64,000 nucleotides of DNA from Ferrovibrio sp. MS7 (GCF_038404985.1 NZ_JBBKBA010000001.1:310001-374000); one strand, 5' to 3'; shown: positions 1 to 64,000, counted from the stretch's first letter. Numbers and translations are program-made. Notes: generated from the sequence alone by a model not told the origin.

Positions 1-605
1 TCGCGCTGCAGCTTGGCGAACAGGTTGATGATCTCGGCCTGGATCGAGACATCGAGCGCCGCCACCGCCTCGTCGCAGACCACCACGCGCGGTTTCATGG
101 TCAGCACGCGGGCGATGATAACGCGCTGCTTCTGGCCGCCGGAAAGCTGATGCGGATAGCGGCTGGCGAAACCCGGGCCGAGGCCGACCTGGTCGAGGCA
201 TTTCAGTGCCGCGCGATTACGTTCCTCCAGGCTGGCACCGCCCTCGATATCCAGCGGCTCGCGCACACTTTGCAGGATGGTGAGGCGTGGATTGAGCGCG
301 CCATCGGGATCCTGGAACACGATCTGGTAGGCACGGCGGCGCTCGCGCAACGCGGCGCCCTTCAGCGCGCCAAGCTCGGTGCCGTCGCAGAGAATCCGGC
401 CTGACGTAATGCGTTGCAGCGCGACGATGGCACGGCCCAATGTCGACTTGCCCGAGCCGGATTCGCCGATGATGCCGAGCACTTCCCCTTCCAGAACCTG
501 CAGGCTGACGCCATCGATGGCGCGCAGCACATCGCGGCGCCCGACCGGGAAATGCACTTTCACATCTTCGACGCTGACCACCGGCTGTTTGCCCGTCACG
601 CCCAT
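1..605 (-). CDS. Peptide/nickel-type ABC transporter ATP-binding protein (C-terminus beyond the window)
   Basis: ATPase that would energise an inner-membrane importer of the oligopeptide/dipeptide (OppF/DppF) class. About 201 codons are present. Walker A (GESGSGKS) is at residues 47-54, the Q-loop FQDPDGALNP near 98-106, the signature LSGGQ at 154-158 and Walker B (VVVCDE) at 174-179. The Q-loop followed by an early LNPR segment is typical of OppD/OppF proteins. The usual DEPVSALD is DEAVAALD here, a small oddity. The ATG at 605 has a purine-rich ribosome site (GAGGGAGGG) immediately upstream. It begins 7 bp after the stop of the carboxylase gene and is probably cotranscribed with it. Which peptide, amine or other substrate is carried cannot be told. 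Confidence 0.85.
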   Translation of the reverse strand, partial: MGVTGKQPVVSVEDVKVHFPVGRRDVLRAIDGVSLQVLEGEVLGIIGESGSGKSTLGRAIVALQRITSGRILCDGTELGALKGAALRERRRAYQIVFQDPDGALNPRLTILQSVREPLDIEGGASLEERNRAALKCLDQVGLGPGFASRYPHQLSGGQKQRVIIARVLTMKPRVVVCDEAVAALDVSIQAEIINLFAKLQR

Positions 606-612
606 CCCTCCC

Positions 613-3600
613 TCAGCCGACCCAGGCCGAGCCGAACGGCTCCGGCTCTTGCAGGGCACGCCGGTGTTCCCCAAGCGCGCCGCGCTGGCGCACCACCTGC
701 AGGCCACCGAGCAGCCAGCGGCGGGTGTCGAGTGGGTCGATCACATCGTCAATCGAGAGATATGGCGCGGTGTTTAGCGCGCTGCCGCGATCATGCAGGT
801 CTGCCACCATCTGCCGGATGCGTGCCTCGCGTTCGGCTTCATCGGCGATGGCATCCAGTTCCTTGCGGTAAGCCAGCTTGACCTGGCCTTCCAGGCCCAT
901 CTTGCCGAAATGGCCGGTGGGCCAGGCGACGCAGAAGAGTGGCTCGAAGGAATTGCCGCCGACCATGGCCAGTGCGCCGAGGCCATAAGCTTTGCGCACC
1001 ACGATCATGAATTGCGGCACCGTGCGCTTGGAGCCGCTGACGAACATGCGGCCGGAGCGGCGTACCAGGGCTTCCTTCTCCGCATCAGGCCCGACCATGA
1101 AGCCGGGCGTGTCGCAAAGCGTGAGTAAAGGCAACCGCAGGGTTTCCGCCAGATCGGAGAATTGCGCCGCCTTGTCGGCAGCCTCGGCATCGATCGCGCC
1201 GGAAAGATGCGCCGGATTGTTGGCGATCACCGCGAAGGGCTGGCCCTCGATGCGGATCAGCGCGGTGATCATGCCATGGCCGAAATTCGGTCGCAGTTCC
1301 AGCACCGAATCAATATCGGCCAGCGCCTTGATCACTGCACGCATGTCATAGGCGCGGCGCGGCTCTTCCGGCACCACATGGCGTAGCCAGCGCTGGTCCG
1401 GCGCCTGCCAATCGGTCGCCACGCCCTGGAAATAGCCCATGAACTTCTTAGCTGCCGCCACCGCCTCGGCTTCGTCGCGCACCACGATATCGACAACGCC
1501 ATTGCGCGCCTGCACCGATACCGGCCCGACTTCCTCCGGCGCGAAAACGCCCAGGCCACCGCCCTCGATCATCGCCGGGCCACCCATGCCGATGGAGGCA
1601 TTCTCGCAGGCAATCACCACATCGGCACAGGAGGCCAGCGCGGCATTGCCGGCAAAGCAGCGGCCAGACACGATGGCGACGATCGGCACTTCGCCATGCA
1701 GCCGCGCCAGCGACCAGAAGCTGCCATTGTAGAGCTTGAGATGGCCGTGATCGTCGGTATCACCCGGCCGTCCGCCACCACCCTCGGCGAACATCAGCAC
1801 CGGCAAGCGCCACTTGGTCGCCAGGCGGAAGATGCGGCGCTTCTTGGCATGCGCCATCACACCCTGGGTGCCGGCGAATACTGTGTAATCATAGGCCAGC
1901 ACCACGCATTGCGTGCGGTCGGTACCGAAAGTTTCCGCATTCACGGTGCCGACACCGGTGATCAGGCCATCGGCCGGGCTGATGCGCTGCAATTCCTCGG
2001 GTTCACGGCGGCTGGTCTGCGCCGCCACGGCAAGGCCACCATATTCGCGGAAGCTGCCGGCATCGCAGAGGTCGGCGACATTCTCGCGTGCGGTACGCTG
2101 TCCGCTCTTGCGCCGGCGGGCCACCGCGTCGGGGCGGGCCGCATCCTCCAGCTTTGCATGCGCGGCCAGCACCTCGGCAAGATCCTTGCGGATCAGGTCG
2201 AGATCCTGCTCCGCCTCGCTGCGCACCGCGCCGTCATCGGCATTACCATCGGGCAGCAGGAACAATACAGCGCCGCCTTCCGCCACGGCACCGCCCTTGG
2301 CGACCGCAAGCAGCGCCACCGTGCCGCTGCATGGCGCCTCGACGACGAATTCCATCTTCATCGCCTCGGTGATCGCCAGTGGCTGCCCGGCCCGCACCAC
2401 ATCACCGGCCTGCACCAGCAGGTCCATAACGCGGCAGGTCATCGGCACCGTCACCGGCTGGCTACCAACCGGGCCCTGCAGCTCGGCCACCGCCACCGCC
2501 TGCCGACTCGTCGCGGCATTGGCGAAATAGAGCGTCGGATGCGGCGCGGCGGCTGCCGCCACCAGATCGGCCACATGCTCGTCGATGAAACGGGTATGGA
2601 TATGGTTGGCGGCCAAATCGGGATGCTGCAGCAAAGCCTGCAGAAAAGAGAGATTGGTGGCGACACCATCGATGCGCATTTCGCAAAGCGCGCGATACGC
2701 CTTGCGCACCAGGGCGGTGAAGTCACCAGCCCCGGTATGCACGATCACCTTGGCCAGCAGCGAATCGAAGCTGACGCCGGATTGATGCCCGACATAGGCG
2801 GCGGTATCGACGCGAATGCCGGGCCCCGCCGGCATCTCGAAGGCGCTGAGCGTGCCGAGCGAAGGCGAGGCCATGCCATCGGACCGCATCGTCTCAGCAT
2901 TGATGCGCAACTGCATCGCCATGCCGCGTGGCTGCTTCGGGTCCGGCAATTCCTTCGGGTTCACCTTGACGCCGGCAGCAATACGGAGCTGCAACTGCAC
3001 CAGATCGATGCCAGTGACTTCCTCGGTCACCGTATGCTCCACCTGCAGGCGCGGATTCACCTCCAGAAAACGGAAATACTCCATGCCGGCTTCGCCGCGC
3101 GTGCCAACCAGGAATTCAAACGTGCCGAGGCTGCGGTAATTCACCTTCCTGGCCATGCGCAGCGTGGCCTCGTAGAGCTCGCGACGGATTTCCGCCGTAA
3201 GGCCCGGCGATGGCGCCACCTCGATCAGCTTCTGCTGCCGGCGCTGCAGGCTGCATTCGCGCTCACCCAGCACCGCCACATGGCCCTGGCCATCGCCGAC
3301 GAGTTGCACTTCCACATGCCGGGCATGCTCGATCAGTTCCTCGGCATAGACGCCGCCATCGCCAAACGAAGCCCGCGCCTCGGAGCTGCAGCGCTCGAAA
3401 TCATTGGCCAGGCTGGCTGCGTCACGCACGATGCGGATGCCGCGTCCGCCACCGCCGGCCGCCGCTTTAAGCATAATTGCCGGGTTTTCACCCAGGCTCT
3501 GCATGAAGGCCAGCGCCGGCTCGGGCGATGGCAACAGACCGGTGCCGCGCGGCAACGGCACGTCGCAGGCGGCGGCCAATTGCCGCGCCGCCGCCTTGTT

Positions 3601-3966
3601 GCCGAAGGTCTCGAGGGTTTCCGGCTGCGGGCCGACGAAGATCAGCCCGGCCTGCTCGCAGCGGCGGGAGAAGTCGGCACGCTCGCTGAGAAAGCCATAG
3701 CCCGGATGGACCATGGTGCAGCCCTGCTGGCGGGCAACGGCGATCAGGGCATCGATATCGAGATAGGCGGCACTGCCAGCGCCGGCCAAAGCAACGGCCA
3801 CATCGCCCTTGCGGCCATGTAGCGAGGCGGCGTCGTCCTGGGAATAGACCACGACGCTGCGCCAGCCCAACTCGGCCACTGCACGGCAGATCCGCACCGC
3901 GATCTCGCCGCGATTGGCCACCAGCACTGTATGCGCGGTCTGGCTATCCCGAACTGCCTTACTCAT
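613..3966 (-). CDS. Single-chain biotin-dependent acyl-CoA carboxylase (biotin carboxylase, biotin carrier and carboxyltransferase fused)
   Basis: Predicted to carboxylate an acyl-CoA using ATP, bicarbonate and covalently bound biotin. Three domains lie in order in 1117 residues. A biotin carboxylase occupies about 10-455, with the glycine-rich ATP-grasp loop AAAGGGGRG at 168-176 and EVNPRLQVEHTVTEE at 302-316. A biotinyl carrier domain lies at about 500-572, with the acceptor motif EAMKM whose Lys537 is the expected biotin site. A carboxyltransferase resembling propionyl/acetyl-CoA carboxylase beta chains runs from about 595 to the end. In most bacteria these parts are two or three separate polypeptides. 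The acyl-CoA substrate cannot be assigned by eye. It is first in an operon with the peptide-type ABC ATPase at 605. Confidence 0.85.
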   Translation of the reverse strand: MSKAVRDSQTAHTVLVANRGEIAVRICRAVAELGWRSVVVYSQDDAASLHGRKGDVAVALAGAGSAAYLDIDALIAVARQQGCTMVHPGYGFLSERADFSRRCEQAGLIFVGPQPETLETFGNKAAARQLAAACDVPLPRGTGLLPSPEPALAFMQSLGENPAIMLKAAAGGGGRGIRIVRDAASLANDFERCSSEARASFGDGGVYAEELIEHARHVEVQLVGDGQGHVAVLGERECSLQRRQQKLIEVAPSPGLTAEIRRELYEATLRMARKVNYRSLGTFEFLVGTRGEAGMEYFRFLEVNPRLQVEHTVTEEVTGIDLVQLQLRIAAGVKVNPKELPDPKQPRGMAMQLRINAETMRSDGMASPSLGTLSAFEMPAGPGIRVDTAAYVGHQSGVSFDSLLAKVIVHTGAGDFTALVRKAYRALCEMRIDGVATNLSFLQALLQHPDLAANHIHTRFIDEHVADLVAAAAAPHPTLYFANAATSRQAVAVAELQGPVGSQPVTVPMTCRVMDLLVQAGDVVRAGQPLAITEAMKMEFVVEAPCSGTVALLAVAKGGAVAEGGAVLFLLPDGNADDGAVRSEAEQDLDLIRKDLAEVLAAHAKLEDAARPDAVARRRKSGQRTARENVADLCDAGSFREYGGLAVAAQTSRREPEELQRISPADGLITGVGTVNAETFGTDRTQCVVLAYDYTVFAGTQGVMAHAKKRRIFRLATKWRLPVLMFAEGGGGRPGDTDDHGHLKLYNGSFWSLARLHGEVPIVAIVSGRCFAGNAALASCADVVIACENASIGMGGPAMIEGGGLGVFAPEEVGPVSVQARNGVVDIVVRDEAEAVAAAKKFMGYFQGVATDWQAPDQRWLRHVVPEEPRRAYDMRAVIKALADIDSVLELRPNFGHGMITALIRIEGQPFAVIANNPAHLSGAIDAEAADKAAQFSDLAETLRLPLLTLCDTPGFMVGPDAEKEALVRRSGRMFVSGSKRTVPQFMIVVRKAYGLGALAMVGGNSFEPLFCVAWPTGHFGKMGLEGQVKLAYRKELDAIADEAEREARIRQMVADLHDRGSALNTAPYLSIDDVIDPLDTRRWLLGGLQVVRQRGALGEHRRALQEPEPFGSAWVG

Positions 3967-4059
3967 ACCCGATTGCCTGCCTTATCGGTGCCGCATGCTT
4001 TGGCGACGCGGTTGGTTTCCTCTCCAGTTGCAGAGGAAAAAAACACAGCAGGCGCATAA

Positions 4060-4074
4060 TGTCAACAGTTTACA
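4060..4074. promoter_or_regulatory. Candidate operator for the carboxylase operon
   Basis: The 15-bp site TGTCAACAGTTTACA reads TGT-n-AAC-n-GTT-n-ACA, an inverted repeat broken only at regularly spaced positions. Its first ten bases, TGTCAACAGT, recur exactly at 4136-4145. Both copies lie between the carboxylase start (3966) and the end of the formate dehydrogenase operon (4266), where the carboxylase promoter must lie. Dyads of this kind are common for GntR-type repressors, but no regulator gene is adjacent, so the protein that binds is unknown. A second short inverted repeat, TTTCCTCT/AGAGGAAA at 4016-4023 and 4032-4039, lies between it and the gene. Confidence 0.4.
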
Positions 4075-4183
4075 TACTACTGTCGGATGCCAGGTAACCC
4101 TTCCGAAAAACTACAAAATTCAGCCTTAAAGAACCTGTCAACAGTGATACAGATTGGCAAAGCAGTGGCCAAAACTGGCCATG

Positions 4184-4204
4184 AAAAACCCCGGCGACCA
4201 GGGG
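4184..4204 (-). terminator. Weak candidate terminator of the formate dehydrogenase operon
   Basis: On the minus strand a GGGG/CCCC stem with a short interrupted inner part is followed by five T residues (positions 4188-4184). It lies about 60 bp after the fdsD stop codon. The stem is short, so this is only a plausible Rho-independent terminator. The rest of the 299-bp gap (3967-4265) holds the operator-like repeats reported separately and no gene that I can see. Confidence 0.3.
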
Positions 4205-4265
4205 CCGCCAGGGCAATTTGCCGGCGAACTGCCGGCCCAGGATGAGGAAAGCACCTGCTTTGGCG

Positions 4266-4505
4266 TTACGGCTTGGCCGCCTGCTTTTGTTTGTTCTCTT
4301 CATACAGGCGCAATACCGCCTCGCGGACCAATGGATCGAGTCCTTCGCCGCCATTCTCCAGATGCGCGAAAATCTGGGCGCGCATGCGGGGATCCCAGAA
4401 TTTCTTCAAATGATCGACAATGCCATCGACCGGGTTCATGGCAGCCTGCGGCGCGAAGAAACGGCCGATCTGGTTCGCCATCATCACCAGCTTGTCATGC
4501 GACAT
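4266..4505 (-). CDS. fdsD: Formate dehydrogenase delta subunit
   Basis: Small subunit of the soluble NAD+-dependent, molybdenum-containing formate dehydrogenase. Members of the family are about 70-85 residues and are needed for maturation or stability of the enzyme. The protein is 79 residues from the ATG at 4505. It shows the family's layout: an N-terminal KLVMMANQIGRFF segment, then a helix with a KFWDPRMRAQI core close to the middle. A GTG two codons upstream is also possible. The start lies inside the 3' end of fdhD (11-base overlap), which suggests translational coupling. It is the last gene of the fds operon. Confidence 0.9.
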   Translation of the reverse strand: MSHDKLVMMANQIGRFFAPQAAMNPVDGIVDHLKKFWDPRMRAQIFAHLENGGEGLDPLVREAVLRLYEENKQKQAAKP

Positions 4506-5337
4506 GATCACTCACTCCGGGCAGCAGTCGGTCCGGCCGCGAGAACACCTCGAATTCCGCGCCGCGCGCCACGGCGATCAAGGTGATACCAGCCGCTGTC
4601 GCCATGCTGAGCGCCATCGAGGTCGGTGCCGATACCGCCACAATCGCCGCCACGCCAAGCCGGGCCGCCTTCTGCACCATCTCCACCGAAACCCGGCTGG
4701 TCAGCAGCAGCAGGCCGCGTTGCGCAGTCTGCTCGTCGCGCGCCAGCGCGCCAGCCAGCTTGTCGAGTGCATTGTGGCGACCGACATCCTCGCGTAACGC
4801 AACAAGACCGACGCCGGGTTCCCAATAGCCGGCGGCATGCATGGCGCGGGTTTCGGCATTGAGCCGCTGTGCCGCCGGCAGGCTAGCCAACGCCTCGGCG
4901 ATCATCTCCGGCGTGAAACGCGGCTCGGCACTCACTGCCGTTGGTGGCTTCACCGCCTGCTCCAGACTCTCGATGCCGCAGAGACCGCAACCGGTAGGCC
5001 CGGCCATGAAGCGACGCCGTGCCGCATGAAGCTCCGCCAGGACCGGATTGAGCCACATTTGCAGGTCAATGCCATGCGGCCCCTCGACCGGCCGCAAATC
5101 CTCGATATCGCCCGGCGCATCGATGATGCCTTCCGCCAGGCTGAAGCCGATGGCGAAATCCTCGAGATCGGCAGGGCTTGCCATCATCACCGCATGCGTC
5201 GAGCCGTTATAGGTCAGCGCCACCGCGCTCTCCACCGGCAGGGCGCGATAGCTGTCATGCAGCCTGCCGTCGCGCCAGGCCAGGCCCGGGACTCGCAGCA
5301 AAGCGGGCATGCGCAGAATGGCGCGCGGCGTGCTCAT
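4495..5337 (-). CDS. fdhD: Formate dehydrogenase accessory sulfurtransferase
   Basis: FdhD carries sulfur from a cysteine desulfurase to the molybdenum cofactor, giving the sulfido ligand without which formate dehydrogenase is inactive. The CxxC pair of the family is present as GCGLCGIESL, with Cys117 and Cys120 counted from the chosen start. The C-terminal region carries the conserved REDVGRHNALDK segment. The ATG at 5337 overlaps the fdsA stop as ATGA. The reading frame stays open upstream into fdsA, but those extra residues are arginine/glycine-rich and look non-coding. The gene sits in the same operon as the enzyme it activates. Confidence 0.95.
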   Translation of the reverse strand: MSTPRAILRMPALLRVPGLAWRDGRLHDSYRALPVESAVALTYNGSTHAVMMASPADLEDFAIGFSLAEGIIDAPGDIEDLRPVEGPHGIDLQMWLNPVLAELHAARRRFMAGPTGCGLCGIESLEQAVKPPTAVSAEPRFTPEMIAEALASLPAAQRLNAETRAMHAAGYWEPGVGLVALREDVGRHNALDKLAGALARDEQTAQRGLLLLTSRVSVEMVQKAARLGVAAIVAVSAPTSMALSMATAAGITLIAVARGAEFEVFSRPDRLLPGVSDHVA

Positions 5338-8195
5338 TCCGCCGCCTCCTTGCCGCCTGTTGCCTTGCCGGCAATGCGGCGGCTTTTCTCGGTCATGCCA
5401 CGGTATTCGGTCTGCCATTCCGACGGGCCGTTGGAGAGCCCGACCTGCACCGCCGTCACCTTGTATTCCGGGCAGTTGGTCGCCCAGTCGGAGAAATCGG
5501 TGGTGATGACATTGGCCTGCGTATTGGGGTGATGAAAGGTGGTGTAGACCACGCCCGGCGCCACCCGGTCGGTGATCAGTGCGCGCAAGGTCGTCTCACC
5601 GGCGCGGCTTTGCAGCTTCACCCAGACGCCATCGCGGATGCCGCGCTGTTCGGCATCATGCGGATGAATTTCCAGCGCATCCTCGTCATGCCACACCACA
5701 TTCTCGGTCCGCCGGGTCTGCGCACCGACATTGTATTGCGACAGGATGCGGCCGGTGGTGAGCAGCAGCGGGAATCGCGCCGTCGATTTCTCGTCGGTCG
5801 GCACATAGGCCGTGATCATGAAATTACCCTTGCCGCGCACGAAGCCATCCACATGCACGATTGGCGTGCCAAGCGGCGCCTTCTCGTTGCAGGGCCATTG
5901 CACCGAGCCCATCTTCTCCAGGTAGTCATAAGAGACGCCGGCAAAACCCGGCGTGGTCCTGGCGACCTCGTCCATGATCTCGGCTGGATGCTTGTAGGTC
6001 ATCGGGAAGCCCATGGCATTCGACAGCATCATGGTGATCTGCCAGTCGGCATAACCGCCATTCTTCGGCGTCATCACACGGCGCACGCGGTTGATGCGGC
6101 GCTCGGCATTGGTGAAAGTGCCGTCCTTCTCCAGGAAGGTGGAGCCGGGCAGGAAGACATGGGCGTAGTTCGCCGTCTCGTTCAGAAACAAATCCTGCAC
6201 CACCACGCATTCCATCGCCTTCAGGCCGGCGGCGACATGTTGCGTGTTGGGATCGGATTGCACGATGTCCTCGCCCTGCACATAGATGCCCTTGAAGCTG
6301 CCATCCACGGCGGCATCCAGCATGTTCGGGATGCGCAGGCCAGGCTCGGGATCGAGCGTGCGGCCCCAGAGATCTTCGAAGATGGCACGGGTGGCATCAT
6401 CCGACATATGACGGTAGCCAGGCAATTCATGCGGGAAGCTGCCCATGTCGCAGGCGCCCTGCACATTGTTCTGGCCGCGCAGTGGATTCACGCCGACGCC
6501 TTCGCGGCCGATATTGCCGGTAAGCATGGCGAGATTGGCAATCGCGATGACAGTGGTGGTCCCTTGGCTATGCTCGGTGACGCCGAGACCATAATAAATC
6601 GCGCCGTTGCCGCCGGTGGCATAAAGCCGGGCGGCGCCACGAATGGTTTCCGCCGGCACGCCGGAAATCTTTTCTACCGCCTCCGGGCTGTTCTCCGGCT
6701 GCAAGACAAAATCGACCCAGTACTGGAAGGCATCGAGATCGCAGCGCTCGCGGATGAATTGCTCGTTCTGCAAGCCTTCACTGACGATCACATGCGCCAG
6801 GGCGTTCATCACCGCCGCATTGGTGCCGGGGCGCAATGCCAGATGATAGGCCGCTTCGATATGCGCCGATTTCACCATCTCGGTGCGGCGCGGATCGATC
6901 ACGATCAGCTTGGCGCCCTGGCGCAGGCGCTTTTTCAGCCGCGAGGCGAAAACCGGATGTGCCACGGCCGGGTTGGCGCCGATCACCACCGCCACATCGG
7001 TATGTTCCACCGAATCGAAATTCTGCGTGCCGGCGGAGGTGCCGTAGGTCTTGCTCAAGCCATAGCCGGTGGGCGAATGACAGACGCGGGCGCAGGTATC
7101 GACATTGTTGTTGCCGAAGCCGCCACGGACCAGCTTCTGCACCAGATAGGTTTCCTCATTGGTACAGCGCGACGAGGTGATGCCGCCGATGGAACCCTGG
7201 CCATACTTGGCCTGGATGCGCTTGAATTCGGCAGCGGCATAGGAAATCGCCTCCTCCCAACTCACCTCGCGCCAGGGCTGGTCTATGCTCTCGCGGATCA
7301 TCGGCTTGAGGATGCGTTCGCGGTGATTGGCATAACCCCAGGCGAAGCGGCCCTTGACGCAGGAATGGCCGCGATTGGCCTGGCCGTCCTTGTAGGGCAC
7401 CATGCGCACCAGCTCCTCGCCGCGCATCTCGGCCTTGAAGCTGCAGCCGACACCGCAATAGGCGCAGGTGGTGACCACCGAATGCTCCGGCTGGCCGATC
7501 TCGATCACCGATTTTTCCATCAATGTCGCCGTCGGGCAGGCCTGCACGCAGGCACCACAGGAAACACATTCGGAATTGAGGAAATTTTCCGCCATGCCGG
7601 CGGAGACCTTGGAATCGAAGCCGCGCGCCTGGATGGTCAGCGCGAAGGTGCCCTGCACTTCCTCGCAGGCCCGCACACAGCGCGAGCAGACGATGCATTT
7701 GGACGCATCGAAGGTGAAATAGGGATTCGACTCGTCTTTCTGCTGCTTGAGGTGGTTCTCGCCCTCATAGCCATAGCGCACCTCGCGCAGGCCAACCGCA
7801 CCGGCCATGTCCTGCAATTCGCAATTGCCATTGGCCGGGCAGGTCAGGCAATCCAGCGGATGATCCGAGATATAAAGCTCCATGACGCCCCGGCGCAGTT
7901 TCGCCAGGCGGTCATTCTGCGTCGTCACCTTCATGCCCGGTGCCACCGGCGTGGTGCAGGAAGCCGGCGTACCGGCGCGGCCTTCTATCTCCACCAGGCA
8001 GAGGCGGCAGGAGCCGAAGGCATCCAGCATATCCGTGGCGCAGAGCTTGGGAATCTGGGTACCGGCCTGCATCGCCGCCCGCATCACCGAGGTGCCTTCC
8101 GGCACAGTGACCGACACGCCATCGATGCTGAGCGTGACCATCGCTTCGGAAGCGCTGGCTGGAGTGCCGTAGTCGATTTCGTCAATCAAGGGCAT
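5334..8195 (-). CDS. fdsA: NAD+-dependent formate dehydrogenase, molybdopterin catalytic alpha subunit
   Basis: Catalytic subunit oxidising formate to CO2, with electrons passing through iron-sulfur clusters to FdsB and NAD+. The 953 residues show an N-terminal [2Fe-2S] ferredoxin domain (Cys52, 63, 66, 80). Then come the NuoG-type HxxxCxxC...C cluster site (His112, Cys116, 119, 125), two ferredoxin-type CxxCxxCxxxC motifs (167-177 and 210-220) and the cluster next to the cofactor (Cys244, 247, 251, 279). The molybdenum ligand is a cysteine, in ARVCHSPTG (Cys372, then His373), not selenocysteine. Length and layout match FdsA of aerobic proteobacteria. It starts 13 bp after fdsB ends. Confidence 0.97.
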   Translation of the reverse strand: MPLIDEIDYGTPASASEAMVTLSIDGVSVTVPEGTSVMRAAMQAGTQIPKLCATDMLDAFGSCRLCLVEIEGRAGTPASCTTPVAPGMKVTTQNDRLAKLRRGVMELYISDHPLDCLTCPANGNCELQDMAGAVGLREVRYGYEGENHLKQQKDESNPYFTFDASKCIVCSRCVRACEEVQGTFALTIQARGFDSKVSAGMAENFLNSECVSCGACVQACPTATLMEKSVIEIGQPEHSVVTTCAYCGVGCSFKAEMRGEELVRMVPYKDGQANRGHSCVKGRFAWGYANHRERILKPMIRESIDQPWREVSWEEAISYAAAEFKRIQAKYGQGSIGGITSSRCTNEETYLVQKLVRGGFGNNNVDTCARVCHSPTGYGLSKTYGTSAGTQNFDSVEHTDVAVVIGANPAVAHPVFASRLKKRLRQGAKLIVIDPRRTEMVKSAHIEAAYHLALRPGTNAAVMNALAHVIVSEGLQNEQFIRERCDLDAFQYWVDFVLQPENSPEAVEKISGVPAETIRGAARLYATGGNGAIYYGLGVTEHSQGTTTVIAIANLAMLTGNIGREGVGVNPLRGQNNVQGACDMGSFPHELPGYRHMSDDATRAIFEDLWGRTLDPEPGLRIPNMLDAAVDGSFKGIYVQGEDIVQSDPNTQHVAAGLKAMECVVVQDLFLNETANYAHVFLPGSTFLEKDGTFTNAERRINRVRRVMTPKNGGYADWQITMMLSNAMGFPMTYKHPAEIMDEVARTTPGFAGVSYDYLEKMGSVQWPCNEKAPLGTPIVHVDGFVRGKGNFMITAYVPTDEKSTARFPLLLTTGRILSQYNVGAQTRRTENVVWHDEDALEIHPHDAEQRGIRDGVWVKLQSRAGETTLRALITDRVAPGVVYTTFHHPNTQANVITTDFSDWATNCPEYKVTAVQVGLSNGPSEWQTEYRGMTEKSRRIAGKATGGKEAAE

Positions 8196-8208
8196 GAGGG
8201 GCGCCTCG

Positions 8209-9765
8209 CTATTCCGCAGCAGCGTTTAAAGGGTCACGGCCGAAATCCTCGGGGAAATGTTTCAGGGCGCTGAGTACCGGATAGGGCGTGAAGCCACCCA
8301 GCGCACAAAGCGAGCCGAATTTCAGTGTCTGGCAGAGGTCTTCCAGCAGTGTCAGGTTTGCCTCGCGCCGCTCGCCGCGCAGCACGCGGTCCATCACCTC
8401 GGTGCCACGCGTCGAGCCGATGCGGCAGGGCGTGCATTTGCCGCAGGATTCGATGGCGCAGAATTCCAGCGCGAAACGGGCCATGCGCGCCATGTCGACG
8501 CTATCGTCGAACACCACCAGGCCGCCATGGCCGATCAGGCCGTCGCGCGCCGCGAAGGCTTCGTAATCATAGGGCGTGTCGAACAAGCCGACCGGGAAAT
8601 AGGCGCCAAGCGGGCCACCTGCCTGCACCGCGCGGACTGGCTTGCCAGAGGCAGTGCCGCCGCCGATATCTTCGACGATCTCGCCCAGGCTGAGCCCGAA
8701 TGCTGCTTCGAACAGGCCGCCGCGCTTCACATTGCCGGCAATCTGGATCGGCATCGTGCCGCGCGAACGGCCCATGCCAAAATCGGCATACGCAGCAGCT
8801 CCGTCGCTCAAGATCACCGGTACAGTGGCGAGTGAGATCAGGTTATTGATCACGGTGGGCTTGGCGAACAACCCCTTATGCGCCGGCAGCGGGGGTTTGG
8901 CGCGGACCATGCCGCGCCGGCCTTCGATGCTTTCCAGCAAGGCGGTTTCCTCGCCGCAGACATAGGCGCCGGCACCAACCCGGATTTCGAGATCGAAGCT
9001 GAAACTGCCGCCCGCCACCTTGGCACCGAGATAGCCGGCCTCACGGGCAATGCCGATTGCCTGGTCCATCACCCGCACCGCATCGGGATATTCCGAGCGG
9101 ATATAGATGAAGCCCTTGGCCGCACCAACCGCAAAACCGGCGATGGTCATGCCTTCGATCAGCACGAAGGGATCGCCTTCCAGGATCATGCGGTCAGCGA
9201 AAGTGCCGGAGTCGCCCTCGTCGGCATTACAGACAATGTATTTGCGCTCCGACTTGGCCTCGGCCACGGTTTTCCATTTGATGCCGGTGGGGAAGCCGGC
9301 GCCACCGCGCCCGCGCAACCCGGATTTGGTCACTTCCTCCACCGTCGCCGCCGGGCCGAGGCTCAAGGCGCGCTGCAGGCCGCGATAGCCGCCATGCTTG
9401 CGGTAATCCTCCAGCGAGAGCGGATCGACAATGCCGCAACGGGCAAAGGTCAGGCGGTTCTGGCGCTTGAGGAAGGGAATATCCTCGGGCCGGCCAAGCC
9501 GCAGCGGATGCGCGGCGCCGATCAGCAGCCCGGCATCGAACAGGCTCGGGACATCGGCTTCGCTGACCGGACCATAGGCGATGCGGCCAGCCGGCGTTTC
9601 CACCTCGATCATGGTTTCAAGCCAGAGCAGGCCGCGCGAACCGGTACGCACAATCTCGATATGTTGACGGCGCCTGGCTGCGGCGGCCTTGATCGCGGCC
9701 GCCACCTTCTCGGCACCCACCGCCTTGGCGGCGGCATCGCGCGGGATATAGATGCGCGGTGTCAT
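8209..9765 (-). CDS. fdsB: NAD+-dependent formate dehydrogenase, FMN/NADH-binding beta subunit
   Basis: NuoF-like diaphorase subunit that takes electrons from FdsA and reduces NAD+. It is 518 residues long. A thioredoxin-like N-terminal domain is followed by the FMN and NAD(H) binding loop GLRGRGGAGFPTG (149-161). The C-terminal [4Fe-4S] site is ESCGKCTPCR, with Cys441, 444 and 447, and the fourth ligand is likely Cys487 in FGSLCALGG. Its ATG at 9765 overlaps the fdsG stop as ATGA, so synthesis of the two diaphorase subunits is coupled. Confidence 0.96.
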   Translation of the reverse strand: MTPRIYIPRDAAAKAVGAEKVAAAIKAAAARRRQHIEIVRTGSRGLLWLETMIEVETPAGRIAYGPVSEADVPSLFDAGLLIGAAHPLRLGRPEDIPFLKRQNRLTFARCGIVDPLSLEDYRKHGGYRGLQRALSLGPAATVEEVTKSGLRGRGGAGFPTGIKWKTVAEAKSERKYIVCNADEGDSGTFADRMILEGDPFVLIEGMTIAGFAVGAAKGFIYIRSEYPDAVRVMDQAIGIAREAGYLGAKVAGGSFSFDLEIRVGAGAYVCGEETALLESIEGRRGMVRAKPPLPAHKGLFAKPTVINNLISLATVPVILSDGAAAYADFGMGRSRGTMPIQIAGNVKRGGLFEAAFGLSLGEIVEDIGGGTASGKPVRAVQAGGPLGAYFPVGLFDTPYDYEAFAARDGLIGHGGLVVFDDSVDMARMARFALEFCAIESCGKCTPCRIGSTRGTEVMDRVLRGERREANLTLLEDLCQTLKFGSLCALGGFTPYPVLSALKHFPEDFGRDPLNAAAE

Positions 9766-10229
9766 CGCCGCATCTCCCGCGCCAATTCATCGAGCCGGGC
9801 ATCATCCAGCCGCCCGACCACCTCGCCATCCAGCATCGCCGCTGGGGCGCAGGCACAGAGCCCGAGACAATAAGTGGCCTCGATGGTAAGCCTGCCATCG
9901 CGCGTGGTCTCGCCCCAGCCGAGCCCGAGCCGATCCAGGAATTGCTTGGCCATCGCCTCGCTGCCCATCGACTGGCAGGCTTCGGCGCGGCACAGCTTGA
10001 GCACATGGCGGCCTGCCGGCTGCTCGCGGAAATCATGGTAGAAGCTGACCACACCATGCACTTCGGCGCGCGAAATGTTCAGCGCCTCGGCGATCAGCGG
10101 CAAGGCTGGCTTCGGCACATGACCGAATTCCGCCTGCAAGGCATGCAGGATCGGCAGAAGTGGCCCTTCCAGGCCCCGCAGATGGTTAATGATGTCCCCG
10201 GCACGCGTCGGGTCCCAAGTGGCGTACAT
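9762..10229 (-). CDS. fdsG: NAD+-dependent formate dehydrogenase, gamma subunit
   Basis: NuoE-like [2Fe-2S] protein, partner of FdsB in the diaphorase part of the enzyme. The thioredoxin-fold cluster ligands follow the expected CxxxxC...CxxxC pattern: Cys80 and Cys85 in LCRAEACQS, Cys121 and Cys125 in TYCLGLCAC, counted from the start used here. I chose the ATG at 10229 because the protein then begins at the family's usual N-terminus. The frame is open upstream to 10286, but that stretch crosses the promoter region and has a Pro/His/Cys-rich, non-coding look. It is the first gene of the fds operon. Confidence 0.94.
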   Translation of the reverse strand: MYATWDPTRAGDIINHLRGLEGPLLPILHALQAEFGHVPKPALPLIAEALNISRAEVHGVVSFYHDFREQPAGRHVLKLCRAEACQSMGSEAMAKQFLDRLGLGWGETTRDGRLTIEATYCLGLCACAPAAMLDGEVVGRLDDARLDELAREMRR

Positions 10230-10310
10230 TGCTGGTGTCCCACACTGCCTGTTCACCGGGGAATGATGGGGGCAAGGGCTGGGCACGGCAATAAAGCTAT
10301 TATGTGCTGC

Positions 10311-10327
10311 GATAGAACATATCTATC
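10311..10327. promoter_or_regulatory. Candidate LysR-type binding site upstream of fdsG
   Basis: The 17-bp sequence GATAGAACATATCTATC has perfect GATAG/CTATC arms and contains the T-N11-A signature of LysR-type boxes. It lies 82 bp upstream of the fdsG start, between fdsG and the LysR gene ending at 10372, which is the expected place for activation of the formate dehydrogenase operon. Position and symmetry are seen directly. Binding by the adjacent LysR protein is inferred. Confidence 0.55.
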
Positions 10328-10371
10328 AAAAAGCACCAGTTGCCCAGCAAAAGCAGGGTAACTCCCCCGTA

Positions 10372-11262
10372 TCAGGCCAGTTCGGCGGCCAGCAGCTTGG
10401 CCTCCGCCACCAGGGCGGCAGTAAACGGCGTCATCGGCTCGCGGCTCGGCACCACCAGGCCGATCATGTGCACCGCCGCCGGCTCAATGATCGGGATCGA
10501 GCGCAGCTTCTCGGTCAGGCCCAGAGTGTCGGCAAGCTTTTCCGGCATCACGCTGGCCCAGCGTCCGGTACGCACATGGGAGAACAACACGATCATCGAA
10601 TTCGATTCCAGCGTCGGCTCCGGCTCGCCGCCGGCAGCGCGCAGCAGGCGGTTGATGATGCGGCGATTCTGCATATCCGGCGTCAGCAGGCAGAGCGGAA
10701 TCCTGCTCACCTCTTCCCAGGTCACCGTGTCGCGGTCGCCAAGCGGGCTGCTTTCAGATGTCAGCAGGCGGTATTGCTCTGGATAGAGCGGCACGCTGCG
10801 AGCCCGGCCCAGCGGCTCGTTATCGACATAGGTGAGCCCGGCATCAACCTCCAGATTCTCAAGCATGGAAAGAATCTCGACCGAGGTGCTGGAGAGGATG
10901 GTGAATTTCACATTCGGATGCTTGGCGCGGTAGGGCGTGGTAAGCGCCGAGACCATGGCCAGCGCGGTAGGAATCGCCGCAATCCTGAGATGCCCGGCCA
11001 GACCATGCTTCAATGCCGCGACTTCCTGGCGCATGGCGCGGGTGTCGCCGACAATACGCCGCGCCCAATCCAGCACGCGCTCACCCTCGGCGGTGAAGCC
11101 GAGGAAGCGTGAAGAGCGCTGCACCAGCATCACGCCCAGGGTATCCTCAAGGCTCTTGATGCCGGCAGAGAAAGTCGGCTGTGTCACGCCGCATTGCTCC
11201 GCGGCCTTGCCGAAATTCTGCTCGCGCGCCAGCGCCATGAGGAATTCGAGCTTGTCGATCAT
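10372..11262 (-). CDS. LysR-family regulator, likely controlling formate dehydrogenase
   Basis: A 296-residue LysR-type transcription factor. The N-terminal winged helix-turn-helix is clear at about residues 1-60 (DKLEFLMALAREQNFGKAAE, then TQPTFSAGIKSLEDTLG). The effector-binding domain fills the rest. The ATG at 11262 gives the canonical N-terminus; the reading frame is open for 88 codons further upstream, but that part does not look like protein. It is encoded directly upstream of, and in the same direction as, fdsG, like the FdsR-type regulators known beside fds operons in other proteobacteria. A LysR-like box lies between the genes. The effector is unknown. Confidence 0.85.
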   Translation of the reverse strand: MIDKLEFLMALAREQNFGKAAEQCGVTQPTFSAGIKSLEDTLGVMLVQRSSRFLGFTAEGERVLDWARRIVGDTRAMRQEVAALKHGLAGHLRIAAIPTALAMVSALTTPYRAKHPNVKFTILSSTSVEILSMLENLEVDAGLTYVDNEPLGRARSVPLYPEQYRLLTSESSPLGDRDTVTWEEVSRIPLCLLTPDMQNRRIINRLLRAAGGEPEPTLESNSMIVLFSHVRTGRWASVMPEKLADTLGLTEKLRSIPIIEPAAVHMIGLVVPSREPMTPFTAALVAEAKLLAAELA

Positions 11263-11287
11263 GCCGGGATTGTGGCGCCAGAGCGAC

Positions 11288-11401
11288 GAGAATTGCAATC
11301 GCCTTGCAGCGCGCCCGGGCCACAGCCAAAGCCCCTTGGGCGGAAACCGCACCCTTCCGGACCACTTCGGCCAGGGCGGTCGCCGTGACGCCAAGATAAT
11401 C
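11288..11401 (-). pseudogene. Possible remnant of an amidase N-terminus
   Basis: Between the LysR gene and dadA one minus-strand frame reads DYLGVTATALAEVVRKGAVS and continues for 18 residues before running out of resemblance. The pattern is similar to the first helix of amidase-signature enzymes, which often read TALAEAVRxGxVS. No start codon with a ribosome site and no amidase core are present. I read it as a decayed fragment. Chance similarity is a real alternative. Confidence 0.3.
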
Positions 11402-11423
11402 AGACTGATTCGTGACGCTTCTT

Positions 11424-12677
11424 CTAGGCGTAACGGGACACGGCCAGATCGGCGATATCGATCTCGGGTTTGCGGCCACTGATCAGATCGGCAATCACGC
11501 GTGCCGAGCCGGCAGCCATGGTCCAACCCAGCGTGCCATGCCCGGTATTGGTGAACAGGTTGGCGTAGCGGGTGGCACCGACAATCGGCGTGCCATCGGG
11601 CGTCATCGGCCGCAGGCCGGACCAGAAGCTGGCGGATTTCACATCGCCCGAACCGCCAAACAGATCAGAGACGGAATGCTCCAGCGTTGCCCGGCGCCGC
11701 TCCGGCAGGTCATTGGTATAACCGGAAATTTCCGCCATGCCGCCGACGCGGACACGGTCCCCGAGCCGCGTGATGGCAATCTTGAAGGTCTCATCCATCA
11801 CCGTGGATTCCGGCGCCCGCGTTGCATCGGTAATCGGATAGGTGAGCGAATAGCCCTTGACCGGATAGACCGGCAGCGAAACGCCGATATCGCGGCTGAG
11901 CCGGGGCGAGAAACTGCCCAGCGCCAGCACATAGGCATCGGCCTGGAGCGGGCCGGCCGAGGTTTCCACGCCGCTCACCCGGCCCGCTTCAGCGCGCAGG
12001 CCAAGGATGGTACGGCCGAAATCGAACCTCACGCCAAGCTCGGCTGCCATACGGTACAGCGCATTGGTGAATTTGAAGCAATCCCCGGTTTCATCATTGG
12101 GCAGGCGCAAGCCGCCGGCAATCTTCTCCCGTACATGGGCCAATGCCGGCTCGGCGCGGATGCAGCCGGCGGCATCGAGCAGTTCATAGGGTACGCCATC
12201 GGCCTTCAGCACCTCGATATCCTTGGCGGTGCCATCAAGCTGTGCCTGGCTGCGGAAAAGCTGCAATGTGCCCTGCATGCGCTCGTCATAACCAATGCCG
12301 GTCGCGGCACGCAGCTCGATCAGGCAGTCGCGACTGTATTCCGCCAGCCGCACCATGCGGCTCTTGTTGATGGCATAGCGGGCAGAGGTGCAGTTCAGCA
12401 GCATCCGGGCAATCCACTCGACCATGTGGACATCGATCTTCATGCGCAGAATCAGCGGCGCATGCTGCATGAACAGCCACTTCATGGCCTTCACCGGGAT
12501 ACCGGGAGCAGCCCAGGGCGAGGCATAACCTGGCGATATTTCGCCGGCATTGGCGAAGCTGGTTTCAAGTGCAGGACCATGCTGGCGGTCCAGCACTGTC
12601 ACGTCATGGCCCTGACGGGCCAGATAATAGGCGGTGCTGACACCAATGACACCCGCGCCCAGGACAGCGATTTTCAT
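11424..12677 (-). CDS. dadA: D-amino-acid dehydrogenase, FAD-dependent
   Basis: Flavoprotein of the DAO superfamily that oxidatively deaminates D-amino acids to 2-oxo acids and passes electrons to the respiratory chain at the membrane. The 417 residues match DadA length. The Rossmann FAD motif [17 protein letters not shown] is at the N-terminus (about 7-23). The family's [17 protein letters not shown] block is at about 43-59, and the C-terminal flavin contact [16 protein letters not shown] is present. It is not in an obvious operon with an alanine racemase, unlike the dadAX arrangement, so its main substrate here may not be D-alanine. Confidence 0.92.
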
Positions 12678-13032
12678 CTCACGCCTCGCTGAATTTCATA
12701 CCCCGACTCTCACGCCGCACCTGATACCTTGATCAAGCATCCTTCAAGGAGTCACATGCTTCGTCCAGCAGAGTATCGCTGATATTGAGGGGTATCTGGA
12801 AGTGGATTACATTGCCATTGACACCACAGGACAGGATGATCTAGCCGTCATCCATGGCCTCGCGGGTGAGGCGTGTCGTCATCTGGCCGTCCGGCTCTCC
12901 CGTTTCATTGCCCGCAAACCGGTATGGCGAGCATGGCATGCGCTTCGATATCGCCAAGGGCGAAATGATGACGCTGCAGGGCCGCCTGTTCCGGCAGCCC
13001 TAACGTTTGGGATCAGTCTTCGCCCCCAGCGC
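12678..13032. other. Intergenic region, 355 bp, with a possible short C-terminal gene fragment
   Basis: This stretch lies between dadA and the aminotransferase gene. I see no complete gene. On the plus strand at 12920-13003 one frame reads RYGEHGMRFDIAKGEMMTLQ and ends seven residues later at a TAA. That looks protein-like and could be the tail of a lost gene, but there is no recognisable start or family. A longer plus-strand frame from 12802 overlaps the end of the aminotransferase gene and looks like a chance frame. The dadA promoter must lie near 12678-12780. Confidence 0.3.
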
Positions 13033-14361
13033 TCAAGCGGTTTGCTCGATCAAACGGGTGCGGCGGTCGAGGAAGCGGCCAAAGGCGGTAATGAAGGCTG
13101 AGCAATCGTCATCCGTCACCGGCAGGCTCAGCGCGATCATGGCTCGGCGGGCAAACCAGAAACGTTCGGTCAGCAGATCGAAGAACAATAATTCCTTCAA
13201 CAGTTGTTGCGTCTCGGCTGCCGGCGGCGCACTGCTGAACGGCTGCGCACTGAAATGCACCGTCATCAGCGAACCGAGGCCAGTGACCTGCACCGCCAGG
13301 CCGCGCTGTGCCGCTTCCGCATTGAGGCCATGGCGCAAGGCATCGCCACGCCGATTCAGGGCAACCAGCGCTTCTTCGGTGAGAATTTCGCTTAAGCCGA
13401 CGATGCCGGCAGCCATCGAGAGCACGTTGTTATTGAACGTGCCGGCATGGGGCAGTGCGCCGGGCCGCGTCGGATCGTAATGCTCCATGATGGCCCGCTT
13501 GCCACCGAAAGCACCAAACGACATGCCGCCGCCGAGATATTTGCCGAAGCTGGTGAGATCGGGCTTGAGGCCATGCAGCGCCTGCAGGCCGCCCGGATGC
13601 AGCCGCGAGGTCATCACCTCATCCAGCACGAACAAAGCCCCAATACGCTGCGCGGCATCCTGCAGCATGTGCAGGAAGGCAGCATCAGCGGGAATAGAAC
13701 CGCCGGCGCCCAGCATTGGCTCCACCAGGATGGCGGCGATTTCGCCGGCATGGCGCTGGATCAGCGCAGCAGTGCCGGCCTGATCGTTATAGCTGCCGAC
13801 AATGAAATGATAGGGCGCGTTGATCGGACTGCCGCCGCCGGCGAAGGAGAACACACCGCCATGATAGCCGCCTTCGAAGACCAGAACGCCACGCCGGCCG
13901 GTGAGCGCTGACGCCGTGGCCAGCGCCATCAGATTCGATTCCGTACCCGAATTGGTGAAACGGACCAGATCGAGCGATGGGAACCGCGCGCAGAACAGCG
14001 CCGCCAACTGGCCTTCGAGCAGATTATGGCCGCCAAAGCTGATGCCATTGGCCAGCACTTCATGCAGGGTCTGCATGATGCGCGGATGCGAATGGCCATA
14101 AAGGCCAGCGGTGTAGTCGCCGAGGAAATCAGTGTAGCGATGGCCATCCGCAGACCATAGGTGGCAGCCCTCGCCGCGCTCGAAAGCCAGCGGAAACGGC
14201 GCGTAATGCAACACGCTGCGGGTGTTGCCACCGGGCATGTGAGCCGCCGCTTCCTGCTGGCGCTCGGCCGATTTCGGGTTTTCGGCGCGGTAGCGGTCAT
14301 GCGCTTCCGCCACCGCCTGCCGCAAAGCCGAGGCGGTGTCGATGGTATCCAGCATGGTCAT
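13033..14361 (-). CDS. Class III PLP-dependent aminotransferase, glutamate-1-semialdehyde aminomutase-like
   Basis: Fold-type I PLP enzyme of the class III aminotransferase/GSA aminomutase group, 442 residues. Family motifs are visible: the substrate-side PGGNTRSVLHYAPFP block at 43-57, RFTNSGTESN for phosphate binding, VLDEVMTSR with the PLP-ring aspartate, and SFGKYLGGGMSFGAFGG with the lysine that forms the Schiff base. The N-terminal extension and the lack of haem-biosynthesis neighbours argue against a housekeeping HemL role. Its ATG overlaps the stop of no upstream gene, but its own stop region abuts nothing. The GntR gene just downstream overlaps its start side as ATGA (14358-14361). 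An amine or amino-acid catabolic role is likely. Confidence 0.85.
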   Translation of the reverse strand: MTMLDTIDTASALRQAVAEAHDRYRAENPKSAERQQEAAAHMPGGNTRSVLHYAPFPLAFERGEGCHLWSADGHRYTDFLGDYTAGLYGHSHPRIMQTLHEVLANGISFGGHNLLEGQLAALFCARFPSLDLVRFTNSGTESNLMALATASALTGRRGVLVFEGGYHGGVFSFAGGGSPINAPYHFIVGSYNDQAGTAALIQRHAGEIAAILVEPMLGAGGSIPADAAFLHMLQDAAQRIGALFVLDEVMTSRLHPGGLQALHGLKPDLTSFGKYLGGGMSFGAFGGKRAIMEHYDPTRPGALPHAGTFNNNVLSMAAGIVGLSEILTEEALVALNRRGDALRHGLNAEAAQRGLAVQVTGLGSLMTVHFSAQPFSSAPPAAETQQLLKELLFFDLLTERFWFARRAMIALSLPVTDDDCSAFITAFGRFLDRRTRLIEQTA

Positions 14362-15032
14362 GCCTCGTTTGTCTCTGTCTGCCGCAGCAACGCCACCATC
14401 TTCTCGCCGTCCGGCGTGTTGTGGTCGCGCGCCAGATGCTCGGCGGCCACGTCGTCGCCGGCAGCAATCGCCTCCACCAAGGCGCGGTGGATGCCGAGGA
14501 TTTCCGGGAAATCGTAATCCAGCCCGGCGGTATGGCGCAGATAGAGCTGAGTCTGGCCTTCCAGCAGCTTGTATTCCGCCTGCAGCCGGCTGTGGTCGGT
14601 GAGGCCGAAGATGCAGCGGTGAATGCCATAATCGGCGTCGATCATCTCACCACGCTGGCCACTGGCGGCGGCACGTTCCATCACCTGCAAAGCGGCGCCG
14701 AGCGCTGCCTTGCCGCGGCCATCGATGCGCCGCGCCGCGAGCCGCGCCGCCATCGCCTCCAGCGTGTTGCGCAGGGTGTAAATCTCGTAGGCATCGCGCG
14801 CACTCAGCGCCGCCACGAAGGTGCTGTGGAAACGCTTCTGCACGATCAGGCCTTCGAAGGCGAGTTGCTGCAGGGCGGCGCGCAGGGTGCCACGGCTGAC
14901 GCCCAGGTCCTGCGCCAGTTCGACTTCCACCACCCGGCTGCCCGGCGGCATCTCGCCGGAGAAGATGCGCTGCTTCAACAGCAGGGTGACCTGGTCATTG
15001 AGGGCGCCGATCACGCTGAGATGCTGTGCCAA
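14358..15032 (-). CDS. GntR-family (FadR/FCD-type) transcriptional regulator
   Basis: A 224-residue regulator with an N-terminal GntR winged helix (LKQRIFSGEMPPGSRVVEVE, then LAQDLGVSRGTLRAALQQLA) and an FCD effector domain. The FCD domain carries conserved Asp/His metal or ligand residues near DADYGIHRCIFG and LGIHRALVEAI. I take the TTG at 15032 as start because GAAAGG lies seven bases upstream and no ATG fits. It overlaps the aminotransferase start (ATGA), so the two form an operon. It is divergent from the HAD gene at 15114, with an inverted repeat between them that is its likely operator. Confidence 0.88.
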   Translation of the reverse strand: MAQHLSVIGALNDQVTLLLKQRIFSGEMPPGSRVVEVELAQDLGVSRGTLRAALQQLAFEGLIVQKRFHSTFVAALSARDAYEIYTLRNTLEAMAARLAARRIDGRGKAALGAALQVMERAAASGQRGEMIDADYGIHRCIFGLTDHSRLQAEYKLLEGQTQLYLRHTAGLDYDFPEILGIHRALVEAIAAGDDVAAEHLARDHNTPDGEKMVALLRQTETNEA

Positions 15033-15052
15033 TTGCCAACCTTTCGAAATTT

Positions 15053-15068
15053 AGATTGTTGACAATCT
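15053..15068. promoter_or_regulatory. Candidate GntR operator in a divergent promoter region
   Basis: AGATTG-TTGA-CAATCT is an inverted repeat with perfect 6-bp arms, placed between the divergent GntR (start 15032) and HAD (start 15114) genes. A TATAAT at 15069-15074 directly follows it and could be the -10 element of the HAD promoter. A repressor bound here would block that promoter. Binding by the adjacent GntR protein is inferred from position. Confidence 0.5.
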
Positions 15069-15113
15069 TATAATCTGGCCGGATAGTGGGGTCAAGGCAA
15101 AAGCGGGGGCGCA

Positions 15114-15785
15114 ATGCAAAAAGTCGAAAAATGGGTGAGTTTTGATTGCTTTGGCACGCTGGTGGACTGGCAGACCGGGTTCCGCCGCCTGCTTCAGGGC
15201 ATTGCCGGCGAGCGTACCGACGCCCTGGTCCATGCTTATCACGAGGCCGAAATCGCCACCGAAGGCGAAGCGCCCTCGCGCTCCTACAAAGAGGTGCTGC
15301 GGCTGACCATCGAGCGTGCCGCCCTGGCCATCGGCCTGGAATTGAAGCCCGGCGATTCCTCGGTGCTGGCGCGGCAATGGGGCAGCCTGCCCTTCTTCGC
15401 CGATACCGGCCCTGCCCTGGCCGCCCTGCGCGCCGACGGCTGGCGCCTGGCGGTGCTGACCAATTGCGACGACGACCTCTTCGCCGAAACCCGCGCCGTT
15501 TTCCCGGTGCCGCTCGACCTGGTGGTCACGGCACAGCAGGTCGGTAGCTACAAGCCGGCGATGGGGCATTTCGAGCGTTTCGAGCAGATCACCGGCGTCG
15601 CCCGCGAACGTTGGGTGCATGCCGGCGTGAGCTGGTGGCACGACATGCGGCCGGCGCATGAACTCGGCATCCGCCGCGTCTGGGTCGACCGTGAAAATTC
15701 CGGCCACGATCCGGCACTGGTCACCGCCCATATCCATGACATGGCGAGCCTGCCGCCGACGCTGCGCGGCTTCGGCGTCACTTAA
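15114..15785 (+). CDS. HAD-superfamily hydrolase, 2-haloacid dehalogenase-like
   Basis: A 223-residue haloacid-dehalogenase superfamily protein. Motif I reads SFDCFGTLVDW, with the nucleophile aspartate at residue 10. Motif II is in LAVLTNCDD, the motif III lysine is in GSYKPAMGHF, and motif IV is near WVHAGVSWWHDMRPAHELG. The FDCFGTLVDW start and the helical cap resemble type II 2-haloacid dehalogenases, but many such proteins are phosphatases of unknown substrate. The gene faces the GntR/aminotransferase pair and is followed by a periplasmic binding protein 45 bp on, so it may act on the same imported compound. Confidence 0.8.
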   Translation: MQKVEKWVSFDCFGTLVDWQTGFRRLLQGIAGERTDALVHAYHEAEIATEGEAPSRSYKEVLRLTIERAALAIGLELKPGDSSVLARQWGSLPFFADTGPALAALRADGWRLAVLTNCDDDLFAETRAVFPVPLDLVVTAQQVGSYKPAMGHFERFEQITGVARERWVHAGVSWWHDMRPAHELGIRRVWVDRENSGHDPALVTAHIHDMASLPPTLRGFGVT

Positions 15786-15830
15786 ATCCAGTTGTCCAAT
15801 CCCCAGACATCCACTCCCCAGGAGAAAGCC

Positions 15831-17051
15831 ATGCAACGACAGTCCATGCTTGCCCTGATGTTCTGTGCAACTCTTGCCACAGGCCTCAATTCCGCCGCCC
15901 AGGCCCAGATTTCCGGCGATGCGGTGATCATCGGCGTGCTCAACGACCGTTCCAGCGTCTTCGCCGATGTGACCGGCGAAGGCTCGGCCATCGCGGCGCG
16001 GCTGGCGGTGGAGGATTACGGCGGCAAGGTACTGGGCAAGCGCATCGAGGTGGTTTCCGCCGACCACCAGAACAAGCCCGATATCGTCGGCAGTGTTGCC
16101 GGCCGCTGGATGGATGTGGATGGCGTCGACGCTATCCTCGATGGCGGTTCCTCGGCCGCTGGCCTGCTGATCCAGAAGATGGCGCAGGATCGCGGCAAGA
16201 TTGCCATTCTCTCCGGCCCCGCCACCTCCGACCTCACCGGCAAGGCCTGCTCGCCCACCGGCTTTCACTGGACCTACGACACCTATGCCCTGGGCAGCGG
16301 CACGGCCCGTGCCTTGACCACACAAGGCGCCGATACATGGTTCTTCGTCACCAGTGATTATGCCTTCGGCCACGCGCTGGAGCGCGATGCCACGCGCTTC
16401 ATCACCGAATCCGGCGGCAAGGTAGTGGGTGGCGTGCGCCATCCACTGAACAATCCCGACTTCTCCTCTTTCCTGCTGCAGGCGCAAAGCTCGAAGGCCA
16501 AGATCATCGGCCTGGCCAATTCCGGCGATGATGCGCTGAACGCGGTGAAACAGGCGGCGGAATTCGGCATCGCACAGGGCGGCCAGCGCCTTGGCGGCCT
16601 GCTGCTGCTGATCAACCAGATTCATGGCCTGGGCCTCAAGGCGGCGCAGGGCGTGATCGTTTCGGAAGCCTTCTACTGGGATCAGAGCGACCAGACCCGC
16701 GCCTTCACCGCGCGTTTCGAGGCGCAGGCGCGCAAGAAGCCAAACATGCTCCAGGCCGGCGTCTACAGCGCCACGATGCATTTCCTGAAAGCGGTGGAGA
16801 AAAGCGGCACCGATGACGGCGTGAAGGTGGCCGATGCCATGCGCGCACTGCCGGTGAACGATTTCATGAGCAAGGATGTCGTCGTCCGCGCCGATGGTCG
16901 CGTGATGCGCAACATGTATCTGTTCGAGGTGAAATCGCCGGCCGAATCCAAGGCGCCGTGGGATTACTACAAGCAGATCGGCGTCATTCCCGGTGACAAG
17001 GCCTTCCGCCCGGCGGCGGAAAGCGAATGCCCGCTGCTGAAGAAATCCTGA
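15831..17051 (+). CDS. Periplasmic branched-chain amino-acid-type ABC substrate-binding protein
   Basis: Binding protein of the Leu/Ile/Val (Peripla_BP_6) class, 406 residues from the ATG at 15831, which has a good AGGAG site six bases before it. The first ~25 residues form a Sec signal peptide (MQRQSMLALMFCATLATGLN, cleavage after AQA). The mature protein opens with VIIGVLNDRSSVFADVTGEG, the usual first lobe of the family. No permease or ATPase genes follow, as a terminator comes directly after. It must use a transporter encoded elsewhere or serve in sensing. The ligand is unknown. Confidence 0.85.
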   Translation: MQRQSMLALMFCATLATGLNSAAQAQISGDAVIIGVLNDRSSVFADVTGEGSAIAARLAVEDYGGKVLGKRIEVVSADHQNKPDIVGSVAGRWMDVDGVDAILDGGSSAAGLLIQKMAQDRGKIAILSGPATSDLTGKACSPTGFHWTYDTYALGSGTARALTTQGADTWFFVTSDYAFGHALERDATRFITESGGKVVGGVRHPLNNPDFSSFLLQAQSSKAKIIGLANSGDDALNAVKQAAEFGIAQGGQRLGGLLLLINQIHGLGLKAAQGVIVSEAFYWDQSDQTRAFTARFEAQARKKPNMLQAGVYSATMHFLKAVEKSGTDDGVKVADAMRALPVNDFMSKDVVVRADGRVMRNMYLFEVKSPAESKAPWDYYKQIGVIPGDKAFRPAAESECPLLKKS

Positions 17052-17090
17052 ACTAACAAAACAGGCCAAATGACAAGATAGGCCGAGTGA

Positions 17091-17122
17091 AAGGGCTGCC
17101 GTTCCGCACGGCAGCCCTTTTT
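17091..17122. terminator. Rho-independent terminator, usable in both directions
   Basis: AAGGGCTGCC at 17091-17100 pairs perfectly with GGCAGCCCTT at 17110-17119 around a nine-base loop, followed by a T run. It lies between the convergent ends of the plus-strand binding protein (17051) and the minus-strand TRAP binding protein (17127), and probably ends both transcripts. Confidence 0.88.
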
Positions 17123-17126
17123 GGTT

Positions 17127-18236
17127 TCACCGCTTGGCGGCTGCCCGCAAGGTGCGGGCGATGAAGTTGGCGTAGGAATCTTCCGCCACCTGGAACCACG
17201 GCGTGGTCAGGGCCTGGAACGCACTGTAGGAAGCCAGAAGCGTCTTGAACTCGGGATTCTTCTCCGCCAGTTCGGCATAGAGCGCCTGCGCTGTGCGGTA
17301 GGCGGCATCAATCAGGTCGTTGGGATAGGCGCGCAGCTTGGTGCCACCGGCCAGCAGCCGGCGCAACGCCGCCGGATTCTCGGCATCGTAGCGCGCCGTC
17401 ATCCAGGTATGCGCTTCCGCCGCCGCCGTCTCCACCACCGCCTGATAGAGCGGCGGCAGGGCAGCCCAGGCTTCCTGGTTGACGAACAGGTGGATCACCG
17501 TGCTGCTCTCGTTGAAGCCCGGATAATAATAGAACGGCGCCACTTTCTGGAAACCGAGTTTCTCGTCATCGTAAGGCCCGACCCATTCGGCGGCGTCGAT
17601 AGTGCCTTTCTCCAGGGCGGTATAGATATCGCCCGCGGCGATCTGCTGCGGCACCAGGCCCAGCCTGGCCATGATCTGGCCGGCAATGCCGCCGACGCGC
17701 ATTTTCAGGCCGTTGAGATCGGCGGCCGATCTCAGTTCCTTGCGGAACCAGCCGCCCATCTGTGCCCCGGTATTGCCCAGCGGAATGGCGTGGATCTTGT
17801 ATTGCTTATAGAAGGCATTGAGCAATTCGTTGCCGCCGCCATGGTAGAGCCAGGCATTATGCTGGCGCATGTTCATACCGAAGGGGATGGCGGTGCCGAA
17901 GGCAAAAGCCGGATTCTTGCCGATATAGTAGAAACTGCCGGTATGGCCGCATTCCACGGTGTTGGTCGAGACTGCGTCCATCACCTGCAAGGCCGGCACA
18001 ATCTCGCCGGCGGCGAAGGGACGGATCTCGAAACGGCCCTCGGTGAGCTGTGCCACCCGCTTGGTGAAATACTCGGTGGCGCCGAAAATCGTGTTCAACG
18101 ACTTCGGAAAACTGGAGGCAAGGCGCCAGCGCAGGCGCGGCATTTCCTGTGCCCACGTGACGCCGGGCAACAGCGCGGCACTGCCCGCCCCGGCACCCAG
18201 CAGCGCCAGGGCGGTGCGGCGGTTGGTATTGGTCAT
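17127..18236 (-). CDS. TRAP transporter substrate-binding protein, DctP type, Tat-exported
   Basis: Periplasmic receptor of a tripartite TRAP transporter, 369 residues from the ATG at 18236. The N-terminus NRRTALALLGAG followed by a hydrophobic stretch to TWAQ is a twin-arginine signal. The body reads RWRLASSFPKSLNTIFG and carries NGLKMRVGGIAGQIMARLG, the region of DctP proteins with the carboxylate-binding arginine. DctP proteins of this subgroup bind 2-oxo acids or other organic acids. No DctQ or DctM genes adjoin it, so it is an orphan receptor. It is divergent from the acyl-CoA ligase at 18421. Confidence 0.88.
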   Translation of the reverse strand: MTNTNRRTALALLGAGAGSAALLPGVTWAQEMPRLRWRLASSFPKSLNTIFGATEYFTKRVAQLTEGRFEIRPFAAGEIVPALQVMDAVSTNTVECGHTGSFYYIGKNPAFAFGTAIPFGMNMRQHNAWLYHGGGNELLNAFYKQYKIHAIPLGNTGAQMGGWFRKELRSAADLNGLKMRVGGIAGQIMARLGLVPQQIAAGDIYTALEKGTIDAAEWVGPYDDEKLGFQKVAPFYYYPGFNESSTVIHLFVNQEAWAALPPLYQAVVETAAAEAHTWMTARYDAENPAALRRLLAGGTKLRAYPNDLIDAAYRTAQALYAELAEKNPEFKTLLASYSAFQALTTPWFQVAEDSYANFIARTLRAAAKR

Positions 18237-18420
18237 GGTGATTTTTCCTCCCGGATTTTTGTGAGGCCACCAGAAACCGGTATATCGCGGAGGCTGTATT
18301 GGCCCGGATTGCTTGCAAGGCGGCAATTTTCGCCAATACCCCCACCGGCTGGCCTGCTATTTCCCGGTGCTGGGAGCCCCTCCGGGAAACGGGCCGGGCC
18401 ATATCGGGAAAGACGCCGGG

Positions 18421-20076
18421 ATGTCATCGATTTACGGCCTGATGCAGGACAGGCCCCTGCTGATCAGCCAGTTCCTCACCTACGCCGAAACCTATCATGG
18501 CGGCCGCGAGATCGTGTCGCGCGACGGCGAGGGCAATGAATTCCGCTACGATTACCGCCAAGCGGCCCGCCGCGCCCGCCAGCTCGCCAAGGCGCTGATC
18601 CGTTTAGGGATAAAGTCCGGCGACCGCGTTGCCACCCTGGCCGCCAGCCATCACCGTCATTTCGAGATGTTCTACGGCGTTTCCGGCTTCGGCGCCGTGC
18701 TGCACACGGTCAATCCCCGCCTGCATGACGATCAGATCGTCTATATCTGCGAGCATGCCGAGGACCGCATCCTGTTCCTCGACCCGGAATTCCTGCCGCT
18801 GGTGGCGCGCATCGCGCCACGACTGACATGTATCGAGCATTTCGTGTTGCTGGGCGGCAGCGATGAGATTCCCGCCGATTGCCCGCTGCCGCTGAATGAC
18901 TACGAGTCAATGCTGGCCTGCTTCGACGATGATTTCGCCTGGCCGGATTTCGACGAACGCACCGCCTCCTCGCTCTGCTACACGTCGGGCACCACCGGCA
19001 ATCCCAAGGGCGTGCTGTATTCGCACCGCTCGACATCGCTGCATGCCTTCGCCGTCTGCCAGAATGCGGCGATGGGCCTGAGCTGCCTGGACGCGCTGAT
19101 GCCGATCGCGCCGATGTATCACGCCAATGCCTGGAGCCTGCCCTATCTCGGCCCCATGCTGGGCGCCAAGCTGGTGCTGCCGGGAAGGCGGCTGGACGCG
19201 GAATCGCTGCATGGCCTGATCGAACGCGAACAGGTGAGCTTCTGCGCTGCGGTCCCCACCATCTTCATCAGCCTGCTTGATTACCTGGAGCGCAGCGGCA
19301 AACGCATCGACAGCCTGCGCAAGGCGACCATCGGCGGCACCGCCGTGCCACCCGACATGATCAAGCTGCTGCGCGACAAATATGGCTGCTTCGTCGCCCA
19401 GGTCTGGGGCATGACCGAACTCAGCCCGCTCGGCACCATGACGACGCTGACCCACGCAGTGGCCAGCCTGCCCGAGCCGGATCGGCTGCGTTTCCTGGCC
19501 CTGCAGGGCCGCGTGCAATTCGGCCTCGAGATCAAGCTGCTGGACGATGCCGGCCAGCGTGTGGCGCATGACGGCACTACGCCGGGCGCCATGTGGGTGC
19601 GCGGCCCCTGGGCGGCAGCAGGCTATTTCAAGAATGAAGGCGGGCCGGTGCTGGATGGCGATGGCTGGATGCCCACCGGCGATGTCGGCACCATCAACCC
19701 GGAAGGCTATCTGCGCATCACCGACCGCATGAAGGACATGATCAAGTCCGGCGGCGAATGGATCAGTTCGGTGGATCTCGAGAATGCCGCCTACGCCTTG
19801 CCGGAAGTGCGGCTGGCCGCCGCCGTGGCGGTGCATCATCCGCGCTGGGATGAGCGGCCGCTGCTGGTGCTGCAACTGCATCCCGGCGCAAGCCTGGACA
19901 AGGAAACCGTGCGGCACCAGTTAGCCGGGCGTTTCGCCAAATGGTGGCTGCCCGACGACGTGGTATTCATCGACGACATGCCGATGACCGCGACCGGGAA
20001 GATCCGCAAAGCCGATTTGCGCAGCCGTTTCGCCGACCATCTCAGCCAGGCCGGCCTGATCGAAACCGCCGGCTGA
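18421..20076 (+). CDS. Acyl-CoA synthetase (AMP-forming fatty acid/carboxylic acid CoA ligase)
   Basis: Activates a carboxylic acid to its CoA thioester with ATP. The ANL-superfamily signature YTSGTTGNPKGV is near residue 188. WGMTELSPLG (A5) and GDVGTINPEGYLRITDRMKD (A7-A8 region) are present, and the C-terminal catalytic lysine is in TGKIRKADLR. The start at 18421 gives 551 residues with the typical medium/long-chain ligase N-terminus (LISQFLTYAETYHG). The frame is open 36 codons further upstream but crosses the divergent promoter. It is followed by an acyl-CoA dehydrogenase 21 bp on, so the pair would activate and then desaturate one acid. Confidence 0.88.
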   Translation: MSSIYGLMQDRPLLISQFLTYAETYHGGREIVSRDGEGNEFRYDYRQAARRARQLAKALIRLGIKSGDRVATLAASHHRHFEMFYGVSGFGAVLHTVNPRLHDDQIVYICEHAEDRILFLDPEFLPLVARIAPRLTCIEHFVLLGGSDEIPADCPLPLNDYESMLACFDDDFAWPDFDERTASSLCYTSGTTGNPKGVLYSHRSTSLHAFAVCQNAAMGLSCLDALMPIAPMYHANAWSLPYLGPMLGAKLVLPGRRLDAESLHGLIEREQVSFCAAVPTIFISLLDYLERSGKRIDSLRKATIGGTAVPPDMIKLLRDKYGCFVAQVWGMTELSPLGTMTTLTHAVASLPEPDRLRFLALQGRVQFGLEIKLLDDAGQRVAHDGTTPGAMWVRGPWAAAGYFKNEGGPVLDGDGWMPTGDVGTINPEGYLRITDRMKDMIKSGGEWISSVDLENAAYALPEVRLAAAVAVHHPRWDERPLLVLQLHPGASLDKETVRHQLAGRFAKWWLPDDVVFIDDMPMTATGKIRKADLRSRFADHLSQAGLIETAG

Positions 20077-20097
20077 CTTGCATCAGGACAAAAACAG

Positions 20098-21750
20098 ATG
20101 ACCACCCCACAGATCAGCACCCATGAAGTCCTGAACCAGTCCGGCGCCTTCACCGGCGTGAACAGTTTCACCAAGGACCGCATCCTGAGCGCCGCCGTGA
20201 CGCGCGAGGGCGGTGGCTGGGTGGCCGAGCGCGCGACACGGCTGGGCGCTGCCGTGGCCGATCCAGCCTGGCAGGAGCATGCCCATCTCGCCAACACCCA
20301 TACGCCCGAACTGCACAGCCATGACCGCTTCGGCCATCGCGTCGACCGCGTGGATTTCCACCCCAGCTATCATGCCCTGATGGGCCTGGCTTTCGGCTCC
20401 GGCGTGCATTCGTTGGCCTGGACAGCCCAGCGCAAGGGCGCGCATGTGGCCCGCGCCGCCCTGAGCTATCTCTGGAACCAGCTCGAAAACGGCATCGGCT
20501 GCCCCACCGGCATGGCTTATTCCTCGATCCCGAGTCTGGGCCGCGTGGCGCCGATCCGCGAGCATTTTCTGCCCAAGGTGCTGGCCGAGGATTATGACCC
20601 GCGCATTCTGCCAGTGGCAGAGAAACGCGCCGCCACCATCGGCATGGCACTGACCGAGAAGCAGGGCGGTTCGGACCTGCGTGCCAACATGACCCGTGCG
20701 GTGCCGGTGAATGGCGGCGGCGAGGGTGGCGAATACCGCCTCACCGGCCACAAATGGTTCTGCTCGGCGCCGATGAGCGATGCCTTCCTCACCCTGGCGC
20801 AGGCGCCCGGCGGATTGGGCTGTTTCTTCGTACCGCGCTCGCTGCCCGATGGTAGCCGCAACCGCTTCTTCATCCAACGCCTGAAGGAGAAATGCGGCAA
20901 CCGCTCGAATGCCTCCAGCGAGATCGAATATGCCGATACCTATGCCATCCTGATCGGCGAGGAAGGTCGCGGTATCCGCACCTCGCTGGAAATGGCGCAT
21001 CTCACGCGGCTGGATTTCGCCATCGGCTCGGCTGGCCTGATGCGCCAGGCGCTGAACCTCACCTTGCACCATACATTCAACCGCCGCGCCTTCCAGCGCA
21101 CCCTGGCCGACCAGCCGCTGATGCAGGCGGTGCTGGCCGATCTCTGCCTGGAATCCGAGGCCGCCACCTTGCTCGCCTTCCGCGTCGCACGGGCCGTGGA
21201 TGAATCGCCGGACTCCGAGAATGCCCGCCTGCTGGAACGCATCCTGACCCCGGTGGCGAAATTCTGGAATGCCAAGCGCGCGCCGCCTTTTGTCGCCGAA
21301 TGCGTCGAATGCCATGGCGGCAATGGTTTCATCGAGGAGCAGCCGATGCCCCGGCTTTACCGCGAGGCGCCACTGAACGGCATCTGGGAAGGCGCTGGCA
21401 ACCTGATCTGTCTGGACGTGCTGCGGGCGCTGGAACGCGAGCCGGATTGCGCCGAGGCATTGATGGCCGAATTCCTCCTGGTGAAAGGCGCCGACGCCAC
21501 GCTCGATGCCCATATCGCGGCGCTGGATGCATCGCTGCATGACCGCCAGGATTGGGAACGCCGGGCCCGGCATATCACCATCGCCATTGCTACCGCCATG
21601 GAAGCCGCGCTGATGGTGCAATTCTCGCATCCGGCGGCAGCACAGGCGTTTATCGACTCACGCTGCAGCGGCCTTGCCAACCGCGCCTATGGCAGTCTGG
21701 CCGCACAGGCGCGGCTGCGCGACATCGTCGAGCGTTCGCGCCTGGATTGA
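20098..21750 (+). CDS. Acyl-CoA dehydrogenase, AidB-like
   Basis: FAD-dependent acyl-CoA dehydrogenase superfamily member of 550 residues, close to the length of AidB (about 540) rather than the 380 residues of ordinary acyl-CoA dehydrogenases. The N-terminal STHEVLNQSGAF resembles the THEVxNQ start of AidB. MALTEKQGGSDLRANMTRAV gives the flavin/substrate loop, and ECHGGNGFIEEQPMPRLYRE is the C-terminal family block. AidB in E. coli is linked to alkylation stress and leucine metabolism. Here cotranscription with an acyl-CoA ligase argues for a catabolic role. Confidence 0.88.
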   Translation: MTTPQISTHEVLNQSGAFTGVNSFTKDRILSAAVTREGGGWVAERATRLGAAVADPAWQEHAHLANTHTPELHSHDRFGHRVDRVDFHPSYHALMGLAFGSGVHSLAWTAQRKGAHVARAALSYLWNQLENGIGCPTGMAYSSIPSLGRVAPIREHFLPKVLAEDYDPRILPVAEKRAATIGMALTEKQGGSDLRANMTRAVPVNGGGEGGEYRLTGHKWFCSAPMSDAFLTLAQAPGGLGCFFVPRSLPDGSRNRFFIQRLKEKCGNRSNASSEIEYADTYAILIGEEGRGIRTSLEMAHLTRLDFAIGSAGLMRQALNLTLHHTFNRRAFQRTLADQPLMQAVLADLCLESEAATLLAFRVARAVDESPDSENARLLERILTPVAKFWNAKRAPPFVAECVECHGGNGFIEEQPMPRLYREAPLNGIWEGAGNLICLDVLRALEREPDCAEALMAEFLLVKGADATLDAHIAALDASLHDRQDWERRARHITIAIATAMEAALMVQFSHPAAAQAFIDSRCSGLANRAYGSLAAQARLRDIVERSRLD

Positions 21751-21763
21751 CGGGGGAGAAAAC

Positions 21764-22624
21764 ATGCCGCGTCTCGATCAGGACAACCGCACGCGCTACT
21801 GGCGGCATCGCGGCATCGCCGGCCTCAGCCTGATGCAGGCGGATTTCACCACCCATGAATATGCCCCGCATAGCCATGATGCCCTGGTGGTGGCGATCAC
21901 CGAGCTGGGCGGATCGGAATTCAAGAGCGGCGGCGTCAGCCAGGAGGCGCTGCCCGGCGAGGTATTGGTGTTCAATCCGCAGGAGCCGCATTCCGGCCAT
22001 ATGGGGCGGAGCAAGCGCTGGCGCTACCGCAGCTTCTACCTCACCGAACCGGCGCTGGCCGCCATTGGCCGCCTTACGGGCTGCGGTGCCCTGCCCTATT
22101 TCCGCAGCAACCGCCTGGCCGATCCATCGCTGGTGCGGCTGCTGGCGGCGCTGCATGAGCAGATGGATATTGGCGGCGATGCCGAGCGCGAGGAGGAATT
22201 GCTGGTGAGCAGCTTCGGCCAGCTTTACCAGGCGCATGGCGAGGGTGACCGCAAGCCGGACCTGATGTTCCGCGATGAAGGGCTGTTGCGCCGGGCGATG
22301 CGGATCATGGACGAACGCCACAGCGACACGGTGCGGCTTGAACATGTGGGCGATGAACTGGGCCTGACGCCGTTCCAACTCATTCACCTGTTCAAGCGTG
22401 GCATTGGCCTGACGCCGCATACCTATCTCACCAAGATACGGTTGCATGCGGCAATCAAGGCAATGAAAGACGGCCTGCCGATTGCCGATGCGGCAACCCA
22501 GGCCGGCTTCTACGACCAAAGCGCCCTGACACATCATTTCAAGCGCGCCTATGGCCTCACCCCCAGGCAATACGTTCTGGCGGCACGACGCATCCTGCCA
22601 CGCCGGAGCAATTTCTATCAATAA
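21764..22624 (+). CDS. AraC-family transcriptional regulator
   Basis: A 286-residue regulator from the ATG at 21764, 13 bp after the dehydrogenase stop and preceded by GGGGGAGA. The N-terminal half is an AraC cupin-like ligand-binding domain (THEYAPHSHDALVVAITELG and PGEVLVFNPQEPHSGH). The C-terminal ~100 residues hold two helix-turn-helix units (VRLEHVGDELGLTPFQLIHL, then IADAATQAGFYDQSALTHHF) and end with KRAYGLTPRQYV. It probably controls the ligase-dehydrogenase operon in which it lies, or the divergent TRAP receptor gene. The inducer is unknown. Confidence 0.88.
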   Translation: MPRLDQDNRTRYWRHRGIAGLSLMQADFTTHEYAPHSHDALVVAITELGGSEFKSGGVSQEALPGEVLVFNPQEPHSGHMGRSKRWRYRSFYLTEPALAAIGRLTGCGALPYFRSNRLADPSLVRLLAALHEQMDIGGDAEREEELLVSSFGQLYQAHGEGDRKPDLMFRDEGLLRRAMRIMDERHSDTVRLEHVGDELGLTPFQLIHLFKRGIGLTPHTYLTKIRLHAAIKAMKDGLPIADAATQAGFYDQSALTHHFKRAYGLTPRQYVLAARRILPRRSNFYQ

Positions 22625-22660
22625 CCTGGCCCCGCAATACGGGTCATTAGGAAGCAACCG

Positions 22661-23560
22661 ATGTCACCAGTTACAAGCCAGCCCGATGATGATGCGCGTA
22701 TTGTCGCGGTCGAGGTCGGCTTCAACATCAAGCGGCCAAACCTGCGGCCAACAGTATTCGCCAGCGAATACATGGCCGCCACTGCCGACACCGCGCCCAG
22801 CGGCTTCACGCTGCTTGATTGCAGCGACGTGCTGCTCTGCGACTATCCTGCCACCACGCCGACCCTGCTGGCACGCTATCTCCGTCTGCGCCCGGGCGGT
22901 AGCGTGACAGAATCCAGCCGGTCCAGCGGCGACATTTTCTATGTATTGCGTGGTCAAGGGGAAAGCAGCCTGGGCGAGAGCAGCCAAGGTACTGATCGTA
23001 TTGCCTGGAATGCCGGAGACATCTTCTGCCTGCCGGGCGGCACCGCTACCCACCAGGCGATGCCGGGCAGCGATTGCCTGCTCTACACCGTCGGCAATCA
23101 ACCGATGCTGGCTTTTCTTGGCGCCGATGCGGCAACCGGTGCGATGCCGGTGGTGCGCTACCGTGCCGCGATGCTGAATGCCGAGATCGAACGTCTGCGC
23201 CGTCGCCAGTTGGAGGCCGATACCGCCGGGCGGGCGGTATTCCTCACCAGCCTGGCGATGCAGAATCACCAGACCTGCCTGCCGGGCCTAACCCTGACCC
23301 TCAACCTGGTGCTGCCCGGCGAACGCCAACGGCCGCATCGCCACAATGCCGCCGCTCTGGTGCTGGGCATGCAAGGCGGCGACGTACATTCCACCATCGA
23401 CGGCCAGCGTTTCCCCTGGCACGAGGGCCAGGTGCTGCTGACGCCGCCCGGCGCGGTGCATGATCATGATAATCCCGGCAGCCAGCCGGGCCTGGCCCTG
23501 ATCGTGCAGGATGGCGGCTTGCATTATTACATGCGAACCATGGGTTTCGCTTTCGCCTGA
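22661..23560 (+). CDS. Bicupin protein
   Basis: A 299-residue protein with two cupin barrels. The first covers about 60-140 (RLRPGGSVTESSRSSGDIFY, later AGDIFCLPGG). The second covers about 205-290 (LPGERQRPHRHNAAALVLGM, then WHEGQVLLTPPGAVHDHDN). His residues in PHRHNA and VHDHDN could bind a metal in the second barrel; the first barrel lacks a clear His pair. The layout resembles gentisate 1,2-dioxygenase-like bicupins, but the sequence cues are too weak to call an oxygenase. It follows the AraC gene by 36 bp and is the last gene on this strand before a terminator. Confidence 0.75.
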   Translation: MSPVTSQPDDDARIVAVEVGFNIKRPNLRPTVFASEYMAATADTAPSGFTLLDCSDVLLCDYPATTPTLLARYLRLRPGGSVTESSRSSGDIFYVLRGQGESSLGESSQGTDRIAWNAGDIFCLPGGTATHQAMPGSDCLLYTVGNQPMLAFLGADAATGAMPVVRYRAAMLNAEIERLRRRQLEADTAGRAVFLTSLAMQNHQTCLPGLTLTLNLVLPGERQRPHRHNAAALVLGMQGGDVHSTIDGQRFPWHEGQVLLTPPGAVHDHDNPGSQPGLALIVQDGGLHYYMRTMGFAFA

Positions 23561-23590
23561 AGCAGTAAACTCAGGCGAGGCTGCCGCGAT

Positions 23591-23625
23591 AAAAAAAGAA
23601 GCGCGGCCCGCATGAGCCGCGCTTC
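23591..23625 (-). terminator. Rho-independent terminator after the amino-acid-binding protein gene
   Basis: GAAGCGCGGC (23598-23607) pairs perfectly with GCCGCGCTTC (23616-23625) around an eight-base loop. On the minus strand the stem is followed by seven T residues (23597-23591). It lies 20 bp past the stop of the minus-strand gene at 23646 and also lies just past the convergent bicupin gene. Confidence 0.88.
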
Positions 23626-23645
23626 CCATAAAACCGTCTTGATAA

Positions 23646-24674
23646 TCAGCGGATCGGATAGGCGTATTGCAGGCCGCCCTGATTCCACAACGCGTTATAG
23701 CCACGGTCGAGCTTCAGCGGCGAGGACTTGCCGACATTGCGCTCGAACATCTCGCCGTAATTGCCGAGCTGCTTGATCACGTTGTAGGCCCAGCTTTCCG
23801 GGATGCCGACCGCCTCGCCCATGCCCGGCGTCTTGCCGGTAAGGCGCTGAATGGTTGGATCGGTGCTATCCTTGAAGCTGTCGATATTCTTGCTGGTGAC
23901 GCCACTTTCCTCGGCCTGGATCAGCGCATGGATCACCCAGCGCACGGTCTGGGCCCACTGGTTGTCGCCGATCCGCACGGTGAAGGCCAGCGGCTCCTTG
24001 GAGATCAGTTCCGGCAGGATGATGTATTCGTCGTCACCCTTGGCGAAGCGGGCACGGGTGGAGCCGAGCTTCGCCGCCACCGTGGTATAGGCATCGCAAC
24101 GGCCGGCGAAGAAGGCATTCTCCACTTCGTCCAGCTTCTCGATCACCACCGGCTTGAAGGTCATCTTGTTGGCGCGGAAATAATCGGTGACATTCAGTTC
24201 CAGCGTGGTGCCCGGCTGCACGCAGATGGTGGCGCCGTTCAGTTCCTTGGCGCTCTTCACGCCCAGCTTCTTCGGCACCATGAAGCCCTGGCCGTCATAG
24301 AAGGTGATGGCGGAGAAGAAGATGCCGAGCGTGGCATCGCGGCTCATGGTCCAGGTGACATTCGGCGCCAGCACATCGACTTCGCCGGACTGCAACGCCG
24401 GGAAGCGCTGCGCCGCAGTGAGCGACACGAAGCGCACCTTGTCGGCATCGCCAAACACCGCCGCCGCCAGGCTGCGGCAGAAATCCACATCAAGGCCGGC
24501 CCACTTGCCCTGGCTGTCCAGCATCACGAAGCCCGGCGTGCCTGGGCTGGCGCCGCATTGTACGTAGCCACGCTGCTTGATCGCATCCAGGGTGGCGCCG
24601 GCTTTGGCCGGCTGAGCGGCGAAAGTGGCGGCGAACAGGCCGGCAGCCAGCGTGAGAAGGCGGAAAGGTGTCAC
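23646..24674 (-). CDS. General amino-acid ABC transporter periplasmic binding protein, AapJ/BztA-like
   Basis: Polar amino-acid binding protein, 342 residues, close to AapJ of rhizobia and BztA of Rhodobacter. A GTG start at 24674 has AGGAG nine bases upstream. A signal peptide ends at AQPAKA (about residue 25). The mature start TLDAIKQRGYVQCGASPGTP and the block ERNVGKSSPLKLDRGYNALW at the C-terminus are typical of the family. In the usual aapJQMP operon two permeases and an ATPase follow; here the gene stands alone between a terminator and a divergent GntR regulator. It may work with an Aap system elsewhere. Confidence 0.9.
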   Translation of the reverse strand: MTPFRLLTLAAGLFAATFAAQPAKAGATLDAIKQRGYVQCGASPGTPGFVMLDSQGKWAGLDVDFCRSLAAAVFGDADKVRFVSLTAAQRFPALQSGEVDVLAPNVTWTMSRDATLGIFFSAITFYDGQGFMVPKKLGVKSAKELNGATICVQPGTTLELNVTDYFRANKMTFKPVVIEKLDEVENAFFAGRCDAYTTVAAKLGSTRARFAKGDDEYIILPELISKEPLAFTVRIGDNQWAQTVRWVIHALIQAEESGVTSKNIDSFKDSTDPTIQRLTGKTPGMGEAVGIPESWAYNVIKQLGNYGEMFERNVGKSSPLKLDRGYNALWNQGGLQYAYPIR

Positions 24675-24745
24675 CGTTAGTCACTCCTGTTGATTGATTA
24701 TGCCAATATGATGATACTTATAATTTCTGCCGTCTAGTATAATTT

Positions 24746-24786
24746 TCGACATTATTGGCTTTTGCTGAATTTCCATTCGAATGTCG
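24746..24786. promoter_or_regulatory. Pair of inverted TCGACATT/AATGTCG half-sites in a divergent promoter
   Basis: TCGACATT at 24746-24753 and AATGTCG at 24780-24786 face each other with 26 bp between. The same half-site, as AAATGTCGA and TCGACATTT, forms an inverted repeat at 33349-33380 in front of the polyamine-type ABC operon. The shared motif suggests that one regulator, plausibly the GntR protein encoded here, controls both the lone amino-acid-binding protein and that operon. Confidence 0.45.
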
Positions 24787-24821
24787 TTGACACGCCTGAT
24801 AATTGAGCCGATACAGAATCC

Positions 24822-24835
24822 ATATCGCGCGATAT
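24822..24835. promoter_or_regulatory. Perfect palindrome just upstream of the GntR gene
   Basis: ATATCGCGCGATAT is a perfect 14-bp palindrome lying 19 bp before the GTG start of the GntR gene at 24854. It would be an autoregulatory site if the start is at 24854 rather than at the upstream ATG (24803). CG-rich cores also give palindromes by chance, so confidence is limited. Confidence 0.35.
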
Positions 24836-24853
24836 CTGCCATCGGAGCCTCTT

Positions 24854-25579
24854 GTGCAAGTTTTACGAATGATTGACCCGGGTCGTGAGGCTGCCGAGCT
24901 GGAGCCCAAGACTCTGGTCGAGGCGATCTACAAGCAGATTCGCCAGGATGTGCTCAGCGGCAAGCTAAAGCCCGGCAGCAAGCTGCGCTTCACCGACCTG
25001 AAAGCCAATTACGACGCTGGCACCAGCACGCTCCGCGAGGCGCTCTCACGCCTCACCGCCGACCGGCTGGTGACCGCCGAAGGCCAGCGCGGCTTCCGCG
25101 TTGCGCCGATCTCGCTCACCGAATTGTGGGACATCACCAAGCTGCGCTCGGAAATCGAATCCGCAGCCCTGGCCGATGCCATCGATGCCGGCAACGATGC
25201 CTGGGAGGCCAATATCCTGGCCTGCCTGCACCGCTTGTCGAAATACGAGGAACGCGACGCCACCACGCCGGCCCTGCTGGGCGAGGAAGGCGCGCTGCTG
25301 CATAAGCTGTTCCACATGTCGCTGCTCAGCGCCTGCCCTTCGGTGTGGCGCCTGCGCGTGGTCGACCTGCTTTACGATCAGTCGGAGCGTTATCGCCGGC
25401 TGCAGACCTCCTACCTGCCCGATTACCGCAATTCACCGCAGGAACACCGCGAACTGATGGAGGCCACCATCGGCCGCCATAAGCAGCGTGCCGTGGCCCT
25501 GCTCACCCTGCATCTGGAGAAAACAGCGCAGAGCCTCTCCACGGTGGAGGAATTGTGGGGCAGCGAAGCGCGGCGCTAG
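24854..25579 (+). CDS. GntR-family (FadR/FCD-type) transcriptional regulator
   Basis: A GntR regulator of about 241 residues. The winged helix covers LVEAIYKQIRQDVLSGKLKP to LREALSRLTADRLV, and the FCD domain follows (WDITKLRSEIESAALADAID, later PQEHRELMEATIGRHKQRAV). I prefer the GTG at 24854, which has GGAG six bases upstream. An ATG at 24803 would put a palindrome inside the gene, and an ATG at 24869 lacks a ribosome site. It is divergent from the amino-acid-binding protein, and its 3' end nearly meets the convergent hydroxyacid dehydrogenase gene. It is the most likely regulator of the two ABC loci that share the AATGTCGA motif. Confidence 0.86.
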   Translation: MQVLRMIDPGREAAELEPKTLVEAIYKQIRQDVLSGKLKPGSKLRFTDLKANYDAGTSTLREALSRLTADRLVTAEGQRGFRVAPISLTELWDITKLRSEIESAALADAIDAGNDAWEANILACLHRLSKYEERDATTPALLGEEGALLHKLFHMSLLSACPSVWRLRVVDLLYDQSERYRRLQTSYLPDYRNSPQEHRELMEATIGRHKQRAVALLTLHLEKTAQSLSTVEELWGSEARR

Positions 25580-25580
25580 C

Positions 25581-26537
25581 TCAATCGTAGATTTCCGGAT
25601 TGGCGAAATTGTGCGGCCGTTCGCCGCGCAACATGCGCAGCATCTCGGCCACCGCGCCCTGGCTCATCTGGCGCAGGCTGTCGCTGGTCAGGCCGGCGAT
25701 ATGCGGTGTCAGCAGCAGATTCGGCAGGCCGAAGAACGGATGATCCGGCGCCAGCGGCTGCATGGTGAACACATCCAGCGCCGCGCCGCCCAGTTGCCCG
25801 CTGCGCAGGGCATCGGCCAGCGCCGCCTCATCCACCACCGCGCCGCGCGCCACATTCACCAGCACCGCGCCCGGCCGCATCTGGCGCAGCAAGGCCGCAT
25901 CCACCATGCCGCGCGTCTGCTCATTCAGCGGACAGCACAGCACGATCCGGTCGGCCTCACGGAACAGTTCGGGCAGTTCGGCTGGCAGCACGCCTTCCGG
26001 CAGCAGGCCGGGCCGTGGCGTATGAACCATAACCCGCAGGCCGAAACCGGCACCGATAGCGGCAACACGGCGGCCGATATTGCCGAAACCGACGATGCCG
26101 AGCGTACGGCCCGAAAGCTCACCCGCACCATCGGCAAGCTGCCGCGCCGCTCCCCAGCCATCGCGGCGCAAGACGGCATCGATACCGCCCAGCCGACGGT
26201 TCAACTGCATCAATGCGGCAAAGCAGTATTCCGCCACGGCGGCGGCATTGGCGCCGGGTACAAAGGCCACCGGAATCCGCCGCGCCGTCGCTGCCGCCAT
26301 CGGGATCATGTCGAGGCCGGCGCCATGGCGCGCGATGGCCCGCAGACTTGGCGCATGATCGATAATATCCGGCGGCAAGGCGACCCGCACGATCAACCCC
26401 TCCGCCTCGCGCACCAGGCGGTTGAGCGTGGCCGGTGAGGCATCGGGGGCCACCAGCAAGCGGGCATGGCCCTGCAGCATCGCCTCACCACTGGGATCGA
26501 GCGGGTTGGTCGCCAGCACCAGCGGCAGTTCAGCCAT
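25581..26537 (-). CDS. D-2-hydroxyacid dehydrogenase, NAD(P)-dependent
   Basis: Phosphoglycerate-dehydrogenase-like oxidoreductase of 318 residues interconverting a 2-hydroxy acid and a 2-oxo acid. The Rossmann loop GIVGFGNIGRRVAAIGAGFG is near the middle. The catalytic arginine lies in VNVARGAVVDE and the catalytic histidine in LTPHIAGLTSDSL; the glutamate is expected between them. The ATG at 26537 comes 2 bp after the enolase-superfamily stop, so it is cotranscribed. It is the last gene of the ABC-catabolic operon that begins at 33303. Serine-pathway PGDH is unlikely because there is no ACT or ASB domain. Confidence 0.88.
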   Translation of the reverse strand: MAELPLVLATNPLDPSGEAMLQGHARLLVAPDASPATLNRLVREAEGLIVRVALPPDIIDHAPSLRAIARHGAGLDMIPMAAATARRIPVAFVPGANAAAVAEYCFAALMQLNRRLGGIDAVLRRDGWGAARQLADGAGELSGRTLGIVGFGNIGRRVAAIGAGFGLRVMVHTPRPGLLPEGVLPAELPELFREADRIVLCCPLNEQTRGMVDAALLRQMRPGAVLVNVARGAVVDEAALADALRSGQLGGAALDVFTMQPLAPDHPFFGLPNLLLTPHIAGLTSDSLRQMSQGAVAEMLRMLRGERPHNFANPEIYD

Positions 26538-26539
26538 GC

Positions 26540-27646
26540 CTATTCGACCGCGTAGCGTTTCACGGTGGCTTCGTTCAGCGTCACGCCGAGGCCCGGCCCT
26601 TCCGGCACCGCGATCTTGCCCTTCTCCGCCATCAGCGGCGGATCGGTAAGCTCGAAGCGGATCGGATCGAAGGCAACCGGGTATTCGCAAAGCTGGTAGT
26701 TATCGATGCTGGCCAGCACCTGTACCTGGGCGGCGAAACGGATCGCCGGGCCGAAGAAATGCGGGATGCAGGGAATGTCCCAGGCGCTGGCGAGATGCGC
26801 GATCTTCACCACTTCGGAAATGCCTTGGCGCAGATCGGGCTGCAGAATATCGGCGGCGCCGGCCAGCAGGATGTCGCGGGCATCGTAGCGGTTGAAGATT
26901 TCATGCTCGCCCATCGCCACCGGCGTATCGAGATTTGCCGCGAGATGGGCATAGCCGGTAAGGTCATAGGGCGGCAGTGGCTCTTCCAGCCAATGCAGCT
27001 CATGCTTCTCCAGCCGCTTGCCATACTGCACGGCATGGGCGCGGTTCCAGCCGGAATTGGCATCAGCCATCAGCTTGGTACGGTCGGTCGGCTTCAGCAC
27101 GCCGCGCGCTTCCGACACGATGGCATCATCCTGCTCGGGCTGGAAACCGATGCGGATCTTCACGCCGCTGAAACCTTCCTCGGCCCGCTTGCCGACTTCC
27201 TCGGCGATCTTGCCCAGCGGCAGCTGGCCAAGGCTGGCATAGAGGTTGATCTCGCTGCGCCGGCTGCCAAGCAGACGGTGAATCGGCTGGTTCGTCACCT
27301 TGCCGAGAATGTCCCACAAAGCGGTGTCGATGGCGCCGAGTACATAGGATTCCAGGCTGCGGTAGCGGCCAAGCTTGTCCAGAACGTAGAACATGTCCTT
27401 GTTGCGCGCGCCGATATCCAGCGGATCCTTGCCCACCAGCAGCGGCTTGAAGGTATCACGGATCAGCTGCACGCAGGCCATGTCGCCTGCCGGCGGGCCA
27501 TCCACATCGGCCAGGCCGACAACACCCTGATCGGTATAGACCCGCACCAGGATAATGCGCCGCTCGGTCAGTTCCATATGAGCGAAATGGATCGGTCGGT
27601 CGTAGCGGCTGGCCAGCACGGTGGCCGTGACATCGGTAATCTTCAT
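26540..27646 (-). CDS. Enolase-superfamily enzyme, mandelate racemase/acid-sugar dehydratase subgroup
   Basis: A 368-residue member of the mandelate racemase/muconate lactonizing enzyme family, which abstracts a proton next to a carboxylate using Mg2+. The base motif appears as KIRIG on the second barrel strand. Metal ligands are likely the Asp in LMADANSGWN, the Glu in HWLEEPLPP and the Glu in MGEHEIF. The Asp in LQPDLRQG and His in IPHFFGP form the His-Asp dyad of the MR subgroup. It may be a dehydratase or racemase of a hydroxy acid. It lies between the threonine-synthase-like gene and the hydroxyacid dehydrogenase, so its product may feed the latter. Confidence 0.85.
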   Translation of the reverse strand: MKITDVTATVLASRYDRPIHFAHMELTERRIILVRVYTDQGVVGLADVDGPPAGDMACVQLIRDTFKPLLVGKDPLDIGARNKDMFYVLDKLGRYRSLESYVLGAIDTALWDILGKVTNQPIHRLLGSRRSEINLYASLGQLPLGKIAEEVGKRAEEGFSGVKIRIGFQPEQDDAIVSEARGVLKPTDRTKLMADANSGWNRAHAVQYGKRLEKHELHWLEEPLPPYDLTGYAHLAANLDTPVAMGEHEIFNRYDARDILLAGAADILQPDLRQGISEVVKIAHLASAWDIPCIPHFFGPAIRFAAQVQVLASIDNYQLCEYPVAFDPIRFELTDPPLMAEKGKIAVPEGPGLGVTLNEATVKRYAVE

Positions 27647-27683
27647 TGCTGTTTCCTCGTTACTGCCCGATCAGCCCAGGGCT

Positions 27684-28919
27684 TCAGCCAAGGGCCTGGG
27701 CCGCGGCCAGCAGTTCTTCGTAATTGCCCACGGTCTCTTGCGGAATCCGCACCTGCTTGGCGATCTGATCGAAATCCTTGAAGCCCGAGCCGGTGACAAC
27801 ACAGACCACGCGCTCATCCGGCGAAGCTTCGCCGGCGGCGATCATGCGCTTGATGCCGGCAATCGCCACGGCGCCGCTCGGCTCGATGAAGATGCCTTCC
27901 ATGGCCAGCAGGCGCATCGCTTCCAGCGTCTCCTCGTCGGTAACGCCCACGGCCGCACCGCCGGATTCGCGCATCGCCACCATGGCCCGGTTGCCGAGCA
28001 GGCCGGGATCGGCACCGGCCAGCGCGCTGGCAATCGTCGGCCCCTTCTCGATCGGCGCCACGGTATTGGCACCGGAACGCATGGCACGCACGATGGGATC
28101 GCAATTCGCCGCCTGCACGCCCACCATCTTCGGCAGGCCCTTCAGCCAGCCGATGCGCTGCAATTCATTGAAGCCCTTCCAGGCCTTCACGATCGACATG
28201 CCGCCATTGGCCGGATGCACAACACGGTCCGGCGCCTGCCAATTGAAATGCTGGGCGATCTCGTAGGCGTAGGATTTCTTGCCTTCGTAACGGAAGGGAT
28301 TGTCCGTGCCGCAATCATACCATTTCACCGCACCGCTATGGATCAGCTTGCGGTACATGGCGTTGATCTGCGAGTAATGCCCGCGCACGCGGATCAGCTT
28401 GGCGCCGAAATAAAGCGCCTGCGTCACCTTCGGGATTGGGGTGTCATCCGGGCAGAAGACCACGCTTTCAAGGCCGGCGCGGGCCGCATAGGCAGCCACC
28501 GATGACGCCTTGTTGCCGGTGGAATCGCAGGACAGTATCTTGTAGCCGAATTCCACGGCCTTGGTCGCCGATACGGTGATCGAGCGGTCTTTCAGCGATC
28601 CAGTGGGATTGCTGGCATCGGACTTCACCCATAGTTCGCGCACGCCAACCGCCTTGGCAATACGGTCGCAGCGCAGCATCGGCCCATCGCCTTCGCCCAG
28701 CGACACGATTGCATTGTCATCCAGCACCGGCATGAATTCGCGCCAGCGCCACACGCCAGGGGAGCGCGCGGCCACGGTTTCGGGGCGCAGATCGCGGGCG
28801 ATGGCGGCATAATCGTATTGCGCGTCGAGCAGATTATGGCAGGCCGGGCAAAGCAGTAGATCCTGGTTCGGCTGATACTCGGCGCCACAGCCGAAGCAGG
28901 TAAAGCCGGTGAAGTACAT
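27684..28919 (-). CDS. Threonine-synthase-like PLP enzyme with N-terminal zinc ribbon
   Basis: Fold-type II PLP enzyme, 411 residues. The first 35 residues have four cysteines (CFGC and CPAC pairs) that could form a zinc ribbon, as in some archaeal-type threonine synthases. The Schiff-base lysine is in NPTGSLKDRSI. The phosphate loop is probably CDSTGNKASSVAAYAARAG. Threonine synthase turns phosphohomoserine into threonine, but this gene is embedded in an uptake and degradation operon, with its ATG at 28919 directly abutting the upstream permease stop. A catabolic lyase acting on an imported hydroxy-amino acid is therefore at least as likely as biosynthesis. Its RidA neighbour supports a lyase that releases enamines. 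Confidence 0.8.
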   Translation of the reverse strand: MYFTGFTCFGCGAEYQPNQDLLLCPACHNLLDAQYDYAAIARDLRPETVAARSPGVWRWREFMPVLDDNAIVSLGEGDGPMLRCDRIAKAVGVRELWVKSDASNPTGSLKDRSITVSATKAVEFGYKILSCDSTGNKASSVAAYAARAGLESVVFCPDDTPIPKVTQALYFGAKLIRVRGHYSQINAMYRKLIHSGAVKWYDCGTDNPFRYEGKKSYAYEIAQHFNWQAPDRVVHPANGGMSIVKAWKGFNELQRIGWLKGLPKMVGVQAANCDPIVRAMRSGANTVAPIEKGPTIASALAGADPGLLGNRAMVAMRESGGAAVGVTDEETLEAMRLLAMEGIFIEPSGAVAIAGIKRMIAAGEASPDERVVCVVTGSGFKDFDQIAKQVRIPQETVGNYEELLAAAQALG

Positions 28920-29756
28920 TCAAGTCACCTTTGGTTGACGAGACGAATCGAGGCGCTGGCGGAGCAGCAGCAGGGGCAGCAGCAAGGCCAGCGTTGCCAG
29001 GATAACGAGGGTGGAAATCGCCGGCAGGATCGGCGTGATCTCATACTGGATCGCATCCCATACCTTCACCGGCAGGGTCTTGCTGCGCACGCCACTGATG
29101 AACAAGGTCACCACCACCTCGTCGAACGAGATGTTGAAGGCGAACAAGGCACTGCCGATCAGCGACAGGCGGATCTGCGGCAGGATGATGCGGAAGAAGG
29201 TGGTGACCGGCCCAGCGCCCAGGCTGCGCGAGGCTTCCACCAGGCTGCGGTCGAGACCACGCAGGGCACTGCCGACGAACACCACCACGAACGGCGTCGC
29301 CAGCACGCTATGGGCCAGCACCAGGCCGAGTACGCTGCCGACCAGGCCGAATTTCAGGAATACGCTGTAGGCCGCCACGGCAAAGACGATAGTGGGGACA
29401 ATACGCGGCAGGATCAGCACGGCCTCGATCAGCATGCGCCAGCGTGGCGCAAGGCGCGACAGGCCAAGGGCGGCGGCGGTGCCGATGACAGTGGCCAATA
29501 CCGTGGTGCCGAGCGCCACCTGCACCGAGATCCACAAAGCCGTCATCCATTCGGCGCTGGAAAAGAAGCGGGTATACTGGCTCCAGGTCGGCTTGTCCGG
29601 AATCAGCATCAGCGGCCCGGCCGAGCCGAAAGACATCGGGATCACCGCCAGTACCGGTGCCGCCAGGAAGAACAGCACCAGTGCGCCGGGCGCAGCGACC
29701 GAGATACGGCGCAGCTTCTCCATTGCCTGCCTGCGTTTCATGGCAGGACTCTTCAT
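28920..29756 (-). CDS. ABC transporter permease, PotC-like
   Basis: Inner-membrane permease of the spermidine/putrescine/iron class, 278 residues with about six membrane helices. The first is LVLFFLAAPVLAVIPMSFG. The cytoplasmic EAA loop that contacts the ATPase reads EASRSLGAGPVTTFFRIILP. It overlaps the other permease gene as ATGA at 29753-29756 and its stop abuts the threonine-synthase-like start. Together with the permease at 29753, the ATPase at 30644 and the binding protein at 32248 it makes a complete importer. Confidence 0.88.
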   Translation of the reverse strand: MKSPAMKRRQAMEKLRRISVAAPGALVLFFLAAPVLAVIPMSFGSAGPLMLIPDKPTWSQYTRFFSSAEWMTALWISVQVALGTTVLATVIGTAAALGLSRLAPRWRMLIEAVLILPRIVPTIVFAVAAYSVFLKFGLVGSVLGLVLAHSVLATPFVVVFVGSALRGLDRSLVEASRSLGAGPVTTFFRIILPQIRLSLIGSALFAFNISFDEVVVTLFISGVRSKTLPVKVWDAIQYEITPILPAISTLVILATLALLLPLLLLRQRLDSSRQPKVT

Positions 29757-30613
29757 GGCATGTTGGCGCGGGTGCCGCGCCCCTCCACCAGCCGCACATG
29801 GAAATAGTAGATCACCAGCGTGCCCCAGAGCAGCACATTGGCGAGCGCGAAGGCGAACGGCCAGTTCAGCACCTCGCGCACATTGAAGTCGATGAGATTG
29901 GAAATCATCATCTGCTTCGGACCACCGACCAAAGCCGGTGTGATGAAGAAGCCGAGCGCAACGATAAAGACCAGCAGGCCGCCGGCGGCAACGCCCGGCA
30001 TGCTGAGCGGCAAGGTGATACGGAAAAAGCTGCGCAGCCGGTTGGCCCCTAAGCTGGCCGAGGCATTATGCAGTTCCGGCGGTATGGCCAGCAGCGAGGA
30101 CAGAATCGGGAAGATCGTGTAGGGCAGCAGCATGTTGGTCATCGTCACCAGCATGCCGAATTCATTATACATCAGTGCCAGCGGCGCATCGATCACGCCC
30201 CATTCCAGCAAGTAGCGGTTGATCAGGCCGGAACGCTGCAGCAGGGCCATCCAGATATAGTTGCGGATCAGCATGCTGAGAAAGAACGGGATCACCACGC
30301 AGAGCATGAGATATTGCCGCGCGCGCGGACCGCATTGCGCCAGGAACAAAGCCGCGGCATAGCCGAGCAGCACGCAGAGCCCGGTGGTACAGAAGGCGAC
30401 ATAGAGTGTGCGCCAGAAAACCTGCAGATAGACCGGTGTGTTCCAGATGCGGGCGTAATGCGTCGGGGTGAAATTGGGCGTGAATAGACTGCCCCAGATC
30501 ACCTGGGCCAATGGCACCAGGAACAGCAGCAGGATGAACAGCAAAGGCGGCCCGAGCAGGATCAGACGATCCAGCTTCGCCGCACCAAGTCGCCGGGTGA
30601 AAGCCGTGTTCAT
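29753..30613 (-). CDS. ABC transporter permease, PotB-like
   Basis: Partner permease, 286 residues from the ATG at 30613, with about six membrane helices beginning LDRLILLGPPLLFILLLFLV. Its EAA-type loop reads NASASLGANRLRSFFRITLP. A GTG at 30643 in frame would add ten residues and would nearly touch the ATPase stop, so it remains possible. The periplasmic segment YARIWNTPVYLQVFWRTLYV is typical of polyamine-type permeases. The substrate could be a polyamine, an amino acid derivative or another small charged molecule. Confidence 0.87.
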   Translation of the reverse strand: MNTAFTRRLGAAKLDRLILLGPPLLFILLLFLVPLAQVIWGSLFTPNFTPTHYARIWNTPVYLQVFWRTLYVAFCTTGLCVLLGYAAALFLAQCGPRARQYLMLCVVIPFFLSMLIRNYIWMALLQRSGLINRYLLEWGVIDAPLALMYNEFGMLVTMTNMLLPYTIFPILSSLLAIPPELHNASASLGANRLRSFFRITLPLSMPGVAAGGLLVFIVALGFFITPALVGGPKQMMISNLIDFNVREVLNWPFAFALANVLLWGTLVIYYFHVRLVEGRGTRANMP

Positions 30614-30643
30614 GGCCGGGCCGCATTCATGGCTGACCCTCAC

Positions 30644-31723
30644 TCATGGCTGAATGGGCAGGCAATGCTCGGTGCGCCAGCCAATCACCGTGCTGTCGCC
30701 CACCTGCCAGGGCTGGCCGGCAGAAGCCAGCGCCTTGATGCTGAATTGCGCGCCGGTTTCCGTCTCCACCCGATATTTCAGCAGATCGCCGACATAGAGT
30801 GCCTCGCGTACACTGGCGCGGTAATGATTCGGCAACGCCTCGGCACCGGCACCGATCTGGATATTCTCCGGTCGCACCACCAGCCAGGATGCCGCGGCAG
30901 CATCGGCTGCTGCGGGTGCCGCCAGGGTCTCCAGGCCATTGCCCGCCCGACAGCGCAGGACACCTGCCTCGGTCACCGCCGAAGCGATATCGATCAGATT
31001 GGATTCACCCAGGAAGTCCGCCACGAAGCGGTTCACCGGCTTCTGGTAGACTTCCAGCGGCGGCCCGAGTTGCTGCAACACACCGCCATCCAACACGGCG
31101 ATGAGATCGGACATCACCAATGCCTCTACCTGGTCATGCGTGACCGACACGGTGGTGATGCCGAGCTGGCGCTGCAACTGGCGGATTTCCACCTGCATCA
31201 ACTCACGTAGCCGCTTGTCCAGCGCGCCCATGGGTTCATCCATCAGCAGCAGGCGGGGCTCGAACACAATGGCGCGGGCCAGCGCCACGCGCTGCTGCTG
31301 GCCACCGGAAAGTTCGCGCGGCAATCGGCCCTCGAAGCCGCCAAGCCGCACCATGGCCAGCGCCTTTTCCACCCGGCTGGCGATTTCCGCCTTGCGCAGC
31401 CCACGCATCTCCAGCGGATAAGCCAGGTTACGGAATACGCTGAGATGCGGGAACAGGGCATATTGCTGAAACACCACGCCGATATCGCGCTTATGCACCG
31501 GGCGGTCGACAATGCTTTCGCCGGCAACCCGCACATCGCCCGCCGTCGGTTCCTCGAAACCGGCGATCATGCGCATGGTGGTGGTCTTGCCCGAGCCGCT
31601 GGGGCCGAGCAGGGTCAGCAATTCGCCGCCCTTGAGCGAGAAGGACACATCGCGGACGACAACCTGTTTGTCGAACACCTTCATCAAATGCTCGACATCG
31701 AGCGTGGCAGCCTGCCCCTGCAT
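30644..31723 (-). CDS. ABC transporter ATP-binding protein, PotA-like
   Basis: ATPase of the importer, 359 residues. Walker A GPSGSGKT is near residue 40, the Q-loop is in VFQQYALFPHLS, the signature LSGGQQQR is near 138, and Walker B is LLLMDEPMGALD. The switch histidine is in VTHDQVEALVMSD. The last ~110 residues form a TOBE regulatory domain, as in PotA and FbpC. It lies between RidA and the permeases in the same direction. Confidence 0.93.
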   Translation of the reverse strand: MQGQAATLDVEHLMKVFDKQVVVRDVSFSLKGGELLTLLGPSGSGKTTTMRMIAGFEEPTAGDVRVAGESIVDRPVHKRDIGVVFQQYALFPHLSVFRNLAYPLEMRGLRKAEIASRVEKALAMVRLGGFEGRLPRELSGGQQQRVALARAIVFEPRLLLMDEPMGALDKRLRELMQVEIRQLQRQLGITTVSVTHDQVEALVMSDLIAVLDGGVLQQLGPPLEVYQKPVNRFVADFLGESNLIDIASAVTEAGVLRCRAGNGLETLAAPAAADAAAASWLVVRPENIQIGAGAEALPNHYRASVREALYVGDLLKYRVETETGAQFSIKALASAGQPWQVGDSTVIGWRTEHCLPIQP

Positions 31724-31760
31724 CGCCTACGGATCTCCTAACTAACTATGCTGGTCGGAC

Positions 31761-32219
31761 TCAATCGGCTTCGAAAACAATCTCGAGTTCGACCGAGACA
31801 TTGGATGGCAGCGCATTGACGCCAATGGCCGAGCGGGCATGGGCGGCGCTGGCGCCGAACAGCTTTTCGATCAGATCGGATGCCCCATTGATCACCTGTG
31901 GCTGCTTCTCATAGCCATCGATGCAATTGACAAAGCCGGTCACCTTGATCACGTCGCGCAGCCGATCAAGCCCACCGGCGGCCCAGGCACCACAGGCGAT
32001 GCAGTTCAGCGCCGCGTCGCGGGCGGAGAGATAGGCCTCTTCGTCGTTCACGTCCCGGCCCACTTTGCCGACATAGCGCCGCACGCCATTGATGCGGGCG
32101 GTCTGGCCGGAGGTGAAAATCAGGTTGCCGCTGCGCTTGGCCGGACGGTAGGTGCCGACCGGCTGGGGCAGGTTGGGCAATTCCAGGCCCAACGCCGCCA
32201 GCTTTTCCAAAATGCTCAT
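31761..32219 (-). CDS. RidA-family enamine/imine deaminase-like protein
   Basis: A 152-residue RidA (YjgF/YER057c/UK114) superfamily protein. RidA proteins hydrolyse reactive enamines and imines released by PLP enzymes. The start at 32219 gives the usual N-terminus of the longer subgroup (LAALGLELPNLPQPVGTYRP). The central GFVNCIDGYEKQPQVINGAS region and the arginine in AHARSAIGVNALPSNVSVEL match the family's substrate-binding Arg. Its place between the binding protein and the ATPase of an operon containing a PLP lyase-like enzyme suggests it processes that enzyme's product. Confidence 0.88.
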   Translation of the reverse strand: MSILEKLAALGLELPNLPQPVGTYRPAKRSGNLIFTSGQTARINGVRRYVGKVGRDVNDEEAYLSARDAALNCIACGAWAAGGLDRLRDVIKVTGFVNCIDGYEKQPQVINGASDLIEKLFGASAAHARSAIGVNALPSNVSVELEIVFEAD

Positions 32220-32247
32220 CGCGTCACTCTTTCGCACTACAGGCCGA

Positions 32248-33303
32248 TCAGCGCAGGCGCCACTCGTTCCAGCGCTCGGTCACCTTGTCCAGATTCGGAC
32301 CCCAGTAATCGCCGCTGAGCAGGAAGCCCTTGGCGGCATTCTCCGGATTCGATGACAGGAACGGCCGCGCCTTCGGATCGATGAAATCGGTGGCTTCGGT
32401 GTTGGTCGGGCCATAGGCGATATACTTGGTCAGTTCCGCCTGCGGCCGGGCCTGCAGTGCGAAATTGATGAACTTCATCGCATTGGCGGCATTCTTGGTG
32501 CCCTTCGGCACCACCCAGGCTTCATAGGTCAGCGCCGCGCCGTCATAGCTCACACCCAGCGGCTCGCCGGCCAGCATGGCGGTGATCGCACGCACCGAGG
32601 GAGTGAGATGAATCTCGCCCGCCGCCAGCATCGGACCAGGCTGCGCCATCTGGCTCCACCAGATCAGCTTCGACTTGATCTTGTCCAGGCTGCGGAAGGC
32701 ACGGTCGAGATCCAGCGGATAGAGCTTGTCCTTCGGCACGCCATCGGCGATCAGCGCGAATTCCAGCGTATAGACGGCGCCGTTATACATGCCGCGCTGG
32801 CCCGGAAAGCCACCGATATTCCAGTAATCGAACCAGGTCTTCGGCGCCTTGTCCGGGGTGTAGTACTTGGTGGAATAGGCCATCAGCATGGGAATAGTGA
32901 CGCAGCCCACGGCATGCGGGGTTACCAGCGCCTTCACGATCTTGCTGGCGTCGATCACGCTGTAATCCAGCGGCATCACCAGTTCATCGCGCACCGCCGT
33001 GTAGCGCAGCCGGTCCGGCAGGGCGAGGAAATCCCATTCGAGATTGCCCGACTGCACCTGGGCGCGCAGCTTGGCCAGGTCGACGCCGGTGGTCTGCACG
33101 ATCTTGATGCCGGTCTGCTTCTCGAACGGCTCAAACAGGGCCTTGGCCTGGCCTTCCTGATAGGCGCCACCGAAGCCGGCGAAGACCAGCTGCCCGGCGG
33201 CCCGGGCCGAACTGGCGATAAAGGGGGCGCCGAAACTGGCGGCAGCGCCGAGCGCGCTGGCGGTCTGGATAAAGCGGCGGCGATTCGGGCGGATAATCGG
33301 CAT
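32248..33303 (-). CDS. Periplasmic binding protein of a polyamine-type ABC importer, Tat-exported
   Basis: Family 1 (PotD/AfuA-like) solute-binding protein, 351 residues from the ATG at 33303. The N-terminus RPNRRRFIQTASALGAAASF is a twin-arginine signal with cleavage near ARA. The mature protein begins LVFAGFGGAYQEGQAKALFE, a common opening for binding proteins that recognise polyamines, opines or small organic ions. It is the first gene of the importer/catabolic operon. A pair of AATGTCGA half-sites lies 46-77 bp upstream of its start. Confidence 0.88.
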   Translation of the reverse strand: MPIIRPNRRRFIQTASALGAAASFGAPFIASSARAAGQLVFAGFGGAYQEGQAKALFEPFEKQTGIKIVQTTGVDLAKLRAQVQSGNLEWDFLALPDRLRYTAVRDELVMPLDYSVIDASKIVKALVTPHAVGCVTIPMLMAYSTKYYTPDKAPKTWFDYWNIGGFPGQRGMYNGAVYTLEFALIADGVPKDKLYPLDLDRAFRSLDKIKSKLIWWSQMAQPGPMLAAGEIHLTPSVRAITAMLAGEPLGVSYDGAALTYEAWVVPKGTKNAANAMKFINFALQARPQAELTKYIAYGPTNTEATDFIDPKARPFLSSNPENAAKGFLLSGDYWGPNLDKVTERWNEWRLR

Positions 33304-33348
33304 GGCTGGCTCCCCTCTCTGCGGTTGATAAGACACAGTAGAGAGGAG

Positions 33349-33380
33349 AAATGTCGACTGTCAATATAATTTCGACATTT
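33349..33380. promoter_or_regulatory. Inverted repeat in the promoter of the ABC-catabolic operon
   Basis: AAATGTCGA (33349-33357) and TCGACATTT (33372-33380) are exact inverted copies separated by 14 bp, centred about 60 bp before the binding-protein start. The surrounding 33360-33410 is markedly AT-rich against the GC-rich genome, as expected for a promoter. The same half-site recurs at 24746-24786 beside the GntR gene. Confidence 0.5.
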
Positions 33381-33419
33381 TATATTTTATCTGCAATATC
33401 AAATATTACCTGGAGCGAT

Positions 33420-34232
33420 TCAGCCGGCGCGGCAGGACAGGCCGCCATCCACAGGCAGGGCAATGCCGGTGATATAGCGGGCCTCGTCGGAGGCCAGGAA
33501 CAGCGAGGCTTTGGCGACATCCCAGGCATCGCCCATATGCCCCATCGGGCAGGCGGCATGGCGCTTCGCCACCATGTCGTCGATGCTGTTATAGACCCGC
33601 CGGTAAGGCTCGATGATCATCGGCGTATGCATCAGGCCGGGCAGCACGGCATTGCAGCGGATGCCATGGGCGGCATGTTCGATGGCAATGGTCTGGGTGA
33701 ACTGGTTGATCGCCGCCTTCGAGGCCGCGTAGCTGCCGGCGGCGACGCTGAAGAAACGGATGCTGGCCACCGAGGAGACGTTGATGATGGCGCCACCGCC
33801 CTGGCGCTGCATCACCGGCAGCACGGCGCGGCAGGACAGGAACACGCTTTTCAGATTGACCCGGATCACCCGGTCCCAGCTTTCCTCGCTGGTTTCCTCG
33901 GTGGGGCTGATCTCCATGATGCCGACATTGTTGTGCAGCAGATCGATGCGGCCATGCTTCGCCACGGCTTCCGCGACAAACCCGGCCACCGCCTCGGCCT
34001 CGGACACATCGGCGGCAACCGCCTCGGCGCGGCCGCCTTCGCCCTGGATGATCGCGACGGTCTCTTCCGCCGCCGCCAGATTGCGGTCTACGGCCACCAC
34101 GATCGCGCCTTCGCGCGCGAAGGTGACTGCCGCCGCCTTGCCATTACCCCAGCCTGGCCCGATGGAACCGGCGCCCAGCACCAGCGCCACCTTGTCCTGC
34201 AAGCGCCCCAAAGCCGCCTCCTGTGGTTTCAC
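33420..34232 (-). CDS. Short-chain dehydrogenase/reductase
   Basis: Classical SDR of 270 residues. The cofactor loop is LVLGAGSIGPGWGNGKAAAV near residues 17-36. An NNVG motif is in LLHNNVGIMEI. The catalytic Ser, Tyr and Lys lie in NVSSVASIRFFSVAAGSYAA followed by SKAA. The AGSIGPGWGNGK form of the glycine loop is seen in an SDR subgroup linked to acyl-CoA and steroid-like degradation. A GTG start at 34232 overlaps the DUF35 stop as GTGA. It is the last gene of the TRAP/CoA operon and may oxidise the 3-hydroxyacyl-CoA made by the hydratase. Confidence 0.86.
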   Translation of the reverse strand: MKPQEAALGRLQDKVALVLGAGSIGPGWGNGKAAAVTFAREGAIVVAVDRNLAAAEETVAIIQGEGGRAEAVAADVSEAEAVAGFVAEAVAKHGRIDLLHNNVGIMEISPTEETSEESWDRVIRVNLKSVFLSCRAVLPVMQRQGGGAIINVSSVASIRFFSVAAGSYAASKAAINQFTQTIAIEHAAHGIRCNAVLPGLMHTPMIIEPYRRVYNSIDDMVAKRHAACPMGHMGDAWDVAKASLFLASDEARYITGIALPVDGGLSCRAG

Positions 34233-34651
34233 CGCTTCAGACGGAAGCGCGGCAGCATCTGCGCTTCCGCGCCTGCCTCCCAGACCAGTTCGAGTTCAGT
34301 GCCGACCTGCAAAGTCTGCGGCGTTGCATCAATGACGTTGCTGACCAGCTTGACGCCGCCGCATGCCGGGAACTGCACCAGCACGACATTGTAGGGCAGG
34401 CTGCCGCGCACCTCCGGGTGCGCCGGATGATGCACCCAGGTATAGGTGAAAACCCGCATCGGGCCGCTGGCTGGGCGCCATTCATGGCGCTCGCTGTGAC
34501 AATGCGGGCAGATCGGCATTGGCGGATGGCGGAAGGCGCCGCAATCGCTGCAGGCCTGGAAACGCAGCGACTGCGCATTGCAATGCTGCCAGAAGGCGCG
34601 GTCATCCAGGGTGGGTTGCACCGCCGGCAGGCTGGTGGGCAGATAAGCCAT
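34229..34651 (-). CDS. DUF35 OB-fold zinc-ribbon protein, partner of a thiolase-like enzyme (first pair)
   Basis: A 140-residue protein with an N-terminal helix, a zinc ribbon (CSDC near residue 33 and CPHC near 47) and a C-terminal OB fold (RGSLPYNVVLVQFPACGGVK, later VGTELELVW). DUF35 proteins such as ChsH2 of mycobacteria bind acyl-CoA and form complexes with thiolase-like partners. The thiolase-like gene is directly upstream, with its stop 2 bp before this ATG; a GTG at 34657 would overlap that stop as GTGA. Confidence 0.88.
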   Translation of the reverse strand: MAYLPTSLPAVQPTLDDRAFWQHCNAQSLRFQACSDCGAFRHPPMPICPHCHSERHEWRPASGPMRVFTYTWVHHPAHPEVRGSLPYNVVLVQFPACGGVKLVSNVIDATPQTLQVGTELELVWEAGAEAQMLPRFRLKR

Positions 34652-34653
34652 GA

Positions 34654-35823
34654 TCACGCACTCCCGAGAATGATGCCGCTGGTCGGCGTGACACTAGGGC
34701 CGCCGCAGACCAGGCAGAGTTCCGCGTCCGGCACTTGCGACGTGGAGGAACCACGAATCTGCCGCACCCCTTCCAGCACCAGATTGAAGCCGTGGATATA
34801 GGCTTCCGCCATGTTGCCGCCAGACGTGTTCACCGGCAGGCTGCCGCCACGCTGGATATGGCCATCGGCAACGAAACGCCCGCCCTCGCCGCGTGGGCAG
34901 AAGCCGTAATCCTCCAGTGCCATCAGCACCGTGCAACTGAAAGCATCGTAAAGCTCGGCGACATCGATATCGGCGGCCGTGACACCGGCGCGGCGATAGA
35001 GATCGCCGGCAAGCTGTACTGCATTGGCCGAAGCATAGATGGGATCCGGCATGTTATGGCCGGCCAGCAGCCCCGTGCCCCAGCCCGGCTCACTGCCCTG
35101 GCCATAGGACAGGATCTGCACCGCCTCGCCTTTGAGATCGCGCGCCCGCTCCAGCGTGGTAACGATCACGGCACAGGCGCCATCGCTTTCCAGGCAGCAA
35201 TCATACAGGCCCAGCGGATCGGCGATCATGCGGGCATTGAGATAATCATCCATGGTCAGCCGGCGGTCGCGCATCACGGCATGCGGATTGCGGCTGGCAT
35301 TGTCGTAGGCCGAGAGCGAGATACGGCCAAGCTGCTCGCGCGTGGTGCCGAATTCCGCCATGTGTCGCCGGGTGAGCAAAGCCGCCATCTGCGGCGGTGC
35401 GAACAGGCCGAAGGGTGCAATGAAATTGCTGTCGGGCGTCCAGGGATGGAACTGGCCAAAGCGGAAATACTGGCCCTGGCAAAGGCCGCGATAGGCGACC
35501 ACATATTCCGCCATGCCGGATTGCACCGCTGCCGCCGCCTGTGCCACGGCACCACAGGCACCGCCGCCGCCACCGCCCCAGACCATCGACGCGAAACGGA
35601 GCTGCCGCGTGCCAAGCGTGGCATGCATCACGGATGGTTCGTTGCGGTCGCCGGAATAGGAAGCGAAGCCATCGATACGATCCGGCGCCAGGCCGGCATC
35701 GCGCGCGGCGCCCAGGATAGCACGGGCGGCAAGGTGAAATTCGCTGACCTCGGTGATGCCGCCCCATTTGGTGAATTCGGTATGACCAATACCGACGATG
35801 CAAGGTTGATTGGCGCTACTCAC
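34654..35823 (-). CDS. Thiolase-like (lipid-transfer/SCP-x type) protein, first pair
   Basis: A 389-residue thiolase-fold protein. It starts with IVGIGHTEFTKWGG and ends with the block GGSLPVNTSGGNMAEAYIHG, typical of the SCP-x/Ltp/DitF subgroup. In classical thiolases the nucleophilic cysteine lies in a C-A/S-S/T-G motif. The corresponding glycine-rich segment here, VWGGGGGGACGAVAQ, has a cysteine only at a shifted position. The subgroup includes Ltp2, a retro-aldolase with its DUF35 partner ChsH2. A GTG start at 35823 overlaps the hydratase stop. An aldolase acting on a hydroxyacyl-CoA is a reasonable alternative to a thiolase. Confidence 0.82.
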   Translation of the reverse strand: MSSANQPCIVGIGHTEFTKWGGITEVSEFHLAARAILGAARDAGLAPDRIDGFASYSGDRNEPSVMHATLGTRQLRFASMVWGGGGGGACGAVAQAAAAVQSGMAEYVVAYRGLCQGQYFRFGQFHPWTPDSNFIAPFGLFAPPQMAALLTRRHMAEFGTTREQLGRISLSAYDNASRNPHAVMRDRRLTMDDYLNARMIADPLGLYDCCLESDGACAVIVTTLERARDLKGEAVQILSYGQGSEPGWGTGLLAGHNMPDPIYASANAVQLAGDLYRRAGVTAADIDVAELYDAFSCTVLMALEDYGFCPRGEGGRFVADGHIQRGGSLPVNTSGGNMAEAYIHGFNLVLEGVRQIRGSSTSQVPDAELCLVCGGPSVTPTSGIILGSA

Positions 35824-36617
35824 TCCGCACTCCTTCGCGATCTGGGGGATGTTTGTTTCTTGCTTGTCGGCTTGTCGCCGAGAAAATTGCGCGTGCCGCT
35901 GCGGAATTCAGTACTATCGAAGGCGCCAAGCAAAAGCCGGCGCAGTTGCCGGCTTTCGCGCGGCAATTGCTGCGCCGCCAGCAAAACCGCCTTGGCCTTG
36001 GCATAGGCAGGGCCAGCGGCTGCAATGCAATCCGCAGCCAGGGCATCAACCCTGGCATCCAATCGCCGCAGCGGCACCACGTCATCCAGCAGGCCGACAC
36101 GCAAGGCTGCCTTTGCATCCAGCTTCTCGCCACGCAGGATCATGGCGCGCAGGGCCGGCAGGCCGGCGATATGCAGCAGATCGGCGGCTTCGGTTACAGG
36201 GTAGACCAAGCCACGCCGCACCGCCGTGATACCGAAGCTGGCCTTGGGCGAGCCGATGCGGAAATCGCAGCAGGCGGCAAGCGCCAAACCTGCGCCAAGG
36301 CAATGGCCCGGAATCGCGGCCATGCTGGCAAAAGGCAGCGCGCGGATATTGGCGAATACCTCGCGATAAAGATCATGATAGGCAGCAGCGCGCGGCGCAT
36401 CCTCGGCCAAAGCAGCGTATTCAGTGATATCGCCGCCGGCACAGAAGGCCAGATCGCCTTCGCCGCGCAGGCAAAGTACCGCCACATCGCGGCGTTTATG
36501 CAGCGACTTTATCGCGCGCAGCAGCTCGCCCCAGGATTTCTGGCTCAGCGCGTTCATGCGTTTCGGATTATCGAGCCGGATATCGGCCCGGCCATCGGCG
36601 ACGCTGAAATGGATCAT
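35820..36617 (-). CDS. Enoyl-CoA hydratase/isomerase family protein
   Basis: Crotonase-fold enzyme of 265 residues, expected to hydrate or isomerise an enoyl-CoA. The oxyanion-hole block LAFCAGGDITEYAAL is at about 54-68 and the second one ASMAAIPGHCLGAGLALAAC at about 97-116. The acidic residues usually found after the second block (E in GGxxE) are not obvious, since ITAVRRGLVYPVTEAADLLH follows, so the exact reaction is open. The ATG at 36617 overlaps the neighbouring DUF35 stop as ATGA. It sits between the two thiolase-like/DUF35 pairs. Confidence 0.85.
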   Translation of the reverse strand: MIHFSVADGRADIRLDNPKRMNALSQKSWGELLRAIKSLHKRRDVAVLCLRGEGDLAFCAGGDITEYAALAEDAPRAAAYHDLYREVFANIRALPFASMAAIPGHCLGAGLALAACCDFRIGSPKASFGITAVRRGLVYPVTEAADLLHIAGLPALRAMILRGEKLDAKAALRVGLLDDVVPLRRLDARVDALAADCIAAAGPAYAKAKAVLLAAQQLPRESRQLRRLLLGAFDSTEFRSGTRNFLGDKPTSKKQTSPRSRRSAE

Positions 36618-37054
36618 GCCGCCGCCTCCAGGCTGGCACCGAATAGCGGCCCATCGCTGTATTGCAGCACCACCAGCGAGATACGGCGGCCGATGGCGCT
36701 TGGCCCGTCATCGGGCAGCGGCTCCAGCAGCGGCAACATCAGGCGCAACCCGGCATCGAGATCGACCAGGGCCAGGCTATAGGGCGCCTCGATACGGAAG
36801 CGGCGCGGCACGATATGCACCGTGGTGTGGCTGTAGATGCGCCCGCCTGGCGGCAGGTCTTCCCAGGCCACCTGTTCCGACCAGCAATGCGGGCAGAAAT
36901 CCTTTGGCGGGAAACTCAGCTTGCCGCAGGCCTGGCAGCGTGTGGTGCAGAAACGGCCCTGCTCCAGCCCTTGCCAGAAAGGCTGGGTGATGGCGGAAAC
37001 GCGCGGCGGCATCGGGCGGGCATATTCGCGGCGATGAATGGCGAGCCGGGTCAT
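36614..37054 (-). CDS. DUF35 OB-fold zinc-ribbon protein, second pair
   Basis: A 146-residue DUF35 protein from the ATG at 37054, which overlaps the upstream thiolase-like stop as ATGA. The zinc ribbon is CQACGKLSFPPKDFCPHCWS (about 40-59) and the OB fold follows (GGRIYSHTTVHIVPRRFRIE, then PYSLALVDLDAGLRLMLPLL). It has the same architecture as the protein at 34229 but clearly different sequence, so the two pairs are not a recent duplication. Likely the acyl-CoA-binding partner of the protein encoded at 37051. Confidence 0.88.
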   Translation of the reverse strand: MTRLAIHRREYARPMPPRVSAITQPFWQGLEQGRFCTTRCQACGKLSFPPKDFCPHCWSEQVAWEDLPPGGRIYSHTTVHIVPRRFRIEAPYSLALVDLDAGLRLMLPLLEPLPDDGPSAIGRRISLVVLQYSDGPLFGASLEAAA

Positions 37055-38253
37055 CGCACCGCCTCCAGAATCTGCACCAAAGCGGCGTTGTATTTGCCCA
37101 ACTCGCAGACCGCCATGCCGAAACGGGCATCGCGCACCTGTCGTGCGCCGCCACGGCCAAGCAACTGCTCGCAAACCTCGACGATATCGTAAAGCGGCGT
37201 AGCCTCGGGTGGATGGCCGCGCGACATGGCACCGCCGGACGTATTCAAGGGAATACGGCCGCCGAGCGTGGTGTCGCCGGCCAGCGCAATCGCGGCGCCC
37301 TGGCCCGGCGCGGCAAAGCCCAGCGCCTCGCTGGCCAGAGCCTCGACGATGGTGCAGGGCGCATAGATTTCCGCGAGGTCGATATCCTCGCGGCTGATCC
37401 CGGCCATGGCGAGAGCACGGTCGAAGGCGATGCGGGCCGTCTGGTAATACAGCGGCTGGCCGGCCTGATCATCAAGCTGATGCAGGCCTTCATGCTGGAA
37501 ACCACGGCCGCGCAGCAGCAGATAGGGCTTGCCCAGGCTGCGCGCCACCTCGGCATCGGCCAGCACCAGGCAGACGGCGCCATCGGCACGGCCCGGCACT
37601 TCCAGCAAACCAAGCGGGCTGACGATCAGGCGCTGCGCCAGGATGGTATCGACATCGATTGGGTCGCTGAACTGGGCCAGTGGATTGAGTGCGGCATGGC
37701 GACGGTTCTTCACCGCGATATGCGCCAGTTGGCGCCGCGTGACACCATGGTCATGCATGTAGCGCTGCGCATCCATGGCATACCAGGCAATCGGCACGCA
37801 GCCGAACACGGACTGGAAATTGATATCGCCGGTCAGCCGGATGCTGTTTTCAAGATGCAGATCGGTTGGCGTACCAGTCTCGAAATGCGCCGCCACGGCC
37901 AACGCAACACGGGCCTGGCCAGAGCGGATCTGCTGCGCCGCCTGATCGAAAGTATGGCCGCCAGTCATGCCGTTGCCGATCACTTCCAGCGTCACCGCCC
38001 GCGTCGGCAGCCGCAGGTAATTGGCCAGGAAGGTGTTGAAATATCCCTGGCGCGCATAGGCGCCCGGGAAAGCCACCACCAATGCCTCGATATCCTTCCG
38101 CTCCAGGCCGGCATCGCGCACCGCCTGGCGGATCACCCGGGCGCCGAATTCATGCTCCATCGGGCCGATGCCGGCATCATTCGCCGCGCCGGCAGGGGCT
38201 TCATAGCGCCCGACCGGCGTGGCGGCATAGCCGATGATTGCAACGTCACGCAC
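37051..38253 (-). CDS. Thiolase-like (lipid-transfer/SCP-x type) protein, second pair
   Basis: A 400-residue thiolase-fold protein with a GTG start at 38253. Where classical thiolases have the nucleophilic Cys it reads LEVIGNGMTGGHTFDQAAQQ, with no cysteine at all. The C-terminal block LGGRIPLNTSGGAMSRGHPP retains the histidine loop of the fold. This pattern, together with its DUF35 partner, matches retro-aldolase-type Ltp2 proteins better than true thiolases. The enzyme would cleave the carbon chain of the CoA thioester produced by the ligase and hydratase. Confidence 0.83.
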   Translation of the reverse strand: MRDVAIIGYAATPVGRYEAPAGAANDAGIGPMEHEFGARVIRQAVRDAGLERKDIEALVVAFPGAYARQGYFNTFLANYLRLPTRAVTLEVIGNGMTGGHTFDQAAQQIRSGQARVALAVAAHFETGTPTDLHLENSIRLTGDINFQSVFGCVPIAWYAMDAQRYMHDHGVTRRQLAHIAVKNRRHAALNPLAQFSDPIDVDTILAQRLIVSPLGLLEVPGRADGAVCLVLADAEVARSLGKPYLLLRGRGFQHEGLHQLDDQAGQPLYYQTARIAFDRALAMAGISREDIDLAEIYAPCTIVEALASEALGFAAPGQGAAIALAGDTTLGGRIPLNTSGGAMSRGHPPEATPLYDIVEVCEQLLGRGGARQVRDARFGMAVCELGKYNAALVQILEAVR

Positions 38254-38275
38254 GCGCCTGCTCCCTTGCCAGCAC

Positions 38276-39916
38276 TTACTGAGCCGCCGCCAGTTTCTTG
38301 GCGCGATCCTGGTCGCGCAGCGTGCGGCGCAGGATCTTGCCCGTGGTGGTCATCGGGAAATCGGTGACGAATTCGATTTCGCGCGGATACTGATAGGCCG
38401 CCAGATGCTTGCGCACATGTTCCTGGATCGAACGGATCAGGTCGTCGCTGCCGCTCTCGCCTTCGCGCAGCTTCACGAAGGCCTTGACGATTTCGCCGCG
38501 CACCTTGTCCGGGCTGCCGACCACCGCAACCAGCGCCACCGCCGGGTGGCGCATGATGCATTCCTCGATCTCGGTCGGCCCGATACGGTAGGCGCCGCTG
38601 GAAATGATGTCGTCGTCGCGGCCCTGGAACCAGAAATAGCCATCGTCGTCCTTGTAGCCGACATCGCCGGTGAGCAGCCAATCGCCCTTGAATTTCTTCG
38701 CCGTGCCTTCCGGATTCTTCCAGTAGCCGAGGAAGAAGATCGGATCCGGGCCGCGCGCCGCCAGCACGCCGGGCTTGCCCGGCGGCAGGATGTTGCCCTC
38801 CTCGTCCAGCACCTCGACATGGTGGCCCGGAATCGGGCGCCCCATCGAGCCGGCCCGCGCCGGCATCACGATGGCGCAATTGCCGGTGAGCAGGTTGGCC
38901 TCGGTCTGGCCCCAGAATTCGTTGATCACCAGGCCGAATACCTCGCGGCCCCATTCCAGGGTTTCCGCACCCAGCGCCTCGCCACCGCTGGCAATCGAGC
39001 GCATGTTGAGCTTGAAGCGGCTCGGGTTCGGCACCTGGCGCATCATCTTCAGGGCCGTCGGCGGCATGAAGGAATTGCGGACATTGTGATCCGCAATCAG
39101 TTTCAGCGCCTGCTCCGGATCGTATTTGCGGAAGCGATGCGCCACCACCGGCATGCCGCATTGCCAGCTCGGGAACAGCGCGTCGAACAAGCCGCCGCCC
39201 CAAGCCCAGTCAGCCGGCGTCCAGAAGCAATCGCCCTTGTGCGGGAAGAAGTCATGGGTGAAGGAGATTGCCGGCCGGTGCGCAAACAGAAACCGGTGGG
39301 CATGCAAGGCGCCCTTCGGATTGCCGGTGGTGCCGGAGGTATAGATGATGATGGCCGGATCTTCGGCATGGGTATCCAGCGGCGTGAGCTGGTCCGAAGA
39401 GCGCGACAGCAGATCCCAGAATTCCAGATCCGGCGACGTGCCCAGCGGCTGCGTGACGATGATGTGCTTCAGGGCCGGCAACTGGTCGCGGATCTGCAGC
39501 ACCTTGTGCACGTTCTCGCCATCGGTGACCACCACCTTGGCTTCGCTATTCGAGAGCCGGAAAACCAGACCATCGGGTCCGAACTGGGTGAACAGCGGCA
39601 GCGAGATGATGCCGGTCTTGAAGCAGGCGGTATGGGTGATGGCAGTTTCAGGCCGCTGCGACAGGATGATGCCGACGCGGTCGCCACGCTGCAGGCCGAG
39701 GCCGAGCAGGGCATTGCCGAGCTGGTTGGAATAGCGCTTGATCTGCTGGAAGGTATATTCCTTCACTGAACCGTCGATATCGACATAGATCAGCGCCACA
39801 CGCGACGGATCGTCGGCATGGCGGTCGCAGATTTCCACGCCCATATTGTAGCGTTCCGGAACCTGCCAGCGGAAGTTGTTGTAGATTTCGTCGTAAGTCT
39901 TGGCATTGCCGAACAT
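38276..39916 (-). CDS. Acyl-CoA synthetase, medium-chain (ACSM) type
   Basis: AMP-forming acid-CoA ligase of 546 residues. The P-loop-like signature is IIIYTSGTTGNPKGALHAHR near 195-214. FWGQTEANLL is the A5 motif, GDVGYKDDDGYFWFQGRDDD the A7/A8 region, and the catalytic lysine lies in TTTGKILRRTLRDQD. The N-terminus FGNAKTYDEIYNNFRWQVPE and the overall form resemble ACSM ligases, which activate medium-chain and aromatic acids. It starts 18 bp after the DctM stop, so the acid imported by the TRAP system is very likely its substrate. Confidence 0.92.
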   Translation of the reverse strand: MFGNAKTYDEIYNNFRWQVPERYNMGVEICDRHADDPSRVALIYVDIDGSVKEYTFQQIKRYSNQLGNALLGLGLQRGDRVGIILSQRPETAITHTACFKTGIISLPLFTQFGPDGLVFRLSNSEAKVVVTDGENVHKVLQIRDQLPALKHIIVTQPLGTSPDLEFWDLLSRSSDQLTPLDTHAEDPAIIIYTSGTTGNPKGALHAHRFLFAHRPAISFTHDFFPHKGDCFWTPADWAWGGGLFDALFPSWQCGMPVVAHRFRKYDPEQALKLIADHNVRNSFMPPTALKMMRQVPNPSRFKLNMRSIASGGEALGAETLEWGREVFGLVINEFWGQTEANLLTGNCAIVMPARAGSMGRPIPGHHVEVLDEEGNILPPGKPGVLAARGPDPIFFLGYWKNPEGTAKKFKGDWLLTGDVGYKDDDGYFWFQGRDDDIISSGAYRIGPTEIEECIMRHPAVALVAVVGSPDKVRGEIVKAFVKLREGESGSDDLIRSIQEHVRKHLAAYQYPREIEFVTDFPMTTTGKILRRTLRDQDRAKKLAAAQ

Positions 39917-39934
39917 GATTTCACTCCGGGGACA

Positions 39935-41242
39935 TCAGGTTGAAGTGCGCAGCACCGTCGTGATTTCGGGAAACACGATCAGGATGCCGATAACGATGAT
40001 CTCGAGCAGGATGAAGAAGCCGCAGCCACGGAAGATTTCACCGAGTGGTATCGATGGCGCGACATTCTTGACCACGAAGGCATTCAGCCCCACCGGCGGC
40101 GTGAGGCAGCCGATCTCCACCGTCTTGGTGACGATGATGCCGAACCAGATCGGATCGATGCCGGCCTGTTTGATCACCGGAAACACGATCGGCATGGTGA
40201 GCAGGATCATCGAGATACCATCCACGAACATGCCGAGGATGATGTAGGGCACCAGCAGGATCAGCAGCAGCAGCAGCCGGTTATCGGTGAACGACACCAT
40301 CCAGGCGGCAAAGCGGGTTGGAATCTGCGTAGTGGATAGGCCCAGGCTGAAAAGCCCGGCGCCGATGATCAGCAGGAAGATCGCCGCCGTAGCGGAGCCG
40401 GTTTCGCGCAGCCCCTCGGCCAGCAGCGCCTTGCGGTTCTTGCTGCGACGGGCGGCGATCAGCAGCGCGATTAGGGCTCCGACGGCCGCGGATTCGGTTG
40501 GCGTGGCGATACCGAGATAGATCGTGCCCATCACCACGGCAAATAGCAGCATCACCTCCCAGGAGGAGAAAGCGACCCGGAACGCGCCTCTGACGCCGAG
40601 TTTCTCGCGCCGCTCGGCGCGCGGCGCCAGTTCCGGCTTCCATTGCGTGATGCCCCAGATGCCGATGGCATAGATCGCCGCCGTAACCAGGCCGGGCAGG
40701 ATGGCGGCGAGCAGCAGGTCGACCATCGAAGCCTGGGTGACGATGGCATAAATCACCAGGATGCCGCTCGGCGGAATCAGCACGCCCAGCGTACCGCCAG
40801 CGGCGACGCAACCGGCGGCCAGGCGCGGCGCATAGCCACGCTTGAGCATTTCCGGCATCGCGACACGGCCCATGGTGGAGGCAGTGGCGACGCTGGAACC
40901 GCAGACCATGGCGAAGGCAGCGCAGCCGAAAACGGTGGCGATGGCGAGGCCGCCTGAGATATGGCCGATCAGCTTTTCAGCCGCCGCGAATGCCTTTTCC
41001 GAGATGCCACTGACAAAGGCCATATGGCCCATGAACAGAAACAGCGGCAAGACGATGTAAGAGAGGTTGGCGGTATAGGAATAGGTGAAGGTGGAGAGCA
41101 GGAATTCCAGCGGCATGAAGCCACGCGTCATCGCCAGGCCGGAAATGCCGGAGATGGCCAGCGCCAGTCCAATCGGTGTGCCGATCAGCAGCAGCACGCC
41201 GAGGAAGGCGATCATCAGAATGCCAGCGGTAGTGATGTCCAT
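39935..41242 (-). CDS. TRAP transporter large permease, DctM type
   Basis: Sodium-dependent membrane subunit of a TRAP importer, 435 residues with about a dozen hydrophobic helices starting ILMIAFLGVLLLIGTPIGLA. The DctM blocks GAAFAMVCGSSVATASTMG-like (CAAFAMVCGSSVATAS), AAGGTLGVLIPPSGILVIYA and VEIGCLTPPVGLNAFVVKN are all present. These carry the glycine/serine loops that bind Na+ and substrate. It lies between the small permease and the CoA ligase. Confidence 0.95.
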   Translation of the reverse strand: MDITTAGILMIAFLGVLLLIGTPIGLALAISGISGLAMTRGFMPLEFLLSTFTYSYTANLSYIVLPLFLFMGHMAFVSGISEKAFAAAEKLIGHISGGLAIATVFGCAAFAMVCGSSVATASTMGRVAMPEMLKRGYAPRLAAGCVAAGGTLGVLIPPSGILVIYAIVTQASMVDLLLAAILPGLVTAAIYAIGIWGITQWKPELAPRAERREKLGVRGAFRVAFSSWEVMLLFAVVMGTIYLGIATPTESAAVGALIALLIAARRSKNRKALLAEGLRETGSATAAIFLLIIGAGLFSLGLSTTQIPTRFAAWMVSFTDNRLLLLLILLVPYIILGMFVDGISMILLTMPIVFPVIKQAGIDPIWFGIIVTKTVEIGCLTPPVGLNAFVVKNVAPSIPLGEIFRGCGFFILLEIIVIGILIVFPEITTVLRTST

Positions 41243-41281
41243 GATGGCGTTTTCTCGGGCAATGGGTCTATTGAGGGGAAA

Positions 41282-41782
41282 TCAGGCGGAGCGGACGGCG
41301 GCGGCGTGGCCGAGACTGGCGAGCGCTTCAAGCAGCAATTGCAGGGTCAATGTGGCCCAGCCAAAGGCGATCAGCACGCGCGCCGGCCAGATCGGGAATG
41401 GCACCACGCCATAATCCACCTCCCATTCCAGCAATGAATCGATCGCCTTGATCCAGGAGAGATAGCAAAGCAGACCGATGGCTATGGCCGAGAGCAGCAT
41501 GGCAATGCCATGCAGCAGATGATTCGCCCGCACCGATAATAAGCGGATCAAAATGTCGACATTGAAATTCGCCTTGTCGGCCTGCGCCCCGCCCAGTCCG
41601 AAGAAAATGAGCGTCACCAGCATCACCACGGCAAGTTCGCTGGCGCCCTGGATCGAGAAGCCAAGCACCGACCGGCAAAAGATATCGGCCAGGATGGCCA
41701 CCATCATCAGGCCAGTGGCGATGCCGGACCATACCGCCAGCAAGCGATTGGCATTCGACACCCAGGACAGAATCTGAGTCAT
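41282..41782 (-). CDS. TRAP transporter small permease, DctQ type
   Basis: A 166-residue membrane protein with four predicted helices (for example LAVWSGIATGLMMVAILADI and LLHGIAMLLSAIAIGLLCYL). The central segment IFFGLGGAQADKANFNVDIL is characteristic of DctQ proteins. It forms the membrane domain together with DctM. It follows the periplasmic receptor gene after a strong hairpin. Confidence 0.93.
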   Translation of the reverse strand: MTQILSWVSNANRLLAVWSGIATGLMMVAILADIFCRSVLGFSIQGASELAVVMLVTLIFFGLGGAQADKANFNVDILIRLLSVRANHLLHGIAMLLSAIAIGLLCYLSWIKAIDSLLEWEVDYGVVPFPIWPARVLIAFGWATLTLQLLLEALASLGHAAAVRSA

Positions 41783-41806
41783 TGCGGAACCTCGGGGGCA
41801 GGGAAA

Positions 41807-41835
41807 TGGCCGGCCGGCGCAGTGCCGGCCGGCCA
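41807..41835. other. Strong intercistronic hairpin between the TRAP receptor and permease genes
   Basis: GGCCGGCCGGC (41808-41818) pairs with GCCGGCCGGCC (41824-41834) across a five-base loop, with a further T-A pair outside. No T run follows, so it is not a classical terminator. Hairpins at this point in transporter operons usually protect or partly terminate the upstream message so that the receptor is made in excess. That function is inferred. Confidence 0.65.
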
Positions 41836-41841
41836 GCAGGG

Positions 41842-42936
41842 TCAGGACTTCGGCGCCGTAACGCGGGTCAGGCCCGGCCTATGCGTGGAGGTCTTGTTGT
41901 ACTTCTCCACCAGCGCCAGATATTGATCCAGCAGCTCCTTGCCATCGACGCCGGCTTCCTTGGCTACGGCATACCATTCCTTCCACAGCTCGCTGCCGAT
42001 GGTGTCGCGCATCTGCTTGGTATCGGCGTCGCTGAAGCTGGAAACCTGGAGCTGACCGGCGGCAACCCGCACCGCCACCTTCTTCGCCGCACTGTCGAAC
42101 ACTTCGTCGACGAATTTCAGATATTGCTCCGGCACTTCCTTGGCGACATCGAGCATCACCTTCTGGGTATCCGCATCCAGGCTGTTGAAGGTCTTGAGGC
42201 TGACCGCCGTCAGCGCCATGGCATAGACGCCCATGCGGCCGATATCGCTGGCGTATTTCGCCACTTCATGCAGGCCGGAATCGACGCCAGTATCGAACGG
42301 CGCACCAGACATGGCGTCGACCACGCCGCGCTGCATGCCTTCCACCGCATCCGGCCACGGTATCGCCAGAGTGGAGGCACCAAGCTTGTTCAGCGCATCG
42401 CCGATGCCAAGCACGGCGCGGACCTTGAGGCCCTTGATATCCGCCGGCTTCAGCAGCGGCTTGTTCGACCAGATGGTATTTTCGCCGAAGCCCATGGCAT
42501 AGAGCAGCCGCAGATTCTTGCTCTCGAATTCCTTGCGCAGCGCGGCATTGGCGCCATAAAGCTCGGTGAAAGCGCGGGTGGCGGTGTCCACCCGGTCGGT
42601 GGTGAACGGCAGCGTCACCTGGCTCAACGGATAATTCTTGCGGTTATAGGCCGTGGGCGCACCCATGCCGATATCCGCCGCACCGCCGCTGATACCCGGC
42701 ATCACGTCGGACGCCTTGAGCAGCGAGCCGCCGTAATAGGTTTCGAACTTCACCTTGCCGTTGGTGCGCTTTTCCACTTCACCCATGAACCATTTGTCGG
42801 CGCGGGTGACGGCATAGACGTCGGTGAGATAGGTGGCATAGACCAGCTTGCGCTGCGCCTGGGCATCATTGTGATAGCCGAAAGTTGCCAATGCCGCTGC
42901 GGCAAGGGGCAACATGCGGAGTACGAGACGCTTCAT
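41842..42936 (-). CDS. TRAP transporter substrate-binding protein, DctP type
   Basis: Periplasmic receptor of 364 residues from the ATG at 42936. A Sec signal peptide (LVLRMLPLAAAALATFGYHN, ending AQA) is followed by RKLVYATYLTDVYAVTRADK. The segment KPADIKGLKVRAVLGIGDAL carries the arginine that in DctP proteins usually grips the ligand's carboxylate. It is followed by the hairpin and the two permease genes, so the TRAP system is complete. The carboxylic acid it binds is probably what the downstream CoA pathway degrades. Confidence 0.92.
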   Translation of the reverse strand: MKRLVLRMLPLAAAALATFGYHNDAQAQRKLVYATYLTDVYAVTRADKWFMGEVEKRTNGKVKFETYYGGSLLKASDVMPGISGGAADIGMGAPTAYNRKNYPLSQVTLPFTTDRVDTATRAFTELYGANAALRKEFESKNLRLLYAMGFGENTIWSNKPLLKPADIKGLKVRAVLGIGDALNKLGASTLAIPWPDAVEGMQRGVVDAMSGAPFDTGVDSGLHEVAKYASDIGRMGVYAMALTAVSLKTFNSLDADTQKVMLDVAKEVPEQYLKFVDEVFDSAAKKVAVRVAAGQLQVSSFSDADTKQMRDTIGSELWKEWYAVAKEAGVDGKELLDQYLALVEKYNKTSTHRPGLTRVTAPKS

Positions 42937-42976
42937 GATTTCCTCCTGATTTGGTTCTTGTTGTGTTGTGAAAGAG

Positions 42977-43627
42977 TTATTTTGTCGCCGGCTTCCCGGC
43001 GCCGGCTGTGGCGCGCCGGCCGATCCCGTCGAACAGGGTATCGGCATATCGGCGCGAGACTTCCTCGAGGTCGAACTTGCCCTCGCGGTACCACTCGATG
43101 GTCCAGTTCATGAACCCGAAGATGTAGAGGCTGTATGACAGGCTATCCTGGTTCGCCTCGATCTCGCCGTTATCGACACCAGCCTGGATGAGCTGGCGCC
43201 AGTAGCGCTCATAGGGCCGGCGGGTGCGCTTGTAATGCTGGCGAATCGCTTCCGGCAGCGTGTTGGTACAGCGGATGTTGACCTTGGTGTAATGGCCAAG
43301 CGCCAGCGCCGAGAAAAGATGCGCATGAATCGCTGCCGCCAGCTTCGCCCGCACACTGCTTTCTGGCGGCAGGCTGTTCACGGCGATCTTCACCTGATCA
43401 AAAACCCGCTCGACGCCGATTCGCATCACCTCGTCGAGCAATTGTTCCTTGGCGGAGAAATGGTAGTAGATGCTGCCGGCCTTGATTCCGGTTTCCTCGG
43501 CGATGTCACGCATCGTGGTGGCGACATAGCCATGCTCGGCGAACAGCTTGGCGGCAGCATCAAGGATGTGCTTGCGCGCGTTTTCCGGCGGCGCCTTCAC
43601 CTTTGCTATCTTGCCCTGTGCGTTCAT
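42977..43627 (-). CDS. TetR-family transcriptional regulator
   Basis: A 216-residue repressor-type regulator from the ATG at 43627. The helix-turn-helix covers ARKHILDAAAKLFAEHGYVA to TTMRDIAEETGIKAGSIYYH with FSAKEQLLDE after it. The C-terminal ligand domain resembles regulators of acyl-CoA degradation genes. It is the first gene of the leftward TRAP/CoA operon, 40 bp before the receptor start. Two inverted repeats lie upstream of it. An acyl-CoA made by the pathway is a plausible inducer. Confidence 0.9.
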   Translation of the reverse strand: MNAQGKIAKVKAPPENARKHILDAAAKLFAEHGYVATTMRDIAEETGIKAGSIYYHFSAKEQLLDEVMRIGVERVFDQVKIAVNSLPPESSVRAKLAAAIHAHLFSALALGHYTKVNIRCTNTLPEAIRQHYKRTRRPYERYWRQLIQAGVDNGEIEANQDSLSYSLYIFGFMNWTIEWYREGKFDLEEVSRRYADTLFDGIGRRATAGAGKPATK

Positions 43628-43641
43628 GCCGAGGCGTCCTC

Positions 43642-43708
43642 CATCCCTAACTATTGTTAGGTTGGATGCATCACCTCGCTTCGTCAAATTCAAAATTCTA
43701 ACAAGAAT
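43642..43708. promoter_or_regulatory. Two candidate TetR operators upstream of the TRAP/CoA operon
   Basis: CCTAACTATTGTTAGG at 43646-43661 has perfect six-base arms and is nested in an outer CATCC (43642-43646)/GGATG (43664-43668) repeat. A second dyad, ATTCT-AACA-AGAAT, lies at 43695-43708. Both are upstream of the TetR start at 43627 in a relatively AT-rich stretch, which fits autorepression of the operon. The next 230 bp up to the terminator at 43945 contain no gene that I can support. Confidence 0.5.
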
Positions 43709-43944
43709 GTACCGCAGCGCAGCGCGAGACGGCTTCGCGACGCAATATGCCTACCTGGCCGCGCAGCCAGCTGTATCGGTACTGTGTATCGGTATGGAAA
43801 ATCGCCGGCGATGGAACGGCGCGGCCGAAACAGCAGCCACAACAGCCCAAGAAAAAAATGCCGGACGCATTCGCCGCGGTGGAACTTCAGCGCCTGGCGG
43901 ATCCGCGCCGCGCCAGCAAGCGGAGAGGGCGGCCGCAAAACAAA

Positions 43945-43979
43945 AAAACGCCGCCGGGCGAAAACCCAGGCGGCGTTTT
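43945..43979 (-). terminator. Terminator of the original tRNA-fMet transcript
   Basis: AAAACGCCGCC (43945-43955) pairs perfectly with GGCGGCGTTTT (43969-43979). Read on the minus strand it lies five bases past the CCA end of the tRNA-fMet remnant and continues into more T residues. This is the normal arrangement after a tRNA gene and shows that the left side of the junction is the native chromosomal flank. Confidence 0.8.
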
Positions 43980-43982
43980 GAT

Positions 43983-44035
<53 letters not shown>

Positions 44036-44147
44036 AAAACTCATTTTTGGCCATCATCGCCAACAAGCCCCAACACGAAAACCCAATGATTTCAGCACTC
44101 CGGCTCTTGACGCCTGTTGGCGGGAGTGGCCAGATATTGGCGTCAAC

Positions 44148-44169
44148 TGTCCCCAAAGTGTCCCCAGAG
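44148..44169. repeat. Tandem 11-bp repeats, candidate integrase arm-type sites
   Basis: TGTCCCCAAAG (44148-44158) is followed directly by TGTCCCCAGAG (44159-44169), giving two TGTCCCCA boxes 11 bp apart, one helical turn. They lie between the tRNA-fMet core and the integrase start. Direct repeats in this place are typical arm-type binding sites for tyrosine integrases. I found no copy on the chromosomal side of the core, as expected for an attL site. Confidence 0.5.
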
Positions 44170-44224
44170 GGCACTTTTCATGGCCCTTCAGGTTGGCTTT
44201 CCTGAAGGTCGCACGAGGCCCCTC

Positions 44225-45409
44225 ATGGCAACCATCGAAAAGCGTGAGCGCAGGAACGGCACGGTTTTCAAGGCGGTCGTCCGCATTCACGGGTTCCCGC
44301 CTCAGCGGCGGACCTTCAAACGGCTTACGGACGCCAAAATCTGGGTTCAGCAGACCGAGGCGGACATCCGGCGCGGAGAATTCCGCAACGTGATTTCGAC
44401 CGCGAAGAGCAAGACGCTCCAGGATGCCATCGACCGCTACCGATCCGAGGTCTTTGCTCGGAAAGCCGAGACGACCCAGCGGGCCGAAGGCTCCTTTCTG
44501 GCTTATTGGGAGCGGGAGCTTGGCGAGTACGCCCTCGCCTATATCGACGCGGAACTGATCTCGAAGAAGCTGGGCGAACTCGAAACCGCCGGCGATCAGC
44601 GCCGGAAAACCGCGCCAGTTGCGACAACCGAAGGTGCCGACACCAAGCAGAAGCGCGGTCGCAAGGCGACACGCCCGGCGCCGGAAAAATTGCCGCCCAA
44701 GAGCCCGAAAACGATGAAGCACTATCGGGACATGATTGCGCTTCTCTTCAAGTACGCCCGGCAATGGGGTTGGACCGGGAGCAGCCCGGTCGATGGCGTG
44801 AACAAGATCACAAAAATTCGGAACGAGCGGACCCGCTTCTTGGGCGATGACGAGCGCGCTGCCCTGCTGGCGGCCTGCAAGGCGAGCGAGAACGAACACC
44901 TCTATCCCGTCGTGGTGTTCGCCCTATCGACGGGCGCGCGGAAAGGCGAAGTCCTGGACCTCACCTTCAATGATCTCGATTTGAAGCGGGGGTCGGCGAT
45001 CCTCCGGGACACGAAGAACGGCGAAACGCGGGCCGTTCCCATCGTGAAGAGTCTGAACGGTCTCCTGGAGGATCATCTGGAGAAGGTGAAAGCCGCCTAC
45101 GAAAAGCTCGAAAAGGCCCCGCCCCAACGCTGGGTGTTCCCCCGCGCGGACGGCCAAGCGCCGATCGACATCCGCACGGCCTGGGAAACGGCGCGTGACA
45201 GGGCGAAAATCTCGGATTTTCGGTTCCACGATCTGCGGCATTCGACGGCGAGTTATCTCGCCATGAACGGCGCCAGCCTCGTCGAGATCGCCGAGGTCCT
45301 CGGGCACAAGACGCTTCAGATGGTGAAGCGCTACGCCCATCTATCGGAAAGCCACGTCAAAGACCTGGTCGAACGGGTCAACGACAAGATACTGCCGAAC
45401 CAGCTTTAG
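44225..45409 (+). CDS. Tyrosine-family site-specific integrase A
   Basis: Recombinase of 394 residues. I take the ATG at 44225 because the resulting MATIEKRERRNGTVFKAVVR aligns with the N-terminus of integrase B; the upstream open frame covers the arm-type repeats. The catalytic residues are visible: Arg239 in STGARKGE, a Lys at about 264, His335 and Arg338 in FHDLRHSTASYL, His361 in VLGHKTLQ and the nucleophile Tyr370 in MVKRYAHL. A basic linker (about residues 130-165, with KQKRGRKATR) separates the DNA-binding and catalytic halves and is absent from integrase B. It presumably catalysed integration at tRNA-fMet. Confidence 0.93.
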   Translation: MATIEKRERRNGTVFKAVVRIHGFPPQRRTFKRLTDAKIWVQQTEADIRRGEFRNVISTAKSKTLQDAIDRYRSEVFARKAETTQRAEGSFLAYWERELGEYALAYIDAELISKKLGELETAGDQRRKTAPVATTEGADTKQKRGRKATRPAPEKLPPKSPKTMKHYRDMIALLFKYARQWGWTGSSPVDGVNKITKIRNERTRFLGDDERAALLAACKASENEHLYPVVVFALSTGARKGEVLDLTFNDLDLKRGSAILRDTKNGETRAVPIVKSLNGLLEDHLEKVKAAYEKLEKAPPQRWVFPRADGQAPIDIRTAWETARDRAKISDFRFHDLRHSTASYLAMNGASLVEIAEVLGHKTLQMVKRYAHLSESHVKDLVERVNDKILPNQL

Positions 45410-45528
45410 CTCGCTCGCCAGCTCGACGCAGCTCCGCACGATCTCGGCGCCCGAGCGCGGAATAGATGCTTAAGCTCGATCATTCGATTACTATCAGATT
45501 AAGAAAGGATCGAAAGGGAGTGTAGTCG

Positions 45529-48516
45529 TTGAACCAAATGACTTCAGGAGAACCGTTGAATTCGGGCTCACGGTGGCACCGTTGGGAGCCGCATATCCAC
45601 GCACCCGGCACACTCTTCAACAATCAGTTCAAGGGGCCGAACGCCTGGGCCGACTATCTCAGCAGCCTTGAACAAGCGACCCCGGTCATCCGGGCTATCG
45701 CGGTCACCGACTACTACTGCACGGACACGTATCAACACGTTGTTCGTGAAATGAAGGAAAGCCGCCGCCTCCCCCAGGTGGCGCTCGTATTTCCCAATGT
45801 TGAACTTCGCTTGGACGTGGCGACCGTCAAGGAGCGCTGGACCAACATCCATTTGTTGGTTAGCCCTGATGATCCGAATCACGTCGCGGAGATCGACCGC
45901 TTCCTGAGCCGACTCCGCTTCGAGGCGTTCGGCGACAATTTCGCCTGCACGCGCGCCGACCTTATCAAGTTGGGGCGCAAGTCGAAGCCGGAGATGAGTG
46001 ACGAGCGTGCCGCGTTCCGTCATGGCGCATCTCAGTTCAAGGTCAACTTCGCGCAGCTTCGCGAGGAGTTCGGCAAGAGCGATTGGGCGCAAGCGCATAT
46101 GCTGATTGCCGTCGCCGGCGCAGAAACGGATGGAACGTCCGGTATCCGCGATACGGCCGATGCGACGCTCCGTCAAGAAATCGAGAAGTTCGCTCATGTC
46201 ATCTTCGCTAGCAGCCCAGCGCAACGTGATTTTTGGCTGGCTCGCAAGGCCGGCGTTGGCGAGGACATTCTGCGCGAGCGATACGGAGGCTGCAAGCCGT
46301 GCCTGCATGGCAGTGACGCCCATGATCAGGGCGCCGTCGCTAAGCCTGACGGAGACCGCTTCTCTTGGATCAAGGGCGACTTAACGTTCGATGCTTTGCG
46401 CCAAGCGTGTATCGACCCCGCCGGAAGGGCGTATGTCGGCGTGCGTCCGCCGTTCCGCGCCACACCAGCACGGGTGATTTCCACAGTCGAATTGAAGGAC
46501 GCGGATTGGGCGCAGACGCCGAAGCTGGCCCTCAATCCTGGCCTTGTCGCGATTATCGGCGCGCGCGGGTCGGGCAAGACGGCACTCGCCGATGCAGTCG
46601 CCGCAGGCTGCGACGCGACCGATGATCGCCTGAGCAGCGCATCATTTATCGTTCGTGCCCGTGAACATCTCGATGGTGTCGGCGTTCGGCTGTCTTGGGA
46701 GACTGGAGATCCGTCGGAGCGAAACCTCTTGGATGGTAGGCGTGATCCGTCGATTTATCCCCGCGCGCGATACCTTTCACAAAAGTTCGTAGAAGAACTT
46801 TGTTCGGCGGACGGTATCAAGGATGACTTGTTGACGGAGATTGAACGCGTCATCTTCGAGGCCCATACGACCCTCGAACGCGACGGCGCCACCGATTTCA
46901 AGGAACTTTTGAACTTGCGGACGACTGTCCTCAGGGACAATCGCGCTCGCGACGAAGAAGCCATCGCCACTCTTTCGGACGAAATTGGCATAGAGCGAGA
47001 AAAGCAGACCCAGATCGCCGGACTCAAGTCTCAGATCACCCAGAAAGAAGTCTTGCTCGCCGGGTACATGAAAAGTCGCGACGCTCTGGTGACGGCTGGG
47101 AGCGCCGACCGCGTCGCACGCTTGAACGCCCTCACCGAGGCTGCCGACCATGTGCGGAATCAGATCCGCCTATGGTCGCTCGAGAGCCAGGCACTCCGCT
47201 CGTTGCAGAATGACGTGTCGGATTTTCGAACCAACCGCGCGCCGATGGCCCTGCGCACAGCAAGGCAATCCTTTGCCGGTGCACATCTGGAAGACAAGGA
47301 ATGGGAGGTCTTCCGGCAGACCTACTCGGGCAACGTCGATGGCACCTTGACCGAGCGCTTGGCAAAGGCCGAACGCGCGGCCGCAGGTTGGCGCGGGACA
47401 GAACAGCCGAGGAAGGCTTCTGACCAGGAGCCTTATGTGGCCGCCGACGCGACTTTGAATCAATTGTCGCTCGGCGTATTGGAGGCGGAAATCGGCCGTA
47501 TCCAACGCCTCATCAACATCGACACTGACACCGCCAATCGGCTGCGGACCATCACGGCAAAGATCGGCGATGAAAACGCGGCGCTCAAACGGCTGCGGGA
47601 CTCACTGGCCGATTGCGAAGGCGCGGAAGAGCGCACGAAGCAGCTCGCCGCCGATCGGGAGCAAGCCTATCTACGCGTGTTTGAATCCATCGTCGGCGAG
47701 GAGCAGGTCTTACACGAGCTGTATCGCCCCCTCATGGATCGGCTCGCAAAAGCGTCCGGCACACTTCGCAAGTTGTCCTTCTCGGTATCACGACATGCCG
47801 ATATCCACCGCTGGGCGACCGAAGGCGAGGGGCTCTTCGACAAGCGTCGAACCGGGCCCTTCAAAGGCGTGGGAACCCTGGAAGGCTGGGCGGAATCGCT
47901 GTTGAGACCAGCGTGGGAGTCCGGCGATCCCGCCGCTGTCGCCGCCGCCATGGCGGAATTCCGCCAGGCGCATCAAACGGAATTGCTGGAGTTATCGGAA
48001 GTGCCGCGTTCGCAGCAATCCGATTATCGGTCTTGGCTGCGGCGGTTTGCGAAATGGCTCTATGGCACGAGCCATATCGAGATTAGTTATAGCATCGACT
48101 ACGAAGCCGTCGATATTCGCAAGCTGTCACCGGGCACACGCGGCATCGTCTTGCTGTTGCTCTATCTCGCGCTCGATGATGCGGACGATCGTCCGCTAAT
48201 CATCGATCAGCCCGAGGAGAACCTGGACCCGAAGTCGATTTTCGATGAGCTGGTCGAGTTGTTTATCGCGGCGAAGAATACGCGGCAAGTGATTATGGTG
48301 ACGCACAACGCAAACCTCGTCGTCAACACGGACGCCGATCAGGTCATCGTCGCGTTTGCTGGCACTCATACACCCGGCAAGCTGCCGCCCATCCGCTATC
48401 TGTCGGGCGGTTTGGAAAGCGCAGAGATGCGCAAGCATGTCTGCGATATCCTCGAAGGCGGCGAGCGCGCATTCAAGGAGCGCGCTCGCCGCCTGCGGGT
48501 ACGCCTGGAGCGGTGA
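45529..48516 (+). CDS. PHP-domain SMC/ABC-type ATPase (TrlF-like), candidate defence protein
   Basis: A 995-residue fusion. Residues ~15-310 resemble a PHP metal-dependent phosphoesterase: EPHIHAPGT (His22, His24), a VTDYY strand (Asp61) and CLHGSDAHD (His260, Asp263, His265). An ABC/SMC-like ATPase follows, with Walker A GARGSGKT at 344-351. A long helical, probably coiled-coil middle covers ~430-720, with signature LSPGTRG at 866-872, Walker B LIIDQPEENLDP at 890-901 and the switch His926 in VTHNANL. This is the split-head layout of Rad50, OLD and RloC proteins, with a PHP nuclease in place of their nuclease parts. A TTG at 45529 with AAGGGAG upstream is the best start; ATG at 45538 is possible. 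It stands alone between integrase and excisionase genes. Confidence 0.85.
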   Translation: MNQMTSGEPLNSGSRWHRWEPHIHAPGTLFNNQFKGPNAWADYLSSLEQATPVIRAIAVTDYYCTDTYQHVVREMKESRRLPQVALVFPNVELRLDVATVKERWTNIHLLVSPDDPNHVAEIDRFLSRLRFEAFGDNFACTRADLIKLGRKSKPEMSDERAAFRHGASQFKVNFAQLREEFGKSDWAQAHMLIAVAGAETDGTSGIRDTADATLRQEIEKFAHVIFASSPAQRDFWLARKAGVGEDILRERYGGCKPCLHGSDAHDQGAVAKPDGDRFSWIKGDLTFDALRQACIDPAGRAYVGVRPPFRATPARVISTVELKDADWAQTPKLALNPGLVAIIGARGSGKTALADAVAAGCDATDDRLSSASFIVRAREHLDGVGVRLSWETGDPSERNLLDGRRDPSIYPRARYLSQKFVEELCSADGIKDDLLTEIERVIFEAHTTLERDGATDFKELLNLRTTVLRDNRARDEEAIATLSDEIGIEREKQTQIAGLKSQITQKEVLLAGYMKSRDALVTAGSADRVARLNALTEAADHVRNQIRLWSLESQALRSLQNDVSDFRTNRAPMALRTARQSFAGAHLEDKEWEVFRQTYSGNVDGTLTERLAKAERAAAGWRGTEQPRKASDQEPYVAADATLNQLSLGVLEAEIGRIQRLINIDTDTANRLRTITAKIGDENAALKRLRDSLADCEGAEERTKQLAADREQAYLRVFESIVGEEQVLHELYRPLMDRLAKASGTLRKLSFSVSRHADIHRWATEGEGLFDKRRTGPFKGVGTLEGWAESLLRPAWESGDPAAVAAAMAEFRQAHQTELLELSEVPRSQQSDYRSWLRRFAKWLYGTSHIEISYSIDYEAVDIRKLSPGTRGIVLLLLYLALDDADDRPLIIDQPEENLDPKSIFDELVELFIAAKNTRQVIMVTHNANLVVNTDADQVIVAFAGTHTPGKLPPIRYLSGGLESAEMRKHVCDILEGGERAFKERARRLRVRLER

Positions 48517-48638
48517 TGTAATGGCAAATCGCCCTACATCACGCCAGGAGACATGAACTGCTTGAAACGGGCATTCCCCGGGCATACCCTTTCGGCCTCC
48601 TTCTCTTTTTTTCATCCGAGAGACGAAGGGGTAATCGC

Positions 48639-48860
48639 TTGGTCGATTATCAGGAGCTGCGCACGGTCAGGCAGCTTGCGTCGGAGGCTCCGTGGCTCAC
48701 GGAGAATAAGCTGCGGTGGTGGATCTTCCACGCCGAACGGAACGGCCTCGCGGCCGCTCTGATCAAGATCTCGGGGCGGGTCTATGTGGACCGTGCCGAG
48801 TTTAACAAGTGGCTTGAACGCCAGCGTATGATGCCTCTCAAGGGCACCAAGGCCGCCTGA
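48639..48860 (+). CDS. Excisionase-like DNA-binding protein, first copy
   Basis: A 73-residue protein with a winged-helix form: LRTVRQLASEAPWLTENKLR for the helix-turn-helix, then WWIFHAERNGLAAALIKISG and a GRVYVDRAEFNKWLER wing/helix. A TTG at 48639 has AAGGGG eight bases before it; no in-frame ATG fits. It shares the LRWWIF(H/N)AExNG and GRV(Y/F)(V/I)DR cores with the protein encoded on the other strand at 48920, and the two genes converge on one terminator. Small proteins of this kind next to integrases act as recombination directionality factors or repressors. Confidence 0.75.
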   Translation: MVDYQELRTVRQLASEAPWLTENKLRWWIFHAERNGLAAALIKISGRVYVDRAEFNKWLERQRMMPLKGTKAA

Positions 48861-48877
48861 ATCACGCAACACCGGAG

Positions 48878-48906
48878 GGCCTCGTCGCAAGACGAGGCCT
48901 TTTTTT
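48878..48906. terminator. Rho-independent terminator between the convergent excisionase-like genes
   Basis: GGCCTCGTC (48878-48886) pairs perfectly with GACGAGGCC (48891-48899) around a GCAA tetraloop, followed by seven T residues on the plus strand. It ends the plus-strand gene at 48860 and may also slow transcription arriving from the opposite side. Confidence 0.9.
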
Positions 48907-48919
48907 CATGCTAACGTCA

Positions 48920-49117
48920 TCAAGGTGCTGCTCGGTGCTCTTCAAGCCAGGCTTCCAAGGCGACGCGATCGATGAAAACTCGGCCGCCGACGCGGATCAG
49001 GCATTTATTGAAGCCGTTGACCTCAGCATTGAATATCCACCAGCGAAGTGTGGCTTGGCTTAGCGCGGGGTTCAACTCTTCGACTTGTGCGACAGTCAGT
49101 AAATCTCGCAGTTCCAT
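48920..49117 (-). CDS. Excisionase-like DNA-binding protein, second copy
   Basis: A 65-residue paralogue of the protein at 48639: LLTVAQVEELNPALSQATLR, then WWIFNAEVNGFNKCLIRVGG and RVFIDRVALEAWLEEHR. It is encoded 25 bp downstream of integrase B on the same strand, so the two are probably cotranscribed as an int-xis unit. The N-terminal helix-turn-helix and the wing resemble MerR/AlpA-like excisionases. It likely directs excision by integrase B. Confidence 0.8.
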   Translation of the reverse strand: MELRDLLTVAQVEELNPALSQATLRWWIFNAEVNGFNKCLIRVGGRVFIDRVALEAWLEEHRAAP

Positions 49118-49142
49118 ATGTGCTCATGCTGGCTCCCCTCGC

Positions 49143-50246
49143 CTAGCCGAACATCCTCTTGTTCATTCGCGCTACGACGGCTGTCGTGTGTTGTTCGCTC
49201 AGGTGGGCGTAACGCTTCACCATCTGAAGTGTTTTGTGGCCAAGAACCTCGGCGATCTCCGCGACCGTCGCCCCGCTCATTGCAAGATAGGAGGCAGCCG
49301 TGTGCCTGAGGTCATGAAAGCGGAAATCTTCGATACCGGCGGCAGCTAAAGCGCGCTTCCATTCCTTTTGGATATGCATGGGCTTCTTGCCATCGGCACG
49401 GGCGAAGACGTACTTCGAGACGATGACGCGGTTCCGAGAAAGTTCGGCTATCAACTCGTGGGCATGGCCAACGAGGGGAAGCGCCCGTCGCTCTCCGTTC
49501 TTGGTTACATCCAGAACAATGATGTTGCGGGCCAAATCGACGTTCTTCCACTCGATGGACATGATTTCACCGTAGCGGGCCCCCGTGGATAGGGTCAGCA
49601 CGACGATCGGATAGAGAAATTGGTTTCGGCTCTTCTTGCAGGCCGCCAATAGCGCATCCCGCTCGCTGTCGGACAAGAATCGAACCCGCCCTCTTGGTTC
49701 CTGCGGTTTGCGGACACGCTCGACCGGGTTCTCCCGCGTCCATTCCCATTCGTTGACGGCCGTCGTGAACATCACCGACAAGCTCGCAAAATAGCGCACC
49801 ACGGTAGATGCCGATCGCAGCTTCCCTTCCTCGCCGTTCTTGGCCTCTAAGGGTTTACCGACCGAGTTCAACGGCGGGGTGCTGAGTAGGAGGTCACGAC
49901 ATTCGATAAGCCGCGCGGGTGTCACGTCGGTGATGAAGCAGTCACCTAGTTGGGCTTTCCACCAAAGCAGATGTTTGACGACTTTGCGCTTCGCTGTCGG
50001 ATTTTTGTGGCGAACCGGCACGACCGTGGCGATGTATCGATCAACCATATCGGCGAGTGTTTTTCGGCGCGCTTCCGGGGTTTTGATATATCGCCCCTCG
50101 CGCATCGCCACTTCGGTCTGCTGCGCCCACGCCTTCGCATCGGTTTTCCGCTCGAAGGTCGCTGTTTGCGAGGGATACCCCTTGATTCTTACAATAGCTT
50201 GATACCGAGTTCCCTCGTCAGTAACACGCTCACAAATCGTCGCCAA
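49143..50246 (-). CDS. Tyrosine-family site-specific integrase B
   Basis: Recombinase of 367 residues, clearly homologous to integrase A but without its basic linker. Catalytic residues: Arg224 in STGARYGE, Lys249 in VTKNGERR, His311 and Arg314 in FHDLRHTAASYL, His337 in VLGHKTLQ, Tyr346 in MVKRYAHL. The last three blocks are nearly identical to those of integrase A. The start is a TTG at 50246 (protein begins LATICERVTDEG, read as Met). Its start faces the tRNA-Phe core at 50447 about 200 bp away, so tRNA-Phe is its expected target. Confidence 0.93.
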   Translation of the reverse strand: MATICERVTDEGTRYQAIVRIKGYPSQTATFERKTDAKAWAQQTEVAMREGRYIKTPEARRKTLADMVDRYIATVVPVRHKNPTAKRKVVKHLLWWKAQLGDCFITDVTPARLIECRDLLLSTPPLNSVGKPLEAKNGEEGKLRSASTVVRYFASLSVMFTTAVNEWEWTRENPVERVRKPQEPRGRVRFLSDSERDALLAACKKSRNQFLYPIVVLTLSTGARYGEIMSIEWKNVDLARNIIVLDVTKNGERRALPLVGHAHELIAELSRNRVIVSKYVFARADGKKPMHIQKEWKRALAAAGIEDFRFHDLRHTAASYLAMSGATVAEIAEVLGHKTLQMVKRYAHLSEQHTTAVVARMNKRMFG

Positions 50247-50312
50247 AATACTTTACTCTATAGATATACTAATACTCTTATTGTAATCTTCTTATACTGT
50301 TAGTTCAACTTT

Positions 50313-50334
50313 GGCGCTGCACTTTTGCTGCACT
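50313..50334. repeat. Left copy of a 22-bp repeat flanking the tRNA-Phe core
   Basis: The sequence starts GGCGCTGCACTTT and contains two GCTGCACT boxes spaced 11 bp apart. A second copy at 50564-50585 differs at one base (T or C between the boxes) and has the same orientation. The internal 11-bp spacing equals that of the repeats beside integrase A, though the base sequence differs. This fits arm-type sites of integrase B. The DNA between integrase B and the core (50247-50446) is strikingly AT-rich and holds no gene. Confidence 0.55.
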
Positions 50335-50446
50335 TAGTATTGATTTTCTACTGATTTATACATAATTAATTACATAATACATACTTTTTACTATTGTATT
50401 TCAATGAGATAATTTTTTACAGTAACCAGTGGAAACCACCCTCACC

Positions 50447-50493
50447 GATTGAAAATCCCCGTGTCGGCGGTTCGATTCCGTCCCTGGCCACCA
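50447..50493 (+). other. tRNA-Phe 3'-end sequence, attachment core of integrase B
   Basis: On the plus strand 47 bases match the 3' part of tRNA-Phe: GATTGAAAATCCCC with the GAA anticodon, the GTGTCGG variable region, a T arm with GGTTCGATTCC, and the acceptor end CCCTGGCCACCA. Left of 50447 the sequence does not pair or match, so the 5' half is missing and this is not a working gene. It can be an attP core captured from a tRNA or the remnant left at one end of an element. The repeats on both sides favour attP. Confidence 0.75.
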
Positions 50494-50496
50494 CTC

Positions 50497-50522
50497 AAAA
50501 CCCCCGGAGTACCGGGGGTTTT
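50497..50522. terminator. Rho-independent terminator after the tRNA-Phe remnant
   Basis: AAAACCCCCGG (50497-50507) pairs perfectly with CCGGGGGTTTT (50512-50522) over a four-base loop. It lies three bases past the CCA end, where a real tRNA-Phe gene would have its terminator. It may also end the DISARM transcript coming from the right, as the stem is followed by T residues on both strands. Confidence 0.75.
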
Positions 50523-50563
50523 GACGTTTCCGGGAAGGCGGCGCTCACCATTTAGAATGGCCC

Positions 50564-50585
50564 GGCGCTGCACTTTCGCTGCACT
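50564..50585. repeat. Right copy of the 22-bp repeat flanking the tRNA-Phe core
   Basis: Same orientation and 21 of 22 bases identical to the copy at 50313-50334, placed 71 bp after the tRNA-Phe CCA end. The 112 bp from here to the drmC stop codon contain no gene that I can see. Confidence 0.55.
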
Positions 50586-50697
50586 AGCTTCAAAAGGCTA
50601 CATGTCGGCAGCTCAACCATTCTACGGGCCTCAAGTATGTTGCAACTTAGCGCCGGGCAATGCTCAACCGAGCGAACTTCATAAATATAGCGAATTG

Positions 50698-51465
50698 TCA
50701 CGACCGCCTCACAATTACCCCAGTGGTAATTAAAGCATTTAGATGCTTGTTCAGGGTGGCCGGCAATTCACCACCCTTTATCAATACTCCCGCCTCAATG
50801 TTTCTTTCCATCGCGTAGCCGGTCAGATTCGCACTGCTCAAAAATGCAAGTGCTAGATCTGCAACAGCAACTTTAGCGTGGACTTTGCCCCCAAGAAACC
50901 TGCCTTGTTTATCAACCCAAGTATAAAGCCTCGCAGCAGGGACACTCGATCTCATCGTAGCGATCGGGTCGACTTGCAGTGACCCCCCATCGCTATTAGA
51001 CGCTTCCAGCAGAATATCAATATCGACACCCCGCTCTGCGGCCAGGTTGAGCTCGCCCGCTATCGCGGGCACATCGTACGCAACAAAGCTAACTAAGAAT
51101 ATCTGGGTGTGGGCCGCGCGGATCAAATCCAATAAGACCTGCTCAGTCCTGCGAACGGCAACAAATGGCGTGGTTGGTCCAGTCCAAACAAGGTCTACAT
51201 GCGTCTCATCTAGGGTACGGAGACGTGCATGACAAGCTCCCAAGAGCATACCTGCCAGTACTTCGTCAGAGACGCTAGATTCCCTCCACTCGCGACAGAG
51301 TGTCATCAAGGAACTCTTTGCTGAAGGTGTTGCCACCAATTGACGCAAAGCTTTCTCTGCATCTGCGGGAGCTACGCCTTTGACTGCATGAGCGATGGCA
51401 ATCAGTCTTTCCGGCGGGAGCAAAGCGGCAAGATCGCATACCGAATTAAGTAAGCCTTTCATCAT
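50698..51465 (-). CDS. drmC: DISARM protein DrmC, phospholipase D-like
   Basis: A 255-residue protein with a single PLD active-site motif, HAKVAVAD (His196, Lys198, Asp203), followed by SSANLTGYAMERNIEAGVLI. The order and spacing are as in PLD-superfamily nucleases, which pair two such motifs by dimerisation. I start at the ATG at 51465, which overlaps the drmB stop as ATGA; an in-frame GTG lies six bases upstream. PLD-domain DrmC is the last gene of known DISARM operons and has been reported as not essential for protection in a studied class 2 system. It is the last gene of this operon. Confidence 0.88.
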   Translation of the reverse strand: MMKGLLNSVCDLAALLPPERLIAIAHAVKGVAPADAEKALRQLVATPSAKSSLMTLCREWRESSVSDEVLAGMLLGACHARLRTLDETHVDLVWTGPTTPFVAVRRTEQVLLDLIRAAHTQIFLVSFVAYDVPAIAGELNLAAERGVDIDILLEASNSDGGSLQVDPIATMRSSVPAARLYTWVDKQGRFLGGKVHAKVAVADLALAFLSSANLTGYAMERNIEAGVLIKGGELPATLNKHLNALITTGVIVRRS

Positions 51466-53303
51466 CTGCACTCAAAAAACGCTGCGCTGGCATTCTCTAA
51501 AGTCGGAACGACCAAGGCGCGATCAAGGTATCGGTTGCCGCTCTCACAAGAAGTTTCGGAAACAAAGGAGCAAGCGTGACAGGCGGCGCCATGTACAGAT
51601 TGATCTTTGCCAGGATCATGCTCTGCACAGAGCGGATCGGACGCACAGATGTGTGCGCGGTCAAGCGCTTGTCGCAGAAGCCGTTCAAGATTCTCAGGCT
51701 TGCCTAGCTCTACGAGTCCCCCGAGAGTTCCGTCGGAGTCCGCCGCAGCAGTATAGATGAGAAGCCCCGCTTGATCGTTTCCATCTTCGACGTCCGCATA
51801 AATGCGCTCACGAATACTTGCGGCATTGTAACCGCACTCCAATGCCAGCTCTCGGATCAGCATGTGCGCGAGGGTGTGTAGCATGGCATAACGAACCCCC
51901 GGATATCCTTGGTCTGGGTTTAGGTTCCGTTTGTGTCGCCATCCGCGATGGCCTCTATTCAGACGCGCGTCGAGTAGTTTCACGGGATCCTTATCCGCCC
52001 AAGTCCGCAAAGCACCCGTATCGAACTGAATAAAGATACCTTCCCCGTGCACTTGTGTAGCTGGCACCCAGTTCGGTGCGGTGCGTGCAATAGGAGCCCT
52101 TGGCGCAGCCTCGTCCTTCGTGCCTTCGCTAGGGGATTCGACTCGTGTGAAACCCAGGAGGGCGTTCACCTCACGAAGCCGCTCCAGCAGCAGAACGCGT
52201 GTGATCACCGCACCGAAACCCGACGGCACGCCAACCTTCTTGCTCATGAAATGCGGATAGTCGGTGGGTGGGTTCTCGGCCGTAAGCACATCCCATTCCG
52301 GGCCTTTGAGGTCGCTCTGTTCGACGCCCGGTCCGCCATTGCGATGGGTTTCGATTGCGGACCAAATCTGATCGTAAGTGAACTGCTCGATGCCAGGCAG
52401 TTGCGCCGTCTTCTTCAGGGTCTTGACGACGAGCGCCACTTCGGTCGCCGAAGTGACGTCTTCAAAGAACGTCCAGCCATCCGCGACCAGTTGCGCCAGA
52501 GGGCTTCCCACTTGTGGGATCGCGAGAACCGAGAGTGTGACCGGGAACCAGCTATTGGTTGCGCCTAGGAGAATTGCGCGAGGTTCCTCGGCGCAATCGT
52601 CCTCAAAGCGATCCACGTGCGGATGTCGCCCTCGGCAAGCTGGAAGGTTCTCTCGACCTGCCTGACCAAAAGCCTGCGCCATGTTCTTCGATGCGCCGCA
52701 GTCATCGCATTTAACCCACAGGTTCTCGGTTTGCAGTGATGCGCCGCTCTCGAAAAACCTCAGCGTCGCACGACAGATGCTAGGCCCACCGTGAACGAAC
52801 CAGTGCCAGGCAAAATCGTCGAGGTGGCCAGCCCGACACGCCATGAGAAAGCGTGCCGGGACAGCATCGGCATCCCTGGCCCTTTGATCATTGTTCGATC
52901 CACGACAGCCCTCATGGACGAAACGCGTCAATTCAGGGCGATATCTGTTTTCCTTGAGCTTGAACAAGCCGGCGTCATAGGGTGATAGCAAGCCACACTT
53001 GACGCAGCGCAGCCACCTCGGGAAGGGCTTGACGGGCACGCCGATCAGTGCGGCGGCCGAAAATGGGTCTACTATGTCCCTATCGCCCACGGGCGGCATG
53101 CGCAACGATTCGACTTGAGGCCCGAGCACGCTCCGTACGTTGGAGAGTAGTCGTGCCTCTTGTATCGGCTGGCACCTGTCTTTCTCCCAGCGGTCGATCC
53201 CCATCGTGACCACCGACATGTTCGGGAGATCGATTAGAGCTCCCGGGCCGTAGGTCCAAAGCAACTGGCTCGGTCGAATTTCTCCAACGGGTGTCTTGCT
53301 CAT
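51462..53303 (-). CDS. drmB: DISARM protein DrmB (DUF1998)
   Basis: A 613-residue DUF1998 protein. The N-terminus GEIRPSQLLWTYGPGALIDL is typical of DrmB. Cysteine pairs that could bind zinc occur in RCVKCGLL, KCDDCGASKN and the C-terminal stretch with CHACSFVSETSCESGNRYLD, a hallmark of DUF1998. DrmB forms a complex with the helicase DrmA and helps bind DNA. The ATG at 53303 overlaps the drmA stop as ATGA. The tight coupling fits an obligate complex. Confidence 0.92.
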   Translation of the reverse strand: MSKTPVGEIRPSQLLWTYGPGALIDLPNMSVVTMGIDRWEKDRCQPIQEARLLSNVRSVLGPQVESLRMPPVGDRDIVDPFSAAALIGVPVKPFPRWLRCVKCGLLSPYDAGLFKLKENRYRPELTRFVHEGCRGSNNDQRARDADAVPARFLMACRAGHLDDFAWHWFVHGGPSICRATLRFFESGASLQTENLWVKCDDCGASKNMAQAFGQAGRENLPACRGRHPHVDRFEDDCAEEPRAILLGATNSWFPVTLSVLAIPQVGSPLAQLVADGWTFFEDVTSATEVALVVKTLKKTAQLPGIEQFTYDQIWSAIETHRNGGPGVEQSDLKGPEWDVLTAENPPTDYPHFMSKKVGVPSGFGAVITRVLLLERLREVNALLGFTRVESPSEGTKDEAAPRAPIARTAPNWVPATQVHGEGIFIQFDTGALRTWADKDPVKLLDARLNRGHRGWRHKRNLNPDQGYPGVRYAMLHTLAHMLIRELALECGYNAASIRERIYADVEDGNDQAGLLIYTAAADSDGTLGGLVELGKPENLERLLRQALDRAHICASDPLCAEHDPGKDQSVHGAACHACSFVSETSCESGNRYLDRALVVPTLENASAAFFECR

Positions 53304-56300
53304 TGCTGATCCTCCTGAGGCTCAGTCACCCGCACCCGCCAAGTCGGATCACTTGTCGATCGGTCGTCCTCCATCACGAGCCTTACACCAGGCTCGACTT
53401 CGCGCATGGACATCGGGACCGTCCAATCGGTCCAAGGCCTGATGCCCGGCGCCGAAAGCAGCGGATAGGCGGTGGGTCCTGCGCCATGCTTCTGGTATAC
53501 GAGCGTGCGGCCGCCGACGCCCGCTTCATTAGCCCAATCGTCAGCGCGGCTCTTCATCTCGGCTTCGGTCAGGGTCTTCTTTCCCGAGTCTTCCGTGACT
53601 TCCCAGGTGCGAGCGGCGACGGCACCTATCGTATCCAACATCTCTTTGCGGCTAGGACTGTTCATGGCGCCAGCGCCGTCATTTGCCGCGAAGGGATCGT
53701 AGGAGTGACGCATGATGGAGAGCATCGCGCCGGTGAGCCCTCGGTCCAACGCCCGTGGCGAGAACGGGGTGACGGATTGAGCTTCGACGTGTTGATAGAA
53801 GGTCGCGTGGTAATGCTCGAAGGTCTCGTAGTGCGACAAGTCCCGAGGCCGCGCCCATGTCAGCACAGTGGCCACCAGTCCTGGCGGCGTTCGGCCCACA
53901 CGGCTCGTCGCCTGGATGTACTCGGCCGTTCCCTTGGGTTGGCCGTTTACGACCATCACTCCGAGACGATTCACGTCGACGCCGACCGACAGCATGTTCG
54001 TGGCGAGAACGGCATCAATCGGCCGGGCCTCCCCTGGCTTCCTGTTGGTCACCCATTTGCCTAGTGCCGGATCGAAGGTGCCATCGAAAGGAACCTCGAG
54101 CTGATCGAGGTACCTCGGGATGTCCTGACTGGAGACCCGCGATGTCAGTTCGCTGATTTCCTCGACCCGCCGCTGCGCGAGCCCCGGTCGGTCCACCAGG
54201 CTCATATCGACACGGAAGGAACGCGTTTGAACGTCGTCCTCGGCCAAGCGCTTCATGCCACCGAGTTCTCGCAGCGAGTTGAAGTAGCCGACGAGAGTCA
54301 TATAGGGGTCGGCCAGCGGGCCGAACCGATCGAACAGCGCCTGCGCAGCGGTGAGGAACGCCGTGTAGGTTCTGATCAGCACCGCAGGGCGAGAGCTGCC
54401 GGGAGCGCAGATTCCCATGTACCGTCGGCCGGGTTTCTCGCGGATGGGTCTCTGGACCGAGAAGAAATTGTCTTCGACGTCCAGGCCGGAAGGCGGAAAC
54501 ACGGAAATGCGGCGCATGAAAACGTTGCGCACCTGGTCGTCGGCTCGCCGCACGGTCGCGGTGGAAGCGACGACCTTGGGACGAACCCTCTCGTCGCCCA
54601 GAACCCAGCTGCTCAGCTCGTCGACAGCTGTTTCGTAAAGGCCCACCATGGTGCCCAGCGGACCGCTGATAAGGTGGAATTCGTCCTGGATGATCAGATC
54701 TGGTGGTCGGATTGCGCGGACCGGCTTCACAATGGCGGCCGGATATGCCCCCCTCGCTCGGTGCCCCGTGCCGCAGTCGTGGCTCGGCCAGAGCAAACCA
54801 TGTCGTCCGCATTCCAGCTCGACGCGGCCGAAAAGGTTCCGAACCTCGGGACGCCACGCCATCATCGCGAACTTGTCCACGGTTGCGATCATCATCGTCG
54901 GCGGGCGGTGATAGATTTCCTCATCGACGACTTTCACGGGAAGCCCCGGGTGAGCCTGCCCAGTGGATTTCGCCTTCGAGAAATCGCAGCTGCCCAGCTT
55001 GTCGCCGCAGTGGATCAGCGTTCGGCCGGCGATCCTGTCGACCTCAATGTCACGACCACCGGAGATCTCCGAACCGCACCAAGGGCAGCTGGTCAGCTGT
55101 GCAGGCGATGCAATTCCCGCCTTGTTGCGATCGTTGTTTCGAATGGCCTCGACAGCCTGGTGAGACGCGTCTGTTGTGCCCGGTGTCACGCGATTGCCGA
55201 CCCAGAGACCGAGCGTGAAAGGTTCCTTGCCCCAGGTCTTGTCGTCTGCACGACGGATGACCTCCATAGCGCAGAGCAGCGTCGTCGCCCTCTGAAACTG
55301 CTGCAGAGTCAGCAGTCGCAGGGTGTAGCGCATGATTACGGCGAGACCACGTGATGCGTCGAGGCCGCCGAGATCATTCTTCAGTCGGCGCATGGCCATG
55401 GCGAAGGCCGCCACACCGAGATAGGCCTCGGTCTTGCCACCACCCGTCGGGAACCAGAGGAGATCGGCGAACGCCTCGACCGGCTTCGTCCGGTCCGGGT
55501 GTGTCGGATCGGCGAGCGACGGGATCGACAGGAGCAGGAACGCCAGCTGGAACGGGCGCCACGATCTGTTCTTCGGCACGTCCAAAGTGGTCACGTCGAC
55601 GGCTTCGTTCCGTCTGCGCTTCAGAGCGTAGATGCTTCGGACACGCTGCATCGCCATGGACCGGTTGGCAAAGCGGAACGCCTCCATCGCTTTCGGGTCG
55701 GCGAAGAGAGTGTCCATGCCCTCTCGGAGACGGCGCAGGATCTCCTCGCAGCGCTGAATGACGTCCTTGCCCGGATCATCGAAACCGGTGATCTCCGACC
55801 CCAGCCGGGTTTTCTGTTCGCCGATCCAAACGGCGTAATCGTCGACGAGGCACAAAAGAGCGGCGCGCAGCGCGTCCGGCGCCATCTCCGCCAAGCGCGT
55901 CATGTCGAGCCAGCCCTCGTCGACCATGCGCCGCATGGCAGGGCGGTCCCTGGGATCAAGGCCCGGCGTTTCGGTGACGGCGACTTCGTAGCGCGGGATG
56001 ATCTCTGTTCTGACGCGATGGGCCTTCGTAGGGTCCTCGGGCGTCGTATCGGCGTGAACGGACACCCCGTGTCCGACCGCGAACTCCAGCTTGTTACGAT
56101 AGATGAGCGCGAGACGGTCGCGTTCCGGGTCGTCGACGACCACTTCGTTGGTTGGGCGACGCCGAAAGACCGACTTGTCCCCGTGATCTTCGGGGGGCTC
56201 GACGGTGATCTCCGGCTGAAACAGCCAGGCGCGGTCCTTGTTGTCTTCAGGTTCCAACTGCCCGTTGACGAGGAACAAAGTGACCAGGCGCTCCCCCTTG

Positions 56301-57289
56301 TTGTTCGTCCGAACCGTCCCCTGCAAGCGGACGTCCGGTTGATCGGGGTCGGGAGTGGACGGCTTGATCGGCCCGTCGACGAGCGGAACCGTGACAACGC
56401 CACCGCACGGGATGCGCTGCCAGACCCTGACCTTCACCTCCTCCTGGTGACCGGTCTGGCGATTCTTTCGCGTCTTGACGATCTCGTGCTCATCGTTCGG
56501 GACCCGCTCGTACCGTCCCCACCGTGCATCGACGGCCAGCTTCCCGACATCGGGCGCCACGCAGAAGGTGAGGCCCATGCTGGAGGGAACCAGCGACTGA
56601 TTGTTCGTGGTGTCGATCTCGTCCAGCGCGTCGTCTTCGGGCTCCACCCGGCCCGATGCACTCGCGAACTCGGCGCCGGGTTCGTGGAGCGGCGCCGCCC
56701 GCTCGTCTTCGAGGTCGCCAGCCTCATCGGCTGCCGAGGCCGGTTCGACCCGTGCCGCTTGGTCGTCATCCGGCCGCCGCGGCGCCAGCTTGCCGACCAG
56801 ATAGCGGTCGCGGACGCTCATGTCCTTGATCAGCTCATGGGGGCCACCGGCGGGGCCGAGCAGATCGTCACGCACGGCGAGTTCCAGGAGGTCGCGGGTG
56901 TAGACGACATCGTCGATCAGAGGCGCTGCGGCGGGGTCAGGAACACCGACCGGCGGCAGGATGCGGAGGAATTCGTCCCATGGTAGCCGCGCGGCTGGTC
57001 CAGTCGGCGCGGTTAGGCCGAGGGCCGCGAGCGGCACGGTTGGATCCACGGCGTGCCAATGATCAAAATGGATCGTGGCGCCGTCGAGGTCCGAGCGAAT
57101 GCGAAGGATACGACCCACCCCAGCGACGTTGCCGTCGTCGTCCAAAACGACCACCCAGTGACCCTCTTCAATTGCGCCGTCGGTGGTCGACCCGACGGCG
57201 ATACGCACGGAATAGCGTGGTGAGCTAGACGGCCGCTTGACGATCCAGGCGCTGACGGATTGCTCGGTAGTCGCGGTCAGATCGGCCAT
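53300..57289 (-). CDS. drmA: DISARM helicase DrmA
   Basis: Superfamily 2 helicase of about 1330 residues, core of the DISARM complex. Motifs (numbering from a TTG two codons upstream): Walker A FPTGGGKTEAYLG at 615-627, DEAD-like box DLIIQDEFHL at 866-875, STAT at 911-914, motif VI QATSRVGRTPPG at 1128-1139. A zinc-binding-like insert with Cys737, Cys740, Cys763 and Cys770 lies between motifs I and II. The ~550-residue N-terminal part is a family-specific, weakly recognisable region with an acidic stretch near 175-230. The ATG at 57289 is used; the TTG at 57295 overlaps the drmMI stop and may be the true coupled start. Confidence 0.93.
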   Translation of the reverse strand: MADLTATTEQSVSAWIVKRPSSSPRYSVRIAVGSTTDGAIEEGHWVVVLDDDGNVAGVGRILRIRSDLDGATIHFDHWHAVDPTVPLAALGLTAPTGPAARLPWDEFLRILPPVGVPDPAAAPLIDDVVYTRDLLELAVRDDLLGPAGGPHELIKDMSVRDRYLVGKLAPRRPDDDQAARVEPASAADEAGDLEDERAAPLHEPGAEFASASGRVEPEDDALDEIDTTNNQSLVPSSMGLTFCVAPDVGKLAVDARWGRYERVPNDEHEIVKTRKNRQTGHQEEVKVRVWQRIPCGGVVTVPLVDGPIKPSTPDPDQPDVRLQGTVRTNNKGERLVTLFLVNGQLEPEDNKDRAWLFQPEITVEPPEDHGDKSVFRRRPTNEVVVDDPERDRLALIYRNKLEFAVGHGVSVHADTTPEDPTKAHRVRTEIIPRYEVAVTETPGLDPRDRPAMRRMVDEGWLDMTRLAEMAPDALRAALLCLVDDYAVWIGEQKTRLGSEITGFDDPGKDVIQRCEEILRRLREGMDTLFADPKAMEAFRFANRSMAMQRVRSIYALKRRRNEAVDVTTLDVPKNRSWRPFQLAFLLLSIPSLADPTHPDRTKPVEAFADLLWFPTGGGKTEAYLGVAAFAMAMRRLKNDLGGLDASRGLAVIMRYTLRLLTLQQFQRATTLLCAMEVIRRADDKTWGKEPFTLGLWVGNRVTPGTTDASHQAVEAIRNNDRNKAGIASPAQLTSCPWCGSEISGGRDIEVDRIAGRTLIHCGDKLGSCDFSKAKSTGQAHPGLPVKVVDEEIYHRPPTMMIATVDKFAMMAWRPEVRNLFGRVELECGRHGLLWPSHDCGTGHRARGAYPAAIVKPVRAIRPPDLIIQDEFHLISGPLGTMVGLYETAVDELSSWVLGDERVRPKVVASTATVRRADDQVRNVFMRRISVFPPSGLDVEDNFFSVQRPIREKPGRRYMGICAPGSSRPAVLIRTYTAFLTAAQALFDRFGPLADPYMTLVGYFNSLRELGGMKRLAEDDVQTRSFRVDMSLVDRPGLAQRRVEEISELTSRVSSQDIPRYLDQLEVPFDGTFDPALGKWVTNRKPGEARPIDAVLATNMLSVGVDVNRLGVMVVNGQPKGTAEYIQATSRVGRTPPGLVATVLTWARPRDLSHYETFEHYHATFYQHVEAQSVTPFSPRALDRGLTGAMLSIMRHSYDPFAANDGAGAMNSPSRKEMLDTIGAVAARTWEVTEDSGKKTLTEAEMKSRADDWANEAGVGGRTLVYQKHGAGPTAYPLLSAPGIRPWTDWTVPMSMREVEPGVRLVMEDDRSTSDPTWRVRVTEPQEDQQ

Positions 57290-57291
57290 GG

Positions 57292-60200
57292 TCAAGCACC
57301 CCTATCATCGATTTTTACGAGAACATCGTCGAGGTCGAGCGTAAAATCCGGCGTTTCAATATTTCTTCTGCGGCGCCCGCGCGCCTTGCCCGACCCGGAC
57401 TTTCCAGCGTCGGCTCGCTTGGCGATTTCTTCCTCATGTTGAGCTTTGTTGAGGGCGACGAGTCTTGGAAGTAGCTCTTCTCGGATTTCTTCGCTGAGCG
57501 AATAGCGCCACTGTGCGCTACCAGAAGATGCATTCACTTCATGGAAGTCATAACTGACGTCCAGATCGGCCCAGCCAAAAGCTGCTGCCACATGCCTATC
57601 TAGGGTCTCGAAAAGCACCCTGAGTTCTGCAATTCGAGGATCATCGTTGTCGGGCGAATGAACCGCGTTCATGAGATCGGTGAGGCCGCATTGATGTTCC
57701 GCGCTCCAAGCGACGGCGATGTCGTTGAAGCGAAGGGCCGCATCGACTCCCTCTTGGGACACCGCCCCGCTCGGCAGCGGGAACTTTGCTATCGATTCGC
57801 TGATGGATAGCTGAAGGGTTACTCCTAAGCCTGCGCCGCTGTAGGCTTCAAGCCATGATCGGAATGGGGTGCTTAGGCATATAGGAAATAAATCATCCCT
57901 TTCGATGCCGATCAAAACCACCTTGTTGGTGTAGATCCAATCTGAGGGAGCCAGCATGCATATGGGATGTTTGGTCACCTTGGAATATGCGATGAACCTT
58001 TCTCTCTGGCGAATCCTGCGCATCAAGTCAGCGCGGTGATTCCAGAACTGCCACCAACGATCGATAAGACCTTTGTAGCTTTTCAAGGCTTCTGGCGTCC
58101 GGGTCGGTTGCACGACCTCAGTAATGAATTGATAAGCCTCGGGCCAATCGCGTTGGATGTCGTCGAGTTCACGATCGGCAATATCAAGCGCCCACCGCGC
58201 TACGTCATTCAAGGCCGAACTGGTGATGTCATCGCCGGTGACGTAGGGCCTTAACAGGCTGTTTGGTTCATCCTTCAGGCGTTCGAACCAAGGATGGTCC
58301 GGGGTGATAACGAACGCCAGTCCCTTGCTGTTATTCACACCCTCGAAGCTGAATATTCCGTCCGACAGCGCGACGGGTGCCCAGCTATTTGCTTCTTCTG
58401 GCTCAAGGCGAGGTCCGATGCGATCGCAATCATGGCCGTCTGCATCGTTCCGTCCGTTCCACTCGCCCTTGAAGAACCCGACAACTGCAACGACGACGGC
58501 AGCTGTGCCCGGCCATGGCATTCCCTTTCTTGCGAAGTAGATACTACCTCGCTTGACTATCTCTCCGAGCCCAAGGTCGATCGCACTGCCTTCTGCAATG
58601 TTGCTCGTAGCAAGCAGGCCGTAGCTGCCTCCTCGCCTCATGAGATCGGCAGCGCGTCGGTGAAAGACGACACAAAGGTCGATTTTTGCGGGAGAGACTC
58701 CGAGAACCAGTTGGCACTGCCATTGGAATCGTTCGCCCAAAGCTCCCTTCCACAAGCGGTTGCCCAAGAACGGTGGGTTCCCGACGATGGCGTCAAAACC
58801 TCCATTTTCTCGGTCAAAGACCTCTGGAAATTCAAGCGGCCAATGGAATGGGTGCCGCGCGGTGCTGTCTAGGGAGTCTTTTGCCAAGTCAGTTGATGCA
58901 TCGCGCCGGAGCCTATCTTTCTTTGAGTTTTCGCCACTTACCATGGCGTCGGCGAATGCAGCCAGCGTCTCGATCCTGGCTGTCCGTTCTCCAGCCCGAT
59001 CTTCAGCCAGAATAATGCCGACGAACGCATCGGCAATGAGCGTCGGCAGTGCCAGCTCGCCGCGCGATTGCGTGTCGAGTGCCGCCATCGCTTCGACATC
59101 CTTTATGTCGCGAATGGGGATATCCCGCAGACGCGCGCGAAGTTCGAGTGCCTTGTCGATCGCTAACCGGATCGTCCGACCGAATAGTCGAAGCTGAGTC
59201 TTTCCCTTCGGGCTCATGTCGAGCTCGACCAGCTGACCAAGATCGTGAATGCCGAGAAGGCTGTCGCCACTGCGCAGATTGTGGTCAAGGAAGCCGAAAG
59301 GCCGCCCCTTGGACATGGTCGTTAGCCAAAGCGAGAGCTTGGCCAGCTCCACGGCCAGCGGGTTCTTGTCCACACCATAGAGGCACCGCTCCGCCACGAG
59401 CCGTCGGGCGACGATGGCGCGTTCCTCCGCGTCCTTCGACAGGGGATCGAAGCCTCCGGCGGCGGCGTCGACGATGCGCCCTTCGCTGTCGATCTGCTTG
59501 CCGCTGGCCTCCGTCACCGACCAAGCCTCGACCAGACGATCCGAAAGCCACCGGCACGCCTGCACCAGGAATGCTCCGGACCCCATGGCAGGGTCGCAGA
59601 TCTTCAGATCGAGCAACTCCTCGGCGCTCCTCAGGTCCCAATCCTCGGGCGCCTTGCCCTCGGCCGGACCGCGATAGGCGACGGGCGTCAGCGTCTCCTC
59701 GACGATCTTCTCCGTCAGGCTCTTGGGCGTGTAGTGCGTGCCGCTCTCGCGCCGTTCGGCGCCGAGAACGACGACGAAGGCGTCCGTGTGGTGGACGAGC
59801 GGATAGCCCCAAGGGTCGGTCCGCAGGAGGGGCGCGTAGGGCAGGATGCGGTCGCGCAGACCGATGTCGCCGCGGCAAACGGTGAGTAGGCGCGCGCCGA
59901 GACGATCGTCGGCAGCCCGCTCAAGGGCGTTGCGGATGGCCGACTCCGAACGCTCGCTGCGTTCCTTTAGCAATTCGGTGACCCTCGCTGTGCCATCTAG
60001 GCGCGCCGACTCCATCTCGCCGAGCGTCACGCGCGGGCTCTTGGCATTCGCGCCGCTGTCGAGTTCCAGCGTTACGTCGTCGACGCGCTTCACCGTGCGT
60101 TCGAGGAGGCCCTCGTAGACGTGGCCGATCTGCTCCACGTCGAGTGCGCGATAGGACAGCGTGCGGCCTTCGAAGGTCTGGATCGCTTCCAGCAGGAGCA

Positions 60201-61368
60201 GAACGGTACGGTCGTCGATCGGCAGCGGTTCGGCCGGATCGGTTCGCCAGCTCGTGCCCTTCTTTCGTCCTTCGAGGAAGGGATAGCGATCGGGGTCGAA
60301 CAGCGAACCGCCGAGAGCCGGAAGGCGCAGCGTCGGATGATCGATGCCGCCATACACGCCACGAAACAGGGCGAGCAACTGCGACCATGCGGAACGGCGA
60401 CGCTCTAGAATCTCTTCGGAATCCGCGCGCAGCTGCATTCGCAGGCTGGAGATGGCGTAGAAGGAGTCGTAGCGCGGATCGCCGAGCAGGAGCAGGGCGC
60501 GCTCCTCGGCCGCCAACAGGAAGACGAGCCGCATCATGACCGTCAGTCCGGCCTCGTAGAGGTCTCGCGGATCGACGTCGCGCAAGAGCTCGCGATTGCG
60601 GTCCTGGTCGGCGCGGTCGAGAGCCTGGACGAGCACTTCGACGGCGCGCCGAACCTGCTCGCCGAGCGCTTCGGTCACGTCGTCCTGGTGCTTCAGAGAC
60701 CGCTCATAGAGCGCCGGTAGCTTGCCTTCGTCGGGCCCGAAGAAACGGCGGACGCCCAGAAGACTGACGAAGGCGCGCAGCGTTTCCGGTTCCTGGCCCC
60801 AGAGCCGCGCATACCAGCTCGCGAAGCCTGCCACGGCGCCGGCAGGCGCGTGGACGAGCATCCAGCGCTCGCCATTGGTGACGATGCCAGTGGGGCATCC
60901 CGTCGACCTGAGCAGAGCGACCATCCGGTCGGCCGGGGTGATCGCGAGGCCATCGAAACGGCGCGTCGCGTCGAGATCGGTGTCCGGCTCATAGACATGG
61001 ATGAGCAGGAGTGGTTCGTCGGAGTTCGTTGGATTCACGACGGCCAGATCGGGCGCGACCGTGACCCCGTGTTCAGGCATCGAGACAGTGAGCTGCTCAG
61101 GCAGTGTCGCGCCTTTGCGCAGCACCGTCTCGTCCATTTCCAGCGCGGTGACCAGCACGTCGTCGATCCAGGCCGCGTGCAGCGCTGGAAGGTCGAGGTC
61201 GTCCATGTCGACGGCATCGCGCCATTCCTCATAGGTTCGACGAAGCCGCTGAGGCCGCCCGGAAGGCAGAGCTTCGAGGCCTTGCGGGAAGACCTCCCGC
61301 AGCACGGGCACCGCCAGAAAGGGCCCAGAGACTTCGATGAGGTTCAGCCACTCGTGATCGTTGTTCAT
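57292..61368 (-). CDS. drmMI: DISARM DNA methyltransferase DrmMI (adenine-specific type)
   Basis: A 1358-residue class I SAM-dependent methylase related to Eco57I-like and BREX PglX enzymes. The SAM loop is CDPAMGSGAFLVQAC at 591-605, NPPF (864-867) is the amino-methyltransferase catalytic motif and supports N6-adenine methylation, and YGVDKNPLAVELAKLSLWL (664-682) is motif II. N- and C-terminal regions are large and probably recognise DNA. It marks host DNA so that DISARM spares it. The ATG at 61368 overlaps the drmD stop as ATGA. The target sequence is not predictable from sequence alone. Confidence 0.92.
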   Translation of the reverse strand: MNNDHEWLNLIEVSGPFLAVPVLREVFPQGLEALPSGRPQRLRRTYEEWRDAVDMDDLDLPALHAAWIDDVLVTALEMDETVLRKGATLPEQLTVSMPEHGVTVAPDLAVVNPTNSDEPLLLIHVYEPDTDLDATRRFDGLAITPADRMVALLRSTGCPTGIVTNGERWMLVHAPAGAVAGFASWYARLWGQEPETLRAFVSLLGVRRFFGPDEGKLPALYERSLKHQDDVTEALGEQVRRAVEVLVQALDRADQDRNRELLRDVDPRDLYEAGLTVMMRLVFLLAAEERALLLLGDPRYDSFYAISSLRMQLRADSEEILERRRSAWSQLLALFRGVYGGIDHPTLRLPALGGSLFDPDRYPFLEGRKKGTSWRTDPAEPLPIDDRTVLLLLEAIQTFEGRTLSYRALDVEQIGHVYEGLLERTVKRVDDVTLELDSGANAKSPRVTLGEMESARLDGTARVTELLKERSERSESAIRNALERAADDRLGARLLTVCRGDIGLRDRILPYAPLLRTDPWGYPLVHHTDAFVVVLGAERRESGTHYTPKSLTEKIVEETLTPVAYRGPAEGKAPEDWDLRSAEELLDLKICDPAMGSGAFLVQACRWLSDRLVEAWSVTEASGKQIDSEGRIVDAAAGGFDPLSKDAEERAIVARRLVAERCLYGVDKNPLAVELAKLSLWLTTMSKGRPFGFLDHNLRSGDSLLGIHDLGQLVELDMSPKGKTQLRLFGRTIRLAIDKALELRARLRDIPIRDIKDVEAMAALDTQSRGELALPTLIADAFVGIILAEDRAGERTARIETLAAFADAMVSGENSKKDRLRRDASTDLAKDSLDSTARHPFHWPLEFPEVFDRENGGFDAIVGNPPFLGNRLWKGALGERFQWQCQLVLGVSPAKIDLCVVFHRRAADLMRRGGSYGLLATSNIAEGSAIDLGLGEIVKRGSIYFARKGMPWPGTAAVVVAVVGFFKGEWNGRNDADGHDCDRIGPRLEPEEANSWAPVALSDGIFSFEGVNNSKGLAFVITPDHPWFERLKDEPNSLLRPYVTGDDITSSALNDVARWALDIADRELDDIQRDWPEAYQFITEVVQPTRTPEALKSYKGLIDRWWQFWNHRADLMRRIRQRERFIAYSKVTKHPICMLAPSDWIYTNKVVLIGIERDDLFPICLSTPFRSWLEAYSGAGLGVTLQLSISESIAKFPLPSGAVSQEGVDAALRFNDIAVAWSAEHQCGLTDLMNAVHSPDNDDPRIAELRVLFETLDRHVAAAFGWADLDVSYDFHEVNASSGSAQWRYSLSEEIREELLPRLVALNKAQHEEEIAKRADAGKSGSGKARGRRRRNIETPDFTLDLDDVLVKIDDRGA

Positions 61369-64000
61369 CCGCGCTTCTCCGTCGCGAGGGAGTTCGGAAC
61401 CAGCAGCACCACGGCCACGGGGAAGGTATGCTCGACGGCATTGGAGTGCCGTTCCTCGATCGCGCTTAGCTCCTGCTCGCGCTCTTTGGGGATCCGGGCC
61501 AAGCGTGCTTCGAGGGCCGCTCGGTCACGCTTGAGCTGAGTGCGTTCGTCCTCGGAGAACAGAGAAAGCTGCAAGGGCTGCTGTTCCGCCGCAATCTCGG
61601 TCTTCAGCGCTCGTTCGAGATCGTCCAGGACTTGACGAATGTCCTCGGCCTCCTTGCGTTTCCGGGTCTCGATCGTGTTCACGAGGAAGCGTAGCCGGTC
61701 TTTCGAGCGTGCCTCGACGGCCGCCAGGACGGCATCACGATGCTTGTCGAAGCGGGTACGAAGGGCTTCGAACGTCGAATCCGACAGGGCCGCAGGCTGC
61801 GAGTCTTCCAGCCAGCGACGAACTTCCGTAACCCGCTCCTCTCGCCGGAAACCGGCATCGCGCAGATAACCGCCAGCCTCCGTGAGCTCCTCGTGCAGAC
61901 GATGATGGTTCCCGCCGGTCACGACGAGCCGCGACATCACCACCACGGCCGGCCCCTCTATCCGCCCATCCGGAAGCGACCGGACGGTCACGCGGTGAAG
62001 CTTCTTCACGTCGTCACGGGCCCAGATCTCCGCGCGCAGGAGCCGCAGACTCATCTGTACGAGCCGGTGGTTCAGGTGGACGAGGACGACGTCGTCACGG
62101 CCCTTGGCGACCTCGTGGTCGAAGGTGATCGGGCGAACCTTCTGTGAGTAGGGGTGTTCGAGACCCTCGAGGCATCGGGACCAGGAACCCGAGAGCGGCG
62201 GCATTCGGAAAACCGTGCCATCCGGAGCGCCGGCTAGAGAAACGGGCTCCAAGTCTGGTTTGTCCGTTAGACGCAACGCGGTGCGTACCGCTCTCTCAAT
62301 GTGGTCGGGCACGAGGCTCTGTTCGCGCCGGGTCTCGGTCAGCCGCTCATGGAGTTTGGCCACACGTTCGCGAAGGTTGCGCTCCGCCTTCACGAAGCGG
62401 CGAGATTTCTCCATCCGGGCTTCGGCTTGTCTCGTGTCGAGATCGCGGCGGCGCCCCTCCAGCAGGTCGGGCAGTTGAGGCGCGATGACGGGGTTCACGC
62501 TCCCCATGTCGGCGCGCATAGCTTCCAGCTTGTGAAGCGCGCGCAGGATATCGTCACCGTGGCCACCTTCGGCATCCACTGGGTGCCAGATGACGACCTC
62601 GCTGGCGCGTTGCCCATGGCGGTCGATGCGGCCGTTCCGCTGCTCCATCACATTTGGGTTGTACGGAATTTCGAGGTGGATCATCAGATGGCAGTGGTTC
62701 TGGAGGTCGATGCCCTCGGAGGCGGCATCGGTCGCCAGCAGTATCCTCACCGGAGATTCCGAGGGGTTGGCCTGGAACGCGGCTTTCACGCCCTCGCGTT
62801 CTTTCGGGTCCATGCCGCCATAGATGAGAGCCAATCGCTCGCCCCCGAAGCCGTGAGATGCGAGGATCTCCTGCATCCATTGCTGAGTGGCGCGATACTC
62901 GGTGAACAGGATCACCCGCTCGTTCGTCCACCTGTCACCGTCCTTCAGGTGACTGGCCAGCCAACCCAGCACGGCAGTGGCCTTGGCATCGGCCCGACGA
63001 GCCGCCTGTTGGGCCCAGGATCGCAATCGGTCGAGCATCCGGCGTTCTTCGTCGGTCGGTGGCCGGACATGCTTGCCCGCTTCCTCGATCGCTTCAGCCT
63101 CGGCGGCATCCCGCTGTGCGTCGTCTGCGTAGTCTTCCTCGGTCTTCGCTATCGCCCGCCGAAGGATGCGGTCATCGAATTTCTTCTGGCTGCGCTCGCC
63201 AGCCGCGCGGCCCTCGATCGTCGCGATATGCCGTTCGAGTGTCGCTGCGAACGCTGCAGGAGACGATGACAGGCGTTTACGCAGCAACTGGTGCACGAAG
63301 TGATCGACGGCGCGCCCTCCATCAGCACCGCCTTCGCGGCTCTTGATGTATGCCTCCAGCTGCCGCCTGGCGTCCCTCTCGTCCTCGCCATACTCTACCG
63401 GCAGCGCCTCGAGCCGCCGTTGGGGGTAAATGCGCTTACCGTTCGCATCGACCAGATCGCTCTTCAGCCGACGGACCATCACCCGGGCGAGTTGGGGATC
63501 ACTTGGGAGAACGTTTCTCGCGAACCGCTGATCATCAAGGAGTTCGAGGAGCGCGGTGAAGGATTCGGTGTACCCGTCGTGCGGCGTGGCTGTGAGAAAC
63601 AGTTTGTGCTGGAAGTGTGGCGCGGCCAGACGAACCAGACGGGTCCTGAGGCTTTCGACAGCGTAGCGCCCGACAGTCGGCGCGACGTTGTGAGCCTCGT
63701 CGATGATCAGCAGGTCGAACTTCCTGGGATGGCTGACGTGCGGGGGCAATGCGTCCCGCAGAAGACGCAAGCCTTCACCCTGCTTGGCCCAGTCCATCGA
63801 CGTGATGAGACGGGGAAAAGACGTCCACGGATTGGCGTGGAGACCTCGCTCACGGCGCAAACGCTTGACGTAGCCCGTATCAACGATCCGGAACTCGAGT
63901 CCGAACTTCTCCTGCATCTCGACGCGCCACTTTTCCTGCAACGAGGCAGGGCAGAGCACGAGGACCGTGCGGGCGCGGTGACGCAGGAGCATCTCTTGAA
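61365..64000 (-). CDS. drmD: DISARM SNF2-type helicase DrmD (N-terminal part beyond the window)
   Basis: At least 878 codons of a SNF2/Swi2-like ATPase. The frame is open at the window edge, so Walker A and the true start lie further right; the ATG at 63992 is internal. Seen here: motif Ia VLVLCPASLQEKW, DEAH box LLIIDEAHNVAP near residue 98, motif III LTATPHDGYTESF, motif V ATDAASEGIDLQ and motif VI EQRNGRIDRHGQ. Between the two helicase lobes are ~150 charged residues. The C-terminal ~350 residues are coiled-coil rich. Presence of drmD together with drmMI defines class 1 DISARM. Confidence 0.92.
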   Translation of the reverse strand, partial: QEMLLRHRARTVLVLCPASLQEKWRVEMQEKFGLEFRIVDTGYVKRLRRERGLHANPWTSFPRLITSMDWAKQGEGLRLLRDALPPHVSHPRKFDLLIIDEAHNVAPTVGRYAVESLRTRLVRLAAPHFQHKLFLTATPHDGYTESFTALLELLDDQRFARNVLPSDPQLARVMVRRLKSDLVDANGKRIYPQRRLEALPVEYGEDERDARRQLEAYIKSREGGADGGRAVDHFVHQLLRKRLSSSPAAFAATLERHIATIEGRAAGERSQKKFDDRILRRAIAKTEEDYADDAQRDAAEAEAIEEAGKHVRPPTDEERRMLDRLRSWAQQAARRADAKATAVLGWLASHLKDGDRWTNERVILFTEYRATQQWMQEILASHGFGGERLALIYGGMDPKEREGVKAAFQANPSESPVRILLATDAASEGIDLQNHCHLMIHLEIPYNPNVMEQRNGRIDRHGQRASEVVIWHPVDAEGGHGDDILRALHKLEAMRADMGSVNPVIAPQLPDLLEGRRRDLDTRQAEARMEKSRRFVKAERNLRERVAKLHERLTETRREQSLVPDHIERAVRTALRLTDKPDLEPVSLAGAPDGTVFRMPPLSGSWSRCLEGLEHPYSQKVRPITFDHEVAKGRDDVVLVHLNHRLVQMSLRLLRAEIWARDDVKKLHRVTVRSLPDGRIEGPAVVVMSRLVVTGGNHHRLHEELTEAGGYLRDAGFRREERVTEVRRWLEDSQPAALSDSTFEALRTRFDKHRDAVLAAVEARSKDRLRFLVNTIETRKRKEAEDIRQVLDDLERALKTEIAAEQQPLQLSLFSEDERTQLKRDRAALEARLARIPKEREQELSAIEERHSNAVEHTFPVAVVLLVPNSLATEKRG

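Follow-up and report, generated by a model that had tools for sequence, protein, structure and literature searches.

At the right-hand end of the window, by which we mean the whole stretch of 64,000 nucleotides analyzed here (C1:310001-374000 of the 4.58-Mb genome of Ferrovibrio sp. MS7), an initial annotation had placed a class 1 DISARM anti-phage operon, carried on an apparently tRNA-targeted island that suggested recent acquisition. Is this operon truly DISARM, where does it end, and how did it reach this genome? Our results indicate that the locus is very probably a complete class 1 DISARM operon with the gene order phd-dcm-vsr-drmD-drmMI-drmA-drmB-drmC (encoding a Phd/YefM-type regulator, an m5C methyltransferase, Vsr, DrmD, DrmMI, DrmA, DrmB, and DrmC), a restriction-like defence system on a mobile element. 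The upstream dcm-vsr pair, an exchanged recognition region in DrmMI, and a measured horizontal spread are new relative to the initial annotation.

The five overlapping minus-strand open reading frames at 50698-64000 were all found as described (Table 1). Neighboring genes had been said to overlap by about four bases. This is the case for drmD/drmMI and drmA/drmB, and also for drmMI/drmA if a TTG start is used; an alternative ATG two codons in would let drmA start just past drmMI, as had been anticipated. The drmB/drmC overlap departs from this pattern, being 10 bases with a GTG start and 4 with the next ATG. The 5' 484 bases of drmD lie outside the window, and extending the contig rightward recovered its start; the full gene encodes 1039 amino acids (L003:11365-14484), with a Walker A motif (GLGKT) at 151 and DEAH at 262. 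The absence of Walker A, which the initial annotation had named as a ground for refutation, is thus not seen. DrmMI contains NPPF (at 864) and DPAMGSGAF, DrmA contains TGGGKT and QDEFH, and DrmC has a single HxKx4D motif at residue 198.

Table 1. Features of the DISARM operon and of the element around it. Positions are counted from the first letter of the window, those above 64000 being window equivalents, unless a contig is named.
Feature	Coordinates	Strand	Description
tRNA-fMet 3' part copy	43984-44035	minus	probable left attachment site; 52 bp, 50/52 identical
Tyrosine integrase	44117-45409	plus	beside the probable left attachment site; PF00589 E=5.5e-31
TrlF-family AAA-like ATPase	45529-48516	plus	directly after the first integrase; NF045780 685 bits (cut-off 350)
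Second tyrosine integrase	49143-50246	minus	between TrlF and the drm operon; PF00589 E=8.5e-32
drmC	50698-51471	minus	PLD-family nuclease; NCBIfam NF038319 (DrmC_I) 243 bits (cut-off 133)
drmB	51462-53303	minus	DUF1998/MZB protein, DrmA partner; NF038324 756 bits (cut-off 240)
drmA	53300-57295	minus	YprA-family helicase; NF038325 (DrmAS) 1460 bits (cut-off 950)
drmMI	57292-61368	minus	N6-adenine-type methyltransferase, MmeI/PglX-like; PADLOC DrmMI 1661 bits
drmD	61365-64484 (in the window: 61365-64000)	minus	SNF2/RapA-like helicase; NF038317
vsr	64475-64915	minus	146 aa; PF03852 E=1.9e-17, 63 bits (cut-off 27)
m5C methyltransferase gene (dcm)	64887-65984	minus	365 codons; PF00145 E=2.5e-48
Phd/YefM-type ORF	65995-66198 (L002:1995-2198)	minus	67 aa; PF02604 E=7.6e-11
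Intact tRNA-fMet	C1:392605-392681	minus	the only one in the genome; repeat partner, 38.6 kb to the right

Profile searches agreed with the proposed class 1 content and order. The DISARM models of PADLOC matched all five proteins, and four of them (DrmA, DrmB, DrmC, and DrmD) passed the curated NCBIfam cut-offs by wide margins, the part of drmD inside the window scoring 1118 bits against a cut-off of 610; DrmMI gave no hit to a dedicated NCBIfam model. With E-values as low as 0, chance is ruled out. DrmA and DrmB also matched, over nearly their full lengths, their Serratia counterparts in PDB entry 7S9V (chain A, 1762 bits; chain B, 1028 bits), and a search of solved structures with DrmMI gave no match. 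The features of class 1 DISARM are present: DrmA with a separate DUF1998 protein DrmB, a PLD-type DrmC, an SNF2-like DrmD, and DrmMI, in one operon and in the class 1 gene order.

That the helicase and the methylase come from BREX, type I, or type IIL restriction, leaving the DISARM label superficial, is hardly credible. DrmMI does score 1447 bits on the type IIG models of PADLOC, its relatives are annotated as MmeI-like, and DrmD has weaker matches to BrxHI and BrxHII. However, the BREX PglX model, whose cut-off is 500 bits, gave 27 bits, next to the DISARM cut-offs passed by the other four proteins, and no other BREX gene occurs among the neighbors of the operon. Moreover, the type IIL nuclease motif appears degenerate in DrmMI: at the presumed position of PD-(D/E)XK, most of the relatives shown keep PD, and the second motif reads HVY, QVY, QLY, or similar. 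BREX, type I, and type IIL identities were rejected on the profile scores, and the reassignment that the initial annotation had considered did not occur.

The next 20 kb showed that the operon runs on past the window edge, with two or three more genes upstream of drmD. The vsr gene overlaps the start of drmD by 10 bases and the m5C methyltransferase gene by 29 bases, and a Phd/YefM-type ORF lies ten bases further upstream. In PADLOC the methyltransferase matches best the methylase of class 2 systems, DrmMII (E=2e-87), and its motifs are invariant in 45 proteins. Vsr matches the E. coli Vsr structure 1CW0 over ~110 residues (E=2e-12). Residues E26, D55, D68, H73, and D100, which we take to be the catalytic positions from the alignment with 1CW0 and from general knowledge of Vsr enzymes, are invariant among 48 aligned proteins, and judging by its sequence the enzyme is predicted to be active. 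The small gene before dcm is of the HTH_17 type in many relatives, and of the Phd type here and in L030. No toxin gene adjoins the antitoxin-like ORF. We also noted that a Methylocystis plasmid (L119) has a Phd antitoxin gene overlapping its drmD, and a Phd-type protein is possibly a recurrent regulator of DISARM operons.

How widely do dcm and vsr accompany drmD? A DrmD scan of the genomes of 84,980 species gave 53 related loci, near which dcm and vsr were sought by tblastn. Both genes were adjacent to drmD in 45 of the 53; these include L022, where the vsr match is truncated, and L058, where the methyltransferase gene is inverted. Two loci had the methyltransferase only (L019 and L060) and one, on a MAG contig, had vsr only (L057); in the remaining five, the contig ends too soon or drmD is distant. 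In a quick tree of 61 DrmD proteins, whose long outer branches make the rooting and the deep splits uncertain, a clade of 48 rows (SH-aLRT 100) holds nearly all loci with both genes; dcm is present in every row of it that was scored for dcm, and vsr is absent in two. Among more distant class 1 loci (on plasmids and in 398 genomes of the phylum, with DrmD 31-49% identical), no adjacent dcm-vsr was found, and one such locus (L111) has an m5C methyltransferase gene, 27% identical, near drmA. On a Deinococcus plasmid (DrmD 58% identical), vsr and dcm again form a pair, which lies downstream of drmC and away from drmD. In Lelliottia (L060), dcm and drmD are separated by a gap of ~50 bases with no vsr between them; its DrmA is near-identical to that of Serratia (2882 bits over 1322 residues), and the Ferrovibrio DrmA is ~60% identical to it. 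Collectively, the presence of Vsr appears to track the methyltransferase, not DrmD.

Several loci have further genes inside the operon. On the Microvirga terrae plasmid, HATPase and Methyltransf_35 genes lie between drmMI and drmA (L091:23250-25664), and several other loci (among them L023, L027, L029, and L051) have a gap of similar size between the same two genes. On a Thiodictyon plasmid, genes for an MqsA-type antitoxin and a SecB-like chaperone lie between the methylase gene and drmA (L116:19385-20534).

Vsr is most likely the repair partner of the cytosine methyltransferase. A repair of deaminated methylcytosine, or a stabilization of the methyltransferase, is favored because Vsr co-occurs with the methyltransferase rather than with DrmD. 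Stabilization as the main function is fairly unlikely: in this scheme, loss of methylation would leave Vsr to make breaks at T:G mismatches, the cell would be harmed, and the operon would be kept. It would fit the almost constant pairing of vsr with dcm, and in Caulobacter the loss of the methyltransferase ScmA does cause VsrA-dependent DNA damage and a loss of fitness (PMC12907096). Nevertheless, Caulobacter vsrA is unlinked to its methyltransferase, and the authors of that study see the damage as an accidental by-product of repair (PMC12907096); the proposal also overlaps with the repair role, from which sequence cannot separate it. We consider it decidedly unlikely that Vsr is instead a DISARM effector, which would nick invading DNA that is unmethylated or mismatched, thereby providing single-stranded ends for DrmAB loading. 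The overlap of vsr with drmD as well as with the methyltransferase gene and the invariant catalytic residues would agree with an effector, as would the fusion of Vsr-type nucleases to related helicases in ARMADA (PMC12458937). However, class 1 loci without the methyltransferase are also without vsr, the Deinococcus pair sits apart from drmD, and Lelliottia has no vsr between the methyltransferase gene and drmD.

The two methylases differ in how they evolve. When 42 full-length DrmMI proteins are compared with that of Ferrovibrio, the median identity is 65-95% before residue 780 and 19-50% after it. Even among the 216 pairs whose N-terminal parts are at least 85% identical, the recognition regions are less than 45% identical in 185 and at least 70% identical in 11. 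The recognition region of the Ferrovibrio DrmMI matches that of L008 (Sphingomonas ursincola) only, at 99%. By contrast, the m5C methyltransferase is conserved to the same degree in its recognition region (mean pairwise identity 70%) as elsewhere in its sequence. The recognition region of the Ferrovibrio enzyme is 64% identical to that of Lelliottia, and its cytosine motif is accordingly predicted to be similar to YMT(mC)GAKR of Serratia. The C-terminal part of DrmMI from about residue 780 is an exchangeable recognition region, swapped between otherwise near-identical operons, a pattern that recalls BrxX, in which a variable recognition domain has been reported (PMC11842806).

The operon is also a mosaic in other respects. 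DrmD is 95-97% identical to its nearest relatives, and DrmD, DrmA, and DrmB together range from 90 to 97%, whereas the m5C methyltransferase (72%) and DrmC (56%) are outliers, relatives being mostly 85-100% identical among themselves in both. DNA homology to the relatives begins at the start of dcm and ends at the drmB/drmC junction. These figures would be expected of a decayed or mis-joined operon, its methyltransferase gene, DrmMI recognition region, and drmC drawn from different sources, that no longer works. We nevertheless hold such decay to be very improbable, given that the reading frames and motifs are intact, that the overlaps are kept, and that recognition regions are as a rule exchanged in this clade. 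A complete operon, presumably active in this host, is preferred, and the divergence of DrmC (56% against 85-100% among most relatives) was counted against it.

The suggestion that the operon was acquired is well supported. RpoB of this host is 73-75% identical to that of the hosts of L008, L009, L010, L012, and L038, which belong to other orders, while DrmD is 95-97% identical between the same genomes; furthermore, a DrmD of this kind is present in 2 of 9 genomes of the genus.

For the tRNA-targeted island the support falls short of proof. The imperfect tRNA-fMet repeats, the integrase, and the relaxase speak for a probable 38.6-kb element bounded by the repeats, and the intact tRNA-fMet adjoins an rRNA operon by our own reading of the sequence; ARAGORN found no tRNA within the window. 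A search for an empty site with the two flanks joined found none in 20 relatives, and the left flank matched this genome only, so the edge of the element is not proven. Related tRNA loci had truncated tRNA-Met ends and no clean empty site. The element encodes two integrases, the TrlF ATPase, coupling proteins, a relaxase, NikA, and ArdC, and the TrlF-family ATPase is possibly a second defence gene on it. Other loci gave weak matches to the integrase and ArdC only, which suggests that the operon moves between different elements.

Three further observations were made on the element. Between the second integrase and drmC, at 50448-50493, lies a tRNA-like 3' end (ending in CCTGGCCACCA), of which the genome holds no intact copy, the nearest match having 2 mismatches; perhaps the element carries it as an attachment site that goes unused. 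The ArdC-type gene (L002:13806-14786) is an antirestriction gene on an element that bears DISARM. Lastly, a nucleotidyltransferase-domain gene with a ParD-like start (L002:10636-11441) is followed by a small HepT-like gene, and the two may form a pair of the MntA-HepT type.

Dual-methylase class 1 DISARM is already known from Serratia, and work on that system bears on how the Ferrovibrio operon might act. In that study, a trigger loop is described as keeping DrmAB autoinhibited, unmethylated DNA with a 5' overhang activates it, methylation lowers its ATPase activity, and the operon contains both m5C and N6A methyltransferases (PMC9142583). V1300 of the Ferrovibrio DrmA is the equivalent of Serratia V1296, the valine proposed as methylation sensor, and is conserved. 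We infer that DrmMI would methylate adenine and the DrmMII-like enzyme cytosine, marking two different motifs in the host genome. DrmA-DrmB would load on incoming DNA whose ends are single-stranded or bear a 5' overhang and which lacks these marks, and would then translocate along it, with DrmD as a putative second motor and DrmC as the probable nuclease. Vsr would nick the T strand of T:G mismatches that arise from deaminated 5-methylcytosine in the methyltransferase motif, and this repair may limit the mutational cost of the cytosine mark. The Phd-like protein would regulate the operon.

Among known systems, the locus resembles the class 1 DISARM of Serratia sp. SCBI (7S9V/7S9W), whose DrmA and DrmB are homologous to those of Ferrovibrio over nearly their full lengths. 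N6-adenine and 5-cytosine methyltransferases occur in both operons, and the proposed sensor residue of DrmA is shared; the passages searched in the Serratia study name both methylases and no Vsr (PMC9142583). The Serratia system presumably differs in being without vsr, a point taken from Lelliottia with its near-identical DrmA and not from the Serratia operon sequence. Very short patch repair in E. coli shares an m5C methyltransferase gene followed by vsr in one operon; however, the Ferrovibrio pair overlaps a DISARM operon, its methyltransferase is nearest to DrmMII models, and H64 of E. coli Vsr is D68 in the Ferrovibrio protein. Plasmid pR24_2 of Microvirga terrae (NZ_CP102847) shares the order dcm-vsr-drmD-drmMI...drmA-drmB-drmC, with DrmD 89% identical, but has an HTH-type small gene in place of phd, besides the two genes inserted before drmA. 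ARMADA shares with class 1 DISARM a BrxHII/RapA-like helicase, a PglX-like methyltransferase, and a YprA helicase, and has Vsr-type nucleases (PMC12458937). In ARMADA, however, Vsr is fused to the YprA helicase, whereas here vsr is a separate gene tied to the m5C methyltransferase, and DrmA and DrmB are separate. In the literature searched, whose reach stopped short of key papers, we found no description of Vsr as a part of class 1 DISARM.

For the most part, the locus adds one more clean case of a defence system that is already known. We tentatively suggest, as an idea that might well not hold, that a large clade of class 1 DISARM in Pseudomonadota and Myxococcota was ancestrally a seven-gene system with two marks, a cytosine mark that stays fixed and has a Vsr of its own to guard it, and an adenine mark that is exchanged rapidly. 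The laboratory model, which comes from Enterobacteriaceae, would then represent a branch that lost Vsr, and Vsr may aid defence besides repair. The conserved dcm-vsr genes, together with the contrast between a cytosine specificity that is fixed and an adenine specificity that is exchanged, would offer a direct test of why class 1 DISARM carries two methylases. They also bear on how self is told from foreign DNA by a system in which DrmAB itself seemingly does not read a sequence, and a component that is absent from the usual experimental model would be relevant to anyone rebuilding class 1 DISARM.
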